Positions 1-64,000 of a stretch of 64,000 nucleotides of DNA are shown one piece after another. Location of the stretch: assembly GCA_034401795.1 (NCBI GenBank), contig CM067367.1, positions 49,020,485 through 49,084,484 on the forward strand, given 5' to 3'. Below the pieces are notes generated by a model. The model did no database searches, was not told where the DNA came from, and saw only the letters and a list, made by a program, of their open reading frames with translations. The position numbers were made by a program, and so were the translations under genes. Position 1 is the stretch's first letter, and each line of letters opens with the position of its first letter. This stretch comes from Chaetoderma sp. LZ-2023a (lineage: Eukaryota > Mollusca > Caudofoveata > Chaetodermatida > Chaetodermatidae).

Positions 1-1269
1 CAAATGGTTAAAACTGGAGGTACGTCTACATTTGGAGAATTGGCTGATAAATACTGGCACATCTTTACAGTTCCACTGAATCAAGAAGACTGCAACAGAG
101 TAGATATAGTTTTTGACAGATATGATAGACTGGAATCTCTCAAAGCGGAAGAGCGGCTAAAACGTGGGTCATCAACAGCATTGGAAGTAAAGATTGCTGG
201 AGAAAATACTCCCGTTCCAAAGCAATGGGCCAAGTACATCAGCAATCCAAGCAACAAAAGTAACCTGGTTGCATTTCTCAGCAAGCGGTGGCGTGATACT
301 GGTCCAAATATGCTATCTGCCGACAATTGCGTCATTCTTGATGGTGGCTTTAACGATGGAATGGATGTTGTTGTCATTTCAGCGAACAATTCGTCGTATT
401 TGGAAGAACTTCGATCAGATCACGAGGAAGCAGATACGCGTATGATGTTGCACGCGCTACACGCTTCAAAAGACCACATGCGTGTTGTTATACAGTCTCC
501 TGATACAGACGTGGCAGTACTTAGTATATATACGTATCGTTCGCTTCACTGTTCTGAACTATGGTTCCGTACGGGCACAAAGGACAAATTGCGATACATA
601 CCAATACATACAGTTGCTCAAGTACTTGGCCCAGCTATCTGTCTGTCTTTGCCTGGGTTTCATTCTCTTACAGGTTGTGATAGCACTAGTGCATTATTTG
701 GAGTCGCTAAGAGAAAAGCATTCAATCTCTTAAAGTCATCTGAATGTCATCAGCTTAGCTTAGCCCAACTCGGCGAACATGTTGACTTATCACCGAATAC
801 TGCAATTCTATGTGAGAAATTTGTCTGTGAGTTGTATACCACCAGGGATGTGGGAAAGACAGCTGATGAAACCCGTGATTGGCTCTTTTGTCAAAAGAGA
901 CAAAGAAATGAAAATCTTCCACCTACATCGAATATTCTAAAGCATCACACCGAAAGGGCCAATGTTCAAGCTCTTGTTTGGAGACGTTCATTGCAAGCTG
1001 TTCAGAATCTTCCATCTCCAAATGGACATGGCTGGAGTATAGTGGATGGTCTACCCAAGCCTGTTCTAATGTCAAAGGATCCTGCTCCATTTGGATTAAT
1101 TGAACTCACATCATGTAGATGTCAACAGTCTGCCTGCAAAAGAACAGATCTCTGTCAATGCAAGGCTAACAATCTACTCTGCACTGAAGCATGCCTTTGT
1201 ATGGGAGGTGAAATGTGTGACAATGTTCAGCATACAATTGTCGAAGATGACTCTGACACGGATGAGTAA
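1..1269 (+). CDS. XPG/FEN1-like PIN-domain protein with C-terminal CXC-like cysteine motif (5' partial)
   Basis: The frame is open to the left edge and ends at a TAA at 1267-1269. The first ATG (position 4) is probably internal, because the codon before it is open and no start context is visible. Three acidic motifs follow in the order seen in FEN1/XPG-I nucleases: HEEADTR (about residue 140), SPDTDV (about 164) and LTGCDS (about 222). In FEN1-type enzymes comparable motifs supply metal-binding acidic residues, so I infer a PIN-like nuclease fold; this is not proven. Near the C-terminus (about residues 376-411) is a cysteine cluster, CRC-x4-C-x5-CQC-x6-C-x3-CLC, like the CXC/tesmin DNA-binding motif, followed by an acidic tail. 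Proteins of this type are common, multicopy and uncharacterised in invertebrates. Whether this is a host gene or part of an unrecognised element cannot be told from one end. No intron is needed in the visible part. Confidence 0.7.
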   Translation, partial: QMVKTGGTSTFGELADKYWHIFTVPLNQEDCNRVDIVFDRYDRLESLKAEERLKRGSSTALEVKIAGENTPVPKQWAKYISNPSNKSNLVAFLSKRWRDTGPNMLSADNCVILDGGFNDGMDVVVISANNSSYLEELRSDHEEADTRMMLHALHASKDHMRVVIQSPDTDVAVLSIYTYRSLHCSELWFRTGTKDKLRYIPIHTVAQVLGPAICLSLPGFHSLTGCDSTSALFGVAKRKAFNLLKSSECHQLSLAQLGEHVDLSPNTAILCEKFVCELYTTRDVGKTADETRDWLFCQKRQRNENLPPTSNILKHHTERANVQALVWRRSLQAVQNLPSPNGHGWSIVDGLPKPVLMSKDPAPFGLIELTSCRCQQSACKRTDLCQCKANNLLCTEACLCMGGEMCDNVQHTIVEDDSDTDE

Positions 1270-1904
1270 CATTCTCTCATTTGCTCACGTGATAAATATG
1301 TCCTGCCAGCTTGTGTAGACATGCACTGCATGTCAGTTAAAAGTTTAATTATGAAAAATGTAAAAAACATGGGCATTGTTGTAGCTAAGGTATTGCTAGT
1401 CACAAGAAGACCTAAGTGCCCCAATATGTACAAAGCAACATACGGGTGTCTTAAACGAGGTTGATTATGTATAAATCTGCGATATACGATCACTCCTTTC
1501 CATTTTCGTTAAGATTGTATTGATATAACATGCGCTTAAGTTTGTGAAAAATTTACCATTGTGAAAATTGTTTGAGAGCTACATTCAAGACCTATTGTAA
1601 ATGGGCTTCTCACGGGTTAGTGATACCACAATTTTCTTGTACAACACGGCTCAGAATATACCCAAGACATCGGTCTAGCATACTATAGAGACAAACCTTC
1701 TGAATACTGGGTGTGCTACGAAACCATTCTTCTAGACCCCTTTTGAAAATTGGCTCCCGGACTGATAGTTTGGTTCTAAGTTAACGGGTGGATCGACATG
1801 CTATGTAGTCAGCAATACTGAACGAATTTTTTCCTCCGCATGTTACCACCTAACAATGCCAATACACACCTAGCTATACACACAGCTATCATATATACCC
1901 ACAG
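1270..1904. other. Non-coding stretch after the CXC/PIN gene
   Basis: No convincing coding frame, RNA gene or repeat is visible. It presumably begins with the 3' UTR of the upstream gene, but no canonical AATAAA is evident just after the stop. Confidence 0.4.
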
Positions 1905-2311
1905 CAGCGGATCCAGGAATCTTTTAGGGCAGGGGTGCATGAAAATAAAGAGGGCATCTCTCATATATCTAGTTCGAATCTGCTCTGACCCAGGTCGCCT
2001 CTATGACAGATATCGGGACAGACTGACAGGGCGGTTATCCGCCCCGTCAATCTGTCCCAATATCTGTCACAGGGTTGGCTTGGGTCTGAGCAGACTCGGA
2101 CTATCATAAACCCGGTTCAGTAGTAGTCAAACTAGACAGAAGCTGCAGGGGTTTGCCTGAAAAATTTTGAAATCTAGGTGCTGTCAGATGGGCTCTCCTT
2201 CCGTTCGCTACTAAATAAGTGCAACCTGTTGAAATGTGCTGAGATGATTGCATGCCACCGAAAAAGGGAGGGGTGCACACCCCCTGCACCCTCCCCCTGG
2301 ATCCGCCCCTG
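1905..2311. mobile_element. hAT-like non-autonomous DNA element
   Basis: The left end begins CAGCGGATCCAGG and the right end finishes CCTGGATCCGCCCCTG, giving an imperfect terminal inverted repeat of about 16 bp (the left copy looks shortened). Flanking 8-mers are ACCCACAG on the left and ACCCAGAT on the right; they share only the first five bases, so a target duplication is weak. No transposase is encoded. A second palindromic element (1971-2102) sits inside. Superfamily assignment to hAT rests on terminus style and a possible 8-bp duplication only. Confidence 0.5.
1971..2102. repeat. 132-bp palindrome (foldback element)
   Basis: The two halves are near-perfect reverse complements around a TTAT centre at about 2034-2037. 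Left-arm blocks such as TCTGCTCTGACCC and GGGACAGACTGACAGGGCGG face CCGCCCCGTCAATCTGTCCC and GGGTCTGAGCAGA. It would extrude as a ~60-bp hairpin. It lies within the hAT-like element, so it inserted there or forms its core. Confidence 0.8.
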
Positions 2312-2313
2312 AC

Positions 2314-2420
2314 CCAGATAACACAGCTTACTGGGCCGATGCTGGGCCGATACCGCGCCGATACTCTCAGTATCGGCCCGGTATCGGCCCAGCATCGGCC
2401 CAGTAAGCTGCGTTATCAGG
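2314..2420. repeat. 107-bp palindrome with reiterated GGGCCGATAC motif
   Basis: The arms begin CCAGATAACACAGC and end GCTGCGTTATCAGG. Inside, GGGCCGAT motifs (ACTGGGCCGATGC, GGGCCGATACC) are reiterated and mirrored around about 2367. It abuts the right end of the hAT-like element and looks like a small palindromic MITE. No protein is encoded. Confidence 0.8.
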
Positions 2421-2692
2421 GTATAGTCTATAAGGTGGTCTAATAAGACAGGTTTTACGAGATATTTTTATATAGTGACTAAGTGGTCTAATACGACAGG
2501 TATTACTGTCTGTGCATAGTTTTGTACATGCAGAATTCTATATGAACTGTGAATGCGGATGCAACACACGTTTTCAGTTGTAACACGAAACAAAATGTCA
2601 TTAAATCCGAGGGAAAATACAGAAAATTACTTCAATATATGCTATAACATACCATTTGTTCCATTTTTCATACTCCGAATAATTTTGTATTC

Positions 2693-2769
2693 TTCGAAAG
2701 CACAGCGGTTAGAGCACTGGTCTCATAAATCAAGGGTCGTGAGTTCGATCCTCAGTGGGTACTCCCTGC
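2693..2769 (+). pseudogene. tRNA-Thr-like pseudogene
   Basis: Anticodon and T arms are recognisable (GAGCACTGGTCTCATAAATC, then GTGAGTTCGATCCTCA), but the acceptor stem and 5' D-arm are degraded. The loop now reads CTCATAA, which would be a CAT anticodon instead of CGT. Confidence 0.6.
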
Positions 2770-2941
2770 GTAGTAAACTATACAATTAAAGAATGTGATA
2801 AAGTTAGTAAATGCGATAAAATCTAAGAAGTCAGTCTGCTTCGAAATATAAGAAAATCAAATAACTTTGAATAGATGCGAGTTAAAATGTCAATTAATGT
2901 GCTGTCTGTCATGTCTATGTGATTTCTTTATTGTGTCAAAC

Positions 2942-3077
2942 AGGGATGTGTGTTGGTCACATATTTTCATGTTTCAGGTCATTGCTTCGGGTGCAATGAA
3001 GACCTGAATCATGAAAATATGCTTCGGTTGCAGTGAAGACCTGAATCATGAAAATATGTGACCAACACACATCCCTG
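2942..3077. repeat. Long imperfect hairpin with internal duplication
   Basis: Left arm GGATGTGTGTTGGTCACATA through ATTTTCATG pairs with the right arm CATGAAAATATGTGACC through CACACATCC. In this copy the right side has an extra partial duplication (CATGAAAATATGCTTCGG), making it longer than the usual ~100 bp. Confidence 0.85.
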
Positions 3078-3295
3078 AGCTGTAGAGGTAAAAAACTTTT
3101 TCCAGAATATGAAAAATGGAACAAATGGTATGCTATAGCATATATTGAAGTAATTTTTTACTGTATTTTCCTCGGAATTAGGTAACATTTTGATTCATAT
3201 TACAACTGAAAACGTGTGTTGCATCCGCATGCTCAGTTCATATACTATATAGAATTCTTCATGTACAAAACTATGCATAGCTTTCTACAGTCAGA

Positions 3296-3367
3296 TGCAA
3301 CAACGGGATTTGAACCTTCGCAGTTTAGATTACGAGCCGAGTACTCTACCGATTGTGCTATGGGGGT
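3296..3367 (-). pseudogene. Type B tRNA-like module (antisense)
   Basis: On the minus strand it reads ACCCCCATAGCACAATCGG, loop CTCGTAA, then GGTTCAAATCC. A and B boxes are recognisable, but the anticodon stem (CTCGG opposite TCTAA) does not pair well, so it is tRNA-derived and unlikely to be a working tRNA. Confidence 0.65.
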
Positions 3368-3568
3368 AAAATGAGTTACAAAAAACTCTAAATAATGGAA
3401 CTAAATATTGTCTTACATTATAGTGTATCATTACCAGTCTTGTATTTTCAGTTTTACTATGAAACAAAATGTCACCCAATTCCGAGACAAAATACAGTGG
3501 AAAATAACTTCAATATATGCTATAACCTACCATTTGTTCCATTTTTCATATTCTAAACGATTTCTTCT

Positions 3569-3733
3569 GGCTCCATAGCTCAGTGGTTACAGCACTCCCA
3601 GCAGGCACATGCCATTGTTTAAACCTTGAATCCACGTTGAAATGACATTATTTCAATGTTGAAACAATGTCATGTTCCTGCTGAGCCGGTCTCGTAAACC
3701 AGGGGTCGTAAGTTCGATCCTCCCTGGGGGGCC
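3569..3733 (+). pseudogene. tRNA-Thr(CGT) split by palindromic MITE
   Basis: The 5' part (GGCTCCATAGCTCAGTGGTT to GCACT) and the 3' part (GGTCTCGTAAACCAGG to the acceptor end) are separated by an 89-bp insert at 3597-3685. The break lies inside the 5' strand of the anticodon stem, not at the usual 37/38 intron site. The insert runs from CCCAGCAGGCACATG to CATGTTCCTGCTGAG, an inverted repeat of about 22 bp matching at about 20 positions. Confidence 0.8.
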
Positions 3734-4024
3734 GCTGTGTAGTAAACTATATATATGTAAAAGTCTGTATGTGGTAAAGTTAGTAAATGCAATAAAAGGC
3801 CAAAAAGTCAGTCTGCATCGAAATATAGTGACATTCTGTAAAATCGAGTACGTTTGAATAGATGTGTTAGAATTTCAATTAATGTGCTGTCTGTCACGTC
3901 TATGTGAATTCTTTACTGTGTCAATCAGGGATGTGTGTTGGACACATATTAACATAATTCAGGTCTTCATTACAACCGAAATTAAACCATCAAAAATTTC
4001 TCCAGTATCACTCGTTCGTTTCAT

Positions 4025-4097
4025 GCCTCCAAAGCTCAGTGGTTAGAGCACTGGTCTTGTAAACCAGAGGTCGGGAGTTCGATCCTGCCTGGGGCCT
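4025..4097 (+). tRNA. tRNA-Thr(TGT), near-intact
   Basis: 73 nt with loop CTTGTAA (anticodon TGT), anticodon stem CTGGT/ACCAG, B box AGTTCGATCCT. Defects are A at position 8, one T-stem mismatch and one acceptor mismatch, so this copy is probably a pseudogene of the intact form at 57729. Confidence 0.65.
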
Positions 4098-4533
4098 GCT
4101 GCACTAAAAAGTTCATGTAATCAAGAATATACATGTCGCCTGGCACAGACTAAATGCCTGTAGTGAAAGAAATGTATGTTAAGATCTCAGATAGGTATAA
4201 ATGTATCCATATCCTAAAAAATCCAAAGGTTAATTAGCAAAGCTGTGATAAATTATATGTGTGCTTCAATCTCAAAATTGATAATTGTATTATAATCGGT
4301 TGCTGTTTGTTGATCCAGGGCCTGTCAATAACTAAGATGTTTTACATGAATTTGGGGATTCAGTCTTTGGTTGTCATACTGTGTAGACGTGTTTACTCAG
4401 TGCTCATATCCAAGCCCAGAATTTCAGTTGTATAATCTAAGTGTTATACAGTGTTAGTGCGTTAGTGATTGTTTTTTATATAGCTTCTTTAATAACTTTT
4501 GGATATCAATCTGTTCTGCTCTCCCTGGCCAAG

Positions 4534-6144
4534 ATGGCTACGGGAGGGGTAGTAAACCCTCCTAATGAGGGTAGAGTGAGTAACAACTCACGGAATTATA
4601 AGAAAGAGGCAACTGTTGAGATAATTGTTAATGACAATTTACGTGTAAAGCCAGATGTAATATTAAAAAATGTTTGTGAAATTTGTGGTGTTGATTCTAT
4701 CTATGCTATTGTGAAGAAGAGAATGGATGCTTATGAGATAACAATGTGTGATAAGGATAAAGCGTTTGAACTGTCGGATGGATTAACTATTGAAGGTGAG
4801 CACTTTGACTGTAAGATGCTAATTAATGAAAACATTGTGGTTTCTTTTATGTATCTGCCAGCTTATATCACTGATGATGAGATTAGGGAGAAGCTTGAAA
4901 ATTATGGTGTTATACTCAAATCTGCTATTACAAGAAAGTGCTATAAGAATACTGATATTGCAGATGGCACACGCTTCGTAACATGCAAATTTCCTAGCGA
5001 AATAAAATCATTGCCGTACAGTGTAAAATTTAATACAGTTGATGGGCAGCAATATTTCCGTGTTATTCACAAGGAACAACAAACGGTTTGCTCAAACTGT
5101 CTCTCTCCTAATCATTTAATCCGTGAGTGTCCAAGTTTTGCCTGCTGGAAGTGTAAATTACCTGGACACCGTGCTAGATTTTGCACTCAGCTATGCGAGA
5201 TGTGTGGAAGATTTGCACGGGAATGTAGTTGTAAAACTGATTTTAATCCTTTGAACTTAAACAAGTTATCTGATTATGAGATTGGTCCCAGCAGAAAAAC
5301 TATTAACTCTGATAGACGTGAACTAAAGCGAAAATTGAGACCCGGTAATAATGAATTAGATGAACATGATTTTCCTACTCTGAGTCCACCCAGGCGAGAT
5401 AACAAAATTGCCAGAGAAGAAAGGAATGCAGGGATTGTAAATGAGGATGAAGGGTATTTGGAGTCGGTGATTGATATGTGTGATAATAATGATGTTAATG
5501 TTTCAACTTCGCACACACAAGTTAAAGTTAATGATGATGAGGGGCATCTGGAGTCGGTGATTGATATGTGTGATAATAATGATGTTAATGTTTCAACTTC
5601 AGACACACAAGTTAACGTTAATGATGATGATTGTGCTGATCAGTTCATTGTTAACAAATCAATTGAGGCGGATGGTGATGGGATGGACTGGTTTGAACCG
5701 ACTGATGAGTATATACACCCTTCAGGCATTGTTAAAGCCAACCCAAGCCAGCCACTACTTGACATGGACCATTTTAACAATAGTGAAATTACAAATGGTG
5801 AAGTGGTTAAAGCTTCTGATTCCCAACCCATAGACCTAGGTTCGATTCCAAGTAATACCATAACAGAACAAAATAATACAAGTAGTTTAGTGGATAGTGA
5901 AAACATAGTTGGAAATAACTCATGTGATAATAGCTGTTCAGAAATAGGTGAGTCGTCTACAAACAATGATATCAAGCAGGTTGACTACAGCAGGTCACCA
6001 AGCACTGACATGAACACTGCTCAAATTGACACTGAAAAACACAAGCCATTGAGTCTAGATGGAAAATTCAGATTCAAGTATACCAAGCCACCAATCCTAA
6101 AGAAAAATAGAAACAAACAAAGTCCAGTGCGTGATAAAACATAA
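4534..6144 (+). CDS. LINE A ORF1 protein (nucleic-acid binding, CCHC zinc knuckles)
   Basis: I chose the ATG at 4534 (context AAGATGG) over earlier non-ATG positions because LINE C and LINE E begin ORF1 at the same place, also with Met-Ala. The 536-aa product has an N-terminal RNA-binding-like region with the block VVSFMYLPAY conserved in all three copies. Then come two CCHC knuckles (CSNCLSPNHLIREC, CWKCKLPGHRARFC), a third cysteine cluster (CEMCGRFARECSC), and a long acidic, Asn/Ser-rich C-terminal half. ORF1 proteins of this kind coat the LINE RNA in the RNP. A 30-residue unit is tandemly duplicated at 5452-5541 and 5542-5631. The frame is intact. The stop overlaps the next start as TAATG. 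Confidence 0.85.
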   Translation: MATGGVVNPPNEGRVSNNSRNYKKEATVEIIVNDNLRVKPDVILKNVCEICGVDSIYAIVKKRMDAYEITMCDKDKAFELSDGLTIEGEHFDCKMLINENIVVSFMYLPAYITDDEIREKLENYGVILKSAITRKCYKNTDIADGTRFVTCKFPSEIKSLPYSVKFNTVDGQQYFRVIHKEQQTVCSNCLSPNHLIRECPSFACWKCKLPGHRARFCTQLCEMCGRFARECSCKTDFNPLNLNKLSDYEIGPSRKTINSDRRELKRKLRPGNNELDEHDFPTLSPPRRDNKIAREERNAGIVNEDEGYLESVIDMCDNNDVNVSTSHTQVKVNDDEGHLESVIDMCDNNDVNVSTSDTQVNVNDDDCADQFIVNKSIEADGDGMDWFEPTDEYIHPSGIVKANPSQPLLDMDHFNNSEITNGEVVKASDSQPIDLGSIPSNTITEQNNTSSLVDSENIVGNNSCDNSCSEIGESSTNNDIKQVDYSRSPSTDMNTAQIDTEKHKPLSLDGKFRFKYTKPPILKKNRNKQSPVRDKT

Positions 6145-9100
6145 TGTATTGTACACTGATCCGGCTGTCTTTTCCTCTTTTTGTTATTTTAGCTATGCTT
6201 AGAATTGCCTCATATAATGTAAATGGAATGAGAAATGTAAGCAATTTTGAAAGGCTTGTGGGTTTAATGAATGACAATCACTATGACATCATGCTCATTC
6301 AAGAAACTTTTTGGAATAATGAATGGACTGAATTATTAAAGCGAAAGTTCATTGGTGAAATATATTACAGCAATGCCTCTAATGACAGAAGAGGTGTGGC
6401 TGCCCTAATTAAGAATAATCTTAAAGATGCTGTTTCCTTTGTTGACAAAGATGATGATGGTCGTTTTATGCACATCAAATGTAATATTAATGATAAGTTA
6501 TTAAATATTTTTAACATTTATGCCCCTAATATTGCACGTGAAAGGTTGGGGTTTTTTTTATGTATGTTAATAACAAAATTGGTTTAATAGAACATATTAT
6601 TATTGCTGGTGACTTTAATGTTACATTGTCTGCTATAGATAAATACCCTACAAAGAATTACATACCAGATAAGTCACGTGCATTTCTAAAGCAGTGTATG
6701 GCAAACAAAAGGCTTGAAGATATTTGGAGGTGGCGCTATCCCATGCGCAAGCAATATTCCCGAAGGGGCTTAGCAGATGGTATGTTAACACAAAGTCGGA
6801 TTGATTACTTTCTGCTAAGCACCTCTTTTAAGCCTTTTGTTACATACATTGGTTATTCTCAAACAAGTAAAAGTGACCACTCTATTGTTAATTTACTTCT
6901 GGATTTTAATTGTCAGGAAAAAGGCCCAGGTTCATGGGTTTTGAATAACTCTGTTCTAATAGATGAGGACTATCAAAATGGAATTGCAAATTTAATAGAA
7001 GAACAGAGAAATTCTGATTTATATTCTACATCCTTTTTGATATGGTGGGACAATTTAAAATATGCAATAAAGTCCTACTCACAGAGATATTGTCGACAGA
7101 AAAGTTATCAAAAACGTGAAAAGATGACAAAGGTACAATTTCAGCTTGAAAAAGAGCTAAGTAAAAATTATGTCAATGCAGAATATATTGCCCAATTAGA
7201 GTATGATTTAAAGACCATCGAGGAAAATGTATGCAGGGGAGCTATATTGCGTTCTAAGGCTCAGTGGTCCTTGGAAGGCGAAAGATCCACCCATTTTTTT
7301 CTAGGATTAGAGAGGCATCGGCAAACGGGCAATACGATTAATACCTTATATAATGAGAATGGTGAAATTTTGACAGATACTTTTTCTATATTAAATAGAG
7401 TACAAGAATATTATATAGAGTTGTATGCTCATAAGGGTACTGATGAAAATGAACGTCATAAAATATTATCTACTATTTCCAATGATGTCCCTGAATCTGA
7501 TCAACATGAGTGTGATAGTAATGTAACTACAGCTGAAATAAAAACATCACTCTTCAGTATGAAAAGGAACAAGAGCCCTGGCAGAGATGGAATAACCACT
7601 GAATTTTACCGATGCTTTTATCACATTTTTTAGCCTTTGTTCTTAAAACTTATTAATGAAATAGAAAAAGAAGGAACACTAAGTAGAACTATGAAAAATG
7701 GCATGATTACTTTAATATATAAAAAGGGAGATAAGCAGGAAATTACAAATTGGCGCCCAATAACATTATTAAATGTAGACTACAAAGTTTTTGCTAAGGT
7801 AATGGCTAATCGCTTGAAGCATGTCCTGCCTAAAATTATTAACCAAAACCAAACATGCTGTGTGCCGGGTAGAGACATTTCAGACAATGTAGCCAACATA
7901 AGAGACATAATTGAATATGCCAATTACACAGGCATAGAAGGTTACCTTCTTAAGATTGACCAACAAAAAGCATTTGATATGGTTGCCCATGAATATCTTT
8001 TTGAAATACTCAGCAGGTTTGGTTTTGGTGACCGGTTCCAAAAATGGATTAAAATAATGTATACAGAAATTTATAGTGCAGTAAAAAACAATGGACACCT
8101 GACTCAATTCTTTCCTATTAATAGGAGTGTCAGACAAGGTTGCCCCATCTCTGCCATGCTTTATGTGATATCAGCTGAACCCTTAGCCAGACTAGTTCAT
8201 GCATCTACTAACATAATTGGAATAGAAATTGGAGACAGCCACCACAAATCTCTTTTGTATCAGCATGCAGATGACACTACTATCACAGTAAGTGATTCTG
8301 CATCATTACATAATGCTCTTGAAATTATGGAACAGTACAGTAGATCAAGTGGTGGCATGATAAATTATACTAAATCTGAGGTAATGGCTTTGGGTTCAGC
8401 TTCTGTACCGAGTGAAATAAAAAACAAGATTAATGTTAAAGATGACTCTATAGAAATATTAGGGGTGTGTCTTGGGAGAAACAAGACATTTTGTAATGAA
8501 AGGAACTGGGCTAAAAAAGTGAAAAATATAAAAATGTTGTTAGGATTTTGGAAAAATAGAGATATTAATATAAAAGGACGTGCAGAAGTAATTAATTCTC
8601 TATTAATGTCAACACTTTGGTACATGCTTAATGTTCAACCCATTCCTGAATGGGCTATCACTGAAATTACTAAAGCCTGCATCGATTTTCTGTGGAAAGG
8701 TGCACACCTTGTTAAGTATAAAACAATTATTGGTGAACGGAAAATGGGTGGTTTGAACATACCAGATATAAAACTCAAAATGATGTCTTTCAGACTTAAA
8801 ATGTTAAGTCGGTACCTCGATGATGATTATGATGCTCTATGGACACATGTCTTTAATTTCTTTGCGAAGAAATGTATCAACAGCGAAAAACAATACAGTA
8901 TTTTATTCATGAAACTGCCAAAGAGCATTCTAAAATGTGTGCCACAATATTATCAGGAAATCCTACTGTCATGGCATGAATTTACTAAACATGGCTATGT
9001 TGAAATAAATGACTGGTATAACATTGTAAATCAGCCCATTTTTCATAATCCGAAGATCTCTATCAACAACAAACCATTAACATCTGAACATTTAGAAAGA

Positions 9101-10018
9101 GCTGGGATAACAACATTAAAAGATATTATTTATGAATATGTTCCAGGTTTCCTGCCCAGTATGGCCATTTCTGAGCTCGTGGAAGAATATGTCGATGACA
9201 TAGACACAATTGCCATTGAAAAATGTTATAATATTTTAATGCAAGTAATTCCGCATGAATGGTAATCAATCATAAATTCCGATAAATTAGACCATACAAA
9301 GAAACCATTAGAAATTATATCAGACAATCTCATTATAACAATAAGAAAATTAAAATCGAAAATCTTTTATAATATTCTTCGGAAAAATAATTATGAAGAG
9401 CCAACTTCCCAGCTTTTTTGGAGCAATATTTTCCAAGATTTTGAATTCTCTCGAATATGGCAAGTTGTTCACATGCCCTTAAAATCACCTGAGCTAGTAG
9501 ATTTAGATTTTAGAATTGCGCACAATAGTATATTTACTATGAAGAAACTTAAACGAATTGGTAAGGTTGATAGCGATCTATGTCCAATTTGTAAAAAGGA
9601 ACAAGAAACATTATTACACCTCTTTTTAGAATGTGAAAAATTAAGCCAGTTTCACGAATTCTTGCATGGAATATTAGAAGTACTTTTTCAGGAAGCAACT
9701 CAATTTCAGCAACTGAATTTTGATTATGAACTGTTCTTAATGCTAGGAATGTGTACACAAATGACAAGAGTAAATGTTGAATTTGTGAATATTGTTTTTA
9801 GTATGGCGCGCTTATGTATTTATAAGAGAAGACAGGTTGCAATAATGCACAGCAGGATTATTCCATTACCTAGATATTTTCATAAAAAATTATGCGATTT
9901 TATAAAACAAATTGTGGAATACAGTAATTCAAAGGAGAAAATAAACGCTATTGGAAGGTTGGTTGACTACAATGAAATTGTGTCCTTTAATGATGGTATT
10001 TTAGTTTTTAACTTTTGA
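6144..10018 (+). pseudogene. LINE A ORF2: endonuclease-reverse transcriptase, one frameshift and two stops
   Basis: The ATG at 6144 shares the A of the ORF1 stop; a short hydrophobic leader precedes SYNVNG, the first APE-endonuclease motif (alternative start 6195). Other endonuclease motifs are IQETFW, AGDFN and SDHSIV. The RT carries KIDQQKAFD (motif A), QGCPISAMLY (motif B) and QHADDTTI (motif C). A C-terminal CPICKKEQETLLHLFLEC gives a CCHC-type finger. Breaks: a frameshift in a T8 run near 6549-6560, a TAG at 7631-7633 where LINE C has Gln, and a TAA at 9263-9265. The product nicks target DNA and primes cDNA synthesis (target-primed reverse transcription). The WRPI and VPGRDIS blocks and overall arrangement fit the Tx1 group of L1-like LINEs. 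Confidence 0.85.
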
Positions 10019-11016
10019 AATTATTGTTAGTTTCTTGCTTTTTAACATTTCATAGCAAAATGATGTTTTATTATATAAAAATCATTAGAAAGATAAATTA
10101 CTATTATAGGCTACCATACTTTTAATTGCTGATCTATTTTATTGTGATCTTCATTATTTTGCACTTAAATTTTAATTTTTTAATTTATATTGTTATTTTT
10201 AATAAATGGCAATGATGCAGGAAAGTTATTATCCCGGATCAATCATAATTGTTATGCACACAGTTAATAAGAATATTTTGCTATGTGTTGGGATGGGGGT
10301 GGGGGTGTGTGGGTTGGGTGGGGGTGGTGGGGGTTGGGGGGGAGTTGCATATGATATTTTATTTTTATAGATGAAAGTAGGAGCGATTCTAGGTGTGGTG
10401 AAACGACTGGCTAGTTGCTGCATGACTGATTAAGAGTGATGTGCTTGATACCTGCCAGTATATATGGTTATCTGACTGACTGACTAGGCATATTTAATGA
10501 TCTGAATGACACTTTGTCTGTTTGATCGATGGTTTTTGAATGAGAGGGATTTTAACTGTGTGGCTGCTTGACGTTTTAACTATACTTGCTTGAGGGATTG
10601 CGTGACTTGTTGGCTGATTGATTGAGTAATTTTATAAATGTCAGTGCTTGATGACTAATTGTGACCGTGGACAGTAAGGGTGAATGGAATTAAGACTAAT
10701 TTTTCGAATGCTACATGGTGTAAAAGGATTATGAACATAAGTTCATGAAATAATAGTTTGACGAATGTTTTGACAAGTGAATGAATGATTTATGAAAGGC
10801 TTATTTTGAGTATCAATGCCCTAGGATGTCCTCCTTCCAAAATGTTCGCCTTCTAGGAGGATGTCCAGTGAGGGGCATTAGGATAAGTGATACATATATA
10901 GCTAAAGCATCCCTCGCCTTATTTTCGAGAGGAGAGGTGTACTGCTTTGAAACAATTGTGATTGTGATGGAAACATCTGATAGTGTTTTATTTTAATAAC
11001 TTTCCAATGAGCCAAG
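10019..11016 (+). other. LINE A 3' UTR with G-rich tract and two 3' hairpins
   Basis: A G-rich tract (about 10288-10345, many GGGG runs, possible G-quadruplex) is followed by simple TGACTGACT-like sequence. Two stem-loops lie close to poly-A: about 10824-10866 (GGATGTCCTCC facing GGAGGATGTCC) and about 10912-10937. The UTR ends TGAGCCAAG-A(n). The last ~345 bp are the same as in the truncated copy at 13799-14162. Confidence 0.75.
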
Positions 11017-11031
11017 AAAAAAAAAAAAAAA

Positions 11032-11060
11032 GAGCACTGGGCTCGTGAACCAGGGATCGC
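11032..11060 (+). pseudogene. 3' part of tRNA-Thr flanking LINE A poly-A
   Basis: GAGCACTGGGCTCGTGAACC directly follows the poly-A. The T arm is lost through a deletion after CAGGGATCG. It marks the LINE A 3' insertion point. Confidence 0.7.
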
Positions 11061-11241
11061 TGCGTAGTAAACTATACAATTAAAGAAGTATGTATGTGAT
11101 AAACTTAGTAAATGTATTAAAATCTAAGAAGTCAGTCTGCTTCGAAATATAAGAAAATAAAAGGACTTTGAATAGATGCGAGTTAAAATGTCAATTAATG
11201 TGCTGTCTGACATGTCTATGTGATTTCTTTGTTGTGTCAAT

Positions 11242-11341
11242 CAGGGATGTGTGCTGGTCACATATTTTCATGTGTCAGGTCATTGCTTCGGTTGCAATGA
11301 AGACCTGAATCATGAAAATATGTGACCAACACACATCCCTG
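11242..11341. repeat. ~100-bp hairpin module
   Basis: Near-complete inverted repeat: GGATGTGTGCTGGTCACATA opposite TATGTGACCAACACACATCC, with an inner stem CAGGTCATTGC/GCAATGAAGACCTG around a CTTCGGTT loop. Confidence 0.85.
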
Positions 11342-11586
11342 AGCTGTAGAGGTAAAGAACTTTTTCCAGAATATGAAAAATGGAACAAATGGTATGTTAT
11401 AGCATATATTGAAGTAATTTTCTACTGTATTTTGCCTCAGAATTAGGTAACATTTTGATTCATATTACAACTAAAAACGTGTGTTGCATCCGCATGCTCA
11501 GTTCATATAGAATTCTACATGTCCGCATGCTCAGTTCATATAGAATTCTACATGTACAAAACTATGCATAGCTTTCTACAGTCAGA

Positions 11587-11658
11587 TGCAACAACGTGAT
11601 TTGAACCTTCGCAGTTTAGGTTACGAGCCGAGTAGCCTACCAATTGTGCTATGGAGGT
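11587..11658 (-). pseudogene. Type B tRNA-like module (antisense)
   Basis: Diverged copy; the acceptor region on the plus strand reads CTATGGAGGT instead of CTATGGGGGT, and the B box is altered. Confidence 0.6.
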
Positions 11659-11863
11659 AAAAGAAGTTACAAAAGGTGTAAATAATGGACCTATATTGTG
11701 TATTATGGTACATTATAGTGCATCATTACCAGTCTTGTATTTTCGGTTTTACTATGAAACAAAATGTCACCCAATTCCGAGACTAAATACAGTGGAAAAT
11801 TACTTCAATATATGCATTAACATACCATTTGTTCCATTTTTCATATTCTAAACGATTTCTTCT

Positions 11864-12038
11864 GGCTCCATAGCTCAGTGGTTAGAGCACTCCCAGCAGG
11901 CACATGCCATTGTTTAAACCTTGAATCCACGTTGAAATGACATGATTTCAACGTGGATTCAGTGTTGAAACAATGTCATGTTCCTGCTGAGCCGGTCTCG
12001 TAAACCAGGGGTCGGGAGTTCGATCCTCCCGGGGGGCC
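11864..12038 (+). pseudogene. tRNA-Thr(CGT) split by the least-shortened MITE copy
   Basis: The insert (11892-11991, 100 bp) keeps both halves of the inner palindrome, CCACGTTGAAAT facing ATTTCAACGTGG. The other copies have lost about 11 bp of the second half. This is therefore the nearest to the ancestral insertion. Confidence 0.8.
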
Positions 12039-12374
12039 GCTGCAATAATAAGTTCGTGTAATCAAGAATATACATGTCGCCTGGCACGGCCTGTAGTGAA
12101 AGAAATGTATGTTAAGATCTCAGATAGGTATAAATGTATCCATATCCTAAAAAATTCAAAGGTTCATTAGCAAAGCTGTGATAAATTATATTTGTGCGTC
12201 AATCTCAAAATTGATAATTGTAGTATAATCGGTCGCTGTTTGTTGACCCAGTGCCTGTCAATAACTAAGATGTTTTACATGAATAAATGAAAATACAAGA
12301 CTGGTAATGATGCACTATAATGTACAATCAGACATTATATAGGTCCATTATTTAGATATTTCACAACTGCTTTT

Positions 12375-12445
12375 GCTCCCATAGCACAATGGGTCGAGTA
12401 CTCGGCTCATAATCTTAACTGTGACGGTTCGAATCCCATTGTGGC
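12375..12445 (+). pseudogene. Type B tRNA-like module with CAT loop
   Basis: Anticodon-loop position reads CTCATAA (CAT, Met-like) where all other type B copies read CTCGTAA or CTCGTAG. The B box GGTTCGAATCC is perfect. The anticodon stem does not pair well. Confidence 0.6.
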
Positions 12446-12642
12446 ATCTGACTGCAGAAAGCTATGCATAGTTTTGTACATGTAGAATTCTATATGAACT
12501 GTGCATGCGGATGCAACACACGTTTTCAGTTGTAACATGAAACAAAATGTTATTAAATCCGAGGGAAAATACAGAAAATTACCTCAATATATGCTATAAC
12601 ATACCATTTGTTCCATTTTTCATATTGTTATTAAATTTTTCT

Positions 12643-12718
12643 TCCTTCTTAGCTCAGTTGTTAGAGCACTGGTCTCGTAAACCAGGGTAAATGGGTTGAG
12701 AGTTCGATCCTCGCTGGG
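12643..12718 (+). pseudogene. Degenerate tRNA-Thr(CGT)
   Basis: The D and anticodon arms are clear (TAGCTCAGTTGTTAGAGCAC), but the variable region has extra bases (GTAAATGGGTTGAG) and the 3' acceptor strand is missing. Confidence 0.6.
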
Positions 12719-12830
12719 TAGTAAAATATACAATTAAAGAAGTGATAGTTAGTAAATGCATTAAAATCTAAGAAGTCAGTCGATTAATGTGGTGTGTGTC
12801 ATGTCTATGTGATTTCTTTGTTGTATCAAT

Positions 12831-12932
12831 CATGGATGTGTGTTGGTCACATATTTTCATGTTTCAGGTCATTGCTTCGGTTGCAATGAAGACCTGAATC
12901 ATGAAAATATGTGGACCAACACACATCCCTGA
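12831..12932. repeat. ~100-bp hairpin module
   Basis: Same hairpin as at 11242, with one extra G in the right arm (TATGTGGACCAAC). Confidence 0.85.
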
Positions 12933-13142
12933 GCTGTAGAGGTAAAACACTTTTTCCAGAATATGAAAAATGGAACAAATGGTATGCTATAGCATATATT
13001 GCAGTAATTTTTTACTGTATTTTCCTCGGAATTAGGTAACATTTTGATTCATATTACAACTGAAAACGTGTGTTGCATCCGCATGCTCAGTTCATATAGA
13101 ATTCTACATGTACAAAACTATGCATAGCTTTCTATAGTCAGA

Positions 13143-13214
13143 TGCAACAACAGGATTTGAACCGTCGCAGTTTAGGTTACGAGACGAGTACTCTACCGAT
13201 TGTGCTCTGGGGGT
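13143..13214 (-). pseudogene. Type B tRNA-like module (antisense)
   Basis: Diverged copy; the A-box side reads GTGCTCTGGGGGT on the plus strand. Confidence 0.6.
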
Positions 13215-13419
13215 ATAATGAGTTACAAAAACTTTAAATAATGGACCTATATAGGGTCTTATGGTACATTATAGTGTATCATTACTAGTCTTGTATTTTC
13301 AGTTTTATTATGAAACAAAATGTCACCCAATTCCGAGACAAAATACAGTGGAAAATAACTTCAATATATGCTATAACATACCATTTGTTCCATTTTTCAT
13401 ATTCTATACGATTTCTTCT

Positions 13420-13569
13420 GGCTCCAGAGCATTCCCAGCAGGCACATGCCATTGTTTAAACCTTGAATCCACGTTGAAATGACATGATTTCAATGTTGAA
13501 ACAATGTCATGTTCCTTCTGAGCCGGTCTCGTAAACCAGGGGACGTAAGTTCGATCCTCCCTGGGGGCC
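13420..13569 (+). pseudogene. MITE-split tRNA-Thr lacking its D arm
   Basis: GGCTCCA is joined directly to GAGCATTCCCAGCAGG, so about 14 bp of the D arm are deleted. The MITE spans about 13434-13522. Confidence 0.7.
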
Positions 13570-13798
13570 CGCTGTGTAGTAAACTATACATATATTAATA
13601 TAAAAGTGTGTATGTGCTAAAGTTAGTAAATGCAATAATAGGCCAAAAAGTCAGTCTGCATCGAAATATAGTGAAATTCTGTAAAATCGAGTACGTTTGA
13701 ATAGATGTGTTAGAATTTCAATTAATGTGCTGTCTGTCATGTCTATGTGATTTCTTTACTGTGTCAATCAGGGATGTGTGTTGGATACATATTAACAT

Positions 13799-14162
13799 GG
13801 AATTAAGACTAATTTTTCGAATGGCACATGGTGTAAAAGGATTATGAACATAAGTTCATGAAATAATAGTTTGACGAATGTTTTGACAAGTGAATGAATG
13901 ATTTATGAAAGGCTTATTTTGAGTATCAATGCCCTAGGATGTCCTCCTTCCAAAATTTTCGCCTTCTAGGAGGATGTCCAGTGAGGGGCATTAGGATAAG
14001 TGATACATATATAGCTAAAGCATCCCTCGCTTTATTTTCGAGAGGAGAGGTGTACTGCTTTGAAACAATTGTGATTGTGATGGAAACATCTGATAGTGTT
14101 TTATTTTAATAACTTTCCAATGAGCCAAGAAAAAAAAAAAAAAGAAAAAAAAAAAAAAAAAA
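13799..14162 (+). mobile_element. 5'-truncated LINE (A family), 3' UTR only
   Basis: From GGAATTAAGACTAATTTTTC to an A-rich tail it matches the LINE A 3' UTR from about 10685 almost base for base. The 5' flank stops at TTAACAT of the repeat spacer. The 3' flank begins GAGCACTGGTCTTG. About 105 bp of repeat between these points, including the tRNA 5' part, are missing. The 3' end therefore sits at the usual tRNA-Thr position while the 5' end is truncated with a target deletion. Confidence 0.85.
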
Positions 14163-14214
14163 GAGCACTGGTCTTGTAAACCAGGGGTCGGGAGATCGAT
14201 CCTCCCCGGGGGCC
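14163..14214 (+). pseudogene. 3' part of tRNA-Thr(TGT) flanking the truncated LINE
   Basis: Starts GAGCACTGGTCTTGTAAACC and ends at the acceptor strand; the T arm reads GGGAGATCGATCCTCCC, with the B box slightly altered. Confidence 0.75.
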
Positions 14215-14557
14215 GCTGCAGTAATAAGTTCGTGTAATCAAGATTATACATGTCGCCTGGCACAGGCTAAATGCCTGTAGTGAAAGAAATGTATGTTAAG
14301 ATCTCAGATAGGTATAAATGTATCCATATCCTAAAAAAATCCAAATGTTCATTAGCAAAGCTGTGATAAATTATATTTGTGAGTCAATCTCAAAATTGAT
14401 AATTGTGTTATAATCAGTCGCTGTTTGTTGACCCAGGGCCTGTCAATAACTAAGATGTTTTACATGAATAAATGTAAATACAACTGGTAATGATGCACTA
14501 TAATGTACAATCAGACACTATATAGGTCAATTATTTGAATATTTCAAAACTCCTTTT

Positions 14558-14629
14558 TCCCCCATAGCAAAATTGGTAGCGTACTCGGCTCGTAACCTAA
14601 ACTGTGATGGTTTGAATCCCATTGTGGCA
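14558..14629 (+). pseudogene. Type B tRNA-like module
   Basis: CCCCCATAGCAAAATTGG ... CTCGTAA ... GGTTTGAATCC; the altered B box makes transcription doubtful. Confidence 0.6.
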
Positions 14630-14825
14630 GCTGACTGCAGAAAGCTATGCATAGTTTTGTACATGTAGAATTCTATATGAACCATGCATGCGGATGCAAC
14701 ACACGTTTTCAGTTGTAACATGAAACAAAATGTTATTAAATCCGATGGAAAATACAGAAAATTACTTCAATATATGATATAACATACCATTTGTTCCATT
14801 TTTCATATTCTGAGTGAATTTTCAC

Positions 14826-14898
14826 ACCTCCATAGCTCAGTGGTTAGTGCATTGGTCTCGTAAACCAGGGGTCGTGAGTTCGATCCTCAATGGAAATC
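14826..14898 (+). pseudogene. tRNA-Thr(CGT)-like copy with mismatched acceptor
   Basis: Loop CTCGTAA and T arm GTGAGTTCGATCCTCA are present, but the 3' acceptor strand (TGGAAAT) no longer pairs with ACCTCCA. Confidence 0.6.
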
Positions 14899-15081
14899 GC
14901 TGCTTAGTAAACTATACAATTAAAGAAGGATGTATGTGATAAAGTTAGTAAATGCAATAAAATCTAAGAAGACAGTCTGCTTCGAAATATAAGAAAAGCA
15001 AATAACTTTGAATAGATGCGAGTTAAAATGTCAATTAATGTGCTGTCTGTCATGTCTATGTGATTTGTTTGTTGTGTCAAT

Positions 15082-15182
15082 CATGGATGTGTGTTGGTCA
15101 CATATTTTCATGTTTCAGGTCATTGCTTCGGTTGCAATGAAGACCTGAATCATCAAAATATGTGGACCAACACACATCCCTG
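15082..15182. repeat. ~100-bp hairpin module
   Basis: Same hairpin; the right arm starts CATCAAAATATGTGGACC, with two small changes. Confidence 0.85.
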
Positions 15183-15394
15183 AGCTGTAGAGGTAAAAAA
15201 CATTTTCCAGAATATGAAAAATGGAACAAATGGTATGTTATAGCATATATTGAAGAAATTTTTTACTGTATTTTGCCTCGGAATTAGGTAACATTTTGAT
15301 TCATATTACAACTGAAAACGTGTGTTGCATCCGCATGCTCAGTTCATATAGAATTCTACATGTACAAAACTATGCATAGCTTTCCACAGTCAGA

Positions 15395-15466
15395 TGCAAC
15401 AACGGGATTTGAACCATCACAGTTTAGGTTACGAGCCGAGTACTCTACCGATTGTGCTATGGGGGT
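15395..15466 (-). pseudogene. Type B tRNA-like module (antisense)
   Basis: Plus strand reads TGCAACAACGGGATTTGAAC through CTATGGGGGT; loop CTCGTAA on the minus strand. Confidence 0.6.
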
Positions 15467-15671
15467 AAAATGAGTTACAAAAACTCTAAATAATGGACCT
15501 ATATAGTGTCTTATGGTACATTATAGTGCATCATTACCAGTCTTGTATTTTTAGTTTTACTATGAAACAAAATGTCACCCAATTCCGAGACAAAATACAG
15601 TGGAAAATAAATTCAATATATGCTATAACATACCATTTGTTCCATTTTTCATATTCTAAATGATTTCTTCT

Positions 15672-15835
15672 GGCTCCATAGCTCAGTGGTTAGAGCACTC
15701 CCAGCAGGCACATGCCATTGTTTAAACCTTGAATCCACGTTGAAATGACATTATTTCAATGTTGAAACAATGTCATGTTCCTGCTGAGCCGGTCTCGTAA
15801 ACCAGGGGTCGTAAGTTCGATCCTCCCTGGGGGCC
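15672..15835 (+). pseudogene. tRNA-Thr(CGT) split by MITE
   Basis: Insert at 15700-15788, identical in position to the other split copies. The downstream spacer is the Ty3 insertion site. Confidence 0.8.
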
Positions 15836-15858
15836 CGCTGTGTAGTAATCTATACATA

Positions 15859-17446
15859 TGTAGCGACCCGAGGTCACCAGAAGTCAGCTGTGGCAGGCCG
15901 TCTGTCAGGTCTAGTGGTCTAATGTAAGATCTACCCTCTCCCAAGACCTGCCACCTGTCTCGTTGTGTTCATCCAGATGACAAATCCCCTTTAAGAGAGG
16001 CGTTGAATATAAATGAAACTAATTATCCGATGCCGATAGTGTCCCTTTAATAGGCAAGCCGTGAGAAGTGAAATATCCGATACAGATAGTATCCCTTTAA
16101 TTCATAATGTAATCCTGCTGTCACAATCGATAGCAGCTCGCTACTAACATGCCAGATTCACACAAGGGTATATGAGGGGAATAGCAGAAGCAAGAATAGG
16201 TAGATGTGTAATGTGTGTAAGGGATGACACTTCCAATTTCACTCTTCAGGCATCAGCATCCGTTTGTCCTGACGGTTTCCACAGTGTATTCCAAGTTCCA
16301 ATAGGATAGAGCAGCAAAAGGGTTACTCTGATGCGCTTAATACATCAGAGTAATAATTGTACAAAATCAGGTTATGAAAATTCAAGTTTTATTAGTTGAA
16401 GATAAAGACTAATCACTATTAGTCAATTAAAGTAAGTTCTCCATCGTTGATTGACGCAAATAATAGGATAAGACTGTACACTAAAATTCAGATAGATACG
16501 GTAAAATAATAGACCAAGAACTTCCCCTGATTTGTGCCGATACGGCTATCAGGTCTACGAGCTATAAAATCTAATATGATTCTGTTGAAATATTAGTATC
16601 TACAAAATATATATGCCCGGTTGGTCCACATCAGATAGGCAATATAGATTACGTGATCGTTTTCCTGAAATTAGGTCAAAGTAAAAGTTTCAAAATAATA
16701 GCGCAAGAAGCGCTAACGGGAATTTCCAGCTTTCAAAACAAGGTTCGAATTCCGCGCATATGTTACCAAAACAAAGATAACCTATGACAGCTCTCCTTCT
16801 CCTGGATAAATTCCGATAGTCAAGATTATTTCCAAAATCCGCAGCACTTACCATTATTGAAGGGATCTGGAAATCAATCAATACTAGATGTGTAGATAGA
16901 TGTACAGTGGTCTGAATCAGACATAAAAGGTAAGATGACGTGAACGTCAGAGTTGATCCGAATCGAATCCCCGAATATCCGAAAGCGCAGCCTATTTAAG
17001 CTAACGCGCACGAGACACCATAGATACCTCGGACTTGACTGAATCAAATTGCTATCATACGCATCAAAATTTAGTACGACCTACACTAAATTTCCTTATT
17101 CCACAAAGCTACGAGTTTACAATACGACAATATTAAAAGTAAATTCATTTGACATAGAATTCTCGGGAAAATATGACTTCCGAAAGGTGCTACGCGGTAG
17201 GCGCACGTTCTATATCCGAAATAGAAGTTCCGCTCTACCGAGGCTATACCAAAGCTCTACCGCTTGGAGATACAGGTTCTAAAAACCCTAAATACAGTGT
17301 TATTGCAATAAATTATTGCCTAACTAAGGTGCTATAGCCTTAAAATTACATTTACAATATGTCATCACATTTCATACAAGACAATCTCATGACACCAGTT
17401 TTCGAATAAATGGACATCATCATATTCCTAATATGAAATCATTACA
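15859..17446 (-). repeat. 3' LTR of the Ty3 element
   Basis: Begins TGTAGCGACCCGAGGTC and ends AATCATTACA on the plus strand (TG...CA on both strands). At 1588 bp it is long for this group. Small open frames inside (for example about 17049-17282) occur in both LTRs but look non-coding. Confidence 0.92.
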
Positions 17447-17461
17447 CTCCCCCTTACTTAA
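17447..17461 (-). promoter_or_regulatory. Polypurine tract of the Ty3 element
   Basis: Minus strand TTAAGTAAGGGGGAG lies immediately before the 3' LTR, the expected place for plus-strand DNA priming. Confidence 0.75.
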
Positions 17462-17903
17462 AATATGGCACGTCCTCGTGCCAAAATCCTTAACATTCTC
17501 AGGTAAATCGTAAGCACAGTAAGACAATCCAAGAAAAGTTCACTTTACATACCTATCATAACCGCATAGCAACTGTCATTCACCACACACCAAAGTAATT
17601 TCACCCACTATGACTAAAGAAAAAAAACCCACCCAAAATCAATCCAAAAGGAAGAATTCAATTTCTTAACTGAATCCTAGGAAATGGTGAGCGAGTGGGA
17701 AATACCCCTTTACAAATAAACATTTCACATAATACTAAATATTTTTTTCTTGCTTATTCTAGATGATGACTACTCCTCGGTTGGTTCATACTCCTCTGTC
17801 AACAGGGCACCCTCTTTGACGATCGACCTGATTAGATTGACGTACTGTTCTCACCAGCGATCTTTGCTAGGTGGGACTGGCGTCGCCTGTGACTTCACGG
17901 CTC

Positions 17904-18937
17904 TCAAGATCGCATTCTCTCAGCGGCCTCTCTAAATTCTGTCTTCTTCAAGCGATCCGTTGCTGCTTTCTCTAATGCAGCCCACTGCCGTTGTTGTTCA
18001 CATGTGTAAAAAATGAATCTGACCAGTTCCTTACCTGACGACGGAATTTCGATCGCTGGATTGGCGACAGCAATTGCCCTAGCGGTCGAATTCGGGGAAA
18101 TAAACTTCGTCTTGGCGATTGGCTCCGCGGAAACATTCTTTACCTGAACAACTGGCTCCGGGGAAACAACATTCGGATCTTCCATCGCTATCACAGGCTC
18201 AAAATCGCTTGAATCCTCCACAGTCTCGCTTTCAATTGAGGTCGTAGGTTGGACAACGTCCAGTGACATCTCCTCCGGAAGAAGAGGTACAACTGGATTC
18301 CGGCGCTTTTCAGGCCTCCGTGCCTTACTGGACTCCTGGATTAACAATGGTGATACCACGGTATAATTAACAGGTGCCTGACACCAACGAGGATCTACCC
18401 TGGTACCGAGTGGTAGATCCAGTAGCCCAGGGCTGATATAAGACGCATTGTCAATTATGTCCTGTGGACAATCCCGATAATTTGCCAACTCTCTAGCCTT
18501 GTCCATTCCCACAAATCCATGCACCTGCACCAAGTGCCTCGCCACATCATACACTCGTTTCCACACAGAACACTTTCTTCCACCGATGGGACAGCTGAAG
18601 TACAAACATTTCTTGTTATGAATCTCCTTGCAGTGGCGCAGTAATGCCTGCCACTGACCGAATTCCCGGGAACTACACTCTGGAACCAAACATTTCGCTC
18701 CATCCCGACCCGGCTCCACGACACACCACGCACCGGTTTAGGCTTTGGAGCCACCACGACACTTCGAAAAATCTTCTGAACTGACTCCTCCGCAACCATT
18801 GGCGTCGACTCCTCCACCGACTCTTCATCTACGAATAAACTCAGCACTTCCTCATTCATCCAGGCCGTATCTAGCGAACCGAAGTCCAGTTGAGACTTTA
18901 ACATCTCTGCGGCCTCTCTAGCTTCAGTGCGAGACAT
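17904..18937 (-). pseudogene. Extra ORF of the Ty3 element: two-zinc-finger protein, one frameshift
   Basis: The frame opens at the ATG at 18935-18937 (MSRTEAREAAEM...) and shifts by one base near 18715-18725 into a second frame ending at 17904. The full product would be about 345 aa. Two C2H2-like fingers are visible soon after the shift: CLVPEC-x13-H-x4-H and CPIGGRKC followed by RHLVQVH. The rest is Pro/Ser/Glu-rich, and the N- and C-termini carry similar short motifs (EAREAAEM and FREAAERM). It lies between integrase and the 3' LTR, where some Ty3 elements carry env or accessory genes, but there is no signal peptide or membrane segment. Function unknown; a nucleic-acid-binding accessory role is an inference. 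Confidence 0.65.
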
Positions 18938-19149
18938 CTGTGAATAGAGTAAAGCACACTTTGAGTAATTTGATAGGTTTCACAGCTATGTATATATAAC
19001 GATATACACAAATACATATATATCCCAAATCAGTTTAAATGTTCCTAGTCCCATCCATAATGTTGAAGAGATTTTCTGTTATGAAAACCCTTCCCCGGTA
19101 GCTTGTTATCAGTCCTCTTTGTAACCATTTCCGAAGAGGATTCCGATGA

Positions 19150-20507
19150 TTAGTTTGACTCCACCCAGCTAACAGGGATGTCCTCACACAGATAATGTTT
19201 TAAATGGTCCACATGTACTATTTTGGGCTTCGAAGAAGCAGGCGCTTGGATTTTGGAGTTTACTTCACCAAGCTGCTCCAGTACTAAGAATGGTCCCTTC
19301 CATCTATGGCCTAATTTACTCCTATCCCCTGGATGATCCCACAACCATACCCAATCTCCCTTCCTAGTATTGGATAGGTTTGAAGTCATGTCATACAGTC
19401 GCTTTTGTCGTTCCGCAGCCTTCTTCAAGTTCTCTCGGGCCACTTGATGACTCTCCGCCAACACATCGCGCAACCATTCTACATACTCAATCGGACAGGA
19501 TGGTAGAGAAAATGTCCGGGAGCGTATCCCATCATTACATCCATTGGAAGTGTCATTTCATGACCATAGAGCATCAGATGTGGAGAACATCCAGTGCTTT
19601 CCTGTACAGTAGCACGATAAGCAGCCATTACATATGGTAGATGGTCATCCCAGTCATCTTGCGAGTCTGCAACAAATTTCCGTAGCATGTATTTTAAGGC
19701 TCTATTCAGTCTCTCAACTAATCCATCCGCGTTTGGTCGGTATGGTGCTGTCCGAGTTTTGTGTATTCCCAGTAGTTTGCATACTCCCTTGAACAAGTGT
19801 GACTTGAAATCTCGACGTTGATCTGTGTGAAGTTGAAGTGGAACGCCGTATCGGCATATCCATTCGGTCACCAGTTTATCAGCAATGGTCTATGCGGTAT
19901 GGTTGGGTAATGCATATGCCTCCGCATACTTGGTAAAGTAGTCACAGACAACTAATATATACTGGTTTCCAGCTTCAGATTTCAGAAGAGGTCCGACAAC
20001 ATCACATGCCACACGCTCCATTGGTGCTCCTACCAGTCTCTGCTGAAGATAAGCTCTCTTAGGCTTCAATCTTGGCTTATCCCTTCCACATATTCAACAT
20101 CGAGAACACCATCTTACTACATCCTGTTTGTATCCTGGCCAGTAAAAGCGTAATTTAATTGCATTGAAGGTCTTTTTCACACCTAAATGTCCCGAAGTCC
20201 TCTGGTTATGTAATTAATACATAATCTGCCTGTGCATTTGTCTGGGCACGACTAACTGTTTGTTCTGGTACGGTTGTATTTTACACTTGATTTGTCGATA
20301 CAGTAGACCCTCCTCCACCACCAAGTGATGCCATTGTGCACATAACACTTTCAACTCTGGGTTCTTAGGGCTAAGAAGGTCTCGATCAGGTGGTCCTGTA
20401 TGGGACTGCTTAAGTTCCCGACAAGTCCGGATAACATCATCCTTATCTTGTACTATCTTTAATTCTTGGAGATCCAATTTTCTACTAATCCAACAATCAT
20501 CAGTCAT
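19150..20507 (-). pseudogene. Ty3 integrase region (broken)
   Basis: Three open pieces remain: 20214-20507 (pre-integrase linker), 19479-19871 (catalytic core) and 19150-19473 (C-terminal domain). The second catalytic Asp lies in HTDQRRDF, where the usual Gly before the Arg/Asn position is replaced. The Glu is in LVERLNRALK. The C-terminal piece has the HRWKGPFLVLEQ (GPF-type) motif followed by HVDHLKHY; no chromodomain is seen. In-frame stops interrupt the zinc-binding and core regions between 19872 and 20213, and a frame change separates the last two pieces. Integration by this copy is therefore not expected. Confidence 0.8.
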
Positions 20508-20534
20508 AGCTCTGTCATTCGAGAACAGAAGGGT

Positions 20535-21638
20535 TCAACTGGCCACACCGCCTTCTGAATTACTAGGTGAATTGTAGAGTTTGTTCATAGCTCTGTCTTC
20601 CTCGGTCATCAGCAAGAGGGGAGGATGGGCAGCACACCCTCCCTGTTCCGGGCGATCAACTCGGGCAACACATGTGGTAACCATAGCCTTCCGATACCGG
20701 AAGCTTGCAGCAGGGGCAATTTTGCACGCCAAAACTTGTTCTGAAGCACCAACTCCAGACACATACAGTTCAACCACCATGGCTACACCTTCCTCGACAG
20801 TTTGCGATAGGGGCAAGTTTGCACGCCAAATCTGCTCTGAAGCACCATCTTCAGACACATGTGACAAACTCCTACTCTCGACTTTGCTGACAGACAGCAG
20901 CAGGGGCCGACCCGCACCCCAAACTTGGTTACGATCACCGAATCGCAACGCATATGGATTGTTATCCTCCAAAGTGGTTACAATAACCTCTGGTTCACAG
21001 ACTTCACCATATAGTTCTTCGTCTGCAGGAATTTCCTCCTGGGATCCATTTGATCCCTTACTGCACTCCGGGCAGTCATCTCTTTTGCATCTCCGAGGCT
21101 TCCTTGATAAGCCATCAGCGTTCCCATGAGCAGTCCCTTTCCTGTGCTGCACCTCAAAATCGTAAGTACCTAGAATAGATAGCCACCGTGCCAGCATTCC
21201 TTCTGGTTCCTTGAAGTTTGTTAACCACACTAATGATGCATGATCTGTCCGTACGAGAAAATGATGCCCATACAAATAATGGCGAAATTGTTTCACAAAC
21301 ACAACTACCGCTAACAACTCTCACATTGTGGTACAGTAATTTCTTTGCGTCTTCGACAACGATTTACTGGCATAAGCTATGACTCTTTCCACTCAATCTA
21401 TATCTTCAGACAACACAGCTCCAATTCCGGTCGCACTGGCATCAGTGTCAAGAATAAATTTTCCAGCATTCTATGGATAAACAAGTATTGGGGCTGTGAC
21501 CAGCTTTGTTTTCAGCCGCTGAAATGCTTCTTCACAATCCTCAGTCCATATGAATCTGACTCCTTTCTTAGTAAGTGCATAGAGTGGAGCAGCTATTGAC
21601 GAAAAATCCTTTATGAACCTCCTGTAGTAAGACGAAAA
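20535..21638 (-). pseudogene. Ty3 RNase H and connection region (broken)
   Basis: The open piece 20535-21317 holds the C-terminal half of a Ty3-type RNase H: a RTDHASLVWL motif, then NADGLSRKP. A long low-complexity linker follows, with repeated GASEQ motifs. The N-terminal half (21318-21638) contains several stops in the expected frame. Confidence 0.75.
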
Positions 21639-23420
21639 TCAAAGCCAACATCTAGTTTCCTTTACATTTGGATGGGTTGGCCAATCCCGGACTGCAGATA
21701 CTTTGTCCGGATCACAATGAACGCCTTCACGGGAAACAATATGTCCTAGAAACTTGACAGAATGACAGAACAGCTTGCACTTTGAAGGTTTTAGTCTTAG
21801 GTTAGCTCCTCGAAGTCTTTCTAAGACCAATTCCAAGTTTTCTTTAGTCTCCTTGAAAGTCTGACTGGCTACAATGACGTCATCGATATACACTAAGCAA
21901 CGCTCCCATTGAAGTCCCTGTAGAACCAACTCCATTAATCTCTCACATGTTGCGGGTGCATTGCAGAGGCCAAAAGGCAAAACTCGGAACCTATAGAGGC
22001 CTTTCCTTGTGGCAAATGCTGTTTTATCCCGACTTTCCTCATCTACCTGTACTTGCCAATATCCGGAGGCAAGATCCAGGGTACAGAACCACTGAGCTCC
22101 ACTCAAAGCCTCAAAACATTCGTCGATGCGTGGAAGGGGGTAGGCATCTTTATGGGTCAAAGAATTAACTTTTCGATAATCAATACAAAATCTTACCGAT
22201 CCGTCACTCTTCTTCACCAACACAATCGGAGATGACCATGCATTAAAGCATGGCTCTATTAATCCTCTCCGTTCCATAGACTCAATCTCCTGGTTCGCCA
22301 TGTCTTGATGCACAGCAGTCATTCTCCGAGGAGGTTGCTTCACTGGTCGAGCGGTTCCAGTATCAATATGGTGCTCTGTAAGATGAGTACATCCTAGGTC
22401 ATCTGGATTACTTTGAAATACATCCTTGTAGCGATATAGCAGGTTTACAACAGTCTGTTTCTGTGTGGCATCTAAATCAGTGGCCGATTGTAGTATCAGT
22501 TGTAAATGTTTGGGAAGTTCTTCCTCGCTCATAGATCCATTGAAGATGCTCTTGGAATGGCGATCTGCAGGTAAGTTCATGGGTAAGTCCACTACATCTA
22601 CTATTTCTTCCAATCTGGCTACTATATCGCCAGCTTTTAAATGAACTGGGTTTGCGGTCGGATTAATGGTATTGAGGGGTATTTTATCAGAATTGGTTTT
22701 AACGACTGTCCGTGCAACCAGATGACCTGATCCCGCCATTAGCTCGGCACAGGGTTCCACCATTTTAATTATTGAATTTTTCCCATTTGCCTCAACTATC
22801 CCTGTGATGGCCGGAACGAGAACCTCCGATCGAGGTGCAATAGTTATATCCTCAGTTAATTCTATGTTACTGTAGAGATTGCCATCCTTCCTATGTAGCT
22901 TTATGGAAAAAGTGTTGACATCCAACCTCCTATTGGATAAATCCAGCTGACAGTCATGATCACCGAGAAAATCTATTCCAAGGATTCCATGCTTTATAGC
23001 CAAGGAGACTATTTTTACTGGGTAATTTATGGTAATCTCTCCTAAGCAGATTTCCAGATTTGCCTCTCCATAAACTGTGAGATCCTCACCGCTCGCAGCT
23101 CTTAGAGACAAATCAAGGGGGTTTAGTGATGGATGCTCTGTTTCAGGAATTTTGTAGAAGCTGTCCACATCCAACAACGTATAGGTAGAGCCCGTATCCA
23201 CCAGCAGTTCCACATTAATCCCTTGCATAACAGAATGCACATATAAGCATGAAGAATCAACGGAGATGGCAAATCCATCCTCTGGCCGCTTTTTAGATAT
23301 AAGTAGGACTGAATTTTTGGCCACAAACCCAGTCTTCCCTAGTTTAACTGACTGCTTGCGGTCTTCTTTAGTGTACAGTTTCGCTGATAGTGTCCAATTT
23401 CTCCACATCCATAGCAACAA
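21639..23420 (-). CDS. Ty3 pol: protease and reverse transcriptase (open part)
   Basis: 593 codons overlapping the gag end by 82 bp in the -1 frame. An aspartic protease has the LVDTGSTYTLLD active site, and GILGIDFLG as its second conserved block. A long linker leads to the RT, with DYRKVNSLT, TLDLASGYWQV (motif A), LPFGLCNAPA (motif B) and LVYIDDVIV (YIDD, motif C). The piece stops just after the RT thumb. Pol would be made by -1 frameshifting from gag. A GTTAAAC heptamer directly before the gag stop at about 23339-23348 resembles classical slippery sites and lands in the pol frame. Confidence 0.88.
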   Translation of the reverse strand: MLLWMWRNWTLSAKLYTKEDRKQSVKLGKTGFVAKNSVLLISKKRPEDGFAISVDSSCLYVHSVMQGINVELLVDTGSTYTLLDVDSFYKIPETEHPSLNPLDLSLRAASGEDLTVYGEANLEICLGEITINYPVKIVSLAIKHGILGIDFLGDHDCQLDLSNRRLDVNTFSIKLHRKDGNLYSNIELTEDITIAPRSEVLVPAITGIVEANGKNSIIKMVEPCAELMAGSGHLVARTVVKTNSDKIPLNTINPTANPVHLKAGDIVARLEEIVDVVDLPMNLPADRHSKSIFNGSMSEEELPKHLQLILQSATDLDATQKQTVVNLLYRYKDVFQSNPDDLGCTHLTEHHIDTGTARPVKQPPRRMTAVHQDMANQEIESMERRGLIEPCFNAWSSPIVLVKKSDGSVRFCIDYRKVNSLTHKDAYPLPRIDECFEALSGAQWFCTLDLASGYWQVQVDEESRDKTAFATRKGLYRFRVLPFGLCNAPATCERLMELVLQGLQWERCLVYIDDVIVASQTFKETKENLELVLERLRGANLRLKPSKCKLFCHSVKFLGHIVSREGVHCDPDKVSAVRDWPTHPNVKETRCWL

Positions 23421-24508
23421 ACTGTTTTCTCATGGTCCTGATTACTAGATTTTCTCGGTCCATAATCTCGTCGCTTATGTTCTGACTGATCAACACGGCG
23501 GTGTAGATCATTCACAGCCTGGCGCATTGAAGATAATTCCAAGTTAGTTTTGTTCAGGGATTCACCTATCTGTATGAGCATTGAGGGCTGAATAGTGTCA
23601 ATTTCCTTTTCCTTTGTAGGCCTGCCTGAAACTGCATAAGCTTCTCCATAGTCAGTAACAATTGTTGGTTTCTTGGATGCCTTTGCTCGTACTGAAGTAC
23701 TGAATGATTCAAAATCCACTGCGAGAGCAATGGCTGCTGGCAAGGTTTGGGGTCTCCAGAACTGCACATTTCTCCGTATCTCAAGATCTCCCAGTCCGGA
23801 CATGAATTGATCGATAACCCACTGGTCCTGTGCCTCCCCAGTGATCGTTGGGAAAGCCTTGGTCACCAATCGTTTAAGTCCATATCCAAATTGCATCACA
23901 CTCTCATTTGGCCTGCGGTGGCGATTTCTAAACTCCATCTTATAGGCTGTTTCACGTTCCACTGGGTTATAACGGCGTGTAAGTTCAGTAACCAAATAAT
24001 CATAGCTGGGTTCAACTCCACTAGGTAAATCTCCAAGAATGGCCCGTGATGTTCCTTTCAAACACATAGCTAATTGCATGCCTTTTTCTCTTCTGGTCCA
24101 TTGATTCCAATTAGAAACGGTTTCAAAATGGCGGTAAAAATCTATCCAGTCCATAGTTTCTCCATCAAAAGTGTCTGGTTCCCGGCCTCTACGCCTACCA
24201 TATGATGGCATTTGCCAATGATCCATTCTCCGGCTTGAATTTGGATAATTCTCTAAAGATCTGGAAGGAGTGACAGGTATTGGTGCTCGATCCCCTCTCG
24301 ATCCAGCCATATTCCGGTCCATCCCTGTCCTGGTTGGAGTCAATAATACACCTCTAAGACGAGCCTGTCTCTGGCTATCATGCCCTTCACTCCATTGGCC
24401 AATTTCCAAAACATCCTGATGAGCTGTCCTAGGGTTGAAGGTCACCTCTGCATCTGAGCCATCCCTATCATTGCTGACCTGTCCAGACGTCCAATTATCA
24501 TCCTCCAT
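23339..24508 (-). CDS. Ty3 gag (capsid/nucleocapsid)
   Basis: 389 aa, intact. A charged, disordered N-terminal ~115 residues is followed by a retrotransposon Gag capsid-like segment (FDGETMDWIDFYRHFE, then YNPVERETAY and MQFGYGLKRL). A single CCHC knuckle CYGCGEIGHYQRNC lies near the C-terminus. Starts at the ATG at 24506-24508, about 300 bp inside the LTR. It assembles the virus-like particle and binds the RNA genome. Confidence 0.88.
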   Translation of the reverse strand: MEDDNWTSGQVSNDRDGSDAEVTFNPRTAHQDVLEIGQWSEGHDSQRQARLRGVLLTPTRTGMDRNMAGSRGDRAPIPVTPSRSLENYPNSSRRMDHWQMPSYGRRRGREPDTFDGETMDWIDFYRHFETVSNWNQWTRREKGMQLAMCLKGTSRAILGDLPSGVEPSYDYLVTELTRRYNPVERETAYKMEFRNRHRRPNESVMQFGYGLKRLVTKAFPTITGEAQDQWVIDQFMSGLGDLEIRRNVQFWRPQTLPAAIALAVDFESFSTSVRAKASKKPTIVTDYGEAYAVSGRPTKEKEIDTIQPSMLIQIGESLNKTNLELSSMRQAVNDLHRRVDQSEHKRRDYGPRKSSNQDHEKTVCCYGCGEIGHYQRNCTLKKTASSQLN

Positions 24509-24803
24509 AGGATATGCTCCATGGTCAATTCCCTCCCTGTGAGCTTGAGTGGTGGAGGAGTGTGTGTTGTAATATTTAAGGCGTTTATATGCTAGTTCCC
24601 AATGCTAGGGTCTAGACTCACGCCTGTATTTGAGTGGTGGAGGATGCATGCCCCAGCGCCTCAGTGGCTTCATCACCCTCTCCTAACCCCCCAGGGTTTA
24701 ATTGTCCAAGATTAACCGTGCTCTGCGACGGTCTGTCTAACATTCTGTTCCTAATAGTTTCCATGTCCACGTCAATCTGAATATCCCTTTTGCAGTACGC
24801 TCT

Positions 24804-24821
24804 ATCCTGGTTATGGCACCA
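24804..24821 (-). promoter_or_regulatory. Candidate primer-binding site
   Basis: Minus strand TGGTGCCATAACCAGGAT starts 6 nt inside the 5' LTR. TGG would pair with a tRNA CCA end. I do not recognise the tRNA. Confidence 0.6.
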
Positions 24822-24827
24822 AAATTC

Positions 24828-26415
24828 TGTAGCGACCCGAGGTCACCAGAAGTCAGCTGTGGCAGTCCGTCTGTCAGGTCTAGTGGTCTAATGTAAGATC
24901 TACCCTCTCCCAAGACCTGCCACCTGTCTCGTTGTGTTCATCCAGATGACAAATCCCCTTTAAGAGAGGCGTTGAATATAAATGAAACTAATTATCCGAT
25001 GCCGATAGTGTCCCTTTAATAGGCAAGCCGTGAGAAGTGAAATATCCGATATGGATAGTATCCCTTTAATTCATAATGTAATCCTGCTGTCACAATCGGT
25101 AGCAGCTCGCTACTAACATGCCAGATTCACACAAGGGTATATGAGGGGAATAGCAGAAGCAAGAATAGGTAGATGTGTAATGTGTGTAAGGGATGACACC
25201 ACCAATTTCACTCTTCAGGCATCAGCATCCGTTTGTCCTGACGGTTTCCACAGTGTATTCGAAGTTCCAATAGGATAGAGCAGCAAAAGGGTTACTCTGA
25301 TGCGCTTAATACATCAGAGTAATAATTGGACAAAATCAGGTTATGAAAATTCAAGTTTTATTAGTTGAAGATAAAGACTAATCACTATTAGTCAATTAAA
25401 GTAAGTTCTCCATCGTTGAATGACGCAAATAATAGGATAAGACTGTACACTAAAATTCAGATAGATACGGTAAAATAATAGACCAAGAACTTCCCCTGAT
25501 TTGTGCCGATACGGCTATCAGGTCTACGAACTATAAAATCTAATATGATTCTGTTGAAATATTAGTATCTACAAAATATATATGCCCGGTTGGTCCACAT
25601 CAGATAGGCAATACAGATTACGTGATCGTTTTCCTGAAATTAGGTCAAAGTAAAAGTTTCAAAATAATAGCGCAAGAAGCGCTAACGGGAATTTCCAGCT
25701 GTAAAAACAAGGTTCGAATTCCGCGCATATGTTACCAAAACAAAGATAACCTATGACAGCTCTCCTTCTCCTGGATAAATTCTGATAGTCAAGATTATTT
25801 CCAAAATCTGCAGCACTTACTATTATTGAAGGGATCTGGAAATCAATCAATACTAGATGTGTAGATAGATGTACAGTGGTCTGAATCAGACGTAAAAGGT
25901 AAGATGACGTGAACGTCAGAGTTGATCCGAATCGAATCCCCGAATATCCGAAAGCGCAGCCTATTTAAGCTAACGCGCACGAGACACCATGGATACCTCG
26001 GACTTGACTGAATCAAATTGCTATATTACGCATCAAAATTTAGTACGACCTACACTAAATTTCCTTATTCCACAAAGCTACGAGTTTACAATACGACAAT
26101 ATTAAAAGTAAATTCATTTGACATAGAATTCTCGGGAAAATATGACTTCCGAAAGGTGCTACACGGTAGGCGCACGTTCTATATCCGAAATAGAAGTTCC
26201 GCTCTACCGAGGCTATACCGAAGCTCTACCGCTTTGAGATACAGGTTCTAAAAACCCTAAATACAGTGTTATTGCAATAAATTATGGCCTAACTAAGGTG
26301 CTATAGCCTTAAAATTACATTTACAATATGTCATCACATTTCACACAAGACAATCTCATGACACCAGTTTTCGAATATATGGAGATCATCATATTCCTAA
26401 TATGAAATCATTACA
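24828..26415 (-). repeat. 5' LTR of the Ty3 element
   Basis: Same length as its partner (1588 bp). It is followed directly by CATATATAAACG, which continues the repeat spacer broken at 15858. Confidence 0.92.
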
Positions 26416-26721
26416 CATATATAAACGTATGTATGTGCTAAAGTTAGTAAATGCAATAATAGGCCAAAAAGACAGTCTGCATCGAAATATAGTGAAATTC
26501 TGTAAAATCGAATACGTTTGAATAGATGTGTTAGAATTTCAATTAATGTGCTGTCTGTCATGTCTATGTGATTTCTTTACTGTGTCAATCAGGGATGTGT
26601 GTTGGACACATATTAACATAATTCAGGTCTTCATTACAACCGAAATTAAAACATCAAAAATTTCTCCAGTACCACTCCTTCTTTTCATGCCTCCATAGCT
26701 CAGTGGTTAGAGCACTGGTCT
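26416..26721. repeat. tRNA-rich mosaic repeat, continuation of block 2
   Basis: Spacer sequence continuing from 15858, running into the 5' part of a tRNA-Thr at 26689. Confidence 0.85.
26689..26721 (+). pseudogene. 5' part of tRNA-Thr flanking LINE C
   Basis: GCCTCCATAGCTCAGTGGTT through CACTGGTCT is cut exactly where LINE C begins. The other part is at 41012. TGGTCT occurs at both junctions. Confidence 0.85.
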
Positions 26722-26888
26722 ATGGATTCGAGTTTTGGATTTCACTGTGATCAGTTGTGTTTTCTCAGAGCTCTCTAATGTCCTGTATTTTCGGGAATAT
26801 TAAGTTTTTTGTGAATTTATGTTTGTGTTACAACTGTAAATAAGTTCTTGTTTGTGTACATTAATTGTCTGCCCTCGCCCTAGCCAGT

Positions 26889-27140
26889 ATGGCTCAGGGT
26901 AGGGATCGTAGGACTGGCCCAGCTGGGCTTTTAAATGATAGAAGATACGCTATGGAATGTACTGTGGAAGTAAATGTAGTAGACAATAGAAATGTGCGTG
27001 CAAGTGAACTAATTGATTCTTTGGAAGACTTATGTGGAAAGGACAGCATTTATGCTTGTGTTAAGAAAGGTGGCAATGGATATGAAGTAACTGTTTCTAA
27101 TAAGGACACTGCGATGATGATCAATGATGGGATTACCATA
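26889..27140 (+). pseudogene. LINE C ORF1, N-terminal fragment
   Basis: Starts at ATGGCTCAGGG, aligned with the LINE A and E starts. It encodes ~84 aa including YAMECTVEVNVVDN, then GKDSIYACVKK and DGITI, where similarity stops at the insertion. Confidence 0.8.
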
Positions 27141-27620
27141 ATACGTTTGTATTGAAATCATTTATGGCCGGCCGTTTTTGCACCTTGGAAAACTGAATTA
27201 ACCAAAAGTGAAATCAGGTATTGTACCCATTAATCACTGATCCGCAGATCGTCAATCAGTTGCAACAACCTTCAATTGATATTAATACAATGCTTTTTCA
27301 CGCATCCAGGTTGATATTGTTTAGAAATACTAATTATATAGAAGCCACAAAATATACTCAAACTAATATAGGCCTATATATACGCTAATATTAAAACTTT
27401 TTTCAAAGTTCACCTGTGACCAACAATTTTCGTGATAGTGACTAAATACCGTTAGACAAGTTTTTTGACATAGAATGTTACTTATTTCTGTTATAGTTCT
27501 ATAGTCGTGATATAATCGGGTCTGTTTTAGTCGCGTGATATCGCAGGCCTAGTCAATTTTCTGAGTTTTAGCTATGTTTGATTGCTGCTTGATGTTATTC
27601 ACTAGCTAACATGGAATATG

Positions 27621-27624
<4 letters not shown>

Positions 27625-27671
<47 letters not shown>
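27625..27671. repeat. (ATT)n microsatellite
   Basis: About 15 ATT units upstream of the first recognised MULE exon. Confidence 0.95.
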
Positions 27672-27673
<2 letters not shown>

Positions 27674-28044
27674 CATAGTAAAATCGCAAAATTTGAGCTT
27701 ATATCGCCCAGGTCAGTTTTGATTCGCACACAGGGTAATATCGCGCGCATACATGTATGTTGTTGGCTATTTTGAAACTGGTTTGACTGGGCGCTCTAAT
27801 TCCGCTTAACATTCGAACGAAAATGCACCACTAAGCCAGTTATTCCAGTGGTAAATTTTCAAAAATAGTCTTCACTTCGCCTGAAAATGGACATCGGATA
27901 AGCAAATAGTTAGATTTTTGGGGGGAAAATGTAGTCACTAAAGGGTTAAGTGAACTAATTAAATTTCATGTTCTTTTCCATAATATTAGTTAGTTTTTAA
28001 CTAAAATTCTCTTGATTATAATTTGTTAAAACTTTTTATTGCAG

Positions 28045-29083
28045 ACCGGACGAAGAAGACGAATGGGTATTCCACCCACGCGTTCACACCCACACCAACC
28101 TATCCGTGTATCGTTTGCAAAGTAAACTGCGTAACTAATTCCATTTTTTGTGGTTGTTGTGGTCGTTGGGTACATTATAAATGTGAAAATTTAAGCATAG
28201 GAGAGGCAACGACACTAAGATTAAGAATGACTATCTCTGCATCAAATGCACCCACACAGATGGTAAATTTGACTATAAGATGGCACATGATAGACTCACA
28301 ACGGCAGCAACTAAGAGCTACCGCATTCTGCAATCAGCAGTAGTACTTGAACAAATTCTACTTTGCTCGTCTCGTGAATTTAAGTCATTAACGCAGTTCA
28401 CTGGTGATTTTGAATTGGATGTTCCAAGTAAATGTATTCTTCTCAAAGTATGACAAGCCTCTTACGTGCAGCCCATCCGTGTAACAGCGGATGGGAATTG
28501 TCTGTTTAATGCAATCTCAATGTTGGTATCTGGCGACGAAGCATCATCCCTTGAACTGAGAATCCGAACAGCAATGGAAATGGTCGCGTTTGAACAACAT
28601 TACCGTGAGAAATGGGAGAATTCGGCTGTACACCTGGTTTCGCCGAACTATTCTGTCGCTGCTATTGACTGTTGTACGGACGGTCAGTATTCATCTGCCT
28701 GGACCATGATGGCAGCCGCGTCAGTCGTACATCGGGATATTAGATCCATATATCCAGCAGTAAATGGTCAGAATGACAAGAACATTGGTATCTTAAATGT
28801 CACCTTCGCCGCCCGTGAGCCACTAGACGGAAATGAAGAATTGCCAATAATGTGGACGTCGTGTTCCTCAGTTCTGCCAAAAGTGAATGCATGGAGACCC
28901 AACCACTTCATCCCATTGAGATTTAATCGAAACACTAATGACACCCCGCGTAAACGTTTATATTCCAAGGTATTGCAGAGCCCTCCACAATCACACTCGC
29001 TCAAAGAGCCACCATGCAAAAATTATCGTTCGTCCGCCCAGTCACCACGTGAGGAAAGACAAGTTTCGACACCAATGGAAAAG
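28045..29083 (+). pseudogene. MULE-associated exon: PHD finger plus OTU cysteine protease domain
   Basis: The acceptor TTTTTATTGCAG ends at 28044 and the donor AAG|GTAAGC follows 29083. The first part encodes a PHD-like C4HC3 finger: CIVC, CGCC, HYKC, CIKC. A one-base frame change is needed near 28200 between HYKC and CIKC. A TGA at 28451-28453 precedes the OTU domain. The OTU part has the catalytic ADGNCLFNAIS (Asp, Cys) and RPNHFIPL (His), so the deubiquitinase-type triad is conserved. A Pro/Ser/Arg-rich linker ends the exon. OTU domains cleave ubiquitin chains, and several transposon groups have acquired them. The frameshift and stop argue that this copy is dead, unless they are sequencing errors. 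Confidence 0.75.
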
Positions 29084-29339
29084 GTAAGCTACTGCTGTGT
29101 GGCTGCTACTACTACATCATTTCATAATTAGCATTTTCAAACGCATAACTTTATATTTTTAAACAAATTTGACTGCAGCAGCAACAGTTTCTTGTCACCA
29201 TTATTTTATTCACACCTAAGCCTATATGTAAACAGCATTCAATTAATTAAATAATCTCCAGAACCGCTGAACGGATCGGGCAGAAATTTGGCTCGTATGA
29301 TTAGGGACTGAGGGGCATTACATGTTGTTCAAGAGAAAT

Positions 29340-29341
<2 letters not shown>

Positions 29342-29370
<29 letters not shown>
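29342..29370. repeat. (AT)n microsatellite
   Basis: About 15 AT units in the intron between the OTU exon and the next exon. Confidence 0.95.
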
Positions 29371-29374
<4 letters not shown>

Positions 29375-29892
29375 CATGACCGCCATCGACCAATCAAAAT
29401 TCAGCATGATTGGCGGCCATTTTGGATTTTTTTATTTGTGGAAATTTGAAGCCGAAATTGTTTTTACATAGGTTGTTGGGTCTTCTTATTCCAAATTTGT
29501 CATTTTCAATACTCTCGGCCGAACGGTTTGACGGCCATCTTGGATCGTTTTCCCGCCAAAATTGTCAATGCTAAAGCAACTGGAGAATTGAATTGTCTTC
29601 TCAAGAAGAACTGGGCCGATTTCATTTAAATTATTTTTACTGCCGTTGTTAACACACATTCAATGATGGGTAGACTGGGCGGATAAAGAAGATTCCTACT
29701 GTAACCTCACATAATTCAATAAAATTGACAGCATTAATCCAACTTGATCAAATCTAAGAGGCTATTTAGGCTCTAAGCCACCTATAAGAGCTGGCTCAGA
29801 TAAGGTTCTCGTCTTAGCGACCGGGATGCTAGCCACTTGCCCCCCCCCCCACCCACCCACCCGATGCATCACCGCTTGCGGCTATATTTATG

Positions 29893-29931
<39 letters not shown>
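29893..29931. repeat. (ATT)n microsatellite at an intron 3' end
   Basis: About 13 ATT units ending 4 nt before the exon at 29936, in place of a normal polypyrimidine tract. Confidence 0.95.
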
Positions 29932-29932
<1 letters not shown>

Positions 29933-29935
29933 CAG

Positions 29936-30097
29936 TCCGGTGCTGTTAATGTCACATTTGACGTACCTGTATCACCTGTATCATTCGAAGTGTCTGGTCC
30001 TGAATTGCCACCAACTTCACGGCGCATAGGCCTCCCTGCATTTCCTCAACTGGATTCTTCAGACAGCGAAACATCTCCATCTACACCAAAGCCTAAG
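29936..30097 (+). CDS. MULE gene, small middle exon (54 codons)
   Basis: Acceptor TTCCAG|TCC and donor AAG|GTACGC; 162 nt, phase 0 on both sides, open in the phase-0 frame that follows the OTU exon. Encodes a Ser/Pro-rich linker ending QLDSSDSETSPSTPKPK. The next exon contains a similar QLDSSESETS, which suggests exon duplication. Confidence 0.65.
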
Positions 30098-30449
30098 GTA
30101 CGCTATGTGTTATCTCTTCATCTAAATGTTGTGTGTACTAGGTAGTGGGATATAAAGATTGATCTGTCCCGTATTATTATACTAATGAAATATATTATCA
30201 ACTGTAATGCCTCATATGCCTGCACACGGCCTGAGTGTAATGTAATGTAATAACGGGATTATTTTTGTTTTAAACATATTTTATTGGCGTTTAGAACAAT
30301 GGGATTGAGTCACAAGTCATAGACTTAGATATGACTATTTCCCTACACTATATTACACAGGCGGTATGTGGCTATAGAACATTTATGCAATATGTTGGAA
30401 TGCAATATTTACATATATATAATTGAAATTTTCTTGAAAAAATTAAAGT

Positions 30450-30554
<105 letters not shown>

Positions 30555-30633
30555 CGGTTAACCATTTAACAAAAATTTTAATTTTCAAAGAAAATGTTAA
30601 TTTGCCGACCAAGAGAAGACCGTCTCCGAAAAT

Positions 30634-30684
30634 TTACCACTGGAATGATTGGCTCGGTTATCGAGCCAGTCATTCCAGTTGTAA
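30634..30684. repeat. 51-bp palindrome
   Basis: TTACCACTGGAATGATTGGC faces GCCAGTCATTCCAGTTGTAA around a TCGGTTATCGA centre. Its arm is the motif dispersed elsewhere in the insertion. A C15 run follows. Confidence 0.85.
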
Positions 30685-31374
30685 CCCCCCCCCCCCCCTC
30701 CACCCCCACACCCCTTTCCAAAGATAAAGATTAGTTCGGTGTAGTAACATCACGATGCACCTTTCCAGTTTATCCATCCATCATATTTCGCCATACACAA
30801 CTCCGAGGCGTGTATGATGACGTCATTATCAAATACAGCGTGCACCACTCGATTTACACCGTCTTAAAACGCTTAATAGTCCGACATGTACGAATTGTAT
30901 GTTTTTCCTAATTAAGAAACATGATGTTGAATATTTTGAAACTAATCCCGCTGAGCGCCGGTGTCGCCATAGGCCGCAACGGCACCCGGTCAAACCAGTT
31001 TCAAAATACCCAACAGCAAACCTATATAGTTTTCTGAAAATTTATAGTCAGTGAGTTCAAGAACCGATCGATCCCAACGCGAACTAGCAATGCGCAAGGA
31101 CAGATTAATTCCTATAAACCAGAACAATACATAAATGTATTGTATCCGTGTGTGTCCGTGTGTGTCCTTATGATCATCCATTCATGTAGGTGTGTCGATC
31201 CATGACCATATAGAAAGTAATTTAATGTGCTCTGAAATTCGAGACTTATGCGCCGAATATTTGGAACTATATGGGAGCCAATACTTTGGTGATACGTTTT
31301 GCCACCTTAGGAGCTATTGATCTGAACACTTTTAACCTATGAGTGCGCCATGTTAGGCATCTGGACATGAAATT

Positions 31375-31375
<1 letters not shown>

Positions 31376-31462
<87 letters not shown>
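31376..31462. repeat. (ATT)n microsatellite at an intron 3' end
   Basis: About 28 ATT units followed by CCCCCCAG, directly before the transposase exon at 31473. Confidence 0.98.
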
Positions 31463-31463
<1 letters not shown>

Positions 31464-31472
31464 TCCCCCCAG

Positions 31473-33473
31473 AGAAATGCGTTCAAGAATACAATCTCCA
31501 GTCCAGAATCGCCACCATCTCCGCCTCTTCGTCAACTTGATTCGTCTGAGAGTGAAACATCAGAACTCAAAGATTCTGTAGGTTTAGTGAATAGGTCAGA
31601 TAATGTGGATGGTAATCCGAGCTTTACAGCAATAGAAGCACTTAAACCACTAACTGTACCGGGGAAATTCCTTGCAGTCGGTAAATTGTTTACGATTATT
31701 TGTGAAACGAATTGTTCAGAACCTGTAATACCCCGAGGAAAGAAAGAAAACGTGTTTGTAGTTGTGGGCAACAGTAACAACACTGATAAGAGACAAAAAG
31801 GTGATAAGCGTGACTTTGCGGATGATTGTGGTGTGTGGGATGGGGCAAAAGGTACAATGGCCAATTCTCACGTTGTTCTAGCCAACGGGCAATTGAAGCT
31901 AGTTGTGCTGAAAAATGGTGTTTATTGTACACAACACAGGGTTGACAGTAAAACAACATGGTTACCAATAGATCCTCAGCCAGCATCCTCAAGCATAATA
32001 AAGATGCATCGGTATTATACCAAGTTGAAAGGTGATAACAATTATAAGAAACGTGTAACCATTTTTGAACAGCTTCCAGATCAATATGACGACAAAAAGA
32101 ATTTCGCGATCGTTGAATACTGTGGCATAATAACATGCCATAGACTGCACGGTAATTCAAAGAAGGATGCCCCATACGAGCGTACCCGTCCTGCCATCTT
32201 AGAATGTGCAGGTAAGGAAGCAATCAGCAAACCACCCATGACAGTATATCACGAAATGGCCAAAAATGATTCAATTGACGCACCAAAAACATTTCGGCAA
32301 ATTAGGGACAAAAAATATCGCGAATCTAAAAAGAATGACAATTACGCGCATCGACAAAACCTTGCCGACGAAGTATTAGAAGTAATTGGCAAAGTTAATA
32401 CGCATCCATATGTACAACTAGTTATATGTACCAAAGGTAAACCTCCAAGTGTTATAATGTATTCAACTGAGCAGCTTCAAGACATGAAAAGAAATGTTAT
32501 AGGTAACAATGCTAGCGTAATTGATATAGACAGGACATTTAATTTGGGAACCTGTTTCGTTACCACGACTGTTTACAAAAGTAAGACAGTTGTTTCAAGA
32601 GAGTCAGGACAGTCACCTATTATGTTAGGTCCAATCTTTCTTCACTGGGATAGCATTTATGAATCATATCATTTATTTCTTTCACATGTTAAGGCTGTTC
32701 TCGGTACTGATCTTGATTTGCTGGGCCTTCGACTAGGAAGTGATGAAGAAAAATCACTTACCAAAACCATACACAGCTGCTTTCCAAATGCTAAGCATTT
32801 TTTATGCACTAAACACTTGAAAGATAATGTTAAACGTTATCTAATGGACAAGGTTGGTTGCTCTACCAAAGATAGGCATGCCATCACTGAGTTATTATTT
32901 GGACAGCATGGTGTTGCCAAGAGCAATGATTCGTGCATCTTTGATGAGCGCATTCATAATATAGCTACATATTTTGACAAATATCCTGCATTTGAAAGTT
33001 ATTTCAAGAAGCGACTCAGAGGCCTTATATGGGACAATGTGTGTGTACCAATGCAGGCTGGCACTGATGGTAACGATCTGTGGACCAATAATAATTCTCA
33101 GTCCCTAAACAACATCCTGAAATTAGCGACAGGGTGGAAACCACAGAAACTACCTGTATTAGTAGACAAAATTGCAGACATTATACAGCTACATATGAAT
33201 GATCTAAGACGAGCTTTGCATGGCACAGGCAATTATATGCTGACAGCAGCATATAAGCGATTTCTTGTACCAAGTGCTGTATGGTCATCCAAAACTAAGG
33301 AAGAAAAAGATAAACACTTCCTTAAGTTCCTAAGTGGAAAAACAGTTACAAGTAATTATATTAAAGCAACTAATGTTGAATTTGAAATTCCTGCAGTCTC
33401 ACCAAGGGCTGCTAGGAAACCGGGCCAGGTTAGACGTCTAAGGGCTGAAAAAGCCAGACCACGTAAGGTATAA
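31473..33473 (+). CDS. MULE-type transposase, main exon
   Basis: Open from the acceptor CCCCCCAG|AGAAATGCG to TAA at 33471-33473 (666 codons), in phase with the upstream exons. After a Ser-rich linker comes a DNA-binding-like region (about residues 100-250), then the DDE core. IDIDRTFNLG provides the first Asp, LGSDEEKSL the second, with the C-x2-H signature CTKH between them and the helical region. NNNSQSLNNILK follows. I expect a Glu near or within the last segment in active relatives, but could not fix its position. The block FNLGTCFVTTTVYK ... LGPIFLHWD is typical of this metazoan MULE family. No stop or frameshift is visible in this exon. Role: cut-and-paste transposition. Confidence 0.75.
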   Translation, partial: RNAFKNTISSPESPPSPPLRQLDSSESETSELKDSVGLVNRSDNVDGNPSFTAIEALKPLTVPGKFLAVGKLFTIICETNCSEPVIPRGKKENVFVVVGNSNNTDKRQKGDKRDFADDCGVWDGAKGTMANSHVVLANGQLKLVVLKNGVYCTQHRVDSKTTWLPIDPQPASSSIIKMHRYYTKLKGDNNYKKRVTIFEQLPDQYDDKKNFAIVEYCGIITCHRLHGNSKKDAPYERTRPAILECAGKEAISKPPMTVYHEMAKNDSIDAPKTFRQIRDKKYRESKKNDNYAHRQNLADEVLEVIGKVNTHPYVQLVICTKGKPPSVIMYSTEQLQDMKRNVIGNNASVIDIDRTFNLGTCFVTTTVYKSKTVVSRESGQSPIMLGPIFLHWDSIYESYHLFLSHVKAVLGTDLDLLGLRLGSDEEKSLTKTIHSCFPNAKHFLCTKHLKDNVKRYLMDKVGCSTKDRHAITELLFGQHGVAKSNDSCIFDERIHNIATYFDKYPAFESYFKKRLRGLIWDNVCVPMQAGTDGNDLWTNNNSQSLNNILKLATGWKPQKLPVLVDKIADIIQLHMNDLRRALHGTGNYMLTAAYKRFLVPSAVWSSKTKEEKDKHFLKFLSGKTVTSNYIKATNVEFEIPAVSPRAARKPGQVRRLRAEKARPRKV

Positions 33474-34050
33474 CTGAAATTTGTTCAAGATTATCGAGCC
33501 AGTCACTCCGGTTGTATATTTTCAAAAAATAGTCTTGTCTTGGCCTGTTTATAATTCTTGTGTCGCCTTAAACTGTAATGGTCAAGACGGCAAGAAACTC
33601 CCACTACAATGGTCTTAAGAATGTCCCGAATGTAACCGAACCAGCCATTCCAGTGGTAAATTTTCAAAAATACTATTCTCTTGGCCTGCAAATGGTTGCT
33701 GGCTAATAAAAAACTCGAACTTTCGTAACAATTTCCCCTTTGGTCGTCAACCTGGTCAAACACGTGCTCTGTGGTTGTCTTGAGGCCAGAAAACGATTTT
33801 GTAATATTCAGTGGTGAATTTACAAAAAAACAGTATTTCCTTGGCCTGCAAACAATATGATTTTATTGAAAAATCTTGGCAATTAACTGGTTAATTGATA
33901 TGAGCTGCAACCTGGGCGCTTTGAGGCGCTGTTGACATAAGGGTTACATTTCTCAAGACCATGACAGAAGCCGTTTTGAATGAGTATTGAGTATTAATTT
34001 ATAGTTAAAACTGCTTGCATGTGTATGTACGTGCGTGGTCTCTACCTCTC
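33474..34050. other. Non-coding 3' region of the MULE insertion
   Basis: Three diverged copies of the CCAGTGGTAAATTTTCAAAA motif lie here (about 33493, 33640, 33810), each followed by CTTGGCCTG. No gene is seen. Confidence 0.5.
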
Positions 34051-34340
34051 CGGCTTCATCTCCCTCACCCCACCCACCCCCCCCCCACCCCACCCCACCC
34101 CCCCCCCCAACCCCACCCCCGACCCTCCCTCTCCCTCTCTCTCACTAAAGAGTATTATAATATAATTGTGCTAAACTCATGCTATAATACACTTTATATT
34201 CACTATTTTGTGGCTTCATCTCCCTCCCTCACCCCCCCCCCCACCGCCCGACCCTCCCTCTCCCTCTCTCACACTTAAGAGTATTATAATATAATTGTGC
34301 TAAACTCATGCTATAATACACTTTATATTCACTATTTTGC
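34051..34340. repeat. 160-bp tandem duplication, C-rich
   Basis: GGCTTCATCTCCCTC plus C-runs plus AGAGTATTATAATATAATTG through TTCACTATTTTG occurs twice, starting at 34051 and 34211, the second copy shorter in its C-run. Confidence 0.85.
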
Positions 34341-34777
34341 TCTAGATGTACTACTTGTCATTGTGCTATAAATTACCACTTAATTTGTATTTTGCACTCA
34401 TGGTTTTATTGATTTGTTATTCATTAAAATATGAATATCCATTAAAATTCTTCCTTGTTTATTTATATCCACGCATGTATCATCATAGTTATGCTGAGAC
34501 GTCATAGACAGACAGTAATGTAGCAATAATGCACATACGCACGCACGCATTATGCATACACACACGCACATATTGACATAGTTTCCCAACTATAACAAGA
34601 GCATTCAGAGACCGCAAACACATGCAATGACAACTGTAGGCTACCGGTATATGTATCATGTCCCTGAAAAAGACTAGCGATCTGCATTCTAGAGTCCACA
34701 TTTTCCCACATGTTCACTTTCTCTGAACGATCTACAAAAGTCTGGTGACAGATCTAAAGAAAGTGTATTCATAAAAT
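34341..34777. other. Non-coding sequence near the right edge of the MULE insertion
   Basis: AT-rich with ACGCACGCA-like simple sequence at about 34538-34570; no gene or recognisable element. Confidence 0.4.
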
Positions 34778-34852
34778 GAGTCGTTATGGGTCGTGAAGTC
34801 GTTATGGGTCCATTATGGGTCGTTATGGGTTGTTATGGGTCGTTATGAGTGA
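34778..34852. repeat. GTCGTTATGG minisatellite
   Basis: Six or so imperfect copies of GTCGTTATGG at the right edge of the insertion, directly before LINE ORF1 resumes. Confidence 0.85.
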
Positions 34853-34862
34853 TTCGTTGGAC

Positions 34863-35746
34863 CCCTCATGTATGATGATTATTAATGACTCTGTTGTTGT
34901 ATCATTTATGGACATGCCAGCTTATTTAGAAGATGACATTATTATTAAGAAATTAACAGATCTGGGAGTAGAAATAAAATCTGACTTGATCCGTAGAGTG
35001 TACCGTGGTACTAATATAGCAGATGGGACTCAAAATGAGATTGATACCTGTAATGAAGATGGTGACCGTGACGTCGATATGGAGATTGGAGCAGCTGGAG
35101 CGATGATTGATGTGACTGATGTAATTGATGTGATGGTTCATGAGGGGGATGAGTGCGTGTTAAGTGAGAATGCTAGTAATGACATGTTTGATAAAATCTC
35201 AAGCAGTGCAGGTGATGAGTACACGTCAAATGAAGATGTTATTGACAATGCTGCCATTAATAAAGACAGAAAGAAGAAGAGAAAACGAAAGAAACACACA
35301 ATTGTAAAGCCTGCAAAGCGTCTAGTTGAGGAGCTTAACAAAGGTGAGCAATGTTCACAAACTATAGAAGTTTGTCAATCAAATAACAATGAACCTGTGA
35401 GTGAACTGATTGGTAAGCAGGTGAGCGATATTGATATTACTACCGCGGCGGCGGTACGCTTGTGAACACTAATTATGTTGTCGCCGTGGCTCAAGTGGTA
35501 ACTGCGCGAATTGTGGATCCACAGGTCGAAGGTTCGCTTCCCAATCCGGGTGAAAATAAAACTAATGTTTCGGGCCAGATTTGTAAGTCTACGTCGGAAA
35601 ATAAATTAGATGTGGATGATATGTTTTCAGAAGATATCACCCGGTGCCTAAAACATCAGTTCAGTTCCACCAAGTGACATAGTTTTTAGGCAAATTGTTG
35701 CCCCATTTAATAAGGGCAAAGGTCGTGGAAAACCTCTGCACACATA
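34863..35746 (+). pseudogene. LINE C ORF1, C-terminal part lacking zinc knuckles
   Basis: Resumes with MMIINDSVVVSFMDMPAY. After GTNIADGT it jumps directly to an acidic QNEIDTCNEDG segment, skipping the whole CCHC region that LINE A and E have at this point, without losing frame. A lysine-rich block RKKRKRKKHTI is shared with LINE E. A stop at 35463-35465 and two frame changes follow before the conserved KGKGRGKPL C-terminus. Confidence 0.75.
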
Positions 35747-35755
35747 GGCTTAATC

Positions 35756-38700
35756 ATGGATATCACATTTGTTATATTTTCCTTTTTATTAATCATGTTA
35801 AAGATACCATCTTTAAACACTAATGGTTTGAGAAATTGTGACAAATGTGATACAATATTTGGCTTTTTACAGGTTTGGAATTATGATGTTATTTTACTGC
35901 AAGAAACATTTTGGGATGATAATTTGGCTTTGTATTTTACTGGGAAATGGGATGGTGACATTTATTTTAGTAATTTTGATAATAATAGAAGGGGAGTTGC
36001 AATACTTGTTAAAAATGATATCAAGCACAAATTTAAATTTGTTACTAAAGATACTGAGGGAAGGTTTGTTCATATTAATTATGAAACTGGTGATGAAATT
36101 GTAAATATCTTTAACATTTATTCACCCAATGAAAGAAGAGAAAGAAGCCAATTTTTTAATTTTGTTAATAATAAAATTGCTGAATTCGAAAATATAATTC
36201 TGGGTGGTGATTTTAACTTGGCTTTGACAGCTTTAGATAGAAGACCAAAAGCTAACTTTGTACGGGACTGTTCACATGACATGCTCTATGAGCTTGTGAC
36301 TAAACATCAGTTAGCTGATGTTTGGCGTGACAGATATCCATTGAGAACTGTCTTTTCAAGAAGTGCTATTGTCCTAGGTGAATGTTCCCAAAGCCGCCTA
36401 GACTATTTTTTAATCAGCAAACAATTATCTGCTAATGTAATTTATACTGGCTATAAATACACAACTCTGAGTGACCACGCTTGGGTAGAACTATCAATAG
36501 ATTTTAATAAAGCTGAGCGTGGACCAGGGTTGTGGATTTTCAATGGCACTTTGCTCACTGATCAACTTTATAAAGACGCTATTGTTGATTTAATTGAACA
36601 GAAGAAAAACTGCCCATTGTATATAGAAGATTTTTTTACATGGTATGACAATCTAAAATTTTATATTAAGCAAATGTCACAAAACTTTGCAAGGAAACAG
36701 ACAAACATAAAAAAATGCAAGATTTACAAATTTTGCTTGAAAGAGAATTTGGCAGGAAAAAGGTTAATGTTGAAAAAATTACAGATTTGGAAAATGAATT
36801 ACATGCCTTGGAAACTGTGATTTGCAATGGCGCTATCCTCAGATCCAAATCCCAATGGGCTTTGGAAGGGGAGAGAAGCACTAAATTCTTTTTAACCCTT
36901 GAAAGGCAGCGCCAAGAAAATAATGTCATTAAGTGTTTATTTGATAAGGGTAATAACACTGTAACGGATCCGTATCTTATAATGCAAAGAATACACGAAT
37001 TTTACTCTGATTTGTATAAATACTCAGACATAAATCATGATGCCCTGAACAATATATTAAATAACATCAGTAAGGTGTCGGAGAATGAAAAGAAAATGTG
37101 TGATGATAGTATTAAAACAGATGAAATTAAGACAGCAGTTTTTGCTATGAAAACTGGTAAAAGTCCAGGAAAAGATGGTCTTACTGCTGAATTTTATCGG
37201 ACATTTTATGATATATTTCAACCATTATTTGTTAGACTTTTTAACCAAATAGAGCAAAATAATATCATGCCTAGAAGCATGCGACGCGGTGTTATTTCAC
37301 TTGTTTATAAAAACAAAGGGGATAAAAGGGACATTGCAAATTTCCGTCCAATTAGCCTATTAAATGTTGATTACAAAATTTTGGCCAAAATTATGGCAAA
37401 CAGGTTAAAGCATGTCCTTCCTTTTATTATTAATCCTAATCAGACATGTTGTGTTCCAGGGAGGGATATTTCTGATAATGTTTTTAATATTCGGGTTGTA
37501 ATTGATTATGTCGAGTACACACAGTCGCAAGGGTTTTTAATTAAATTTGATCAAAGAAAAGCTTTTGACTTGGTGTCCCACAAGTATCTTTTTGAAACTT
37601 TAAGGAGATTTGGCTTTGGGGATAAATTTGTCAATTGGATTTCTATACTTTATACTGATATTTCTAGCTGTGTGAAATCCAATGGGCATTTAACTTCTTA
37701 TTTTCCTGTTCAAAGATCTGTTCGACAGGGATGTCCAGTTTCTGCCATGTTGTATGTCATTTGTGTCGAACCATTGGCACGTTTATTTCTAACAGATTCT
37801 TCTATTCAGCCTATATTGATCAGTAATGTAAACAGTTCATTAATTTATCAACATGCTGATGATACCACTATTACAATTAGAAATGAGTCATCTGTGTTTA
37901 ATTCATTAGAATTATTTGATGTATATAGCAAAGCATCAGGTGGTGAAATTAATTATAACAAGACTCAAATCATGGCATTAGGTACATCTGTGGTATCACA
38001 GCAGATTGCAAGAAAATTAACAGTCCAAGATGACCATATAGAAATATTAGGTGTGTGCGTTGGAAAAAATAAATTAACATGTGAACAGAAAAATTGGGAT
38101 AATAAGTGTCTTGGCATTCGAAGAATTTAAAATTTTTGGAAAATGAGAAACATTAACATACAGGGGAGAGCAATTGTCATTCAATCCTTATTACTGTCCA
38201 AATTATGGTACATGTTAAATGTACAGCCAATCCCTGATAAAGTTTTAACCTCCATCCAAGAAGCCTGCATTGCATTCCTATGGAAAGGCTCACATTTGGT
38301 TAAATATAATACGATCATTGGTCGTAAATTAGAAGGGGGCCTAAATATTCCTGACATAAAGTTAAAAATGAAGGCATTCAGAATGAAAATGTTAAATCGC
38401 TTTTTTAATAATGAGCGTCAAATGACATGGATGTATGTTTTTAAATTCTTCTTGAATGAATATAAAGGACTAAACATTGGAACATCAGTACTGTTTATGA
38501 AACTCACAGCCCATGATGTTTCATTTATGCCACCTGTACATAGGCAAATGATTATGGCCTGGTATGCAATTAGAAATTGCTCTGATGTTATTGTTTCAGC
38601 TTGGGATATGATTGTGAACCAACCTTTATTTCATAACCATAAGATTACTTTAGCTGATCACCCCTTAAGATGCGTTGAATATGAGCAAGCAGGTGTCGTA

Positions 38701-39606
38701 TTGATAAAGGATATTTTGTATGAATTTGTGCCTGGATTTTTACCTGCTATCGCTGTTTCTGAATTAGTTCAGGATAAAATTGATGTGGATATAATTAAAA
38801 TTGAAAAAATGTATAATATTTTGTTGCAAGCCATTCCACATGAGTGGATATGTGTAATTGAGCATGGCAAACCTGAGCATGAAGACACTTCTTTCTGTAT
38901 TAAAACTGATAACCTTACAATTGCATTTGGAGGTTTAAAATCAAAAATATTTTATGATTTGTTCCGGCAAAGTCAATTTGAAATACCAACATCTGCTGCA
39001 TTCTGGGACAATTATTTTACAGAAATTGAACAAATTAATATGTGGCCCTTAGTCTATTTACCACTGAAGCCGCCGGAGTTAATCGATCTTGATTTTAGAA
39101 TTACTCACAATTGTATTTTTACCATGGTGAAACTACTACGGATTGGAAAAACAGATAACAATGTCTGTCCTGTGTGCAAGTCCCAACCAGAGACAATGTT
39201 CCACCTGTTTTTAGACTGTAGTGAACTGTCTGAATTGACATCAGTTTTAATGGATATGCTTGAAACTTTATTTCAAAATTTATCACAACAGCAATTGAAT
39301 GAAATTAACCTTAATCTAGCAAGATTGGTCGGTGTTGACAAATCTTTTAAAAGTGTGAATATCCTCTTTGTTAATCTACTTCTTAGCATTTATCGGTATT
39401 GTGTTTATATACGCAGACAAATTGCTATGAAATACGACAAGATCATACCCATGTTGGCATATTTTAAGAAGAAATGTAGAGTAATTATACTCCAAATTTA
39501 TACTTACAATAGGGAACATGAACGAGAGGATAAAAACATGAAACTGCTAATGAATAATACATTATTGAAAGTAGGGAATGATAATACATTACATATTACA
39601 TTTTAA
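35756..39606 (+). pseudogene. LINE C ORF2: endonuclease-reverse transcriptase, one frameshift and one stop
   Basis: Starts at ATGGATATCAC with a hydrophobic leader before LNTNGLRN. Endonuclease motifs: LQETFWD, GGDFNLA, SRLDYFLIS, LSDHAW. RT motifs: KFDQRKAFD, QGCPVSAMLY, QHADDTTI. C-terminal finger CPVCKSQPETMFHLFLDC. Only two lesions are seen: a shift in an A7 run near 36708-36715 and a TAA at 38128-38130 where LINE A and E have Leu. It is the best-preserved ORF2 of the window in number of lesions. Confidence 0.88.
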
Positions 39607-40996
39607 TATCTAATCAATTTGTTACTCATTGCTGTTTTAACCTCATATATGGTTTTATTTTATTTCATCTGTGATTAATTTTGCGTATGTTAACAGCAAT
39701 CAGTTGTGTGTGAATTATAATGGCGAGTTACTCAAGGGAGGTAACCCTTTAACTACCCTTTAAATCTGTTTGTGCTCACCTAGTCATACAATTCTATGTT
39801 AGCTAAGGCTATATTAAATTTAAAATTGTGATACACACTCTTTTAGGAGCTAATTTTAATCTTTTAAAAATGCTCTAGTGTTGTACAGTCTCGTAGAGTT
39901 TGCATAATTATTTTAAAACATAGTGTTTTAAGTATTCACACTGTATTTATTATTATTAATAAAGTTAGGGCAATGATGATTGAAAGCTTTATTAAAATAA
40001 TTGTAAAATATCATTGGGCACATCAGAGTCACTGACCAATCCAAATTACAAAGATGTACAGAAGCATGCATGATTGGATCTTGTCTGATTAATTAAATGC
40101 TTAAGGTATGATTGACTGGTTAACTGCATTAACACCTGCTTAGAAGAATGACTGAAATTGCTTGTTTGTCTTGATGTTTGTTCAGTCCGGGCGATCGGTA
40201 GGCTGGGATTCTGGTTTCAATATTCGGGATTATTTATTTCCATATTTAGTTTGGAGTCTTGGATCTTGAGTCTTGAACGGCCGATCGCTTGGATCTTTTG
40301 GATCGCGCAGTTCATCGGTCGGTTAAGTAAGCAATTGAGTGACTGGTGTGTTTGATAACTTGACCGTTTCAGTATTCGCTTGCTTATTTACTTACTAGAT
40401 TGATTGATTTATTGATTTATTGAGTAATTAAGTGATTGAGTAATTGAGTGATTGAGTAATTGAGTGGATGATTGATTGATTGATTGATAGATTGATTGAT
40501 TGATTGATTGATTCATTGATTCAGTGAATCTATGGTGTGTGGCTGGGTGTGACGTTTGTGGCAAGGGGTGGGCGATGGTAGATGGAAGCGGGTGGTTTGG
40601 TGTGTGTAGATTGGAAATTGATTAACTGATTGAATGTTTGAGTGACAGATGGGTGGATGGATGGGTCAGTGGGAGGTTGGGTGGGTCACTTGTTTGATTG
40701 ATTGAATTTTGGGCTGCTTGATTATTTGGTTGCTAGATTAATTGGATGCTTGAGTGATCTAACTGACAGGTTAATTTGCTGTCCTAGGAAACTTCTCCTT
40801 CTTTCGGTTTCGTGGAGAAGCTTCCATTTTTGGACAATATTCTGATTCTCGTCATGTTAGACAGGCTGACCTCTCCTCTGTTTTCGATTTCGTCAGAGGA
40901 GAGGAGGGATGCCTGAACGTAGATGTGCATACTCTGAAATGTGTTTTAATAATGATTGGTAATTACATTCGAAATAGCTTTCATACTGAGCCAAGG
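39607..40996 (+). other. LINE C 3' UTR
   Basis: Contains TGATTGAT-rich simple sequence (40400-40515), a G-rich stretch (40556-40690) and two stem-loops near the end: 40787-40825 (GGAAACTTCTCC facing GGAGAAGCTTCC) and 40870-40904 (CCTCTCCTCTG facing CAGAGGAGAGG). It ends TGAGCCAAGG-A(n), as in LINE A. Confidence 0.75.
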
Positions 40997-41011
40997 AAAA
41001 AAAAAAAAAAA

Positions 41012-41057
41012 TGGTCTCGTAAACCAGGGGTCGTGATTTCGATCCTCACTGGGGGCT
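41012..41057 (+). pseudogene. 3' part of tRNA-Thr(CGT) flanking LINE C poly-A
   Basis: TGGTCTCGTAAACCAGGGG directly follows the poly-A; the T arm has GTGATTTCGATCCTCAC. Together with 26689-26721 it completes one tRNA. Confidence 0.85.
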
Positions 41058-41126
41058 CGCTGGGTGGTAAACTATACAATTAAAGAAGTGATAAAGTTAG
41101 TAAATGCAATAAAATCTAAGAAGTCA

Positions 41127-41198
41127 GTTAACAACGGGAATTGAACCCTCGTAGTTTAGGCTACGAGCCGTGTACTCTACCGATTGTGCTATGGGGGT
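41127..41198 (-). pseudogene. Type B tRNA-like module (antisense)
   Basis: Plus strand CTCGTAGTTTAGGCTACGAG is a perfect 7-bp stem with a 6-base loop, overlapping the anticodon region. Confidence 0.6.
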
Positions 41199-41408
41199 AA
41201 AACGAGTTACAAAAAGTCTAAATAATGTTCCTATATAATATAGTGTCTTATGGTACATTATAGTGCATCATTACCAGTCTTGTATTTTCAGTTTTACTAT
41301 GAAACAAAAGGTCACCCAATTCTGAGACAAAATACAATGGAAAATAAATTCAATATATGCTATAACATACCATTTGTTCCATTTTTCATATTCTAAACGA
41401 TTTCTTCT

Positions 41409-41572
41409 GGCTCCATAGCCCAGTGGTTACAGCACTCCCAGCAGGCACATGCCATTGTTTAAACCTTGAATCCACGTTGAAATTACATTATTTCAATGTT
41501 GAAACAATGTCATGTTCCTGCTGAGCCGGTCTCGTAAACCAGGGGTCGTAAGTTCGATCCTCCCTGGGGGCC
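41409..41572 (+). pseudogene. tRNA-Thr split by MITE
   Basis: MITE at 41437-41525. The D arm reads GCCCAGTGGTTACAGC, losing a D-stem pair. Confidence 0.8.
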
Positions 41573-41757
41573 CGCTGTGTAGTAAACTATACATATATAA
41601 AAGTGTGTATGTGCTAAAGTTAGTAAATGCAATAAAATCTAAGAAATCAGTCTGCTTCGAAATATAAGAAAAGCAAATAACTTTGAATAGATGCGAGTTA
41701 AAATGTCAATTAATGTGCTGTCTGTCATGTCTATGTGATTTCTTTGTTGTGTCAATC

Positions 41758-41857
41758 ATGGATGTGTGTTGGTCACATATTTTCATGTTTCAGGTCATTG
41801 CTTCGGTTGCAATGAAGACCTGAATCTTGAAAATATGTGACCAACACACATCCCTGA
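41758..41857. repeat. ~100-bp hairpin module
   Basis: Same hairpin; the right arm has CTTGAAAATATG instead of CATGAAAATATG. Confidence 0.85.
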
Positions 41858-42072
41858 GCTGTAGAGGTAAAAACCTTTTTCCAGAATATGAAAAATGGAT
41901 CAAATGGTATGTTATAGCATATATGGAAGTAATTTTTTACTGTATTTTGCCTCGGAATTAGGTAAGATTTTGATTCATATTACAACTGAAAACGTGTGTT
42001 GCATCCGCATGCTCAGTTCATATAGAATTCTACATGTACAAAACTATGCATAGCTTTCTACAGTCAGATGCA

Positions 42073-42283
42073 ACTGAGCCTTAGAACGCAATATAGCTCC
42101 CCTGCATACATTTTCCTCGATGGTCTTTAAATCATACTCTAATTGGGCAATATATTCTGCATTGACATAATTTTTACTTAGCTCTTTTTCAAGCTGAAAT
42201 TGTACCTTTGTCATCTTTTCACGTTTTTGATAACTTTTCTGTCGACAATATCTCTGTGAGTAGGACTTTATTGCATATTTTAA
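42073..42283 (-). mobile_element. Inverted 210-bp fragment of LINE A ORF2
   Basis: The reverse complement matches about 7055-7265 (linker between endonuclease and RT), apparently base for base. It lies between two repeat positions normally not adjacent (GATGCAAC on the left, ATAGGCCAAAAAG on the right), with no poly-A. It therefore looks like DNA repair filler or a rearrangement, not a retrotransposition product. Confidence 0.85.
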
Positions 42284-42510
42284 TAGGCCAAAAAGTCAGT
42301 CTGCATCGAAATATAGTGACATTCTGTAAAATCGAGTACGTTTGAATAGATGTGTTAGAATTTCAATTAATGTGCTGTCTGTCACGTCTATGTGATTTCT
42401 TTACTGTGTCAATCAGGGATGTGTGTTGGACACATTAACATAATTCAGGTCTTCATTACAACCGAAATTAAACTATCAAAAATTTCTCCAGTATCACTCA
42501 TTTATTTCAT

Positions 42511-42583
42511 GCCTCCATAGCTCAGTGGTTAGAGCACTGGTCTTGTAAACCAGGGGTTGGGAGTTCTATGCTCCCTGGGAGCT
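42511..42583 (+). pseudogene. tRNA-Thr(TGT), mutated B box
   Basis: Loop CTTGTAA and anticodon stem intact, but the T loop reads TTCTATG, which should weaken Pol III recognition. Confidence 0.7.
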
Positions 42584-42933
42584 GCTGCAATAAAAAGTTC
42601 GTGTAATCAAGAATATACATGTCGCCTGGCACAGACTAAATGCCTGTAGTGAAAGAAATGTATGTTAAGATCTCAGATAGGTATAAATGTATCCATATCC
42701 TAAAAAATCCAAAGGTTAATTAGCAAAGCTGTGATAAATTATATGTGTGCTTCAATCTCAAAATTGATAATTGTATTATAATCGGTTGCTATTTGTTGAT
42801 CCAGGGCCTGTCAATAACTAAGATGTTTTACATGAATAAATGAAAATACAAGACTGGTAATGATGCACTATAATGTACAATCAGCTAATAGTAATACATA
42901 GTTCCATTATTTAGTTATTTCAAAAGTCCTTTT

Positions 42934-43005
42934 TCCCCCATAGCACAATCGGTAGAGTACTCGGCTCGTAATCTAAACTGCGACGGTTCGAATCCCATTG
43001 TGGCA
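42934..43005 (+). pseudogene. Type B tRNA-like module
   Basis: Loop CTCGTAA, B box GGTTCGAATCC, ends CCCATTGTGGCA. Confidence 0.6.
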
Positions 43006-43201
43006 TCTGACTGCAGAAAGCTATGCATACTTTTGTACATGTAGAATTCTATATGAACTGTGCATGCGGATGCAACACACGTATTCAGTTGTAACATGAA
43101 ACAAAATATTATTAAATCCGAAGGAAAATACAGAAAATTACCTCAATATATGCTATAACATACCATTTGATCCATTTTTCATAATCTGAATGAATTTTTA
43201 T

Positions 43202-43274
43202 GCCTCCATAGCTCAGTGGTTAGAGCACTGGTCTCGTAAACCAGGGGTCGTGATTTGGATCCTCACTGGGGGCT
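43202..43274 (+). pseudogene. tRNA-Thr(CGT), mutated B box
   Basis: Complete cloverleaf except the T loop, where TTCGATC has become TTGGATC. Confidence 0.7.
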
Positions 43275-43343
43275 CGCTGGGTGGTAAACTATACAATTAA
43301 AGAAGTGATAAAGTTAGTAAATGCAATAAAATCTAAGAAGTCA

Positions 43344-43415
43344 GTAAACAACGGGAATCGAACCCTCGTAGTTTAGGCTACGAGCCGAGTACTCTATCGA
43401 TTGTGCTATGGGGGT
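43344..43415 (-). pseudogene. Type B tRNA-like module (antisense)
   Basis: Carries the CTCGTAG/CTACGAG stem; TCTATCGATT near the A box differs from the usual TCTACCGATT. Confidence 0.6.
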
Positions 43416-43613
43416 AAAAGGAGTTACAAAACTCTAAATAATGTTCCTATATAGTATAGTGTCTTATGTGCATCATTACCAGTCTTGTATTTTCAGTTTT
43501 ACTATGAAACAAAAGGTCACCCAATTCCGAGACAAAATACAGTGGAAAATAAATTCAATATATGCTATAACACACCATTTGTTCCATTTTTCATATTCTA
43601 TACGATTTCTTCT

Positions 43614-43664
43614 GGCTCCATAGCTCAGTGGTTAGGGCACTCCCAGCAGGCACATGCCATTGGT
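43614..43664 (+). pseudogene. Truncated MITE-split tRNA-Thr
   Basis: Stops 27 bp into the MITE (CACATGCCATTGGTTAAC) and joins a type B antisense module, marking a recombination between repeat modules. Confidence 0.75.
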
Positions 43665-43734
43665 TAACAACGGGAATCGAACCCTCGTAGTTTAGGCTAC
43701 GAGCCGAGTACTCTATCGATTGTGCTATGGGGGT
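43663..43734 (-). pseudogene. Type B tRNA-like module (antisense)
   Basis: Near-identical to the copy at 43344, about 319 bp away, so this is a local duplication. Confidence 0.6.
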
Positions 43735-43944
43735 AAAAGGAGTTACAAAAACTCTAAATAATGTTCCTATATAGTATAGTGTCTTATGGTACATTATAGT
43801 GCATCATTACCAGTCTTGTATTTTCAGTTTTACTATGAAACAAAAGGTCACCCAATTCCGAGACAAAATACAGTGGAAAATAAATTCATTATATGCTATA
43901 ACATACCATTTGTTCCATTTTTCATATTCTATACGATTTCTTCT

Positions 43945-44108
43945 GGCTCCATAGCTCAGTGGTTAGGGCACTCCCAGCAGGCACATGCCATTGGTTAAAC
44001 CTTGAATCCACGTTGAAATGACATGATTTCAATGTTGAAACAATGTCATGTTCCTGCTGAGCCGGTCTCATAAACCAGGGGTCGTAAGTTCGATCCTCCC
44101 TGGGGGCC
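43945..44108 (+). pseudogene. tRNA-Thr split by MITE, CAT loop
   Basis: MITE at 43973-44061. The 3' half reads GGTCTCATAAACCAGG, so the anticodon would be CAT. Confidence 0.8.
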
Positions 44109-44292
44109 CGTTGTGTAGTAAACTATACATATATAAAAGTGTGTATGTGCTAAAGTTAGTAAATGCAATAAAATCTAAGAAATCAGTCTGCTTCGAAATA
44201 TAAGAAAAGCAAATAACTTTGAATAGATGCGAGTTAAAATGTCAATTAATGTGCTGTCTGTCATGTCTATGTGATTTCTTTGTTGTGTCAAT

Positions 44293-44392
44293 CATGGATG
44301 TGTGTTGGTCACATATTTTCATGTTTCAGGTCATTGCTTCGGTTGCAATGAAGACCTGAATCATGAAAATATGTGACCAACACACATCCCTG
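44293..44392. repeat. ~100-bp hairpin module
   Basis: Full-length hairpin without indels between the outer arms. Confidence 0.85.
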
Positions 44393-44604
44393 AGCTGTAG
44401 AGGTAAAAACCTTTTTCCAGAATATGAAAAATGGATCAAATGGAATGTAATAGCATATATTGAAGTAATTTTTTACTGTATTTTGCCTCGGAATTAGGTA
44501 AGATTTTGATTCATATTACAACTGAAAACGTGTGTTGCATCCGCATGCTCAGTTCATATAGAATTCTACATGTACAAAACTATGCATAGCTTTCTGCCGT
44601 CAGA

Positions 44605-44676
44605 TGCCACAACGGGATTCGAACCGTCGCAGTTTAGATTACGAGCCGAGTACTCTACCGATTGTGCTATGTGGGT
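44605..44676 (-). pseudogene. Type B tRNA-like module (antisense)
   Basis: Minus strand CCCACATAGCACAATCGG, loop CTCGTAA, B box GGTTCGAATCC perfect. Confidence 0.6.
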
Positions 44677-44881
44677 AAAAGGAGTTACACAAAGTCTAAA
44701 TAATGGACCTATATAGTGTCTTATGGTACATTATAGTGCATCATTACCAGTCTTGTATTTTCAGTTTTACTATGAAACAAAAGGTCACCCAATTCTGAGA
44801 CAAAATACAGTGGAAAATAAATTCAATATATGCTATAACATACCATTTGTTCCATTTTTCATATTCTAAACGATTTCTTCT

Positions 44882-45045
44882 GGCTCCATAGCTCAGTGGT
44901 TACAGCACTCCCAGCAGGCACATGCCATTGTTTAAACCTTGAATCCACGTTGAAATGACATTATTTCAATGTTGAAACAATGTCATGTTCCTGCTGAGCC
45001 GGTCTCGTAAACCAGGGGTCGTAAGTTCGATCCTCCCTGGGGGCC
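44882..45045 (+). pseudogene. tRNA-Thr(CGT) split by MITE
   Basis: MITE at 44910-44998. Confidence 0.8.
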
Positions 45046-45335
45046 CGCTGTGTAGTAAACTATACATATGTAAAAGTCTGTATGTGGTAAAGTTAGTAAA
45101 TGCAATAAAAGGCCAAAAAGTCAGTCTGCATCGAAATATAGTGACATTCTGTAAAATCGAGTACGTTTGAATAGATGTGTTAGAATTTCAATTAATGTGC
45201 TGTCTGTCACGTCTATGTGATTTCTTTACTGTGTCATTCAGGGATGTGTGTTGGACACATTAACATAATTCAGGTCTTCATTACAACCGAAATTAAACGA
45301 TTAAAAATTTCTCCAGTATCACTCGTTCGTTTCAT

Positions 45336-45358
45336 GCCTCCATAGCTCAGTGGTTAGA
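45336..45358 (+). pseudogene. 5' part of tRNA-Thr flanking LINE E
   Basis: GCCTCCATAGCTCAGTGGTT ending AGA at position 23 of the tRNA, where LINE E begins. The remainder is at 51581. Confidence 0.85.
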
Positions 45359-45540
45359 ATGGGGATTCTAGATTTAGCCTTCAATGAGTGAAGACCTATT
45401 TTCTTGAGCTCTCTGGTGTTTTCTATTTTCGGGAATTGATGTTTTGTTTTGTGTTTGACTTTTGTGTATATAGTGAAGCATAGTTTATGTAAATAAGTTG
45501 TTTGTTTAACTGTGGTGCTTCTCCCCACTCACCTACCGCC

Positions 45541-47586
45541 ATGGCAGAGGGTGGTGGGCGTGCTAGACTGCCTGGGCGTGTCCAGAATAGTAGGGATATT
45601 GTACAGAAGCGTGTTTATGCTAAGGAACATACAGTTATTACATTAGTATTTAGAAGATTGCGTGGCGACATGATCGAGTTATATAAAATTCTCAGCAATA
45701 AATATGACCAAGTTACTGCAGACCTTATTGAGCGACAAGACACAAATAGCATAACTCGAGGCCACAGCCTAAAAATTAAGAAAATAAGACCAAGACTCAA
45801 TATACGAAAGTTTTCTTTCCCGTTGCGCTGTACTGATCAATGGAATAAACTACCCGAATCCGTTATCAGCGCCCCCTCAGTGAATTCTTTCAAAGCTAGA
45901 CTAGACAAGCTATGGGAAAGTCATCCATTGCGCTATAACTACGACTGTGAACCCATCTGTAATATTTATACACCAGAATCATTATAACATAGCCAATGTA
46001 TAATTGTTAATAACAACTTAATAACATTAAAATGAACCATAAATATATGCAGCCCATTCCTGACGTTAGAGGCTTGTTGACGCCTGCTGTCAGTAGAGGA
46101 TTCGTATAAGTTCGTATAAGTTATAGTAGATGTAGGTGACATTTATAATGTGAGTGCAAAGGATGTGATAACTGCAGTGGAAGGTATGACTGGAATTGCG
46201 TCGGTATTTGCGTGTGTACCCAGACAGAGGAATTGCTATGAACTGACTGTTGCTAATGCTGACGTTGTAAGGATAATAGAACCTGGACTACAATGTAACA
46301 ACAATGAATACCAAGTAAGTAAAGTCGTTAATGACTATATTATGGTGTCATTTCTGCATCTACCAGCATATGTTACTGATGATGACATTAGAGCAATATT
46401 GTCAGTTTATGATATTGAGGTTGTTTCAGACATATTCTGAAGATGTCATTCCAATATTAATGTCACAGATGGCACTAGGTACATGCGCTGTAAATTTCCG
46501 CCAAGTATTAAATCTCTCCCATACTCTATGAAATTTGACACAGTGAATGGGAAGGAGTTCTTCAGAGTGATCCATAATGACCAAGTGCGTGTGTGCAAAG
46601 TTTGCATGAGTGATGAACATATTGCGAGGGATTGCCCAAATGTTGAATGTTACCGGTGCCATGGCCGTGGACATTTATCATTTCAATGTAAGACAAGGCT
46701 GTGTCCTGACTGTCACCTGAGTGAACAGCGTTGTCAATGTTATACTAGTGACCATGATGAGGAGGCTGTAAATGATCAGGTATCAGACGAGGTCGGTGAT
46801 CATCAAGCAGGAGCGTCTGCTAAGGTTGGAGACAATAATGAAAATGTAATGATCATTGATAACAATGAACCAGTTGCAGAGCCGGATAATGAACGGGTGG
46901 CTGAAGATAAGGGTCACGAGATGGATGAGTTAGACTTGGCTGATGACGATGATAGCTGTGGCGATGTTAGTGAGATGGACGAGTGTGGCGAGAATAACAA
47001 TACTTCTGACAGCGGTAGTGATAGAGATGACAGCAATTCAGGTGGAAGTGTACCTCCCAAGGTCAGTAATAAGCAAAATAAGAAAAGGAAAAGAAAACAG
47101 AAAAAACTAAATAAGCCTGACAAACGATTGAATGATTCTGTTCTAGACAATGGCGAAAAGTGTTCAAATAATGTTGAAGTATGCCAGAATGTAAGCCAGG
47201 TGAGCGATACTGTCGCAGTGTTGAATAATAATCAAAGCGTCGTGGCCGGCGGCGCTGACGGCGGTGACACGAATAACCCTATTGTTCCCATGGCTCAATC
47301 AGTATGTTATCCGACTTCAGATCCACAGGTTGAAGGTTCGTGTCCCGCTGCTGACACAGCCAAAAGTAACAAAGTAACTAAAGAAAATAATATGATAAAT
47401 AATGATCCAGAAAATGTAGATGTTACTAATAATACACCTGCTGAATTAAATATAACACCAATTCCATTAAGTGGTGCTTCTGTCCCAGCAAGTGATATTG
47501 TACCAAGAGCTTTTGTGGCCAATTTTAACAAGAATAAAGGGAGGGGAAAGTCACTTAAAAAGCCTTGCAATGAATCATTTTATTAA
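45541..47586 (+). pseudogene. LINE E ORF1, interrupted by a CR1-like fragment and one stop
   Basis: Begins ATGGCAGAGG in the context CCGCCATGG. The N-terminal AKEHTV block is cut by the insert at 45639. It resumes in frame after 46124 with VDVGDIYNV. A TGA at 46438-46440 interrupts the SDIF/RCHSN region. Zinc knuckles CKVCMSDEHIARDC and CYRCHGRGHLSFQC and the cluster CPDCHLSEQRCQC are intact, followed by an acidic region, a Lys/Arg-rich block and the conserved NKGRGKSLKK end. The last 17 bp overlap ORF2. Confidence 0.82.
45639..46118 (+). mobile_element. 5'-truncated CR1/Jockey-like LINE fragment inside LINE E ORF1
   Basis: 480 bp flanked by AGTTAT at 45633-45638 and 46119-46124 (6-bp target duplication). 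It encodes the C-terminal end of a different LINE ORF2: RRLRGDMIELYKIL, RGHSLKI, WNKLPESVISAPSVNSFKAR, then a stop at 45985-45987. It ends in two copies of TTCGTATAAG instead of poly-A, as is usual for CR1-type elements. Frame happens to stay open across the left junction. Confidence 0.8.
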
Positions 47587-50500
47587 TTTGTTAATTATTG
47601 TAATAATTACATTCAAACTAAATATTACTTCCATAAATGTAAATGGCTTGAGAAATGAGGATAAGTGTAACAGATTATTTGGAACTTTAAATAATCAGAA
47701 CTATGACATCATTCTATTGCAAGAAACATTCTGGGATGATAAGCTGGCTATGAAATATTCTGGAAATTGGAATGGAGAGATTTATTTTAGTAATTATAAT
47801 AATAATAGACGTGGGGTGGCGATACTGATTAAAAATGATATAAAACTTAAATGTAAATTAATTACTAAAGATATTGAAGGACGCTTTATACATGTGCAGT
47901 ATGAATGTGAGGACATGATAGTTAATATTTTAAATATTTATGCACCAAATGAATTGAATGAAAGATGTGAATTCTTGAAATTTGTAAACAATGGTATGGC
48001 TGATTTGAATAATATCTTGCTAGGGGGTGATTTTAACATTGCTATGACTGCATGTGATAGGAAGCCAGCAGTTAATTTTATCCATGACCGTTCACAAGCA
48101 ATTTTAAATGATCTTGTTGTTAGTAACCATTTAACTGACATTTGGCGTGATAGGTATCCATTCAAACGTGTTTATTCAAGGAAAGCTATTGTTCAGGGTA
48201 ACTCGCTTCAAAGCAGGATTGATTATTTTTTAATCAGTAATAACATTGCGCCAAATGTCCTGTTTACTGGTTACAAACTTTCAGGGTTTAGTGACCATTC
48301 TTTTGTTGAATTGGTGATTGATTTTAATTCGGAAGAAAGGGGTCCTGGAATGTGGGTCTTGAACAACAGTTTACTAACTGATGAATTGTATAAAGAAGGA
48401 ATAAGACAGTTAATTCTGAAAAAATGGCATGCCCTTTGTATGAGCAATGTTTTACTGTATGGTATGATAACCTGAAGTATTTTATTAAGAAATATTCTCA
48501 GCTATTTGCTAGAAAGCAAGCAACAAATAAAAGGCAGCACATGAAATCATTACAAATTGAACTACAACAGGAATTAAATAAGAATACACCTAATGTTGAT
48601 CAGCTTGCTAGATTAGAGGGAGAGTTGGAAAACCTTGAAAATGAGGTGGCCAAAGGGGCAATTTTGCGTTCAAAGGCACAATGGTCTATTGAAGGTGAGC
48701 GAAGCACTGCTTATTTTCTTGGGTTAGAAAAACAGAGACAAGAAAATAATGCAATTAATTGTTTGTATGGTGGGGATGGGGCCATTTTACTGGATTGTTT
48801 TGGAATATTAACTAGAATACATGAATATTATGACAATCTTTATAGTCATAGAGATGTTGATAACAATGCTATTCAAAATATTTTATCAAATGTTGATGTT
48901 AAAATTTCAGATGAAGATAAAGACAGTTGTGATTATGACATCACAGCTGATGAAATAACTAGCGCATTATTTTCAATGAAAAATGGAAAATCGCCTGGTA
49001 AAGATGGAATTACATCTGAATTTTATAAATGTTTTTATGATATTTTTCAGCCAATTTTTACTAAATTGTTTAAGGAAGTAGAACAAGATGAAATCATGTC
49101 ACAAAGTATGAGAAGGGGGATAATTACATTGGCATACAAACGGAAGGGAGATAAGCGTGAGATTGCCAACTATAGGCCAATTTCTCTTTTGGGGGTGGAT
49201 TATAAAATATTAGCAAAGATTATGGCTAACAGATTGAAACAGACATTGCCAAGTATTATTAATGAAAACCAGTCATGTTGTGTACTGGGAAGAGATATTT
49301 CTAATAATGTATCCAATATTCGAGATGTTATGGAGTATGTTGAATATACTCAATCACAGGGTTTTTTTATTAAAAGTTGACCAGGAAAAAGCATTCGATC
49401 AAGTGTCTCATAAGTATTTATTACATTTTGGATTTGGCGATCGCTTTGTTAAATGGGTTAAAATTATGTATACAGATATTTCAAGTGCTGTTAAGAATAA
49501 TGGCCACTTAACTTCATATTTTAATATTACCAGGTCTGTCCGTCAAGGATGTCCAATTTCAGCTTTATTATACATTTTAGCTGCAGAACCATTGGCTAGG
49601 TCTTTTATGAAAGCCAATGAAGCAAGTCATATTAAAGGTATTGAAATTGTTGGGTCATCAGTGGAATCATTAATATACCAGCACGCTGATGACACAACAA
49701 TCACAGTTACTGAGGAAGCTGCTATAGAGAAGTCATTAGAATTGTTTTCTATTTATTCTGCTGCTTCTGGAGGCAAAATCAATTATAACAAGACAGAATT
49801 GTTAGCCCTTGGTGCAGCACAGATAGGTCCCACCTTGGCTAGAAAGATCAAGGTACAGAGTGAAAATATTGTGGTACTTGGTGTTTGCTTAGTGAAAAAT
49901 AAATTAATATGTGAGCATAGTAACTGGGACTCAAAGGTTAAAGATATTAAACGTTTGTTGAACATGTGGAAACTAAGAAAAACAACAATTAAGGGGAGAG
50001 CAATAGTCATTCAAGCATTATTAATGTCTAAACTATGGTATATGCTAAATGTGCAACCAATGCCTCAGTGGGCCATCGATGGTATTAAAACAGCCTGCAT
50101 AGATTTTTTATGGCGTGGTGCACATTTGGTTAAATATCATACCATTATTGGTCAAACTAGCCAAGGTGGGCTTAACCTGCCCGACATTACCATGAAGAAA
50201 TGGGCATTTAGAATGAAAATGATTAACAGATATTTTGAAAATGACAGCAAATTGCCCTGGGTGGCAGTTTTTAATTATTTTTTGAACCAGTATAAACAGT
50301 TGAATCTTTCACAGAGCTTTCTGTTCATGAAATTACCAATATCTGCTTTTAATTATATGCCTGTTTTCTTCCAAGAAATGATTTTGTCTTGGTATGAATG
50401 TTTAAAATCAGCTACTATTGAGATAAGTCACTGGAACATAATAATAAGTCAGCCCTTGTTTCATAACCCTAGGATAATAATTGCTGAGAAATCCTTATCT

Positions 50501-51436
50501 TGCGATTTCTTTGAAGCGTGTAATGTGTCAAAAATAAGTGATATAATTTATGAATTTATTCCTGGATTTTTGCCTACAGCAGCTGTAATTGAGCTGATAC
50601 AATCATGTGAAGAGGATCATGATGAAATTAAAATTGAAAAAGTACATCAAATTTTATTGCAAGCCATTCCACAAGAGTGGATTACTGTGATAAACACTGG
50701 AAATATTAAATCGGAGCTTCAAAATTCTACAGAATTATCCATTGGCTTGAATTCATATACACTGGGTAGGCAAAAATCTAGGTTATTTTATGGACTTTTC
50801 AGAGATAAGGCTGCGCTACCACCAACATCGTATACTTTTTGGGTACAGGTGTTTCCTACTATTGACATTTCCAAGCTCTGGCATGTGAATGGAAATATAA
50901 AACCACCAGACTTAACTGAACTTGATTTTCGGATTTTGCATAACAGTATATTCACAATGGAAAAGTTGTATAAAATTGGAAAGGTTGAGACACCATTGTG
51001 TCCTGTGTGTAAAGCACAAAACGAGTCATTAATTCACTTGTTTTTAGATTGTACTGAGTTACATGATTTTAAAGTTTTAATTCTTGATTTATTTGAAATT
51101 TTATCAAAGAATCTGTCACAAGATCAATTAGGCTACCTTAATTTTGATGGCCTTATTTTGTGTGGGCTGCATAAACAGTTTTCAAATATGAATTTCCACT
51201 TCACAAATTTGTTATTCAGTATTGTTAGATTTTGTATTTTTACTCGTAGGCAAGTAGCTGTACAGCACAACAAAGTAATTCCATTGGTTGCATATTTTAA
51301 AAAGAGATATTGTGCTATTCTAGATGCTATTTTCCATTACCATATTGAGAAAGGTAATGAGAATGTTGTTAATCAACTTTTAAATAATAATGACATGGTA
51401 CGTGTTCAAGGTAAAGATGTGCAGGTTTTATTGTGA
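47570..51436 (+). pseudogene. LINE E ORF2: endonuclease-reverse transcriptase, two frameshifts
   Basis: Starts at ATGAATCATTTT with a hydrophobic leader before INVNGLRN. Endonuclease motifs: LQETFWDD, GGDFNIAM, SRIDYFLIS, SDHSFV. RT motifs: VDQEKAFDQVSHKYL, QGCPISALLY, QHADDTTI. C-terminal CPVCKAQNESLIHLFLDC. Shifts occur in an A6 run near 48418-48424 and a T7 run near 49360-49368. A deletion of about five residues follows KYLL relative to LINE A and C. No in-frame stop was seen apart from the shifts. Confidence 0.88.
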
Positions 51437-51580
51437 AACAAAATAAAAGGTAAACAATTACTGAATTTCATATTGCCATTTTAATTGATTAGTTATTGAG
51501 GCGTTTGTACTTTTTGTTTCATTTTAAATTATCAATTTGACCTATGTGAAGGAAAAATACACTTTAAAAAAAAAAAAAAA
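51437..51580 (+). other. LINE E short 3' UTR and poly-A
   Basis: About 130 bp, AT-rich, without the G-rich tract or stem-loops present in LINE A and C. A15 at 51566-51580. Confidence 0.75.
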
Positions 51581-51632
51581 GAGCACTGGTCTTGTAAACC
51601 AGGGGTCGGGAGTTCGATCCTCCCTGGGGGCT
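51581..51632 (+). pseudogene. 3' part of tRNA-Thr(TGT) flanking LINE E poly-A
   Basis: GAGCACTGGTCTTGTAAACC through TGGGGGCT; every remaining stem pairs. With 45336-45358 it would make a complete tRNA. Confidence 0.85.
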
Positions 51633-51977
51633 GCTGCAATAAAAAGTTCGTGTAATCAAGAATATACATGTCGCCTGGCACAGACTAAATGCCTGTAGTG
51701 AAAGAAATGTATGTTAAGATCTCAGATAGGTACAAAATGTATCCATATCCTAAAAAATCCAAAGGTTAATTAGCAAAGCTGTGATAAATTATATGTGTGC
51801 TTCAATCTCAAAATTGATAATTGTATTATAATCGGTTGCTGTTTGTTGATCCAGGGCCTGTCAATAACTAAGATGTTTTACATGAATAAATGAAAATACA
51901 AGACTGGTAATGATGCACTATAATGTACAATCAGCTACTATATAGGTCCATTATTTAGATATTTCAAAAGTCCTTTT

Positions 51978-52049
51978 GCCCCCATAGCTCAAGGGGTAGA
52001 GTACTCGGCTCGTAATCTAAACTGCGACGGTTCGAATCCGATTGTGGCA
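51978..52049 (+). pseudogene. Type B tRNA-like module
   Basis: GCCCCCATAGCTCAAGGGG, loop CTCGTAA, B box GGTTCGAATCC. Confidence 0.6.
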
Positions 52050-52230
52050 TCTGACTGCAGATACTTTTGTACATGTAGAATTCTATATGAACTGTGCATG
52101 CGGATGCAACACACGTATTCAGTTGTAACATGAAACAAAATGTTATCCGAAGGAAAATACAGAAAATTACCTCAATATATGCTATAACATACCTTTTGTT
52201 CCATTTTTCATAATCTGAATGAATTTTTAT

Positions 52231-52303
52231 ACCTCCATAGCTCAGTGGTTAGAGCACTGGTCTCGTAAACCAGGGGTCGTGAGTTCGATCCTCGCTGGAT
52301 GGT
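52231..52303 (+). pseudogene. tRNA-Thr(CGT) missing its 3' acceptor strand
   Basis: Intact through TTCGATCCTCGC, then joined to the downstream spacer (TGGATGGTAAAC) by a ~10-bp deletion. Confidence 0.65.
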
Positions 52304-52361
52304 AAACTATACAATTAAAGAAGTGACAAAGTTAGTAAATGCAATAAAATCTAAGAAGTCA

Positions 52362-52433
52362 GTTAACAACGGGAATCGAACCCTCGTAGTTTAGGCTACG
52401 AGCCGAGTACTCCACCGATTGTGCTATGGGGGT
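52362..52433 (-). pseudogene. Type B tRNA-like module (antisense)
   Basis: With the CTCGTAG/CTACGAG stem; TCCACCGATT near the A box. Confidence 0.6.
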
Positions 52434-52643
52434 AAAAGGAGTTACAAAAACTCTAAATAATGTTCCTATATAGTATAGTGTCTTATGGTACATTATAGTG
52501 CATCATTACCAGTCTTGTATTTTCAGTTTTACTATGAAACAAAAGGTCACCCAATTCCGAGACAAAATACAGTGGAAAATAAATTCAATATATGCTATAA
52601 CATACCATTTGTTCCATTTTTCATATTCTATACGATTTCTTCT

Positions 52644-52807
52644 GGCTCCATAGCTCAGTGGTTAGGGCACTCCCAGCAGGCACATGCCATTGGTTAAACC
52701 TTGAATCCACGTTGAAATGACATGATTTCAATGTTGAAACAATGTCATGTTCCTGCTGAGCCGGTCTCATAAACCAGGGGTCGTAAGTTCGATCCTCCCT
52801 GGGGGCC
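52644..52807 (+). pseudogene. tRNA-Thr split by MITE, CAT loop
   Basis: 3' half reads GGTCTCATAAACC, as in the copy at 43945, suggesting shared descent. Confidence 0.8.
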
Positions 52808-53303
52808 CGTTGTGTAGTAAACTATACATATATAAAAGTGTGTATGTGCTAAAGTTAGTAAATGCAATAAAATCTAAGAAATCAGTCTGCTTCGAAATAT
52901 AAGAAAAGCAAATAACTTTGAATAGATGCGAGTTAAAATGTCAATTAATGTGCTGTCTGTCATGTCTATGTGATTTCTTTGTTGTGTCAATCATGGATGT
53001 GTGTTGGTCACATATTTTCATGTTTCAGGTCATTGCTTCGGTTGCAATGAAGACCTGAATCATGAAAATATGTGACCAACACACATCCCTGAGCTGTAGA
53101 GGTAAAAACCTTTTTCCAGAATATGAAAAATGGATCAAATGGAATGTAATAGCATATATTGAAGTAATTTTTTACTGTATTTTGCCTCGGAATTAGGTAA
53201 GATTTTTATTCATATTACAACTGAAAACGTGTGTTGCATCCGCATGCTCAGTTCATATAGAATTCTACATGTACAAAACTATGCATAGCTTTCTGCAGTC
53301 AGA

Positions 53304-53375
53304 TGCCACAACGGGATTCGAACCGTCGCAGTTTAGATTACGAGCCGAGTACTCTACCGATTGTGCTATGTGGGT
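53304..53375 (-). pseudogene. Type B tRNA-like module (antisense)
   Basis: Minus strand begins ACCCACATAGCACAATCGG; B box GGTTCGAATCC. Confidence 0.6.
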
Positions 53376-53580
53376 AAAAGGAGTTACAAAAAGTCTAAAT
53401 AATGGACCTATATAGTGTCTTATGGTACATTATAGTGCATCATTACCAGTCTTGTATTTTCAGTTTTACTATGAAACAAAAGGTCACCCAATTCTGAGAC
53501 AAAATACAGTGGAAAATAAATTCAATATATGCTATAACATACCATTTGTTCCATTTTTCATATTCTAAACGATTTCTTCT

Positions 53581-53744
53581 GGCTCCATAGCCCAGTGGTT
53601 ACAGCCCTCCCAGCAGGCACATGCCATTGTTTAAACCTTGAATCCACGTTGAAATGACATTATTTCAATGTTGAAACAATGTCATGTTCCTGCTGAGCCG
53701 GTCTCGTAAACCAGGGGTCGTAAGTTTGATCCTCCCTGGGGGCC
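53581..53744 (+). pseudogene. tRNA-Thr split by MITE
   Basis: 5' half has TTACAGCCCT and the T loop reads TTTGATC, so this copy is more degraded than its neighbours. Confidence 0.75.
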
Positions 53745-54240
53745 CGCTGTGTAGTAAACTATACATATGTAAAAGTCTGTATGTGGTAAAGTTAGTAAAT
53801 GCAATAAAATCTAAGAAATCAGTCTGCTTCGAAATATAAGAAAAGCAAATAACTTTGAATAGATGCGAGTTAAAATGTCAATTAATGTGCTGTCTGTCAT
53901 GTCTATGTGATTTCTTTGTTGTGTCAATCATGGATGTGTGTTGGTCACATATTTTCATGTTTCAGGTCATTGCTTCGGTTGCAATGAAGACCTGAATCAT
54001 GAAAATATGTGACCAACACACATCCCTGAGCTGTAGAGGTAAAAAGCTTTTTCCAGAATATGAAAAATGGATCAAATGGAATGTAATAGCATATATTGAA
54101 GTAATTTTTTACTGTATTTTGCCTCGGAATTAGGTAAGATTTTTATTCATATTACAACTGAAAACGTGTGTTGCATCCGCATGCTCAGTTCATATAGAAT
54201 TCTACATGTACAAAACTATGCATAGCTTTCTGCAGTCAGA

Positions 54241-54312
54241 TGCCACAACGGGATTCGAACCGTCACAGTTTAGATTACGAGCCGAGTACTCTACCAATTG
54301 TGCTATGTGGGT
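54241..54312 (-). pseudogene. Type B tRNA-like module (antisense)
   Basis: Plus strand CTACCAATTGTGC instead of CTACCGATTGTGC. Confidence 0.6.
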
Positions 54313-54517
54313 AAAAGGAGTTACAAAAAGTCTAAATAATGGACCTATATAGTGTCTTATGGTACATTATAGTGCATCATTACCAGTCTTGTATTTTCAG
54401 TTTTACTATGAAACAAAAGGTCACCCAATTCTGAGACAAAATACAGTGGAAAATAAATTCAATATATGCTATAACATACCATTTGTTCCATTTTTCATAT
54501 TCTAAACGATTTCTTCT

Positions 54518-54681
54518 GGCTCCATAGCCCAGTGGTTACAGCACTCCCAGCAGGCACATGCCATTGTTTAAACCTTGAATCCACGTTGAAATGACATTAT
54601 TTCAATGTTGAAACAATGTCATGTTCCTGCTGAGCCGGTCTCGTAAACCAGGGGTCGTAAGTTCGATCCTCCCTGGGGGCC
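54518..54681 (+). pseudogene. tRNA-Thr(CGT) split by MITE
   Basis: 5' half reads TAGCCCAGTGGTTACAGC. This is the direct ancestor form of the copies at 57275, 59997 and 62719. Confidence 0.8.
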
Positions 54682-54971
54682 CGCTGTGTAGTAAACTATA
54701 CATATGTAAAAGTCTGTATGTGGTAAAGTTAGTAAATGCATTAATAGGCCAAAAAGTCAGTCTGCATCGAAATATAGTGACATTCTGTAAAATCGAGTAC
54801 GTTTGAATAGATGTGTTAGAATTTCAATTAATGTGCTGTCTGTCACGTCTATGTGATTTCTTTACTGTGTCAATCAGGGATGTGTGTTGGACACATTAAC
54901 ATAATTCAGGTCTTCATTACAACCGAAATTAAACTATCAAAAATTTCTCCAGTATCACTCGTTCGTTTCAT

Positions 54972-55044
54972 GCCTCCATAGCTCAGTGGTTAGAGCACTG
55001 GTCTCGTAAACCAGGGGTCGTGAGTTCGATCCTCACTGGGGGCT
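54972..55044 (+). tRNA. tRNA-Thr(CGT), intact cloverleaf
   Basis: 73 nt. Acceptor GCCTCCA/TGGGGGC, D stem GCTC/GAGC, anticodon stem CTGGT/ACCAG with loop CTCGTAA, T arm GTGAG-TTCGATC-CTCAC; all stems pair. The upstream flank is that of Thr(TGT) modules and the downstream flank that of Thr(CGT) modules, so it is a recombinant. No TTTT terminator within about 200 nt. Confidence 0.82.
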
Positions 55045-55113
55045 CGCTGGGTGGTAAACTATACAATTAAAGAAGTGATAAAGTTAGTAAATGCAATAAA
55101 ATCTAAGAAGTCA

Positions 55114-55185
55114 GTTAACAACGGGAATCGAACACTCGTAGTTTAGGCTACGAGCCGAGTACTCTACCGATTGTGCTATGGGGGT
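55114..55185 (-). pseudogene. Type B tRNA-like module (antisense)
   Basis: B box side reads GAATCGAACACTCG on the plus strand, a variant also found at each tandem-unit start. Confidence 0.6.
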
Positions 55186-55395
55186 AAAAGGAGTTACAAA
55201 AACTCTAAATAATGTTCCTATATAGTATAGTGTCTTATGGTACATTATAGTGCATCATTACCAGTCTTGTATTTTCAGTTTTACTATGAAACAAAAGGTC
55301 ACCCAATTCCGAGACAAAATACAGTGGAAAATAAATTCAATATATGCTATAACATACCATTTGTTCCATTTTTCATATTCTATACGATTTCTTCT

Positions 55396-55559
55396 GGCTC
55401 CATAGCTCAGTGGTTAGGGCACTCCCAGCAGGCACATGCCATTGGTTAAACCTTGAATCCACGTTGATATGACATGATTTCAATGTTGAAACAATGTCAT
55501 GTTCCTGCTGAGCCGGTCTCATAAACCAGGGGTCGTAAGTTCGATCCTCCCTGGGGGCC
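55396..55559 (+). pseudogene. tRNA-Thr split by MITE, CAT loop
   Basis: Carries CACGTTGATATGACATG inside the MITE, one base different from the copy 942 bp downstream. Confidence 0.8.
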
Positions 55560-57728
55560 CGTTGTGTAGTAAACTATACATATATAAAAGTGTGTATGTG
55601 CTAAAGTTAGTAAATGCAATAAAATCTAAGAAATCAGTCTGCTTCGAAATATAAGAAAAGCAAATAACTTTGAATAGATGCGAGTTAAAATGTCAATTAA
55701 TGTGCTGTCTGTCATGTCTATGTGATTTCTTTGTTGTGTCAATCATGGATGTGTGTTGGTCACATATTTTCATGTTTCAGGTCATTGCTTCGGTTGCAAC
55801 GAAGACCTGAATCATGAAAATATGTGACCAACACACATCCCTGAGCTGTAGAGGTAAAAACCTTTTTCCAGAATATGAAAAATGGATCAAATGGAATGTA
55901 ATAGCATATATTGAAGTGATTTTTTACTGTATTTTGCCTCGGAATTAGGTAAGATTTTTATTCATATTACAACTGAAAACGTGTGTTGCATCCGCATGCT
56001 CAGTTCATATAGAATTCTACATGTACAAAACTATGCATAGCTTTCTGCAGTCAGATGCCACAACGGGAATCGAACACTCGTAGTTTAGGCTACGAGCCGA
56101 GTACTCTACCGATTGTGCTATGGGGGTAAAAGGAGTTACAAAAACTCTAAATAATGTTCCTATATAGTATAGTGTCTTATGGTACATTATAGTGCATCAT
56201 TACCAGTCTTGTATTTTCAGTTTTACTATGAAACAAAAGGTCACCCAATTCCGAGACAAAATACAGTGGAAAATAAATTCAATATATGCTATAACATACC
56301 ATTTGTTCCATTTTTCATATTCTATACGATTTCTTCTGGCTCCATAGCTCAGTGGTTAGGGCACTCCCAGCAGGCACATGCCATTGGTTAAACCTTGAAT
56401 CCACGTTGAAATGACATGATTTCAATGTTGAAACAATGTCATGTTCCTGCTGAGCCGGTCTCATAAACCAGGGGTCGTAAGTTCGATCCTCCCTGGGGGC
56501 CCGTTGTGTAGTAAACTATACATATATAAAAGTGTGTATGTGCTAAAGTTAGTAAATGCAATAAAATCTAAGAAATCAGTCTGCTTCGAAATATAAGAAA
56601 AGCAAATAACTTTGAATAGATGCGAGTTAAAATGTCAATTAATGTGCTGTCTGTCATGTCTATGTGATTTCTTTGTTGTGTCAATCATGGATGTGTGTTG
56701 GTCACATATTTTCATGTTTCAGGTCATTGCTTCGGTTGCAATGAAGACCTGAATCATGAAAATATGTGACCAACACACATCCCTGAGCTGTAGAGGTAAA
56801 AACCTTTTTCCAGAATATGAAAAATGGATCAAATGGAATGTAATAGCATATATTGAAGTGATTTTTTACTGTATTTTGCCTCGGAATTAGGTAAGATTTT
56901 TATTCATATTACAACTGAAAACGTGTGTTGCATCCGCATGCTCAGTTCATATAGAATTCTACATGTACAAAACTATGCATAGCTTTCTGCAGTCAGATGC
57001 CACAACGGGATTCGAACCGTCGCAGTTTAGATTACGAGCCGAGTACTCTACCGATTGTGCTATGTGGGTAAAAGGAGTTACAAAAAGTCTAAATAATGGA
57101 CCTATATAGTGTCTTATGGTACATTATAGTGCATCATTACCAGTCTTGTATTTTCAGTTTTACTATGAAACAAAAGGTCACCCAATTCTGAGACAAAATA
57201 CAGTGGAAAATAAATTCAATATATGCTATAACATACCATTTGTTCCATTTTTCATATTCTAAACGATTTCTTCTGGCTCCATAGCCCAGTGGTTACAGCA
57301 CTCCCAGCAGGCACATGCCATTGTTTAAACCTTGAATCCACGTTGAAATGACATTATTTCAATGTTGAAACAATGTCATGTTCCTGCTGAGCCGGTCTCG
57401 TAAACCAGGGGTCGTAAGTTCGATCCTCCCTGGGGGCCCGCTGTGTAGTAAACTATACATATGTAAAAGTCTGTATGTGGTAAAGTTAGTAAATGCATTA
57501 ATAGGCCAAAAAGTCAGTCTGCATCGAAATATAGTGACATTCTGTAAAATCGAGTACGTTTGAATAGATGTGTTAGAATTTCAATTAATGTGCTGTCTGT
57601 CACGTCTATGTGATTTCTTTACTGTGTCAATCAGGGATGTGTGTTGGACACATTAACATAATTCAGGTCTTCATTACAACCGAAATTAAAGCATCAAAAA
57701 TTTCTCCAGTATCACTCGTTCGTTTCAT

Positions 57729-57801
57729 GCCTCCATAGCTCAGTGGTTAGAGCACTGGTCTTGTAAACCAGGGGTCGGGAGTTCGATCCTCCCTGGGGGC
57801 T
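57729..57801 (+). tRNA. tRNA-Thr(TGT), intact cloverleaf
   Basis: Acceptor GCCTCCA/TGGGGGC, D stem GCTC/GAGC, anticodon stem CTGGT/ACCAG with loop CTTGTAA, T arm GGGAG-TTCGATC-CTCCC, discriminator T; every stem pairs. Both Pol III boxes are good. The first TTTT downstream is about 240 nt away. Confidence 0.85.
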
Positions 57802-58145
57802 ACTGCAATAAAAAGTTCGTGTAATCAAGAATATACATGTCGCCTGGCACAGACTAAATGCCTGTAGTGAAAGAAATGTATGTTAAGATCTCAGATAGGT
57901 ATAAATGTATCCATATCCTAAAAAATCTAAAGGTTAATTAGCAAAGCTGTGATAAATTATATGTGTGCTTCAATCTCAAAATTGATAATTGTATTATAAT
58001 CGGTTGCTGTTTGTTGATCCAGGGCCTGTTAATAACTAAGATGTTTTACATGAATAAATGAAAATACAAGACTGGTAATGATGCACTATAATGTACAATC
58101 AATTATTATATAGGTCCATTATTTAGATATATCAAAAGTCCTTTT

Positions 58146-58217
58146 GCCCCCATAGCTCAATGGGTAGAGTACTCGGCTCGTAATCTAAACTGAGACGGTT
58201 CGAATCCCATTGGGGCA
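58146..58217 (+). pseudogene. Type B tRNA-like module
   Basis: GCCCCCATAGCTCAATGGG, loop CTCGTAA, B box GGTTCGAATCC. The acceptor pairs only when shifted by one base (TGCCCC with GGGGCA). Confidence 0.6.
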
Positions 58218-58367
58218 TCTGCCTGCAGAAAGCTATGCATACAGGGCCTGTCAATAACTAAGATGTTTTACATGAATAAATGAAAATACAAGACTGGTAA
58301 TGATGCACTATAATGTACAATCAGCTACTATATAGGTCCATTATTTAGATATTTCAAAAGTCCTTTT

Positions 58368-58439
58368 TCCCCCATAGCTCAATGGGTAGAGTACTCGGCT
58401 CGTAATCTAAACTGCGACGGTTCGAATCCCATTGGGGCA
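58368..58439 (+). pseudogene. Type B tRNA-like module (222-bp duplicate)
   Basis: Differs from the copy at 58146 in the 5' end (TTCCCCCATAG) and the variable region (CTGCGACGG against CTGAGACGG). A TTTT lies about 27 nt downstream. Confidence 0.6.
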
Positions 58440-58635
58440 TCTGACTGCAGAAAGCTATGCATACTTTTGTACATGTAGAATTCTATATGAACTGTGCATG
58501 CGGATGCAACACACGTATTCAGTTGTAACATGAAACAAAATGTTATTAAATCCGAAGGAAAATACAGAAAATTACCTCAATATATGCTATAACATACCTT
58601 TTGTTCCATTTTTCATAATCTGAATGAATTTTTAT

Positions 58636-58708
58636 GCCACCATAGCTCAGTGGTTAGAGCACTGGTCTCGTAAACCAGGGGTCGTGAGTTCGATCCTCAC
58701 TGGGGGCT
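58636..58708 (+). tRNA. tRNA-Thr(CGT), one acceptor mismatch
   Basis: GCCACCA against TGGGGGC gives an A-G mismatch at pair 4-69; all other stems pair. Loop CTCGTAA. Confidence 0.75.
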
Positions 58709-60450
58709 CGCTGGGTGGTAAACTATACAATTAAAGAAGTGATAAAGTTAGTAAATGCAATAAAATCTAAGAAGTCAGTTAACAACGGGAATCGAACACT
58801 CGTAGTTTAGGCTACGAGCCGAGTACTCTACCGATTGTGCTATGGGGGTAAAAGGAGTTACAAAAACTCTAAATAATGTTCCTATATAGTATAGTGTCTT
58901 ATGGTACATTATAGTGCATCATTACCAGTCTTGTATTTTCAGTTTTACTATGAAACAAAAGGTCACCCAATTCCGAGACAAAATACAGTGGAAAATAAAT
59001 TCAATATATGCTATAACATACCATTTGTTCCATTTTTCATATTCTATACGATTTCTTCTGGCTCCATAGCTCAGTGGTTAGGGCACTCCCAGCAGGCACA
59101 TGCCATTGGTTAAACCTTGAATCCACGTTGAAATGACATGATTTCAATGTTGAAACAATGTCATGTTCCTGCTGAGCCGGTCTCATAAACCAGGGGTCGT
59201 AAGTTCGATCCTCCCTGGGGGCCCGTTGTGTAGTAAACTATACATATATAAAAGTGTGTATGTGCTAAAGTTAGTAAATGCAATAAAATCTAAGAAATCA
59301 GTCTGCTTCGAAATATAAGAAAAGCAAATAACTTTGAATAGATGCGAGTTAAAATGTCAATTAATGTGCTGTCTGTCATGTCTATGTGATTTCTTTGTTG
59401 TGTCAATCATGGATGTGTGTTGGTCACATATTTTCATGTTTCAGGTCATTGCTTCGGTTGCAATGAAGACCTGAATCATGAAAATATGTGACCAACACAC
59501 ATCCCTGAGCTGTAGAGGTAAAAACCTTTTTCCAGAATATGAAAAATGGATCAAATGGAATGTAATAGCATATATTGAAGTGATTTTTTACTGTATTTTG
59601 CCTCGGAATTAGGTAAGATTTTTATTCATATTACAACTGAAAACGTGTGTTGCATCCGCATGCTCAGTTCATATAGAATTCTACATGTACAAAACTATGC
59701 ATAGCTTTCTGCAGTCAGATGCCACAACGGGATTCGAACCGTCGCAGTTTAGATTACGAGCCGAGTACTCTACCGATTGTGCTATGTGGGTAAAAGGAGT
59801 TACAAAAAGTCTAAATAATGGACCTATATAGTGTCTTATGGTACATTATAGTGCATCATTACCAGTCTTGTATTTTCAGTTTTACTATGAAACAAAAGGT
59901 CACCCAATTCTGAGACAAAATACAGTGGAAAATAAATTCAATATATGCTATAACATACCATTTGTTCCATTTTTCATATTCTAAACGATTTCTTCTGGCT
60001 CCATAGCCCAGTGGTTACAGCACTCCCAGCAGGCACATGCCATTGTTTAAACCTTGAATCCACGTTGAAATGACATTATTTCAATGTTGAAACAATGTCA
60101 TGTTCCTGCTGAGCCGGTCTCGTAAACCAGGGGTCGTAAGTTCGATCCTCCCTGGGGGCCCGCTGTGTAGTAAACTATACATATGTAAAAGTCTGTATGT
60201 GGTAAAGTTAGTAAATGCATTAATAGGCCAAAAAGTCAGTCTGCATCGAAATATAGTGACATTCTGTAAAATCGAGTACGTTTGAATAGATGTGTTAGAA
60301 TTTCAATTAATGTGCTGTCTGTCACGTCTATGTGATTTCTTTACTGTGTCAATCAGGGATGTGTGTTGGACACATTAACATAATTCAGGTCTTCATTACA
60401 ACCGAAATTAAAGCATCAAAAATTTCTCCAGTATCACTCGTTCGTTTCAT

Positions 60451-60523
60451 GCCTCCATAGCTCAGTGGTTAGAGCACTGGTCTTGTAAACCAGGGGTCGG
60501 GAGTTCGATCCTCCCTGGGGGCT
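60451..60523 (+). tRNA. tRNA-Thr(TGT), intact cloverleaf
   Basis: Unit 2 copy, same sequence as at 57729. Confidence 0.85.
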
Positions 60524-60867
60524 ACTGCAATAAAAAGTTCGTGTAATCAAGAATATACATGTCGCCTGGCACAGACTAAATGCCTGTAGTGAAAGAAATG
60601 TATGTTAAGATCTCAGATAGGTATAAATGTATCCATATCCTAAAAAATCTAAAGGTTAATTAGCAAAGCTGTGATAAATTATATGTGTGCTTCAATCTCA
60701 AAATTGATAATTGTATTATAATCGGTTGCTGTTTGTTGATCCAGGGCCTGTTAATAACTAAGATGTTTTACATGAATAAATGAAAATACAAGACTGGTAA
60801 TGATGCACTATAATGTACAATCAATTATTATATAGGTCCATTATTTAGATATATCAAAAGTCCTTTT

Positions 60868-60939
60868 GCCCCCATAGCTCAATGGGTAGAGTACTCGGCT
60901 CGTAATCTAAACTGAGACGGTTCGAATCCCATTGGGGCA
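60868..60939 (+). pseudogene. Type B tRNA-like module
   Basis: Unit 2 equivalent of 58146. Confidence 0.6.
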
Positions 60940-61089
60940 TCTGCCTGCAGAAAGCTATGCATACAGGGCCTGTCAATAACTAAGATGTTTTACATGAATA
61001 AATGAAAATACAAGACTGGTAATGATGCACTATAATGTACAATCAGCTACTATATAGGTCCATTATTTAGATATTTCAAAAGTCCTTTT

Positions 61090-61161
61090 TCCCCCATAGC
61101 TCAATGGGTAGAGTACTCGGCTCGTAATCTAAACTGCGACGGTTCGAATCCCATTGGGGCA
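61090..61161 (+). pseudogene. Type B tRNA-like module
   Basis: Unit 2 equivalent of 58368. Confidence 0.6.
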
Positions 61162-61357
61162 TCTGACTGCAGAAAGCTATGCATACTTTTGTACATGTAG
61201 AATTCTATATGAACTGTGCATGCGGATGCAACACACGTATTCAGTTGTAACATGAAACAAAATGTTATTAAATCCGAAGGAAAATACAGAAAATTACCTC
61301 AATATATGCTATAACATACCTTTTGTTCCATTTTTCATAATCTGAATGAATTTTTAT

Positions 61358-61430
61358 GCCACCATAGCTCAGTGGTTAGAGCACTGGTCTCGTAAACCAG
61401 GGGTCGTGAGTTCGATCCTCACTGGGGGCT
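61358..61430 (+). tRNA. tRNA-Thr(CGT), one acceptor mismatch
   Basis: Unit 2 equivalent of 58636, with the same GCCACCA 5' strand. Confidence 0.75.
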
Positions 61431-63172
61431 CGCTGGGTGGTAAACTATACAATTAAAGAAGTGATAAAGTTAGTAAATGCAATAAAATCTAAGAAGTCAG
61501 TTAACAACGGGAATCGAACACTCGTAGTTTAGGCTACGAGCCGAGTACTCTACCGATTGTGCTATGGGGGTAAAAGGAGTTACAAAAACTCTAAATAATG
61601 TTCCTATATAGTATAGTGTCTTATGGTACATTATAGTGCATCATTACCAGTCTTGTATTTTCAGTTTTACTATGAAACAAAAGGTCACCCAATTCCGAGA
61701 CAAAATACAGTGGAAAATAAATTCAATATATGCTATAACATACCATTTGTTCCATTTTTCATATTCTATACGATTTCTTCTGGCTCCATAGCTCAGTGGT
61801 TAGGGCACTCCCAGCAGGCACATGCCATTGGTTAAACCTTGAATCCACGTTGAAATGACATGATTTCAATGTTGAAACAATGTCATGTTCCTGCTGAGCC
61901 GGTCTCATAAACCAGGGGTCGTAAGTTCGATCCTCCCTGGGGGCCCGTTGTGTAGTAAACTATACATATATAAAAGTGTGTATGTGCTAAAGTTAGTAAA
62001 TGCAATAAAATCTAAGAAATCAGTCTGCTTCGAAATATAAGAAAAGCAAATAACTTTGAATAGATGCGAGTTAAAATGTCAATTAATGTGCTGTCTGTCA
62101 TGTCTATGTGATTTCTTTGTTGTGTCAATCATGGATGTGTGTTGGTCACATATTTTCATGTTTCAGGTCATTGCTTCGGTTGCAATGAAGACCTGAATCA
62201 TGAAAATATGTGACCAACACACATCCCTGAGCTGTAGAGGTAAAAACCTTTTTCCAGAATATGAAAAATGGATCAAATGGAATGTAATAGCATATATTGA
62301 AGTGATTTTTTACTGTATTTTGCCTCGGAATTAGGTAAGATTTTTATTCATATTACAACTGAAAACGTGTGTTGCATCCGCATGCTCAGTTCATATAGAA
62401 TTCTACATGTACAAAACTATGCATAGCTTTCTGCAGTCAGATGCCACAACGGGATTCGAACCGTCGCAGTTTAGATTACGAGCCGAGTACTCTACCGATT
62501 GTGCTATGTGGGTAAAAGGAGTTACAAAAAGTCTAAATAATGGACCTATATAGTGTCTTATGGTACATTATAGTGCATCATTACCAGTCTTGTATTTTCA
62601 GTTTTACTATGAAACAAAAGGTCACCCAATTCTGAGACAAAATACAGTGGAAAATAAATTCAATATATGCTATAACATACCATTTGTTCCATTTTTCATA
62701 TTCTAAACGATTTCTTCTGGCTCCATAGCCCAGTGGTTACAGCACTCCCAGCAGGCACATGCCATTGTTTAAACCTTGAATCCACGTTGAAATGACATTA
62801 TTTCAATGTTGAAACAATGTCATGTTCCTGCTGAGCCGGTCTCGTAAACCAGGGGTCGTAAGTTCGATCCTCCCTGGGGGCCCGCTGTGTAGTAAACTAT
62901 ACATATGTAAAAGTCTGTATGTGGTAAAGTTAGTAAATGCATTAATAGGCCAAAAAGTCAGTCTGCATCGAAATATAGTGACATTCTGTAAAATCGAGTA
63001 CGTTTGAATAGATGTGTTAGAATTTCAATTAATGTGCTGTCTGTCACGTCTATGTGATTTCTTTACTGTGTCAATCAGGGATGTGTGTTGGACACATTAA
63101 CATAATTCAGGTCTTCATTACAACCGAAATTAAAGCATCAAAAATTTCTCCAGTATCACTCGTTCGTTTCAT

Positions 63173-63245
63173 GCCTCCATAGCTCAGTGGTTAGAGCACT
63201 GGTCTTGTAAACCAGGGGTCGGGAGTTCGATCCTCCCTGGGGGCT
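63173..63245 (+). tRNA. tRNA-Thr(TGT), intact cloverleaf
   Basis: Unit 3 copy, same sequence as at 57729. Confidence 0.85.
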
Positions 63246-63589
63246 ACTGCAATAAAAAGTTCGTGTAATCAAGAATATACATGTCGCCTGGCACAGACTA
63301 AATGCCTGTAGTGAAAGAAATGTATGTTAAGATCTCAGATAGGTATAAATGTATCCATATCCTAAAAAATCTAAAGGTTAATTAGCAAAGCTGTGATAAA
63401 TTATATGTGTGCTTCAATCTCAAAATTGATAATTGTATTATAATCGGTTGCTGTTTGTTGATCCAGGGCCTGTTAATAACTAAGATGTTTTACATGAATA
63501 AATGAAAATACAAGACTGGTAATGATGCACTATAATGTACAATCAATTATTATATAGGTCCATTATTTAGATATATCAAAAGTCCTTTT

Positions 63590-63661
63590 GCCCCCATAGC
63601 TCAATGGGTAGAGTACTCGGCTCGTAATCTAAACTGAGACGGTTCGAATCCCATTGGGGCA
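63590..63661 (+). pseudogene. Type B tRNA-like module
   Basis: Unit 3 equivalent of 58146. Confidence 0.6.
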
Positions 63662-63811
63662 TCTGCCTGCAGAAAGCTATGCATACAGGGCCTGTCAATA
63701 ACTAAGATGTTTTACATGAATAAATGAAAATACAAGACTGGTAATGATGCACTATAATGTACAATCAGCTACTATATAGGTCCATTATTTAGATATTTCA
63801 AAAGTCCTTTT

Positions 63812-63883
63812 TCCCCCATAGCTCAATGGGTAGAGTACTCGGCTCGTAATCTAAACTGCGACGGTTCGAATCCCATTGGGGCA
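63812..63883 (+). pseudogene. Type B tRNA-like module
   Basis: Unit 3 equivalent of 58368. Confidence 0.6.
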
Positions 63884-64000
63884 TCTGACTGCAGAAAGCT
63901 ATGCATACTTTTGTACATGTAGAATTCTATATGAACTGTGCATGCGGATGCAACACACGTATTCAGTTGTAACATGAAACAAAATGTTATTAAATCCGAA

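Follow-up and report, generated by a model that had tools for sequence, protein, structure and literature searches.

Families A, C, and E in Chaetoderma make up one LINE clade, which very probably places its insertions within tRNA genes of many isotypes, landing in the D arm at or just beyond box A of the internal Pol III promoter, with Pol III recruitment as the suggested means. That they target tRNA genes in general is close to certain. Outside the window, the 64,000-nucleotide stretch of DNA analysed as a whole, 81 3' junctions were read in the 2.44-Gb genome. Of these, 79 fall inside tRNA genes, one in a 5S rRNA gene, and one just 3' of a tRNA-Leu. Target-specific LINEs are recognised by nearly all copies occupying one class of site in one orientation; here 80/81 junctions are in tRNA or 5S genes, and the LINE has the same orientation as the tRNA at all 79 tRNA junctions. 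The preliminary description of the window proposed that a LINE lineage, here of APE type, inserts specifically and in one orientation into a tRNA gene. This is thereby upheld, but the choice of tRNA-Thr as the target is not.

That description reported four LINE 3' ends running from an A tail into tRNA-Thr. The junctions of LINEs A, C, E, and a truncated copy are all present, no more than 1–2 nt from where they had been placed (Table 1). LINE E was said to follow tRNA position 23 and LINE C to lie six bases further, which agrees with an E flank of positions 1–23 and resumption of the tRNA after C at position 28, TGGTCT. A TGGTCT duplication brackets LINE C, and a 2–3 nt duplication, (A)GA, brackets LINE E. 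The four are not segmental duplicates of one insertion, as the flanks differ and the ORF2 pieces of A, C, and E share only about 40–60% identity, which marks them as different families. The truncated copy belongs to family A and represents a second A insertion, since it lies in another tRNA-Thr variant than LINE A. The left end of LINE A is in satellite spacer ~250 bp downstream of an intact tRNA-Thr, and is without tRNA sequence. The LINE C interval spans 14.3 kb and must therefore contain other material. Within LINE E, a ~480-bp stretch (about 45639–46118) is absent from six relatives read whole, and the A tail starts about 1.0 kb short of its place in the 6.76-kb genomic relatives. The window also carries an LTR-retroelement protein.

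Table 1. LINE-related features of the window, in window coordinates.
Feature	Position	Strand	Basis
LINE A (left end approximate)	4352..11030	+	RVT_1; similarity to E and C; motifs; left end placed by eye
LINE A ORF1	4441-6141	+	
LINE A endonuclease pieces	6138-7630	+	
LINE A RT	7634-9262	+	Pfam RVT_1
LINE A right flank, partly deleted tRNA-Thr (CGT) from 21/22	11031..11055	+	
5'-truncated family A copy with A tail	13797..14161	+	98.8% to A over 347 bp
Truncated copy right flank, tRNA-Thr (TGT) from 21/22	14162..14213	+	
LINE C left flank, tRNA-Thr 1-33	26689..26721	+	blastn
LINE C interval, exceeds element length	26722..41011	+	
LINE C ORF2 pieces	35714-36817, 36670-38127, 38131-39603	+	similarity to A and E; Pfam; motifs
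LINE C right flank, tRNA-Thr from 28, TGGTCT duplicated	41012..41058	+	blastn
LINE E left flank, tRNA-Thr 1-23	45336..45358	+	blastn of tRNA-Thr
LINE E, disrupted copy	45359..51579	+	comparison with genomic relatives
E ORF1 part, CCHC zinc knuckle	46441..47583	+	Pfam zf-CCHC
E ORF2 part, APE-type endonuclease	47471..48472	+	Pfam Exo_endo_phos 1.6e-12
E ORF2 part, RT and zf-RVT-like end	48394..51433	+	Pfam RVT_1; zf-RVT below cut-off
E RT part in two frames	48394-49377, 49238-51433	+	
LINE E right flank, tRNA-Thr from 21/22	51580..51632	+	blastn

The encoded proteins identify these elements as APE-type LINEs of L1/Tx1-type organisation. ORF2 consists of an APE endonuclease followed by a reverse transcriptase (RT), ORF1 contains a CCHC zinc knuckle, and the elements end in A tails. 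Pfam detects Exo_endo_phos, RVT_1, and zf-CCHC domains, and catalytic motifs are matched in the ORF2 pieces. The best PDB match of ORF2 is human L1 ORF2p (2.6e-22), with R2 at 5.1e-5, and a Pfam scan up to E 1 found no restriction-like endonuclease domain in ORF2. A tree of 111 rows unites A, C, and E in one clade with support of 100/99. The Tx1-group label of the preliminary description is plausible from the combination of APE, RT, and CCHC ORF1 and from the L1 ORF2p match, the 111-row tree having no named Tx1 reference. Keno, Mutsu, and Dewa are members of the Tx1 clade. Among the matches listed, Mytilus (38% identity) and Patella (35%) supply the top-scoring named ORF2 proteins and Solemya ranks lower; in the tree, the Mytilus ORF2 relatives belong to the sister group. 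No relatives were confirmed in collections of genome contigs and viral contigs. The 3' ends of family A are identical over 116 bp in 35/40 copies, the window's own included, and this near-identity marks the copies as recent. Both ORFs are open in 4/10 E copies examined (ORF1 535 and ORF2 1325 codons, stop to stop). A 3'-terminal hairpin of the CCTCTCC...GGAGAGG kind seems to be present in all three families, judging by eye and from folds. It is not strictly needed, as two early-polyadenylated variants without it reached tRNA genes.

The genome survey scored the 40 best copies per family from 134, 93, and 59 candidates. As it comprises best-scoring samples and exact-terminus counts only, older copies could differ. 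In family E, 37 junctions were resolved among 39 scored copies, with 36 in a tRNA body and one just 3' of tRNA-Leu; this count omits L007, which is masked, and L004, whose 3' end is lost. All 38 junctions of family A were resolved, 37 in tRNA genes and one in 5S (copy L092, Rfam E = 0.0011). Six of the 39 family C copies outside the window were read and 33 left unread; all six are in tRNA genes and none in tRNA-Thr. Rfam reached E 0.1 for 7/19 partial tRNA stretches tried, and the remaining partial calls were made from the anticodon arm and T-loop or by eye. E relatives that appeared to run past the tail without a tRNA were rejected as exceptions, since their true ends ~1 kb further on lie in tRNA genes and the appearance is explained by early polyadenylation of the window's E. 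The 3' tRNA was also considered as part of the element and rejected, as it differs with each array. A motif test located exact element termini in the genome and then the T-loop motif GTTCRA at tRNA distance. The motif follows 34/34 termini in C, 36/43 in A, and 20/27 in E, with 0/34 for a scrambled motif (family C only). Of the 14 termini lacking it, 10 read as tRNA or 5S, one lies beside a tRNA, and three are unread.

The targets cover 16 amino acids. Besides Thr they include Ser, Leu, Phe, Asp, Tyr, His, Gln, Val, Cys, iMet, Arg, Glu, Lys, Ile, and Pro. Junctions concentrate in the D arm/box A, with 76/79 at tRNA positions 8–26, 65/79 at positions 16–25, and 31/79 at the single bond T20/A21. 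There are 54 distinct combinations of family, anticodon, and position, 51 of them at 8–26. Secondary spots besides T20/A21 depend on the isotype. Several isotypes are hit at one spot by different families, namely Val at 22 by all three, and Gln and Glu at 22, Asp at 17, and His at 8/10 by A and E. Agreement between families is incomplete, with Gln at 22 but 25 in C, Glu at 22 but 23 in C, Tyr at 24 but 22 in C, Lys at 22 but 10 and 24 in A, and Arg-TCT at 22 but 46 in E. In family E, four junctions miss the D arm, lying at positions 29, 38, and 46 and immediately 3' of the gene; LINE C in the window, at 28, misses it too. Target duplications range between 3 and about 75 bp in length, with several at 14–16 bp. 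The left and right flanks derive from different tRNA genes in copies L009, L018, L048, and L003, while the left flanks of L012 and L020 are without tRNA, like that of LINE A in the window. L004 has tRNA-Gln as its 5' flank and non-tRNA sequence where the 3' end is lost. A single event gave rise to four E copies in tRNA-Tyr by duplication.

A LINE specific for tRNA-Thr was suggested by the window, where 4/4 copies are in that gene, presumably because the window lies in a tRNA-Thr array. The preliminary description would have taken more than 80% of copies genome-wide at tRNA-Thr 22–31 as confirmation, but copies on other chromosomes contradict it, and only 7/79 tRNA junctions outside the window are Thr, three of them in uncertain, decayed Thr-like genes. 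This refutes Thr specificity for A and E, and with 0/6 for C the idea has virtually no remaining probability. Near-random insertion followed by survival or detection only in redundant tRNA arrays is very improbable. Of the six E loci read whole, four do show tRNA genes in tandem arrays, in which losing a gene costs little. However, tRNA genes make up only 6–25% of four array stretches (ARAGORN, intact genes only) and 9.7% of the window satellite, yet 80/81 junctions are in the gene itself, which also bears out the earlier view that the clustering exceeds chance. Insertions into spacer would be at least as harmless, retention would not explain a single orientation with 65/79 tRNA junctions within ten positions (16–25), and the near-identical A copies have had little time for selection. 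Equally improbable is the spread of one or a few insertions as tRNA arrays underwent duplication, gene conversion, or recombination. Copies L041, L043, L044, and L049 are duplicates and some flanks are mismatched, but the many distinct combinations of family, anticodon, and position, the unlike duplication lengths, and the three separate families argue against it as a general account.

The more serious alternative is that a DNA-binding surface of ORF2 reads the box A/D-arm sequence (GGTT/A core) directly, without a Pol III factor. This is a possibility, though the less likely one. The bond hit most often lies within GG(T)T/A, two or three families coincide in their spot for several isotypes, and the 5S case is a single copy with GGTT a few bases on. 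Dada transposons also hit the A-box region, and their author attributes this to primary sequence (PMC8869645). Against this, families A and E are each found in many isotypes whose D arms differ, including targets without GGTTA such as Phe (GGGAGAG, junction at 10) and iMet (GGAAG), and one 5S gene was hit. The nick context is degenerate, with 28 contexts counted exclusive of isotypes whose upstream half was not seen (Asp, Ile, Pro, Arg-ACG, and Leu-AAG among them), and Pfam shows no additional DNA-binding domain in ORF2. Recruitment by Pol III components is therefore somewhat favoured over direct sequence reading. Whether this animal clade reads the identity of a gene bound by Pol III machinery rather than its sequence, inserting ~20–25 bp past the start of any such gene, be it a tRNA of almost any type or at times 5S, is evenly balanced.

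Under Pol III recruitment, the promoter, or TFIIIC, TFIIIB, or Pol III bound to it, would draw the element ribonucleoprotein to Pol III genes. The APE endonuclease would then nick the template strand at a loose, roughly 5'-YT^R-3' step, and the resulting 3' end would prime reverse transcription of the A tail (target-primed reverse transcription). The duplication would come from a cut in the second strand, frequently about 14–16 bp from the first, and loss of one gene may be tolerable in tandem tRNA arrays.

Known LINEs find their targets either through strict reading of the sequence (R1, R2, Tx1) or, as in social amoebae, through a tether next to Pol III genes. Both modes are united in a LINE that occupies tRNA genes of 16 amino acids and addresses a whole gene class with near-nucleotide precision. 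Such a LINE would show a parasitic gene choosing its landing site in a new way. The question of sequence or Pol III complex becomes directly testable in an animal element with open-ORF copies. The insertion sites form a natural record of where the Pol III complex may expose DNA, the tandem arrays suggest one way to survive the destruction of essential genes, and an integrase-free route to multicopy sites is on offer.

A search of the open-access literature, with Repbase, preprints, and most subscription papers outside its scope, found among the papers listed no LINE whose insertions fall within tRNA genes of varied isotypes. In the papers examined, tRNA-associated LINEs land beside tRNA genes or in one isotype. 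Three single-isotype elements, NeSL-1_TV (Pro), LIN15_SM (Arg), and LIN25_SM (Glu), are described with the NeSL clade, which has a restriction-like endonuclease (PMC4640811). They share tRNA genes as targets with the Chaetoderma LINEs, but the latter use APE and hit 16 amino acids. Keno targets U2, Mutsu 5S, and Dewa a tRNA-Leu spacer, and the Keno endonuclease is APE-like (PMC4640811, PMC3706591). These are likewise aimed at small RNA genes or spacers, each at one defined target, whereas the Chaetoderma LINEs take tRNA genes in general. Dada-t DNA transposons also have their insertions within tRNA genes, in the region of box A or the anticodon, and another Dada group inserts in 5S, with each family bound to its own RNA gene (PMC3706591, PMC8869645). 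They differ in having a DDE transposase and 6–7 bp duplications, in contrast to the RT and APE, A tails, and mostly longer duplications in Chaetoderma. The dictyostelid TREs are also LINEs with an APE domain that insert at tRNA genes generally, with TRE5 also at 5S, and TRE5-A targeting has been linked with both TFIIIB and TFIIIC (PMC5911963, PMC5006619, PMC5391098). TRE5 inserts ~47 bp upstream, TRE3 40–150 bp downstream, and NLTR-A 2–6 bp upstream (PMC5911963, PMC5006619, PMC5391098). Thus TRE5/TRE3 and NLTR-A/B insert outside the gene, whereas the Chaetoderma LINEs insert inside the tRNA sequence (79/81), and do so in an animal genome.

All four LINE 3' ends of the preliminary description are present in the window sequence. 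The flanks of LINE E, and likewise those of LINE C, form one tRNA-Thr gene across both sides, as had been stated, whereas for LINE A and the 5'-truncated copy (13797..14161) the gene is found on the 3' side only. The ORF2 pieces of A, C and E are only ~40–60% identical to one another and, judged by sequence, the three are therefore separate families. The truncated copy belongs to family A (98.8% identity over 347 bp) and sits in another tRNA-Thr variant. LINE E of the window has broken ORFs and carries ~480 bp (45639-46118), absent from six genomic relatives read, that is probably a nested insertion. An ORF inside the LINE C interval (28454-29128) has weak similarity to OTU cysteine proteases. 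Among the other features, the MITE-like insert interrupts the other tRNA-Thr of the satellite (between positions 28 and 29) and is not clearly flanked by a target duplication, and a weak Sina zinc-finger match lies at 17907-18737 within the Ty3/gypsy-like region.

Further sequence features of the window
Feature	Position	Setting or strand
Palindromic MITE-like insert, ~91 bp	3597-3687, 15700-15790, 41437-41527, 43973-44063, 44910-45000, 52672-52762	many satellite units
Tandem unit, 2722 bp, with two intact tRNA-Thr genes (TGT and CGT)	57729-63245	
Ty3/gypsy-like retroelement pieces (gag-like, aspartyl protease, RT, RNase H)	17907-24604	minus

The proposal of a single family specific to tRNA-Thr genes does not extend to the 2.44 Gb genome, where Thr is one of 14 tRNA kinds found behind the E tail. 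The kind varies by array: Ser, Leu, Phe, Asp, Tyr, His, Gln, Val, Cys, iMet, Arg, Glu, Lys and Thr. Family E was sampled as the best 40 of 134 candidates scored, 39 of them outside the window; these are recent copies, 93–99% identical at the 3' end, and extend beyond the polyadenylation point of the window's E. Full-length E is ~6.76 kb and terminates in ...CCTTCCAATGAGCC plus an A tail. The 3' flank was resolved in 37 of the 39 outside loci (L-numbers), with 36 in a tRNA body, including L021, which lacks an A tail, and one only a few bases past the 3' end of a tRNA-Leu (L014). The other two are L007, which is masked, and L004, which has lost its 3' end and has its 5' flank within tRNA-Gln. 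A second E copy at L046, outside the scored 40, also ends in tRNA-Leu (AAG). Early-polyadenylated E variants, namely the Tyr group (L041, L043, L044, L049, duplicates of a single insertion) and the window's copy (51568), are still in tRNA genes although ~0.76 kb and ~1.0 kb of the 3' UTR, respectively, are missing together with its hairpin.

Families A and C share this target class. For A, the best 40 of 93 candidates were scored, and 35/40 3' ends, the window's own among them, are identical across 116 bp. All 38 outside the window were read, giving 37 tRNA junctions and one in 5S rRNA (L092), where an 81-nt query covering part of the 5S gene matches the Rfam model from position 22 (E 0.0011, 29.8 bits vs a gathering score of 38). 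For C, with the best 40 of 59 candidates scored, 6 of 39 outside the window were read and all six are tRNAs (Glu, Arg, Gln, Val, Tyr, Pro). Most targets were called by a script using the anticodon arm and T-loop; the remainder, including decayed genes (L008, L012, L022, L072, L082, L096-L098) and intron-bearing Tyr, were called by eye. When 20 stretches from family A were scanned against Rfam (E ≤0.1), seven returned tRNA, one 5S and 11 nothing, with a spurious tmRNA match in L073; as cut-off fragments score poorly, Rfam supports the tRNA calls but cannot alone establish every one.

Exact family termini followed by an A run, as returned by genome search, number 27 for E, 43 for A (two in the window) and 34 for C. 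GTTCRA, the T-loop/box B core, follows at tRNA distance in 20/27, 36/43 and 34/34; reversed control patterns gave 0 matches for each type, as did a scrambled motif for C. The seven A-type misses comprise five read tRNAs whose T-loop is altered or missing (L079, L084, L096 and two in the window), the 5S copy and one unread (C11:162462866). The seven E-type misses are four read tRNAs (L016, L017, L040, L048), L014 and two unread (C14:103687477, C2232:23163). By reading or motif, the 104 copies thus divide into 99 tRNA, one 5S, one beside a tRNA and three unread, with many of the 99, including 28/34 C copies, called from the motif alone. One such motif-only C-type tail lies within L048 (8775-9717), where a further C-like copy enters a tRNA-Cys gene. 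The window's C variant with two Gs has two exact copies, its own and C8:71421600, the latter outside the 104-copy tally.

Position within the tRNA, in conventional numbering, was counted from the anticodon stem with a hand-made table, terminal As being indistinguishable from the tail. The tRNA junctions read outside the window start at positions 8–26 in 76/79 cases, at 16–25 in 65/79 and at T20|A21, the bond between positions 20 and 21 in the D arm/box A, in 31/79. Counted as distinct combinations of family, anticodon and position, 51 of 54 fall at 8–26 and 19 at T20|A21; the outliers are L017 (46), L018 (29) and L040 (38). The preferred spot varies with isotype and is often the same across families: Val at 22 in A, C and E; Gln 22, Glu 22, Asp 17 and His 8/10 in A and E; Cys at 15–18, with L021 (E) and L101 (A) at the same spot. 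Family C deviates at Gln (25), Glu (23) and Tyr (22 vs 24), and Lys and Arg-TCT spots also vary. Orientation is fixed: downstream of the tail the tRNA is in sense orientation in 79/79.

Left ends were located in 25 of 35 paired E copies. By eye, 23 have tRNA sequence within 90 nt before the element and 20 start inside the tRNA; L012 and L020 lack tRNA sequence over those 90 nt. Exact target duplications found by script measure 3 (L017), 5 (L028), 9 (L024), 14 (L022, L026), 15 (L025, L010), 16 (L006), 23 (L015) and 33 bp (L045), some of these lengths including an A or two possibly derived from the tail. Shorter or off-set matches were discounted (L003, L012, L014, L019, L020, L027, L040), and the script found none for L002, L009, L013, L018, L047 and L048. 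Duplications read by eye are 14 (L047), 26 (L021) and about 75 bp (L013); L040 has lost about 10 bp of target. Different tRNA genes flank E at L009, L018 (left/right Glu/Tyr), L048 (Glu/Thr) and L003 (two Leu types), which probably reflects recombination between arrays, or alternatively cuts in two genes.

Array content does not account for this distribution. Intact tRNA genes make up 6–25% of array DNA (15% over four stretches, ARAGORN), and tRNA makes up 9.7% of the window satellite (blastn), far below the 80/81 read junctions inside a tRNA or 5S gene. The single orientation and one dominant bond exceed this null further still.

ORF2 encodes an APE endonuclease with its motifs and an RT, and ORF1 has CCHC knuckles. 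In four of ten E copies examined (L032-L035), ORF1 (535 codons) and ORF2 (1325 codons) overlap and are both open from stop to stop. Among solved structures, human L1 ORF2p matches best (2.6e-22), ahead of R2 (5.1e-5). An RT tree of 111 rows places A, C and E in one clade (support 100/99) that also contains an unnamed protein almost identical to C; Mytilus proteins fall in its sister group, for which support is weak (89/58). As all three targeted lineages fall in this clade, the specificity most plausibly predates their split.

Target class, position, orientation, duplications and recency are observed, whereas the mechanism is inferred. Recruitment of the element through the Pol III promoter, or through factors bound there, is the favoured explanation, since a single family takes tRNAs of many isotypes plus one 5S gene despite a weak context at the nick. 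Among 28 contexts, T precedes the junction in 16 and A follows it in 20, the latter inflated by assigning ambiguous As to the target. The initiation complex would then set the distance into the gene; with start sites at their usual places, tRNA position ~21 and 5S position ~22, the latter from a single copy, both lie some 20–25 bp in, as expected. Direct reading of box A is a serious rival to such recruitment.

In the available text of open-access papers, among the matches listed (including PMC3747384, PMC10294476 and PMC10886601), no LINE targeting tRNA genes generally from within appears. LINEs with tRNA-Pro, -Arg or -Glu as targets are catalogued in PMC4640811, and Dada transposons are described in PMC3706591 and PMC8869645 as occupying specific tRNA genes, in many cases at box A. 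Dictyostelid LINEs, of which TRE5-A is linked to TFIIIB/TFIIIC, lie outside tRNA genes according to PMC5911963, PMC5006619 and PMC5391098, whereas the A/C/E clade inserts inside the tRNA body.
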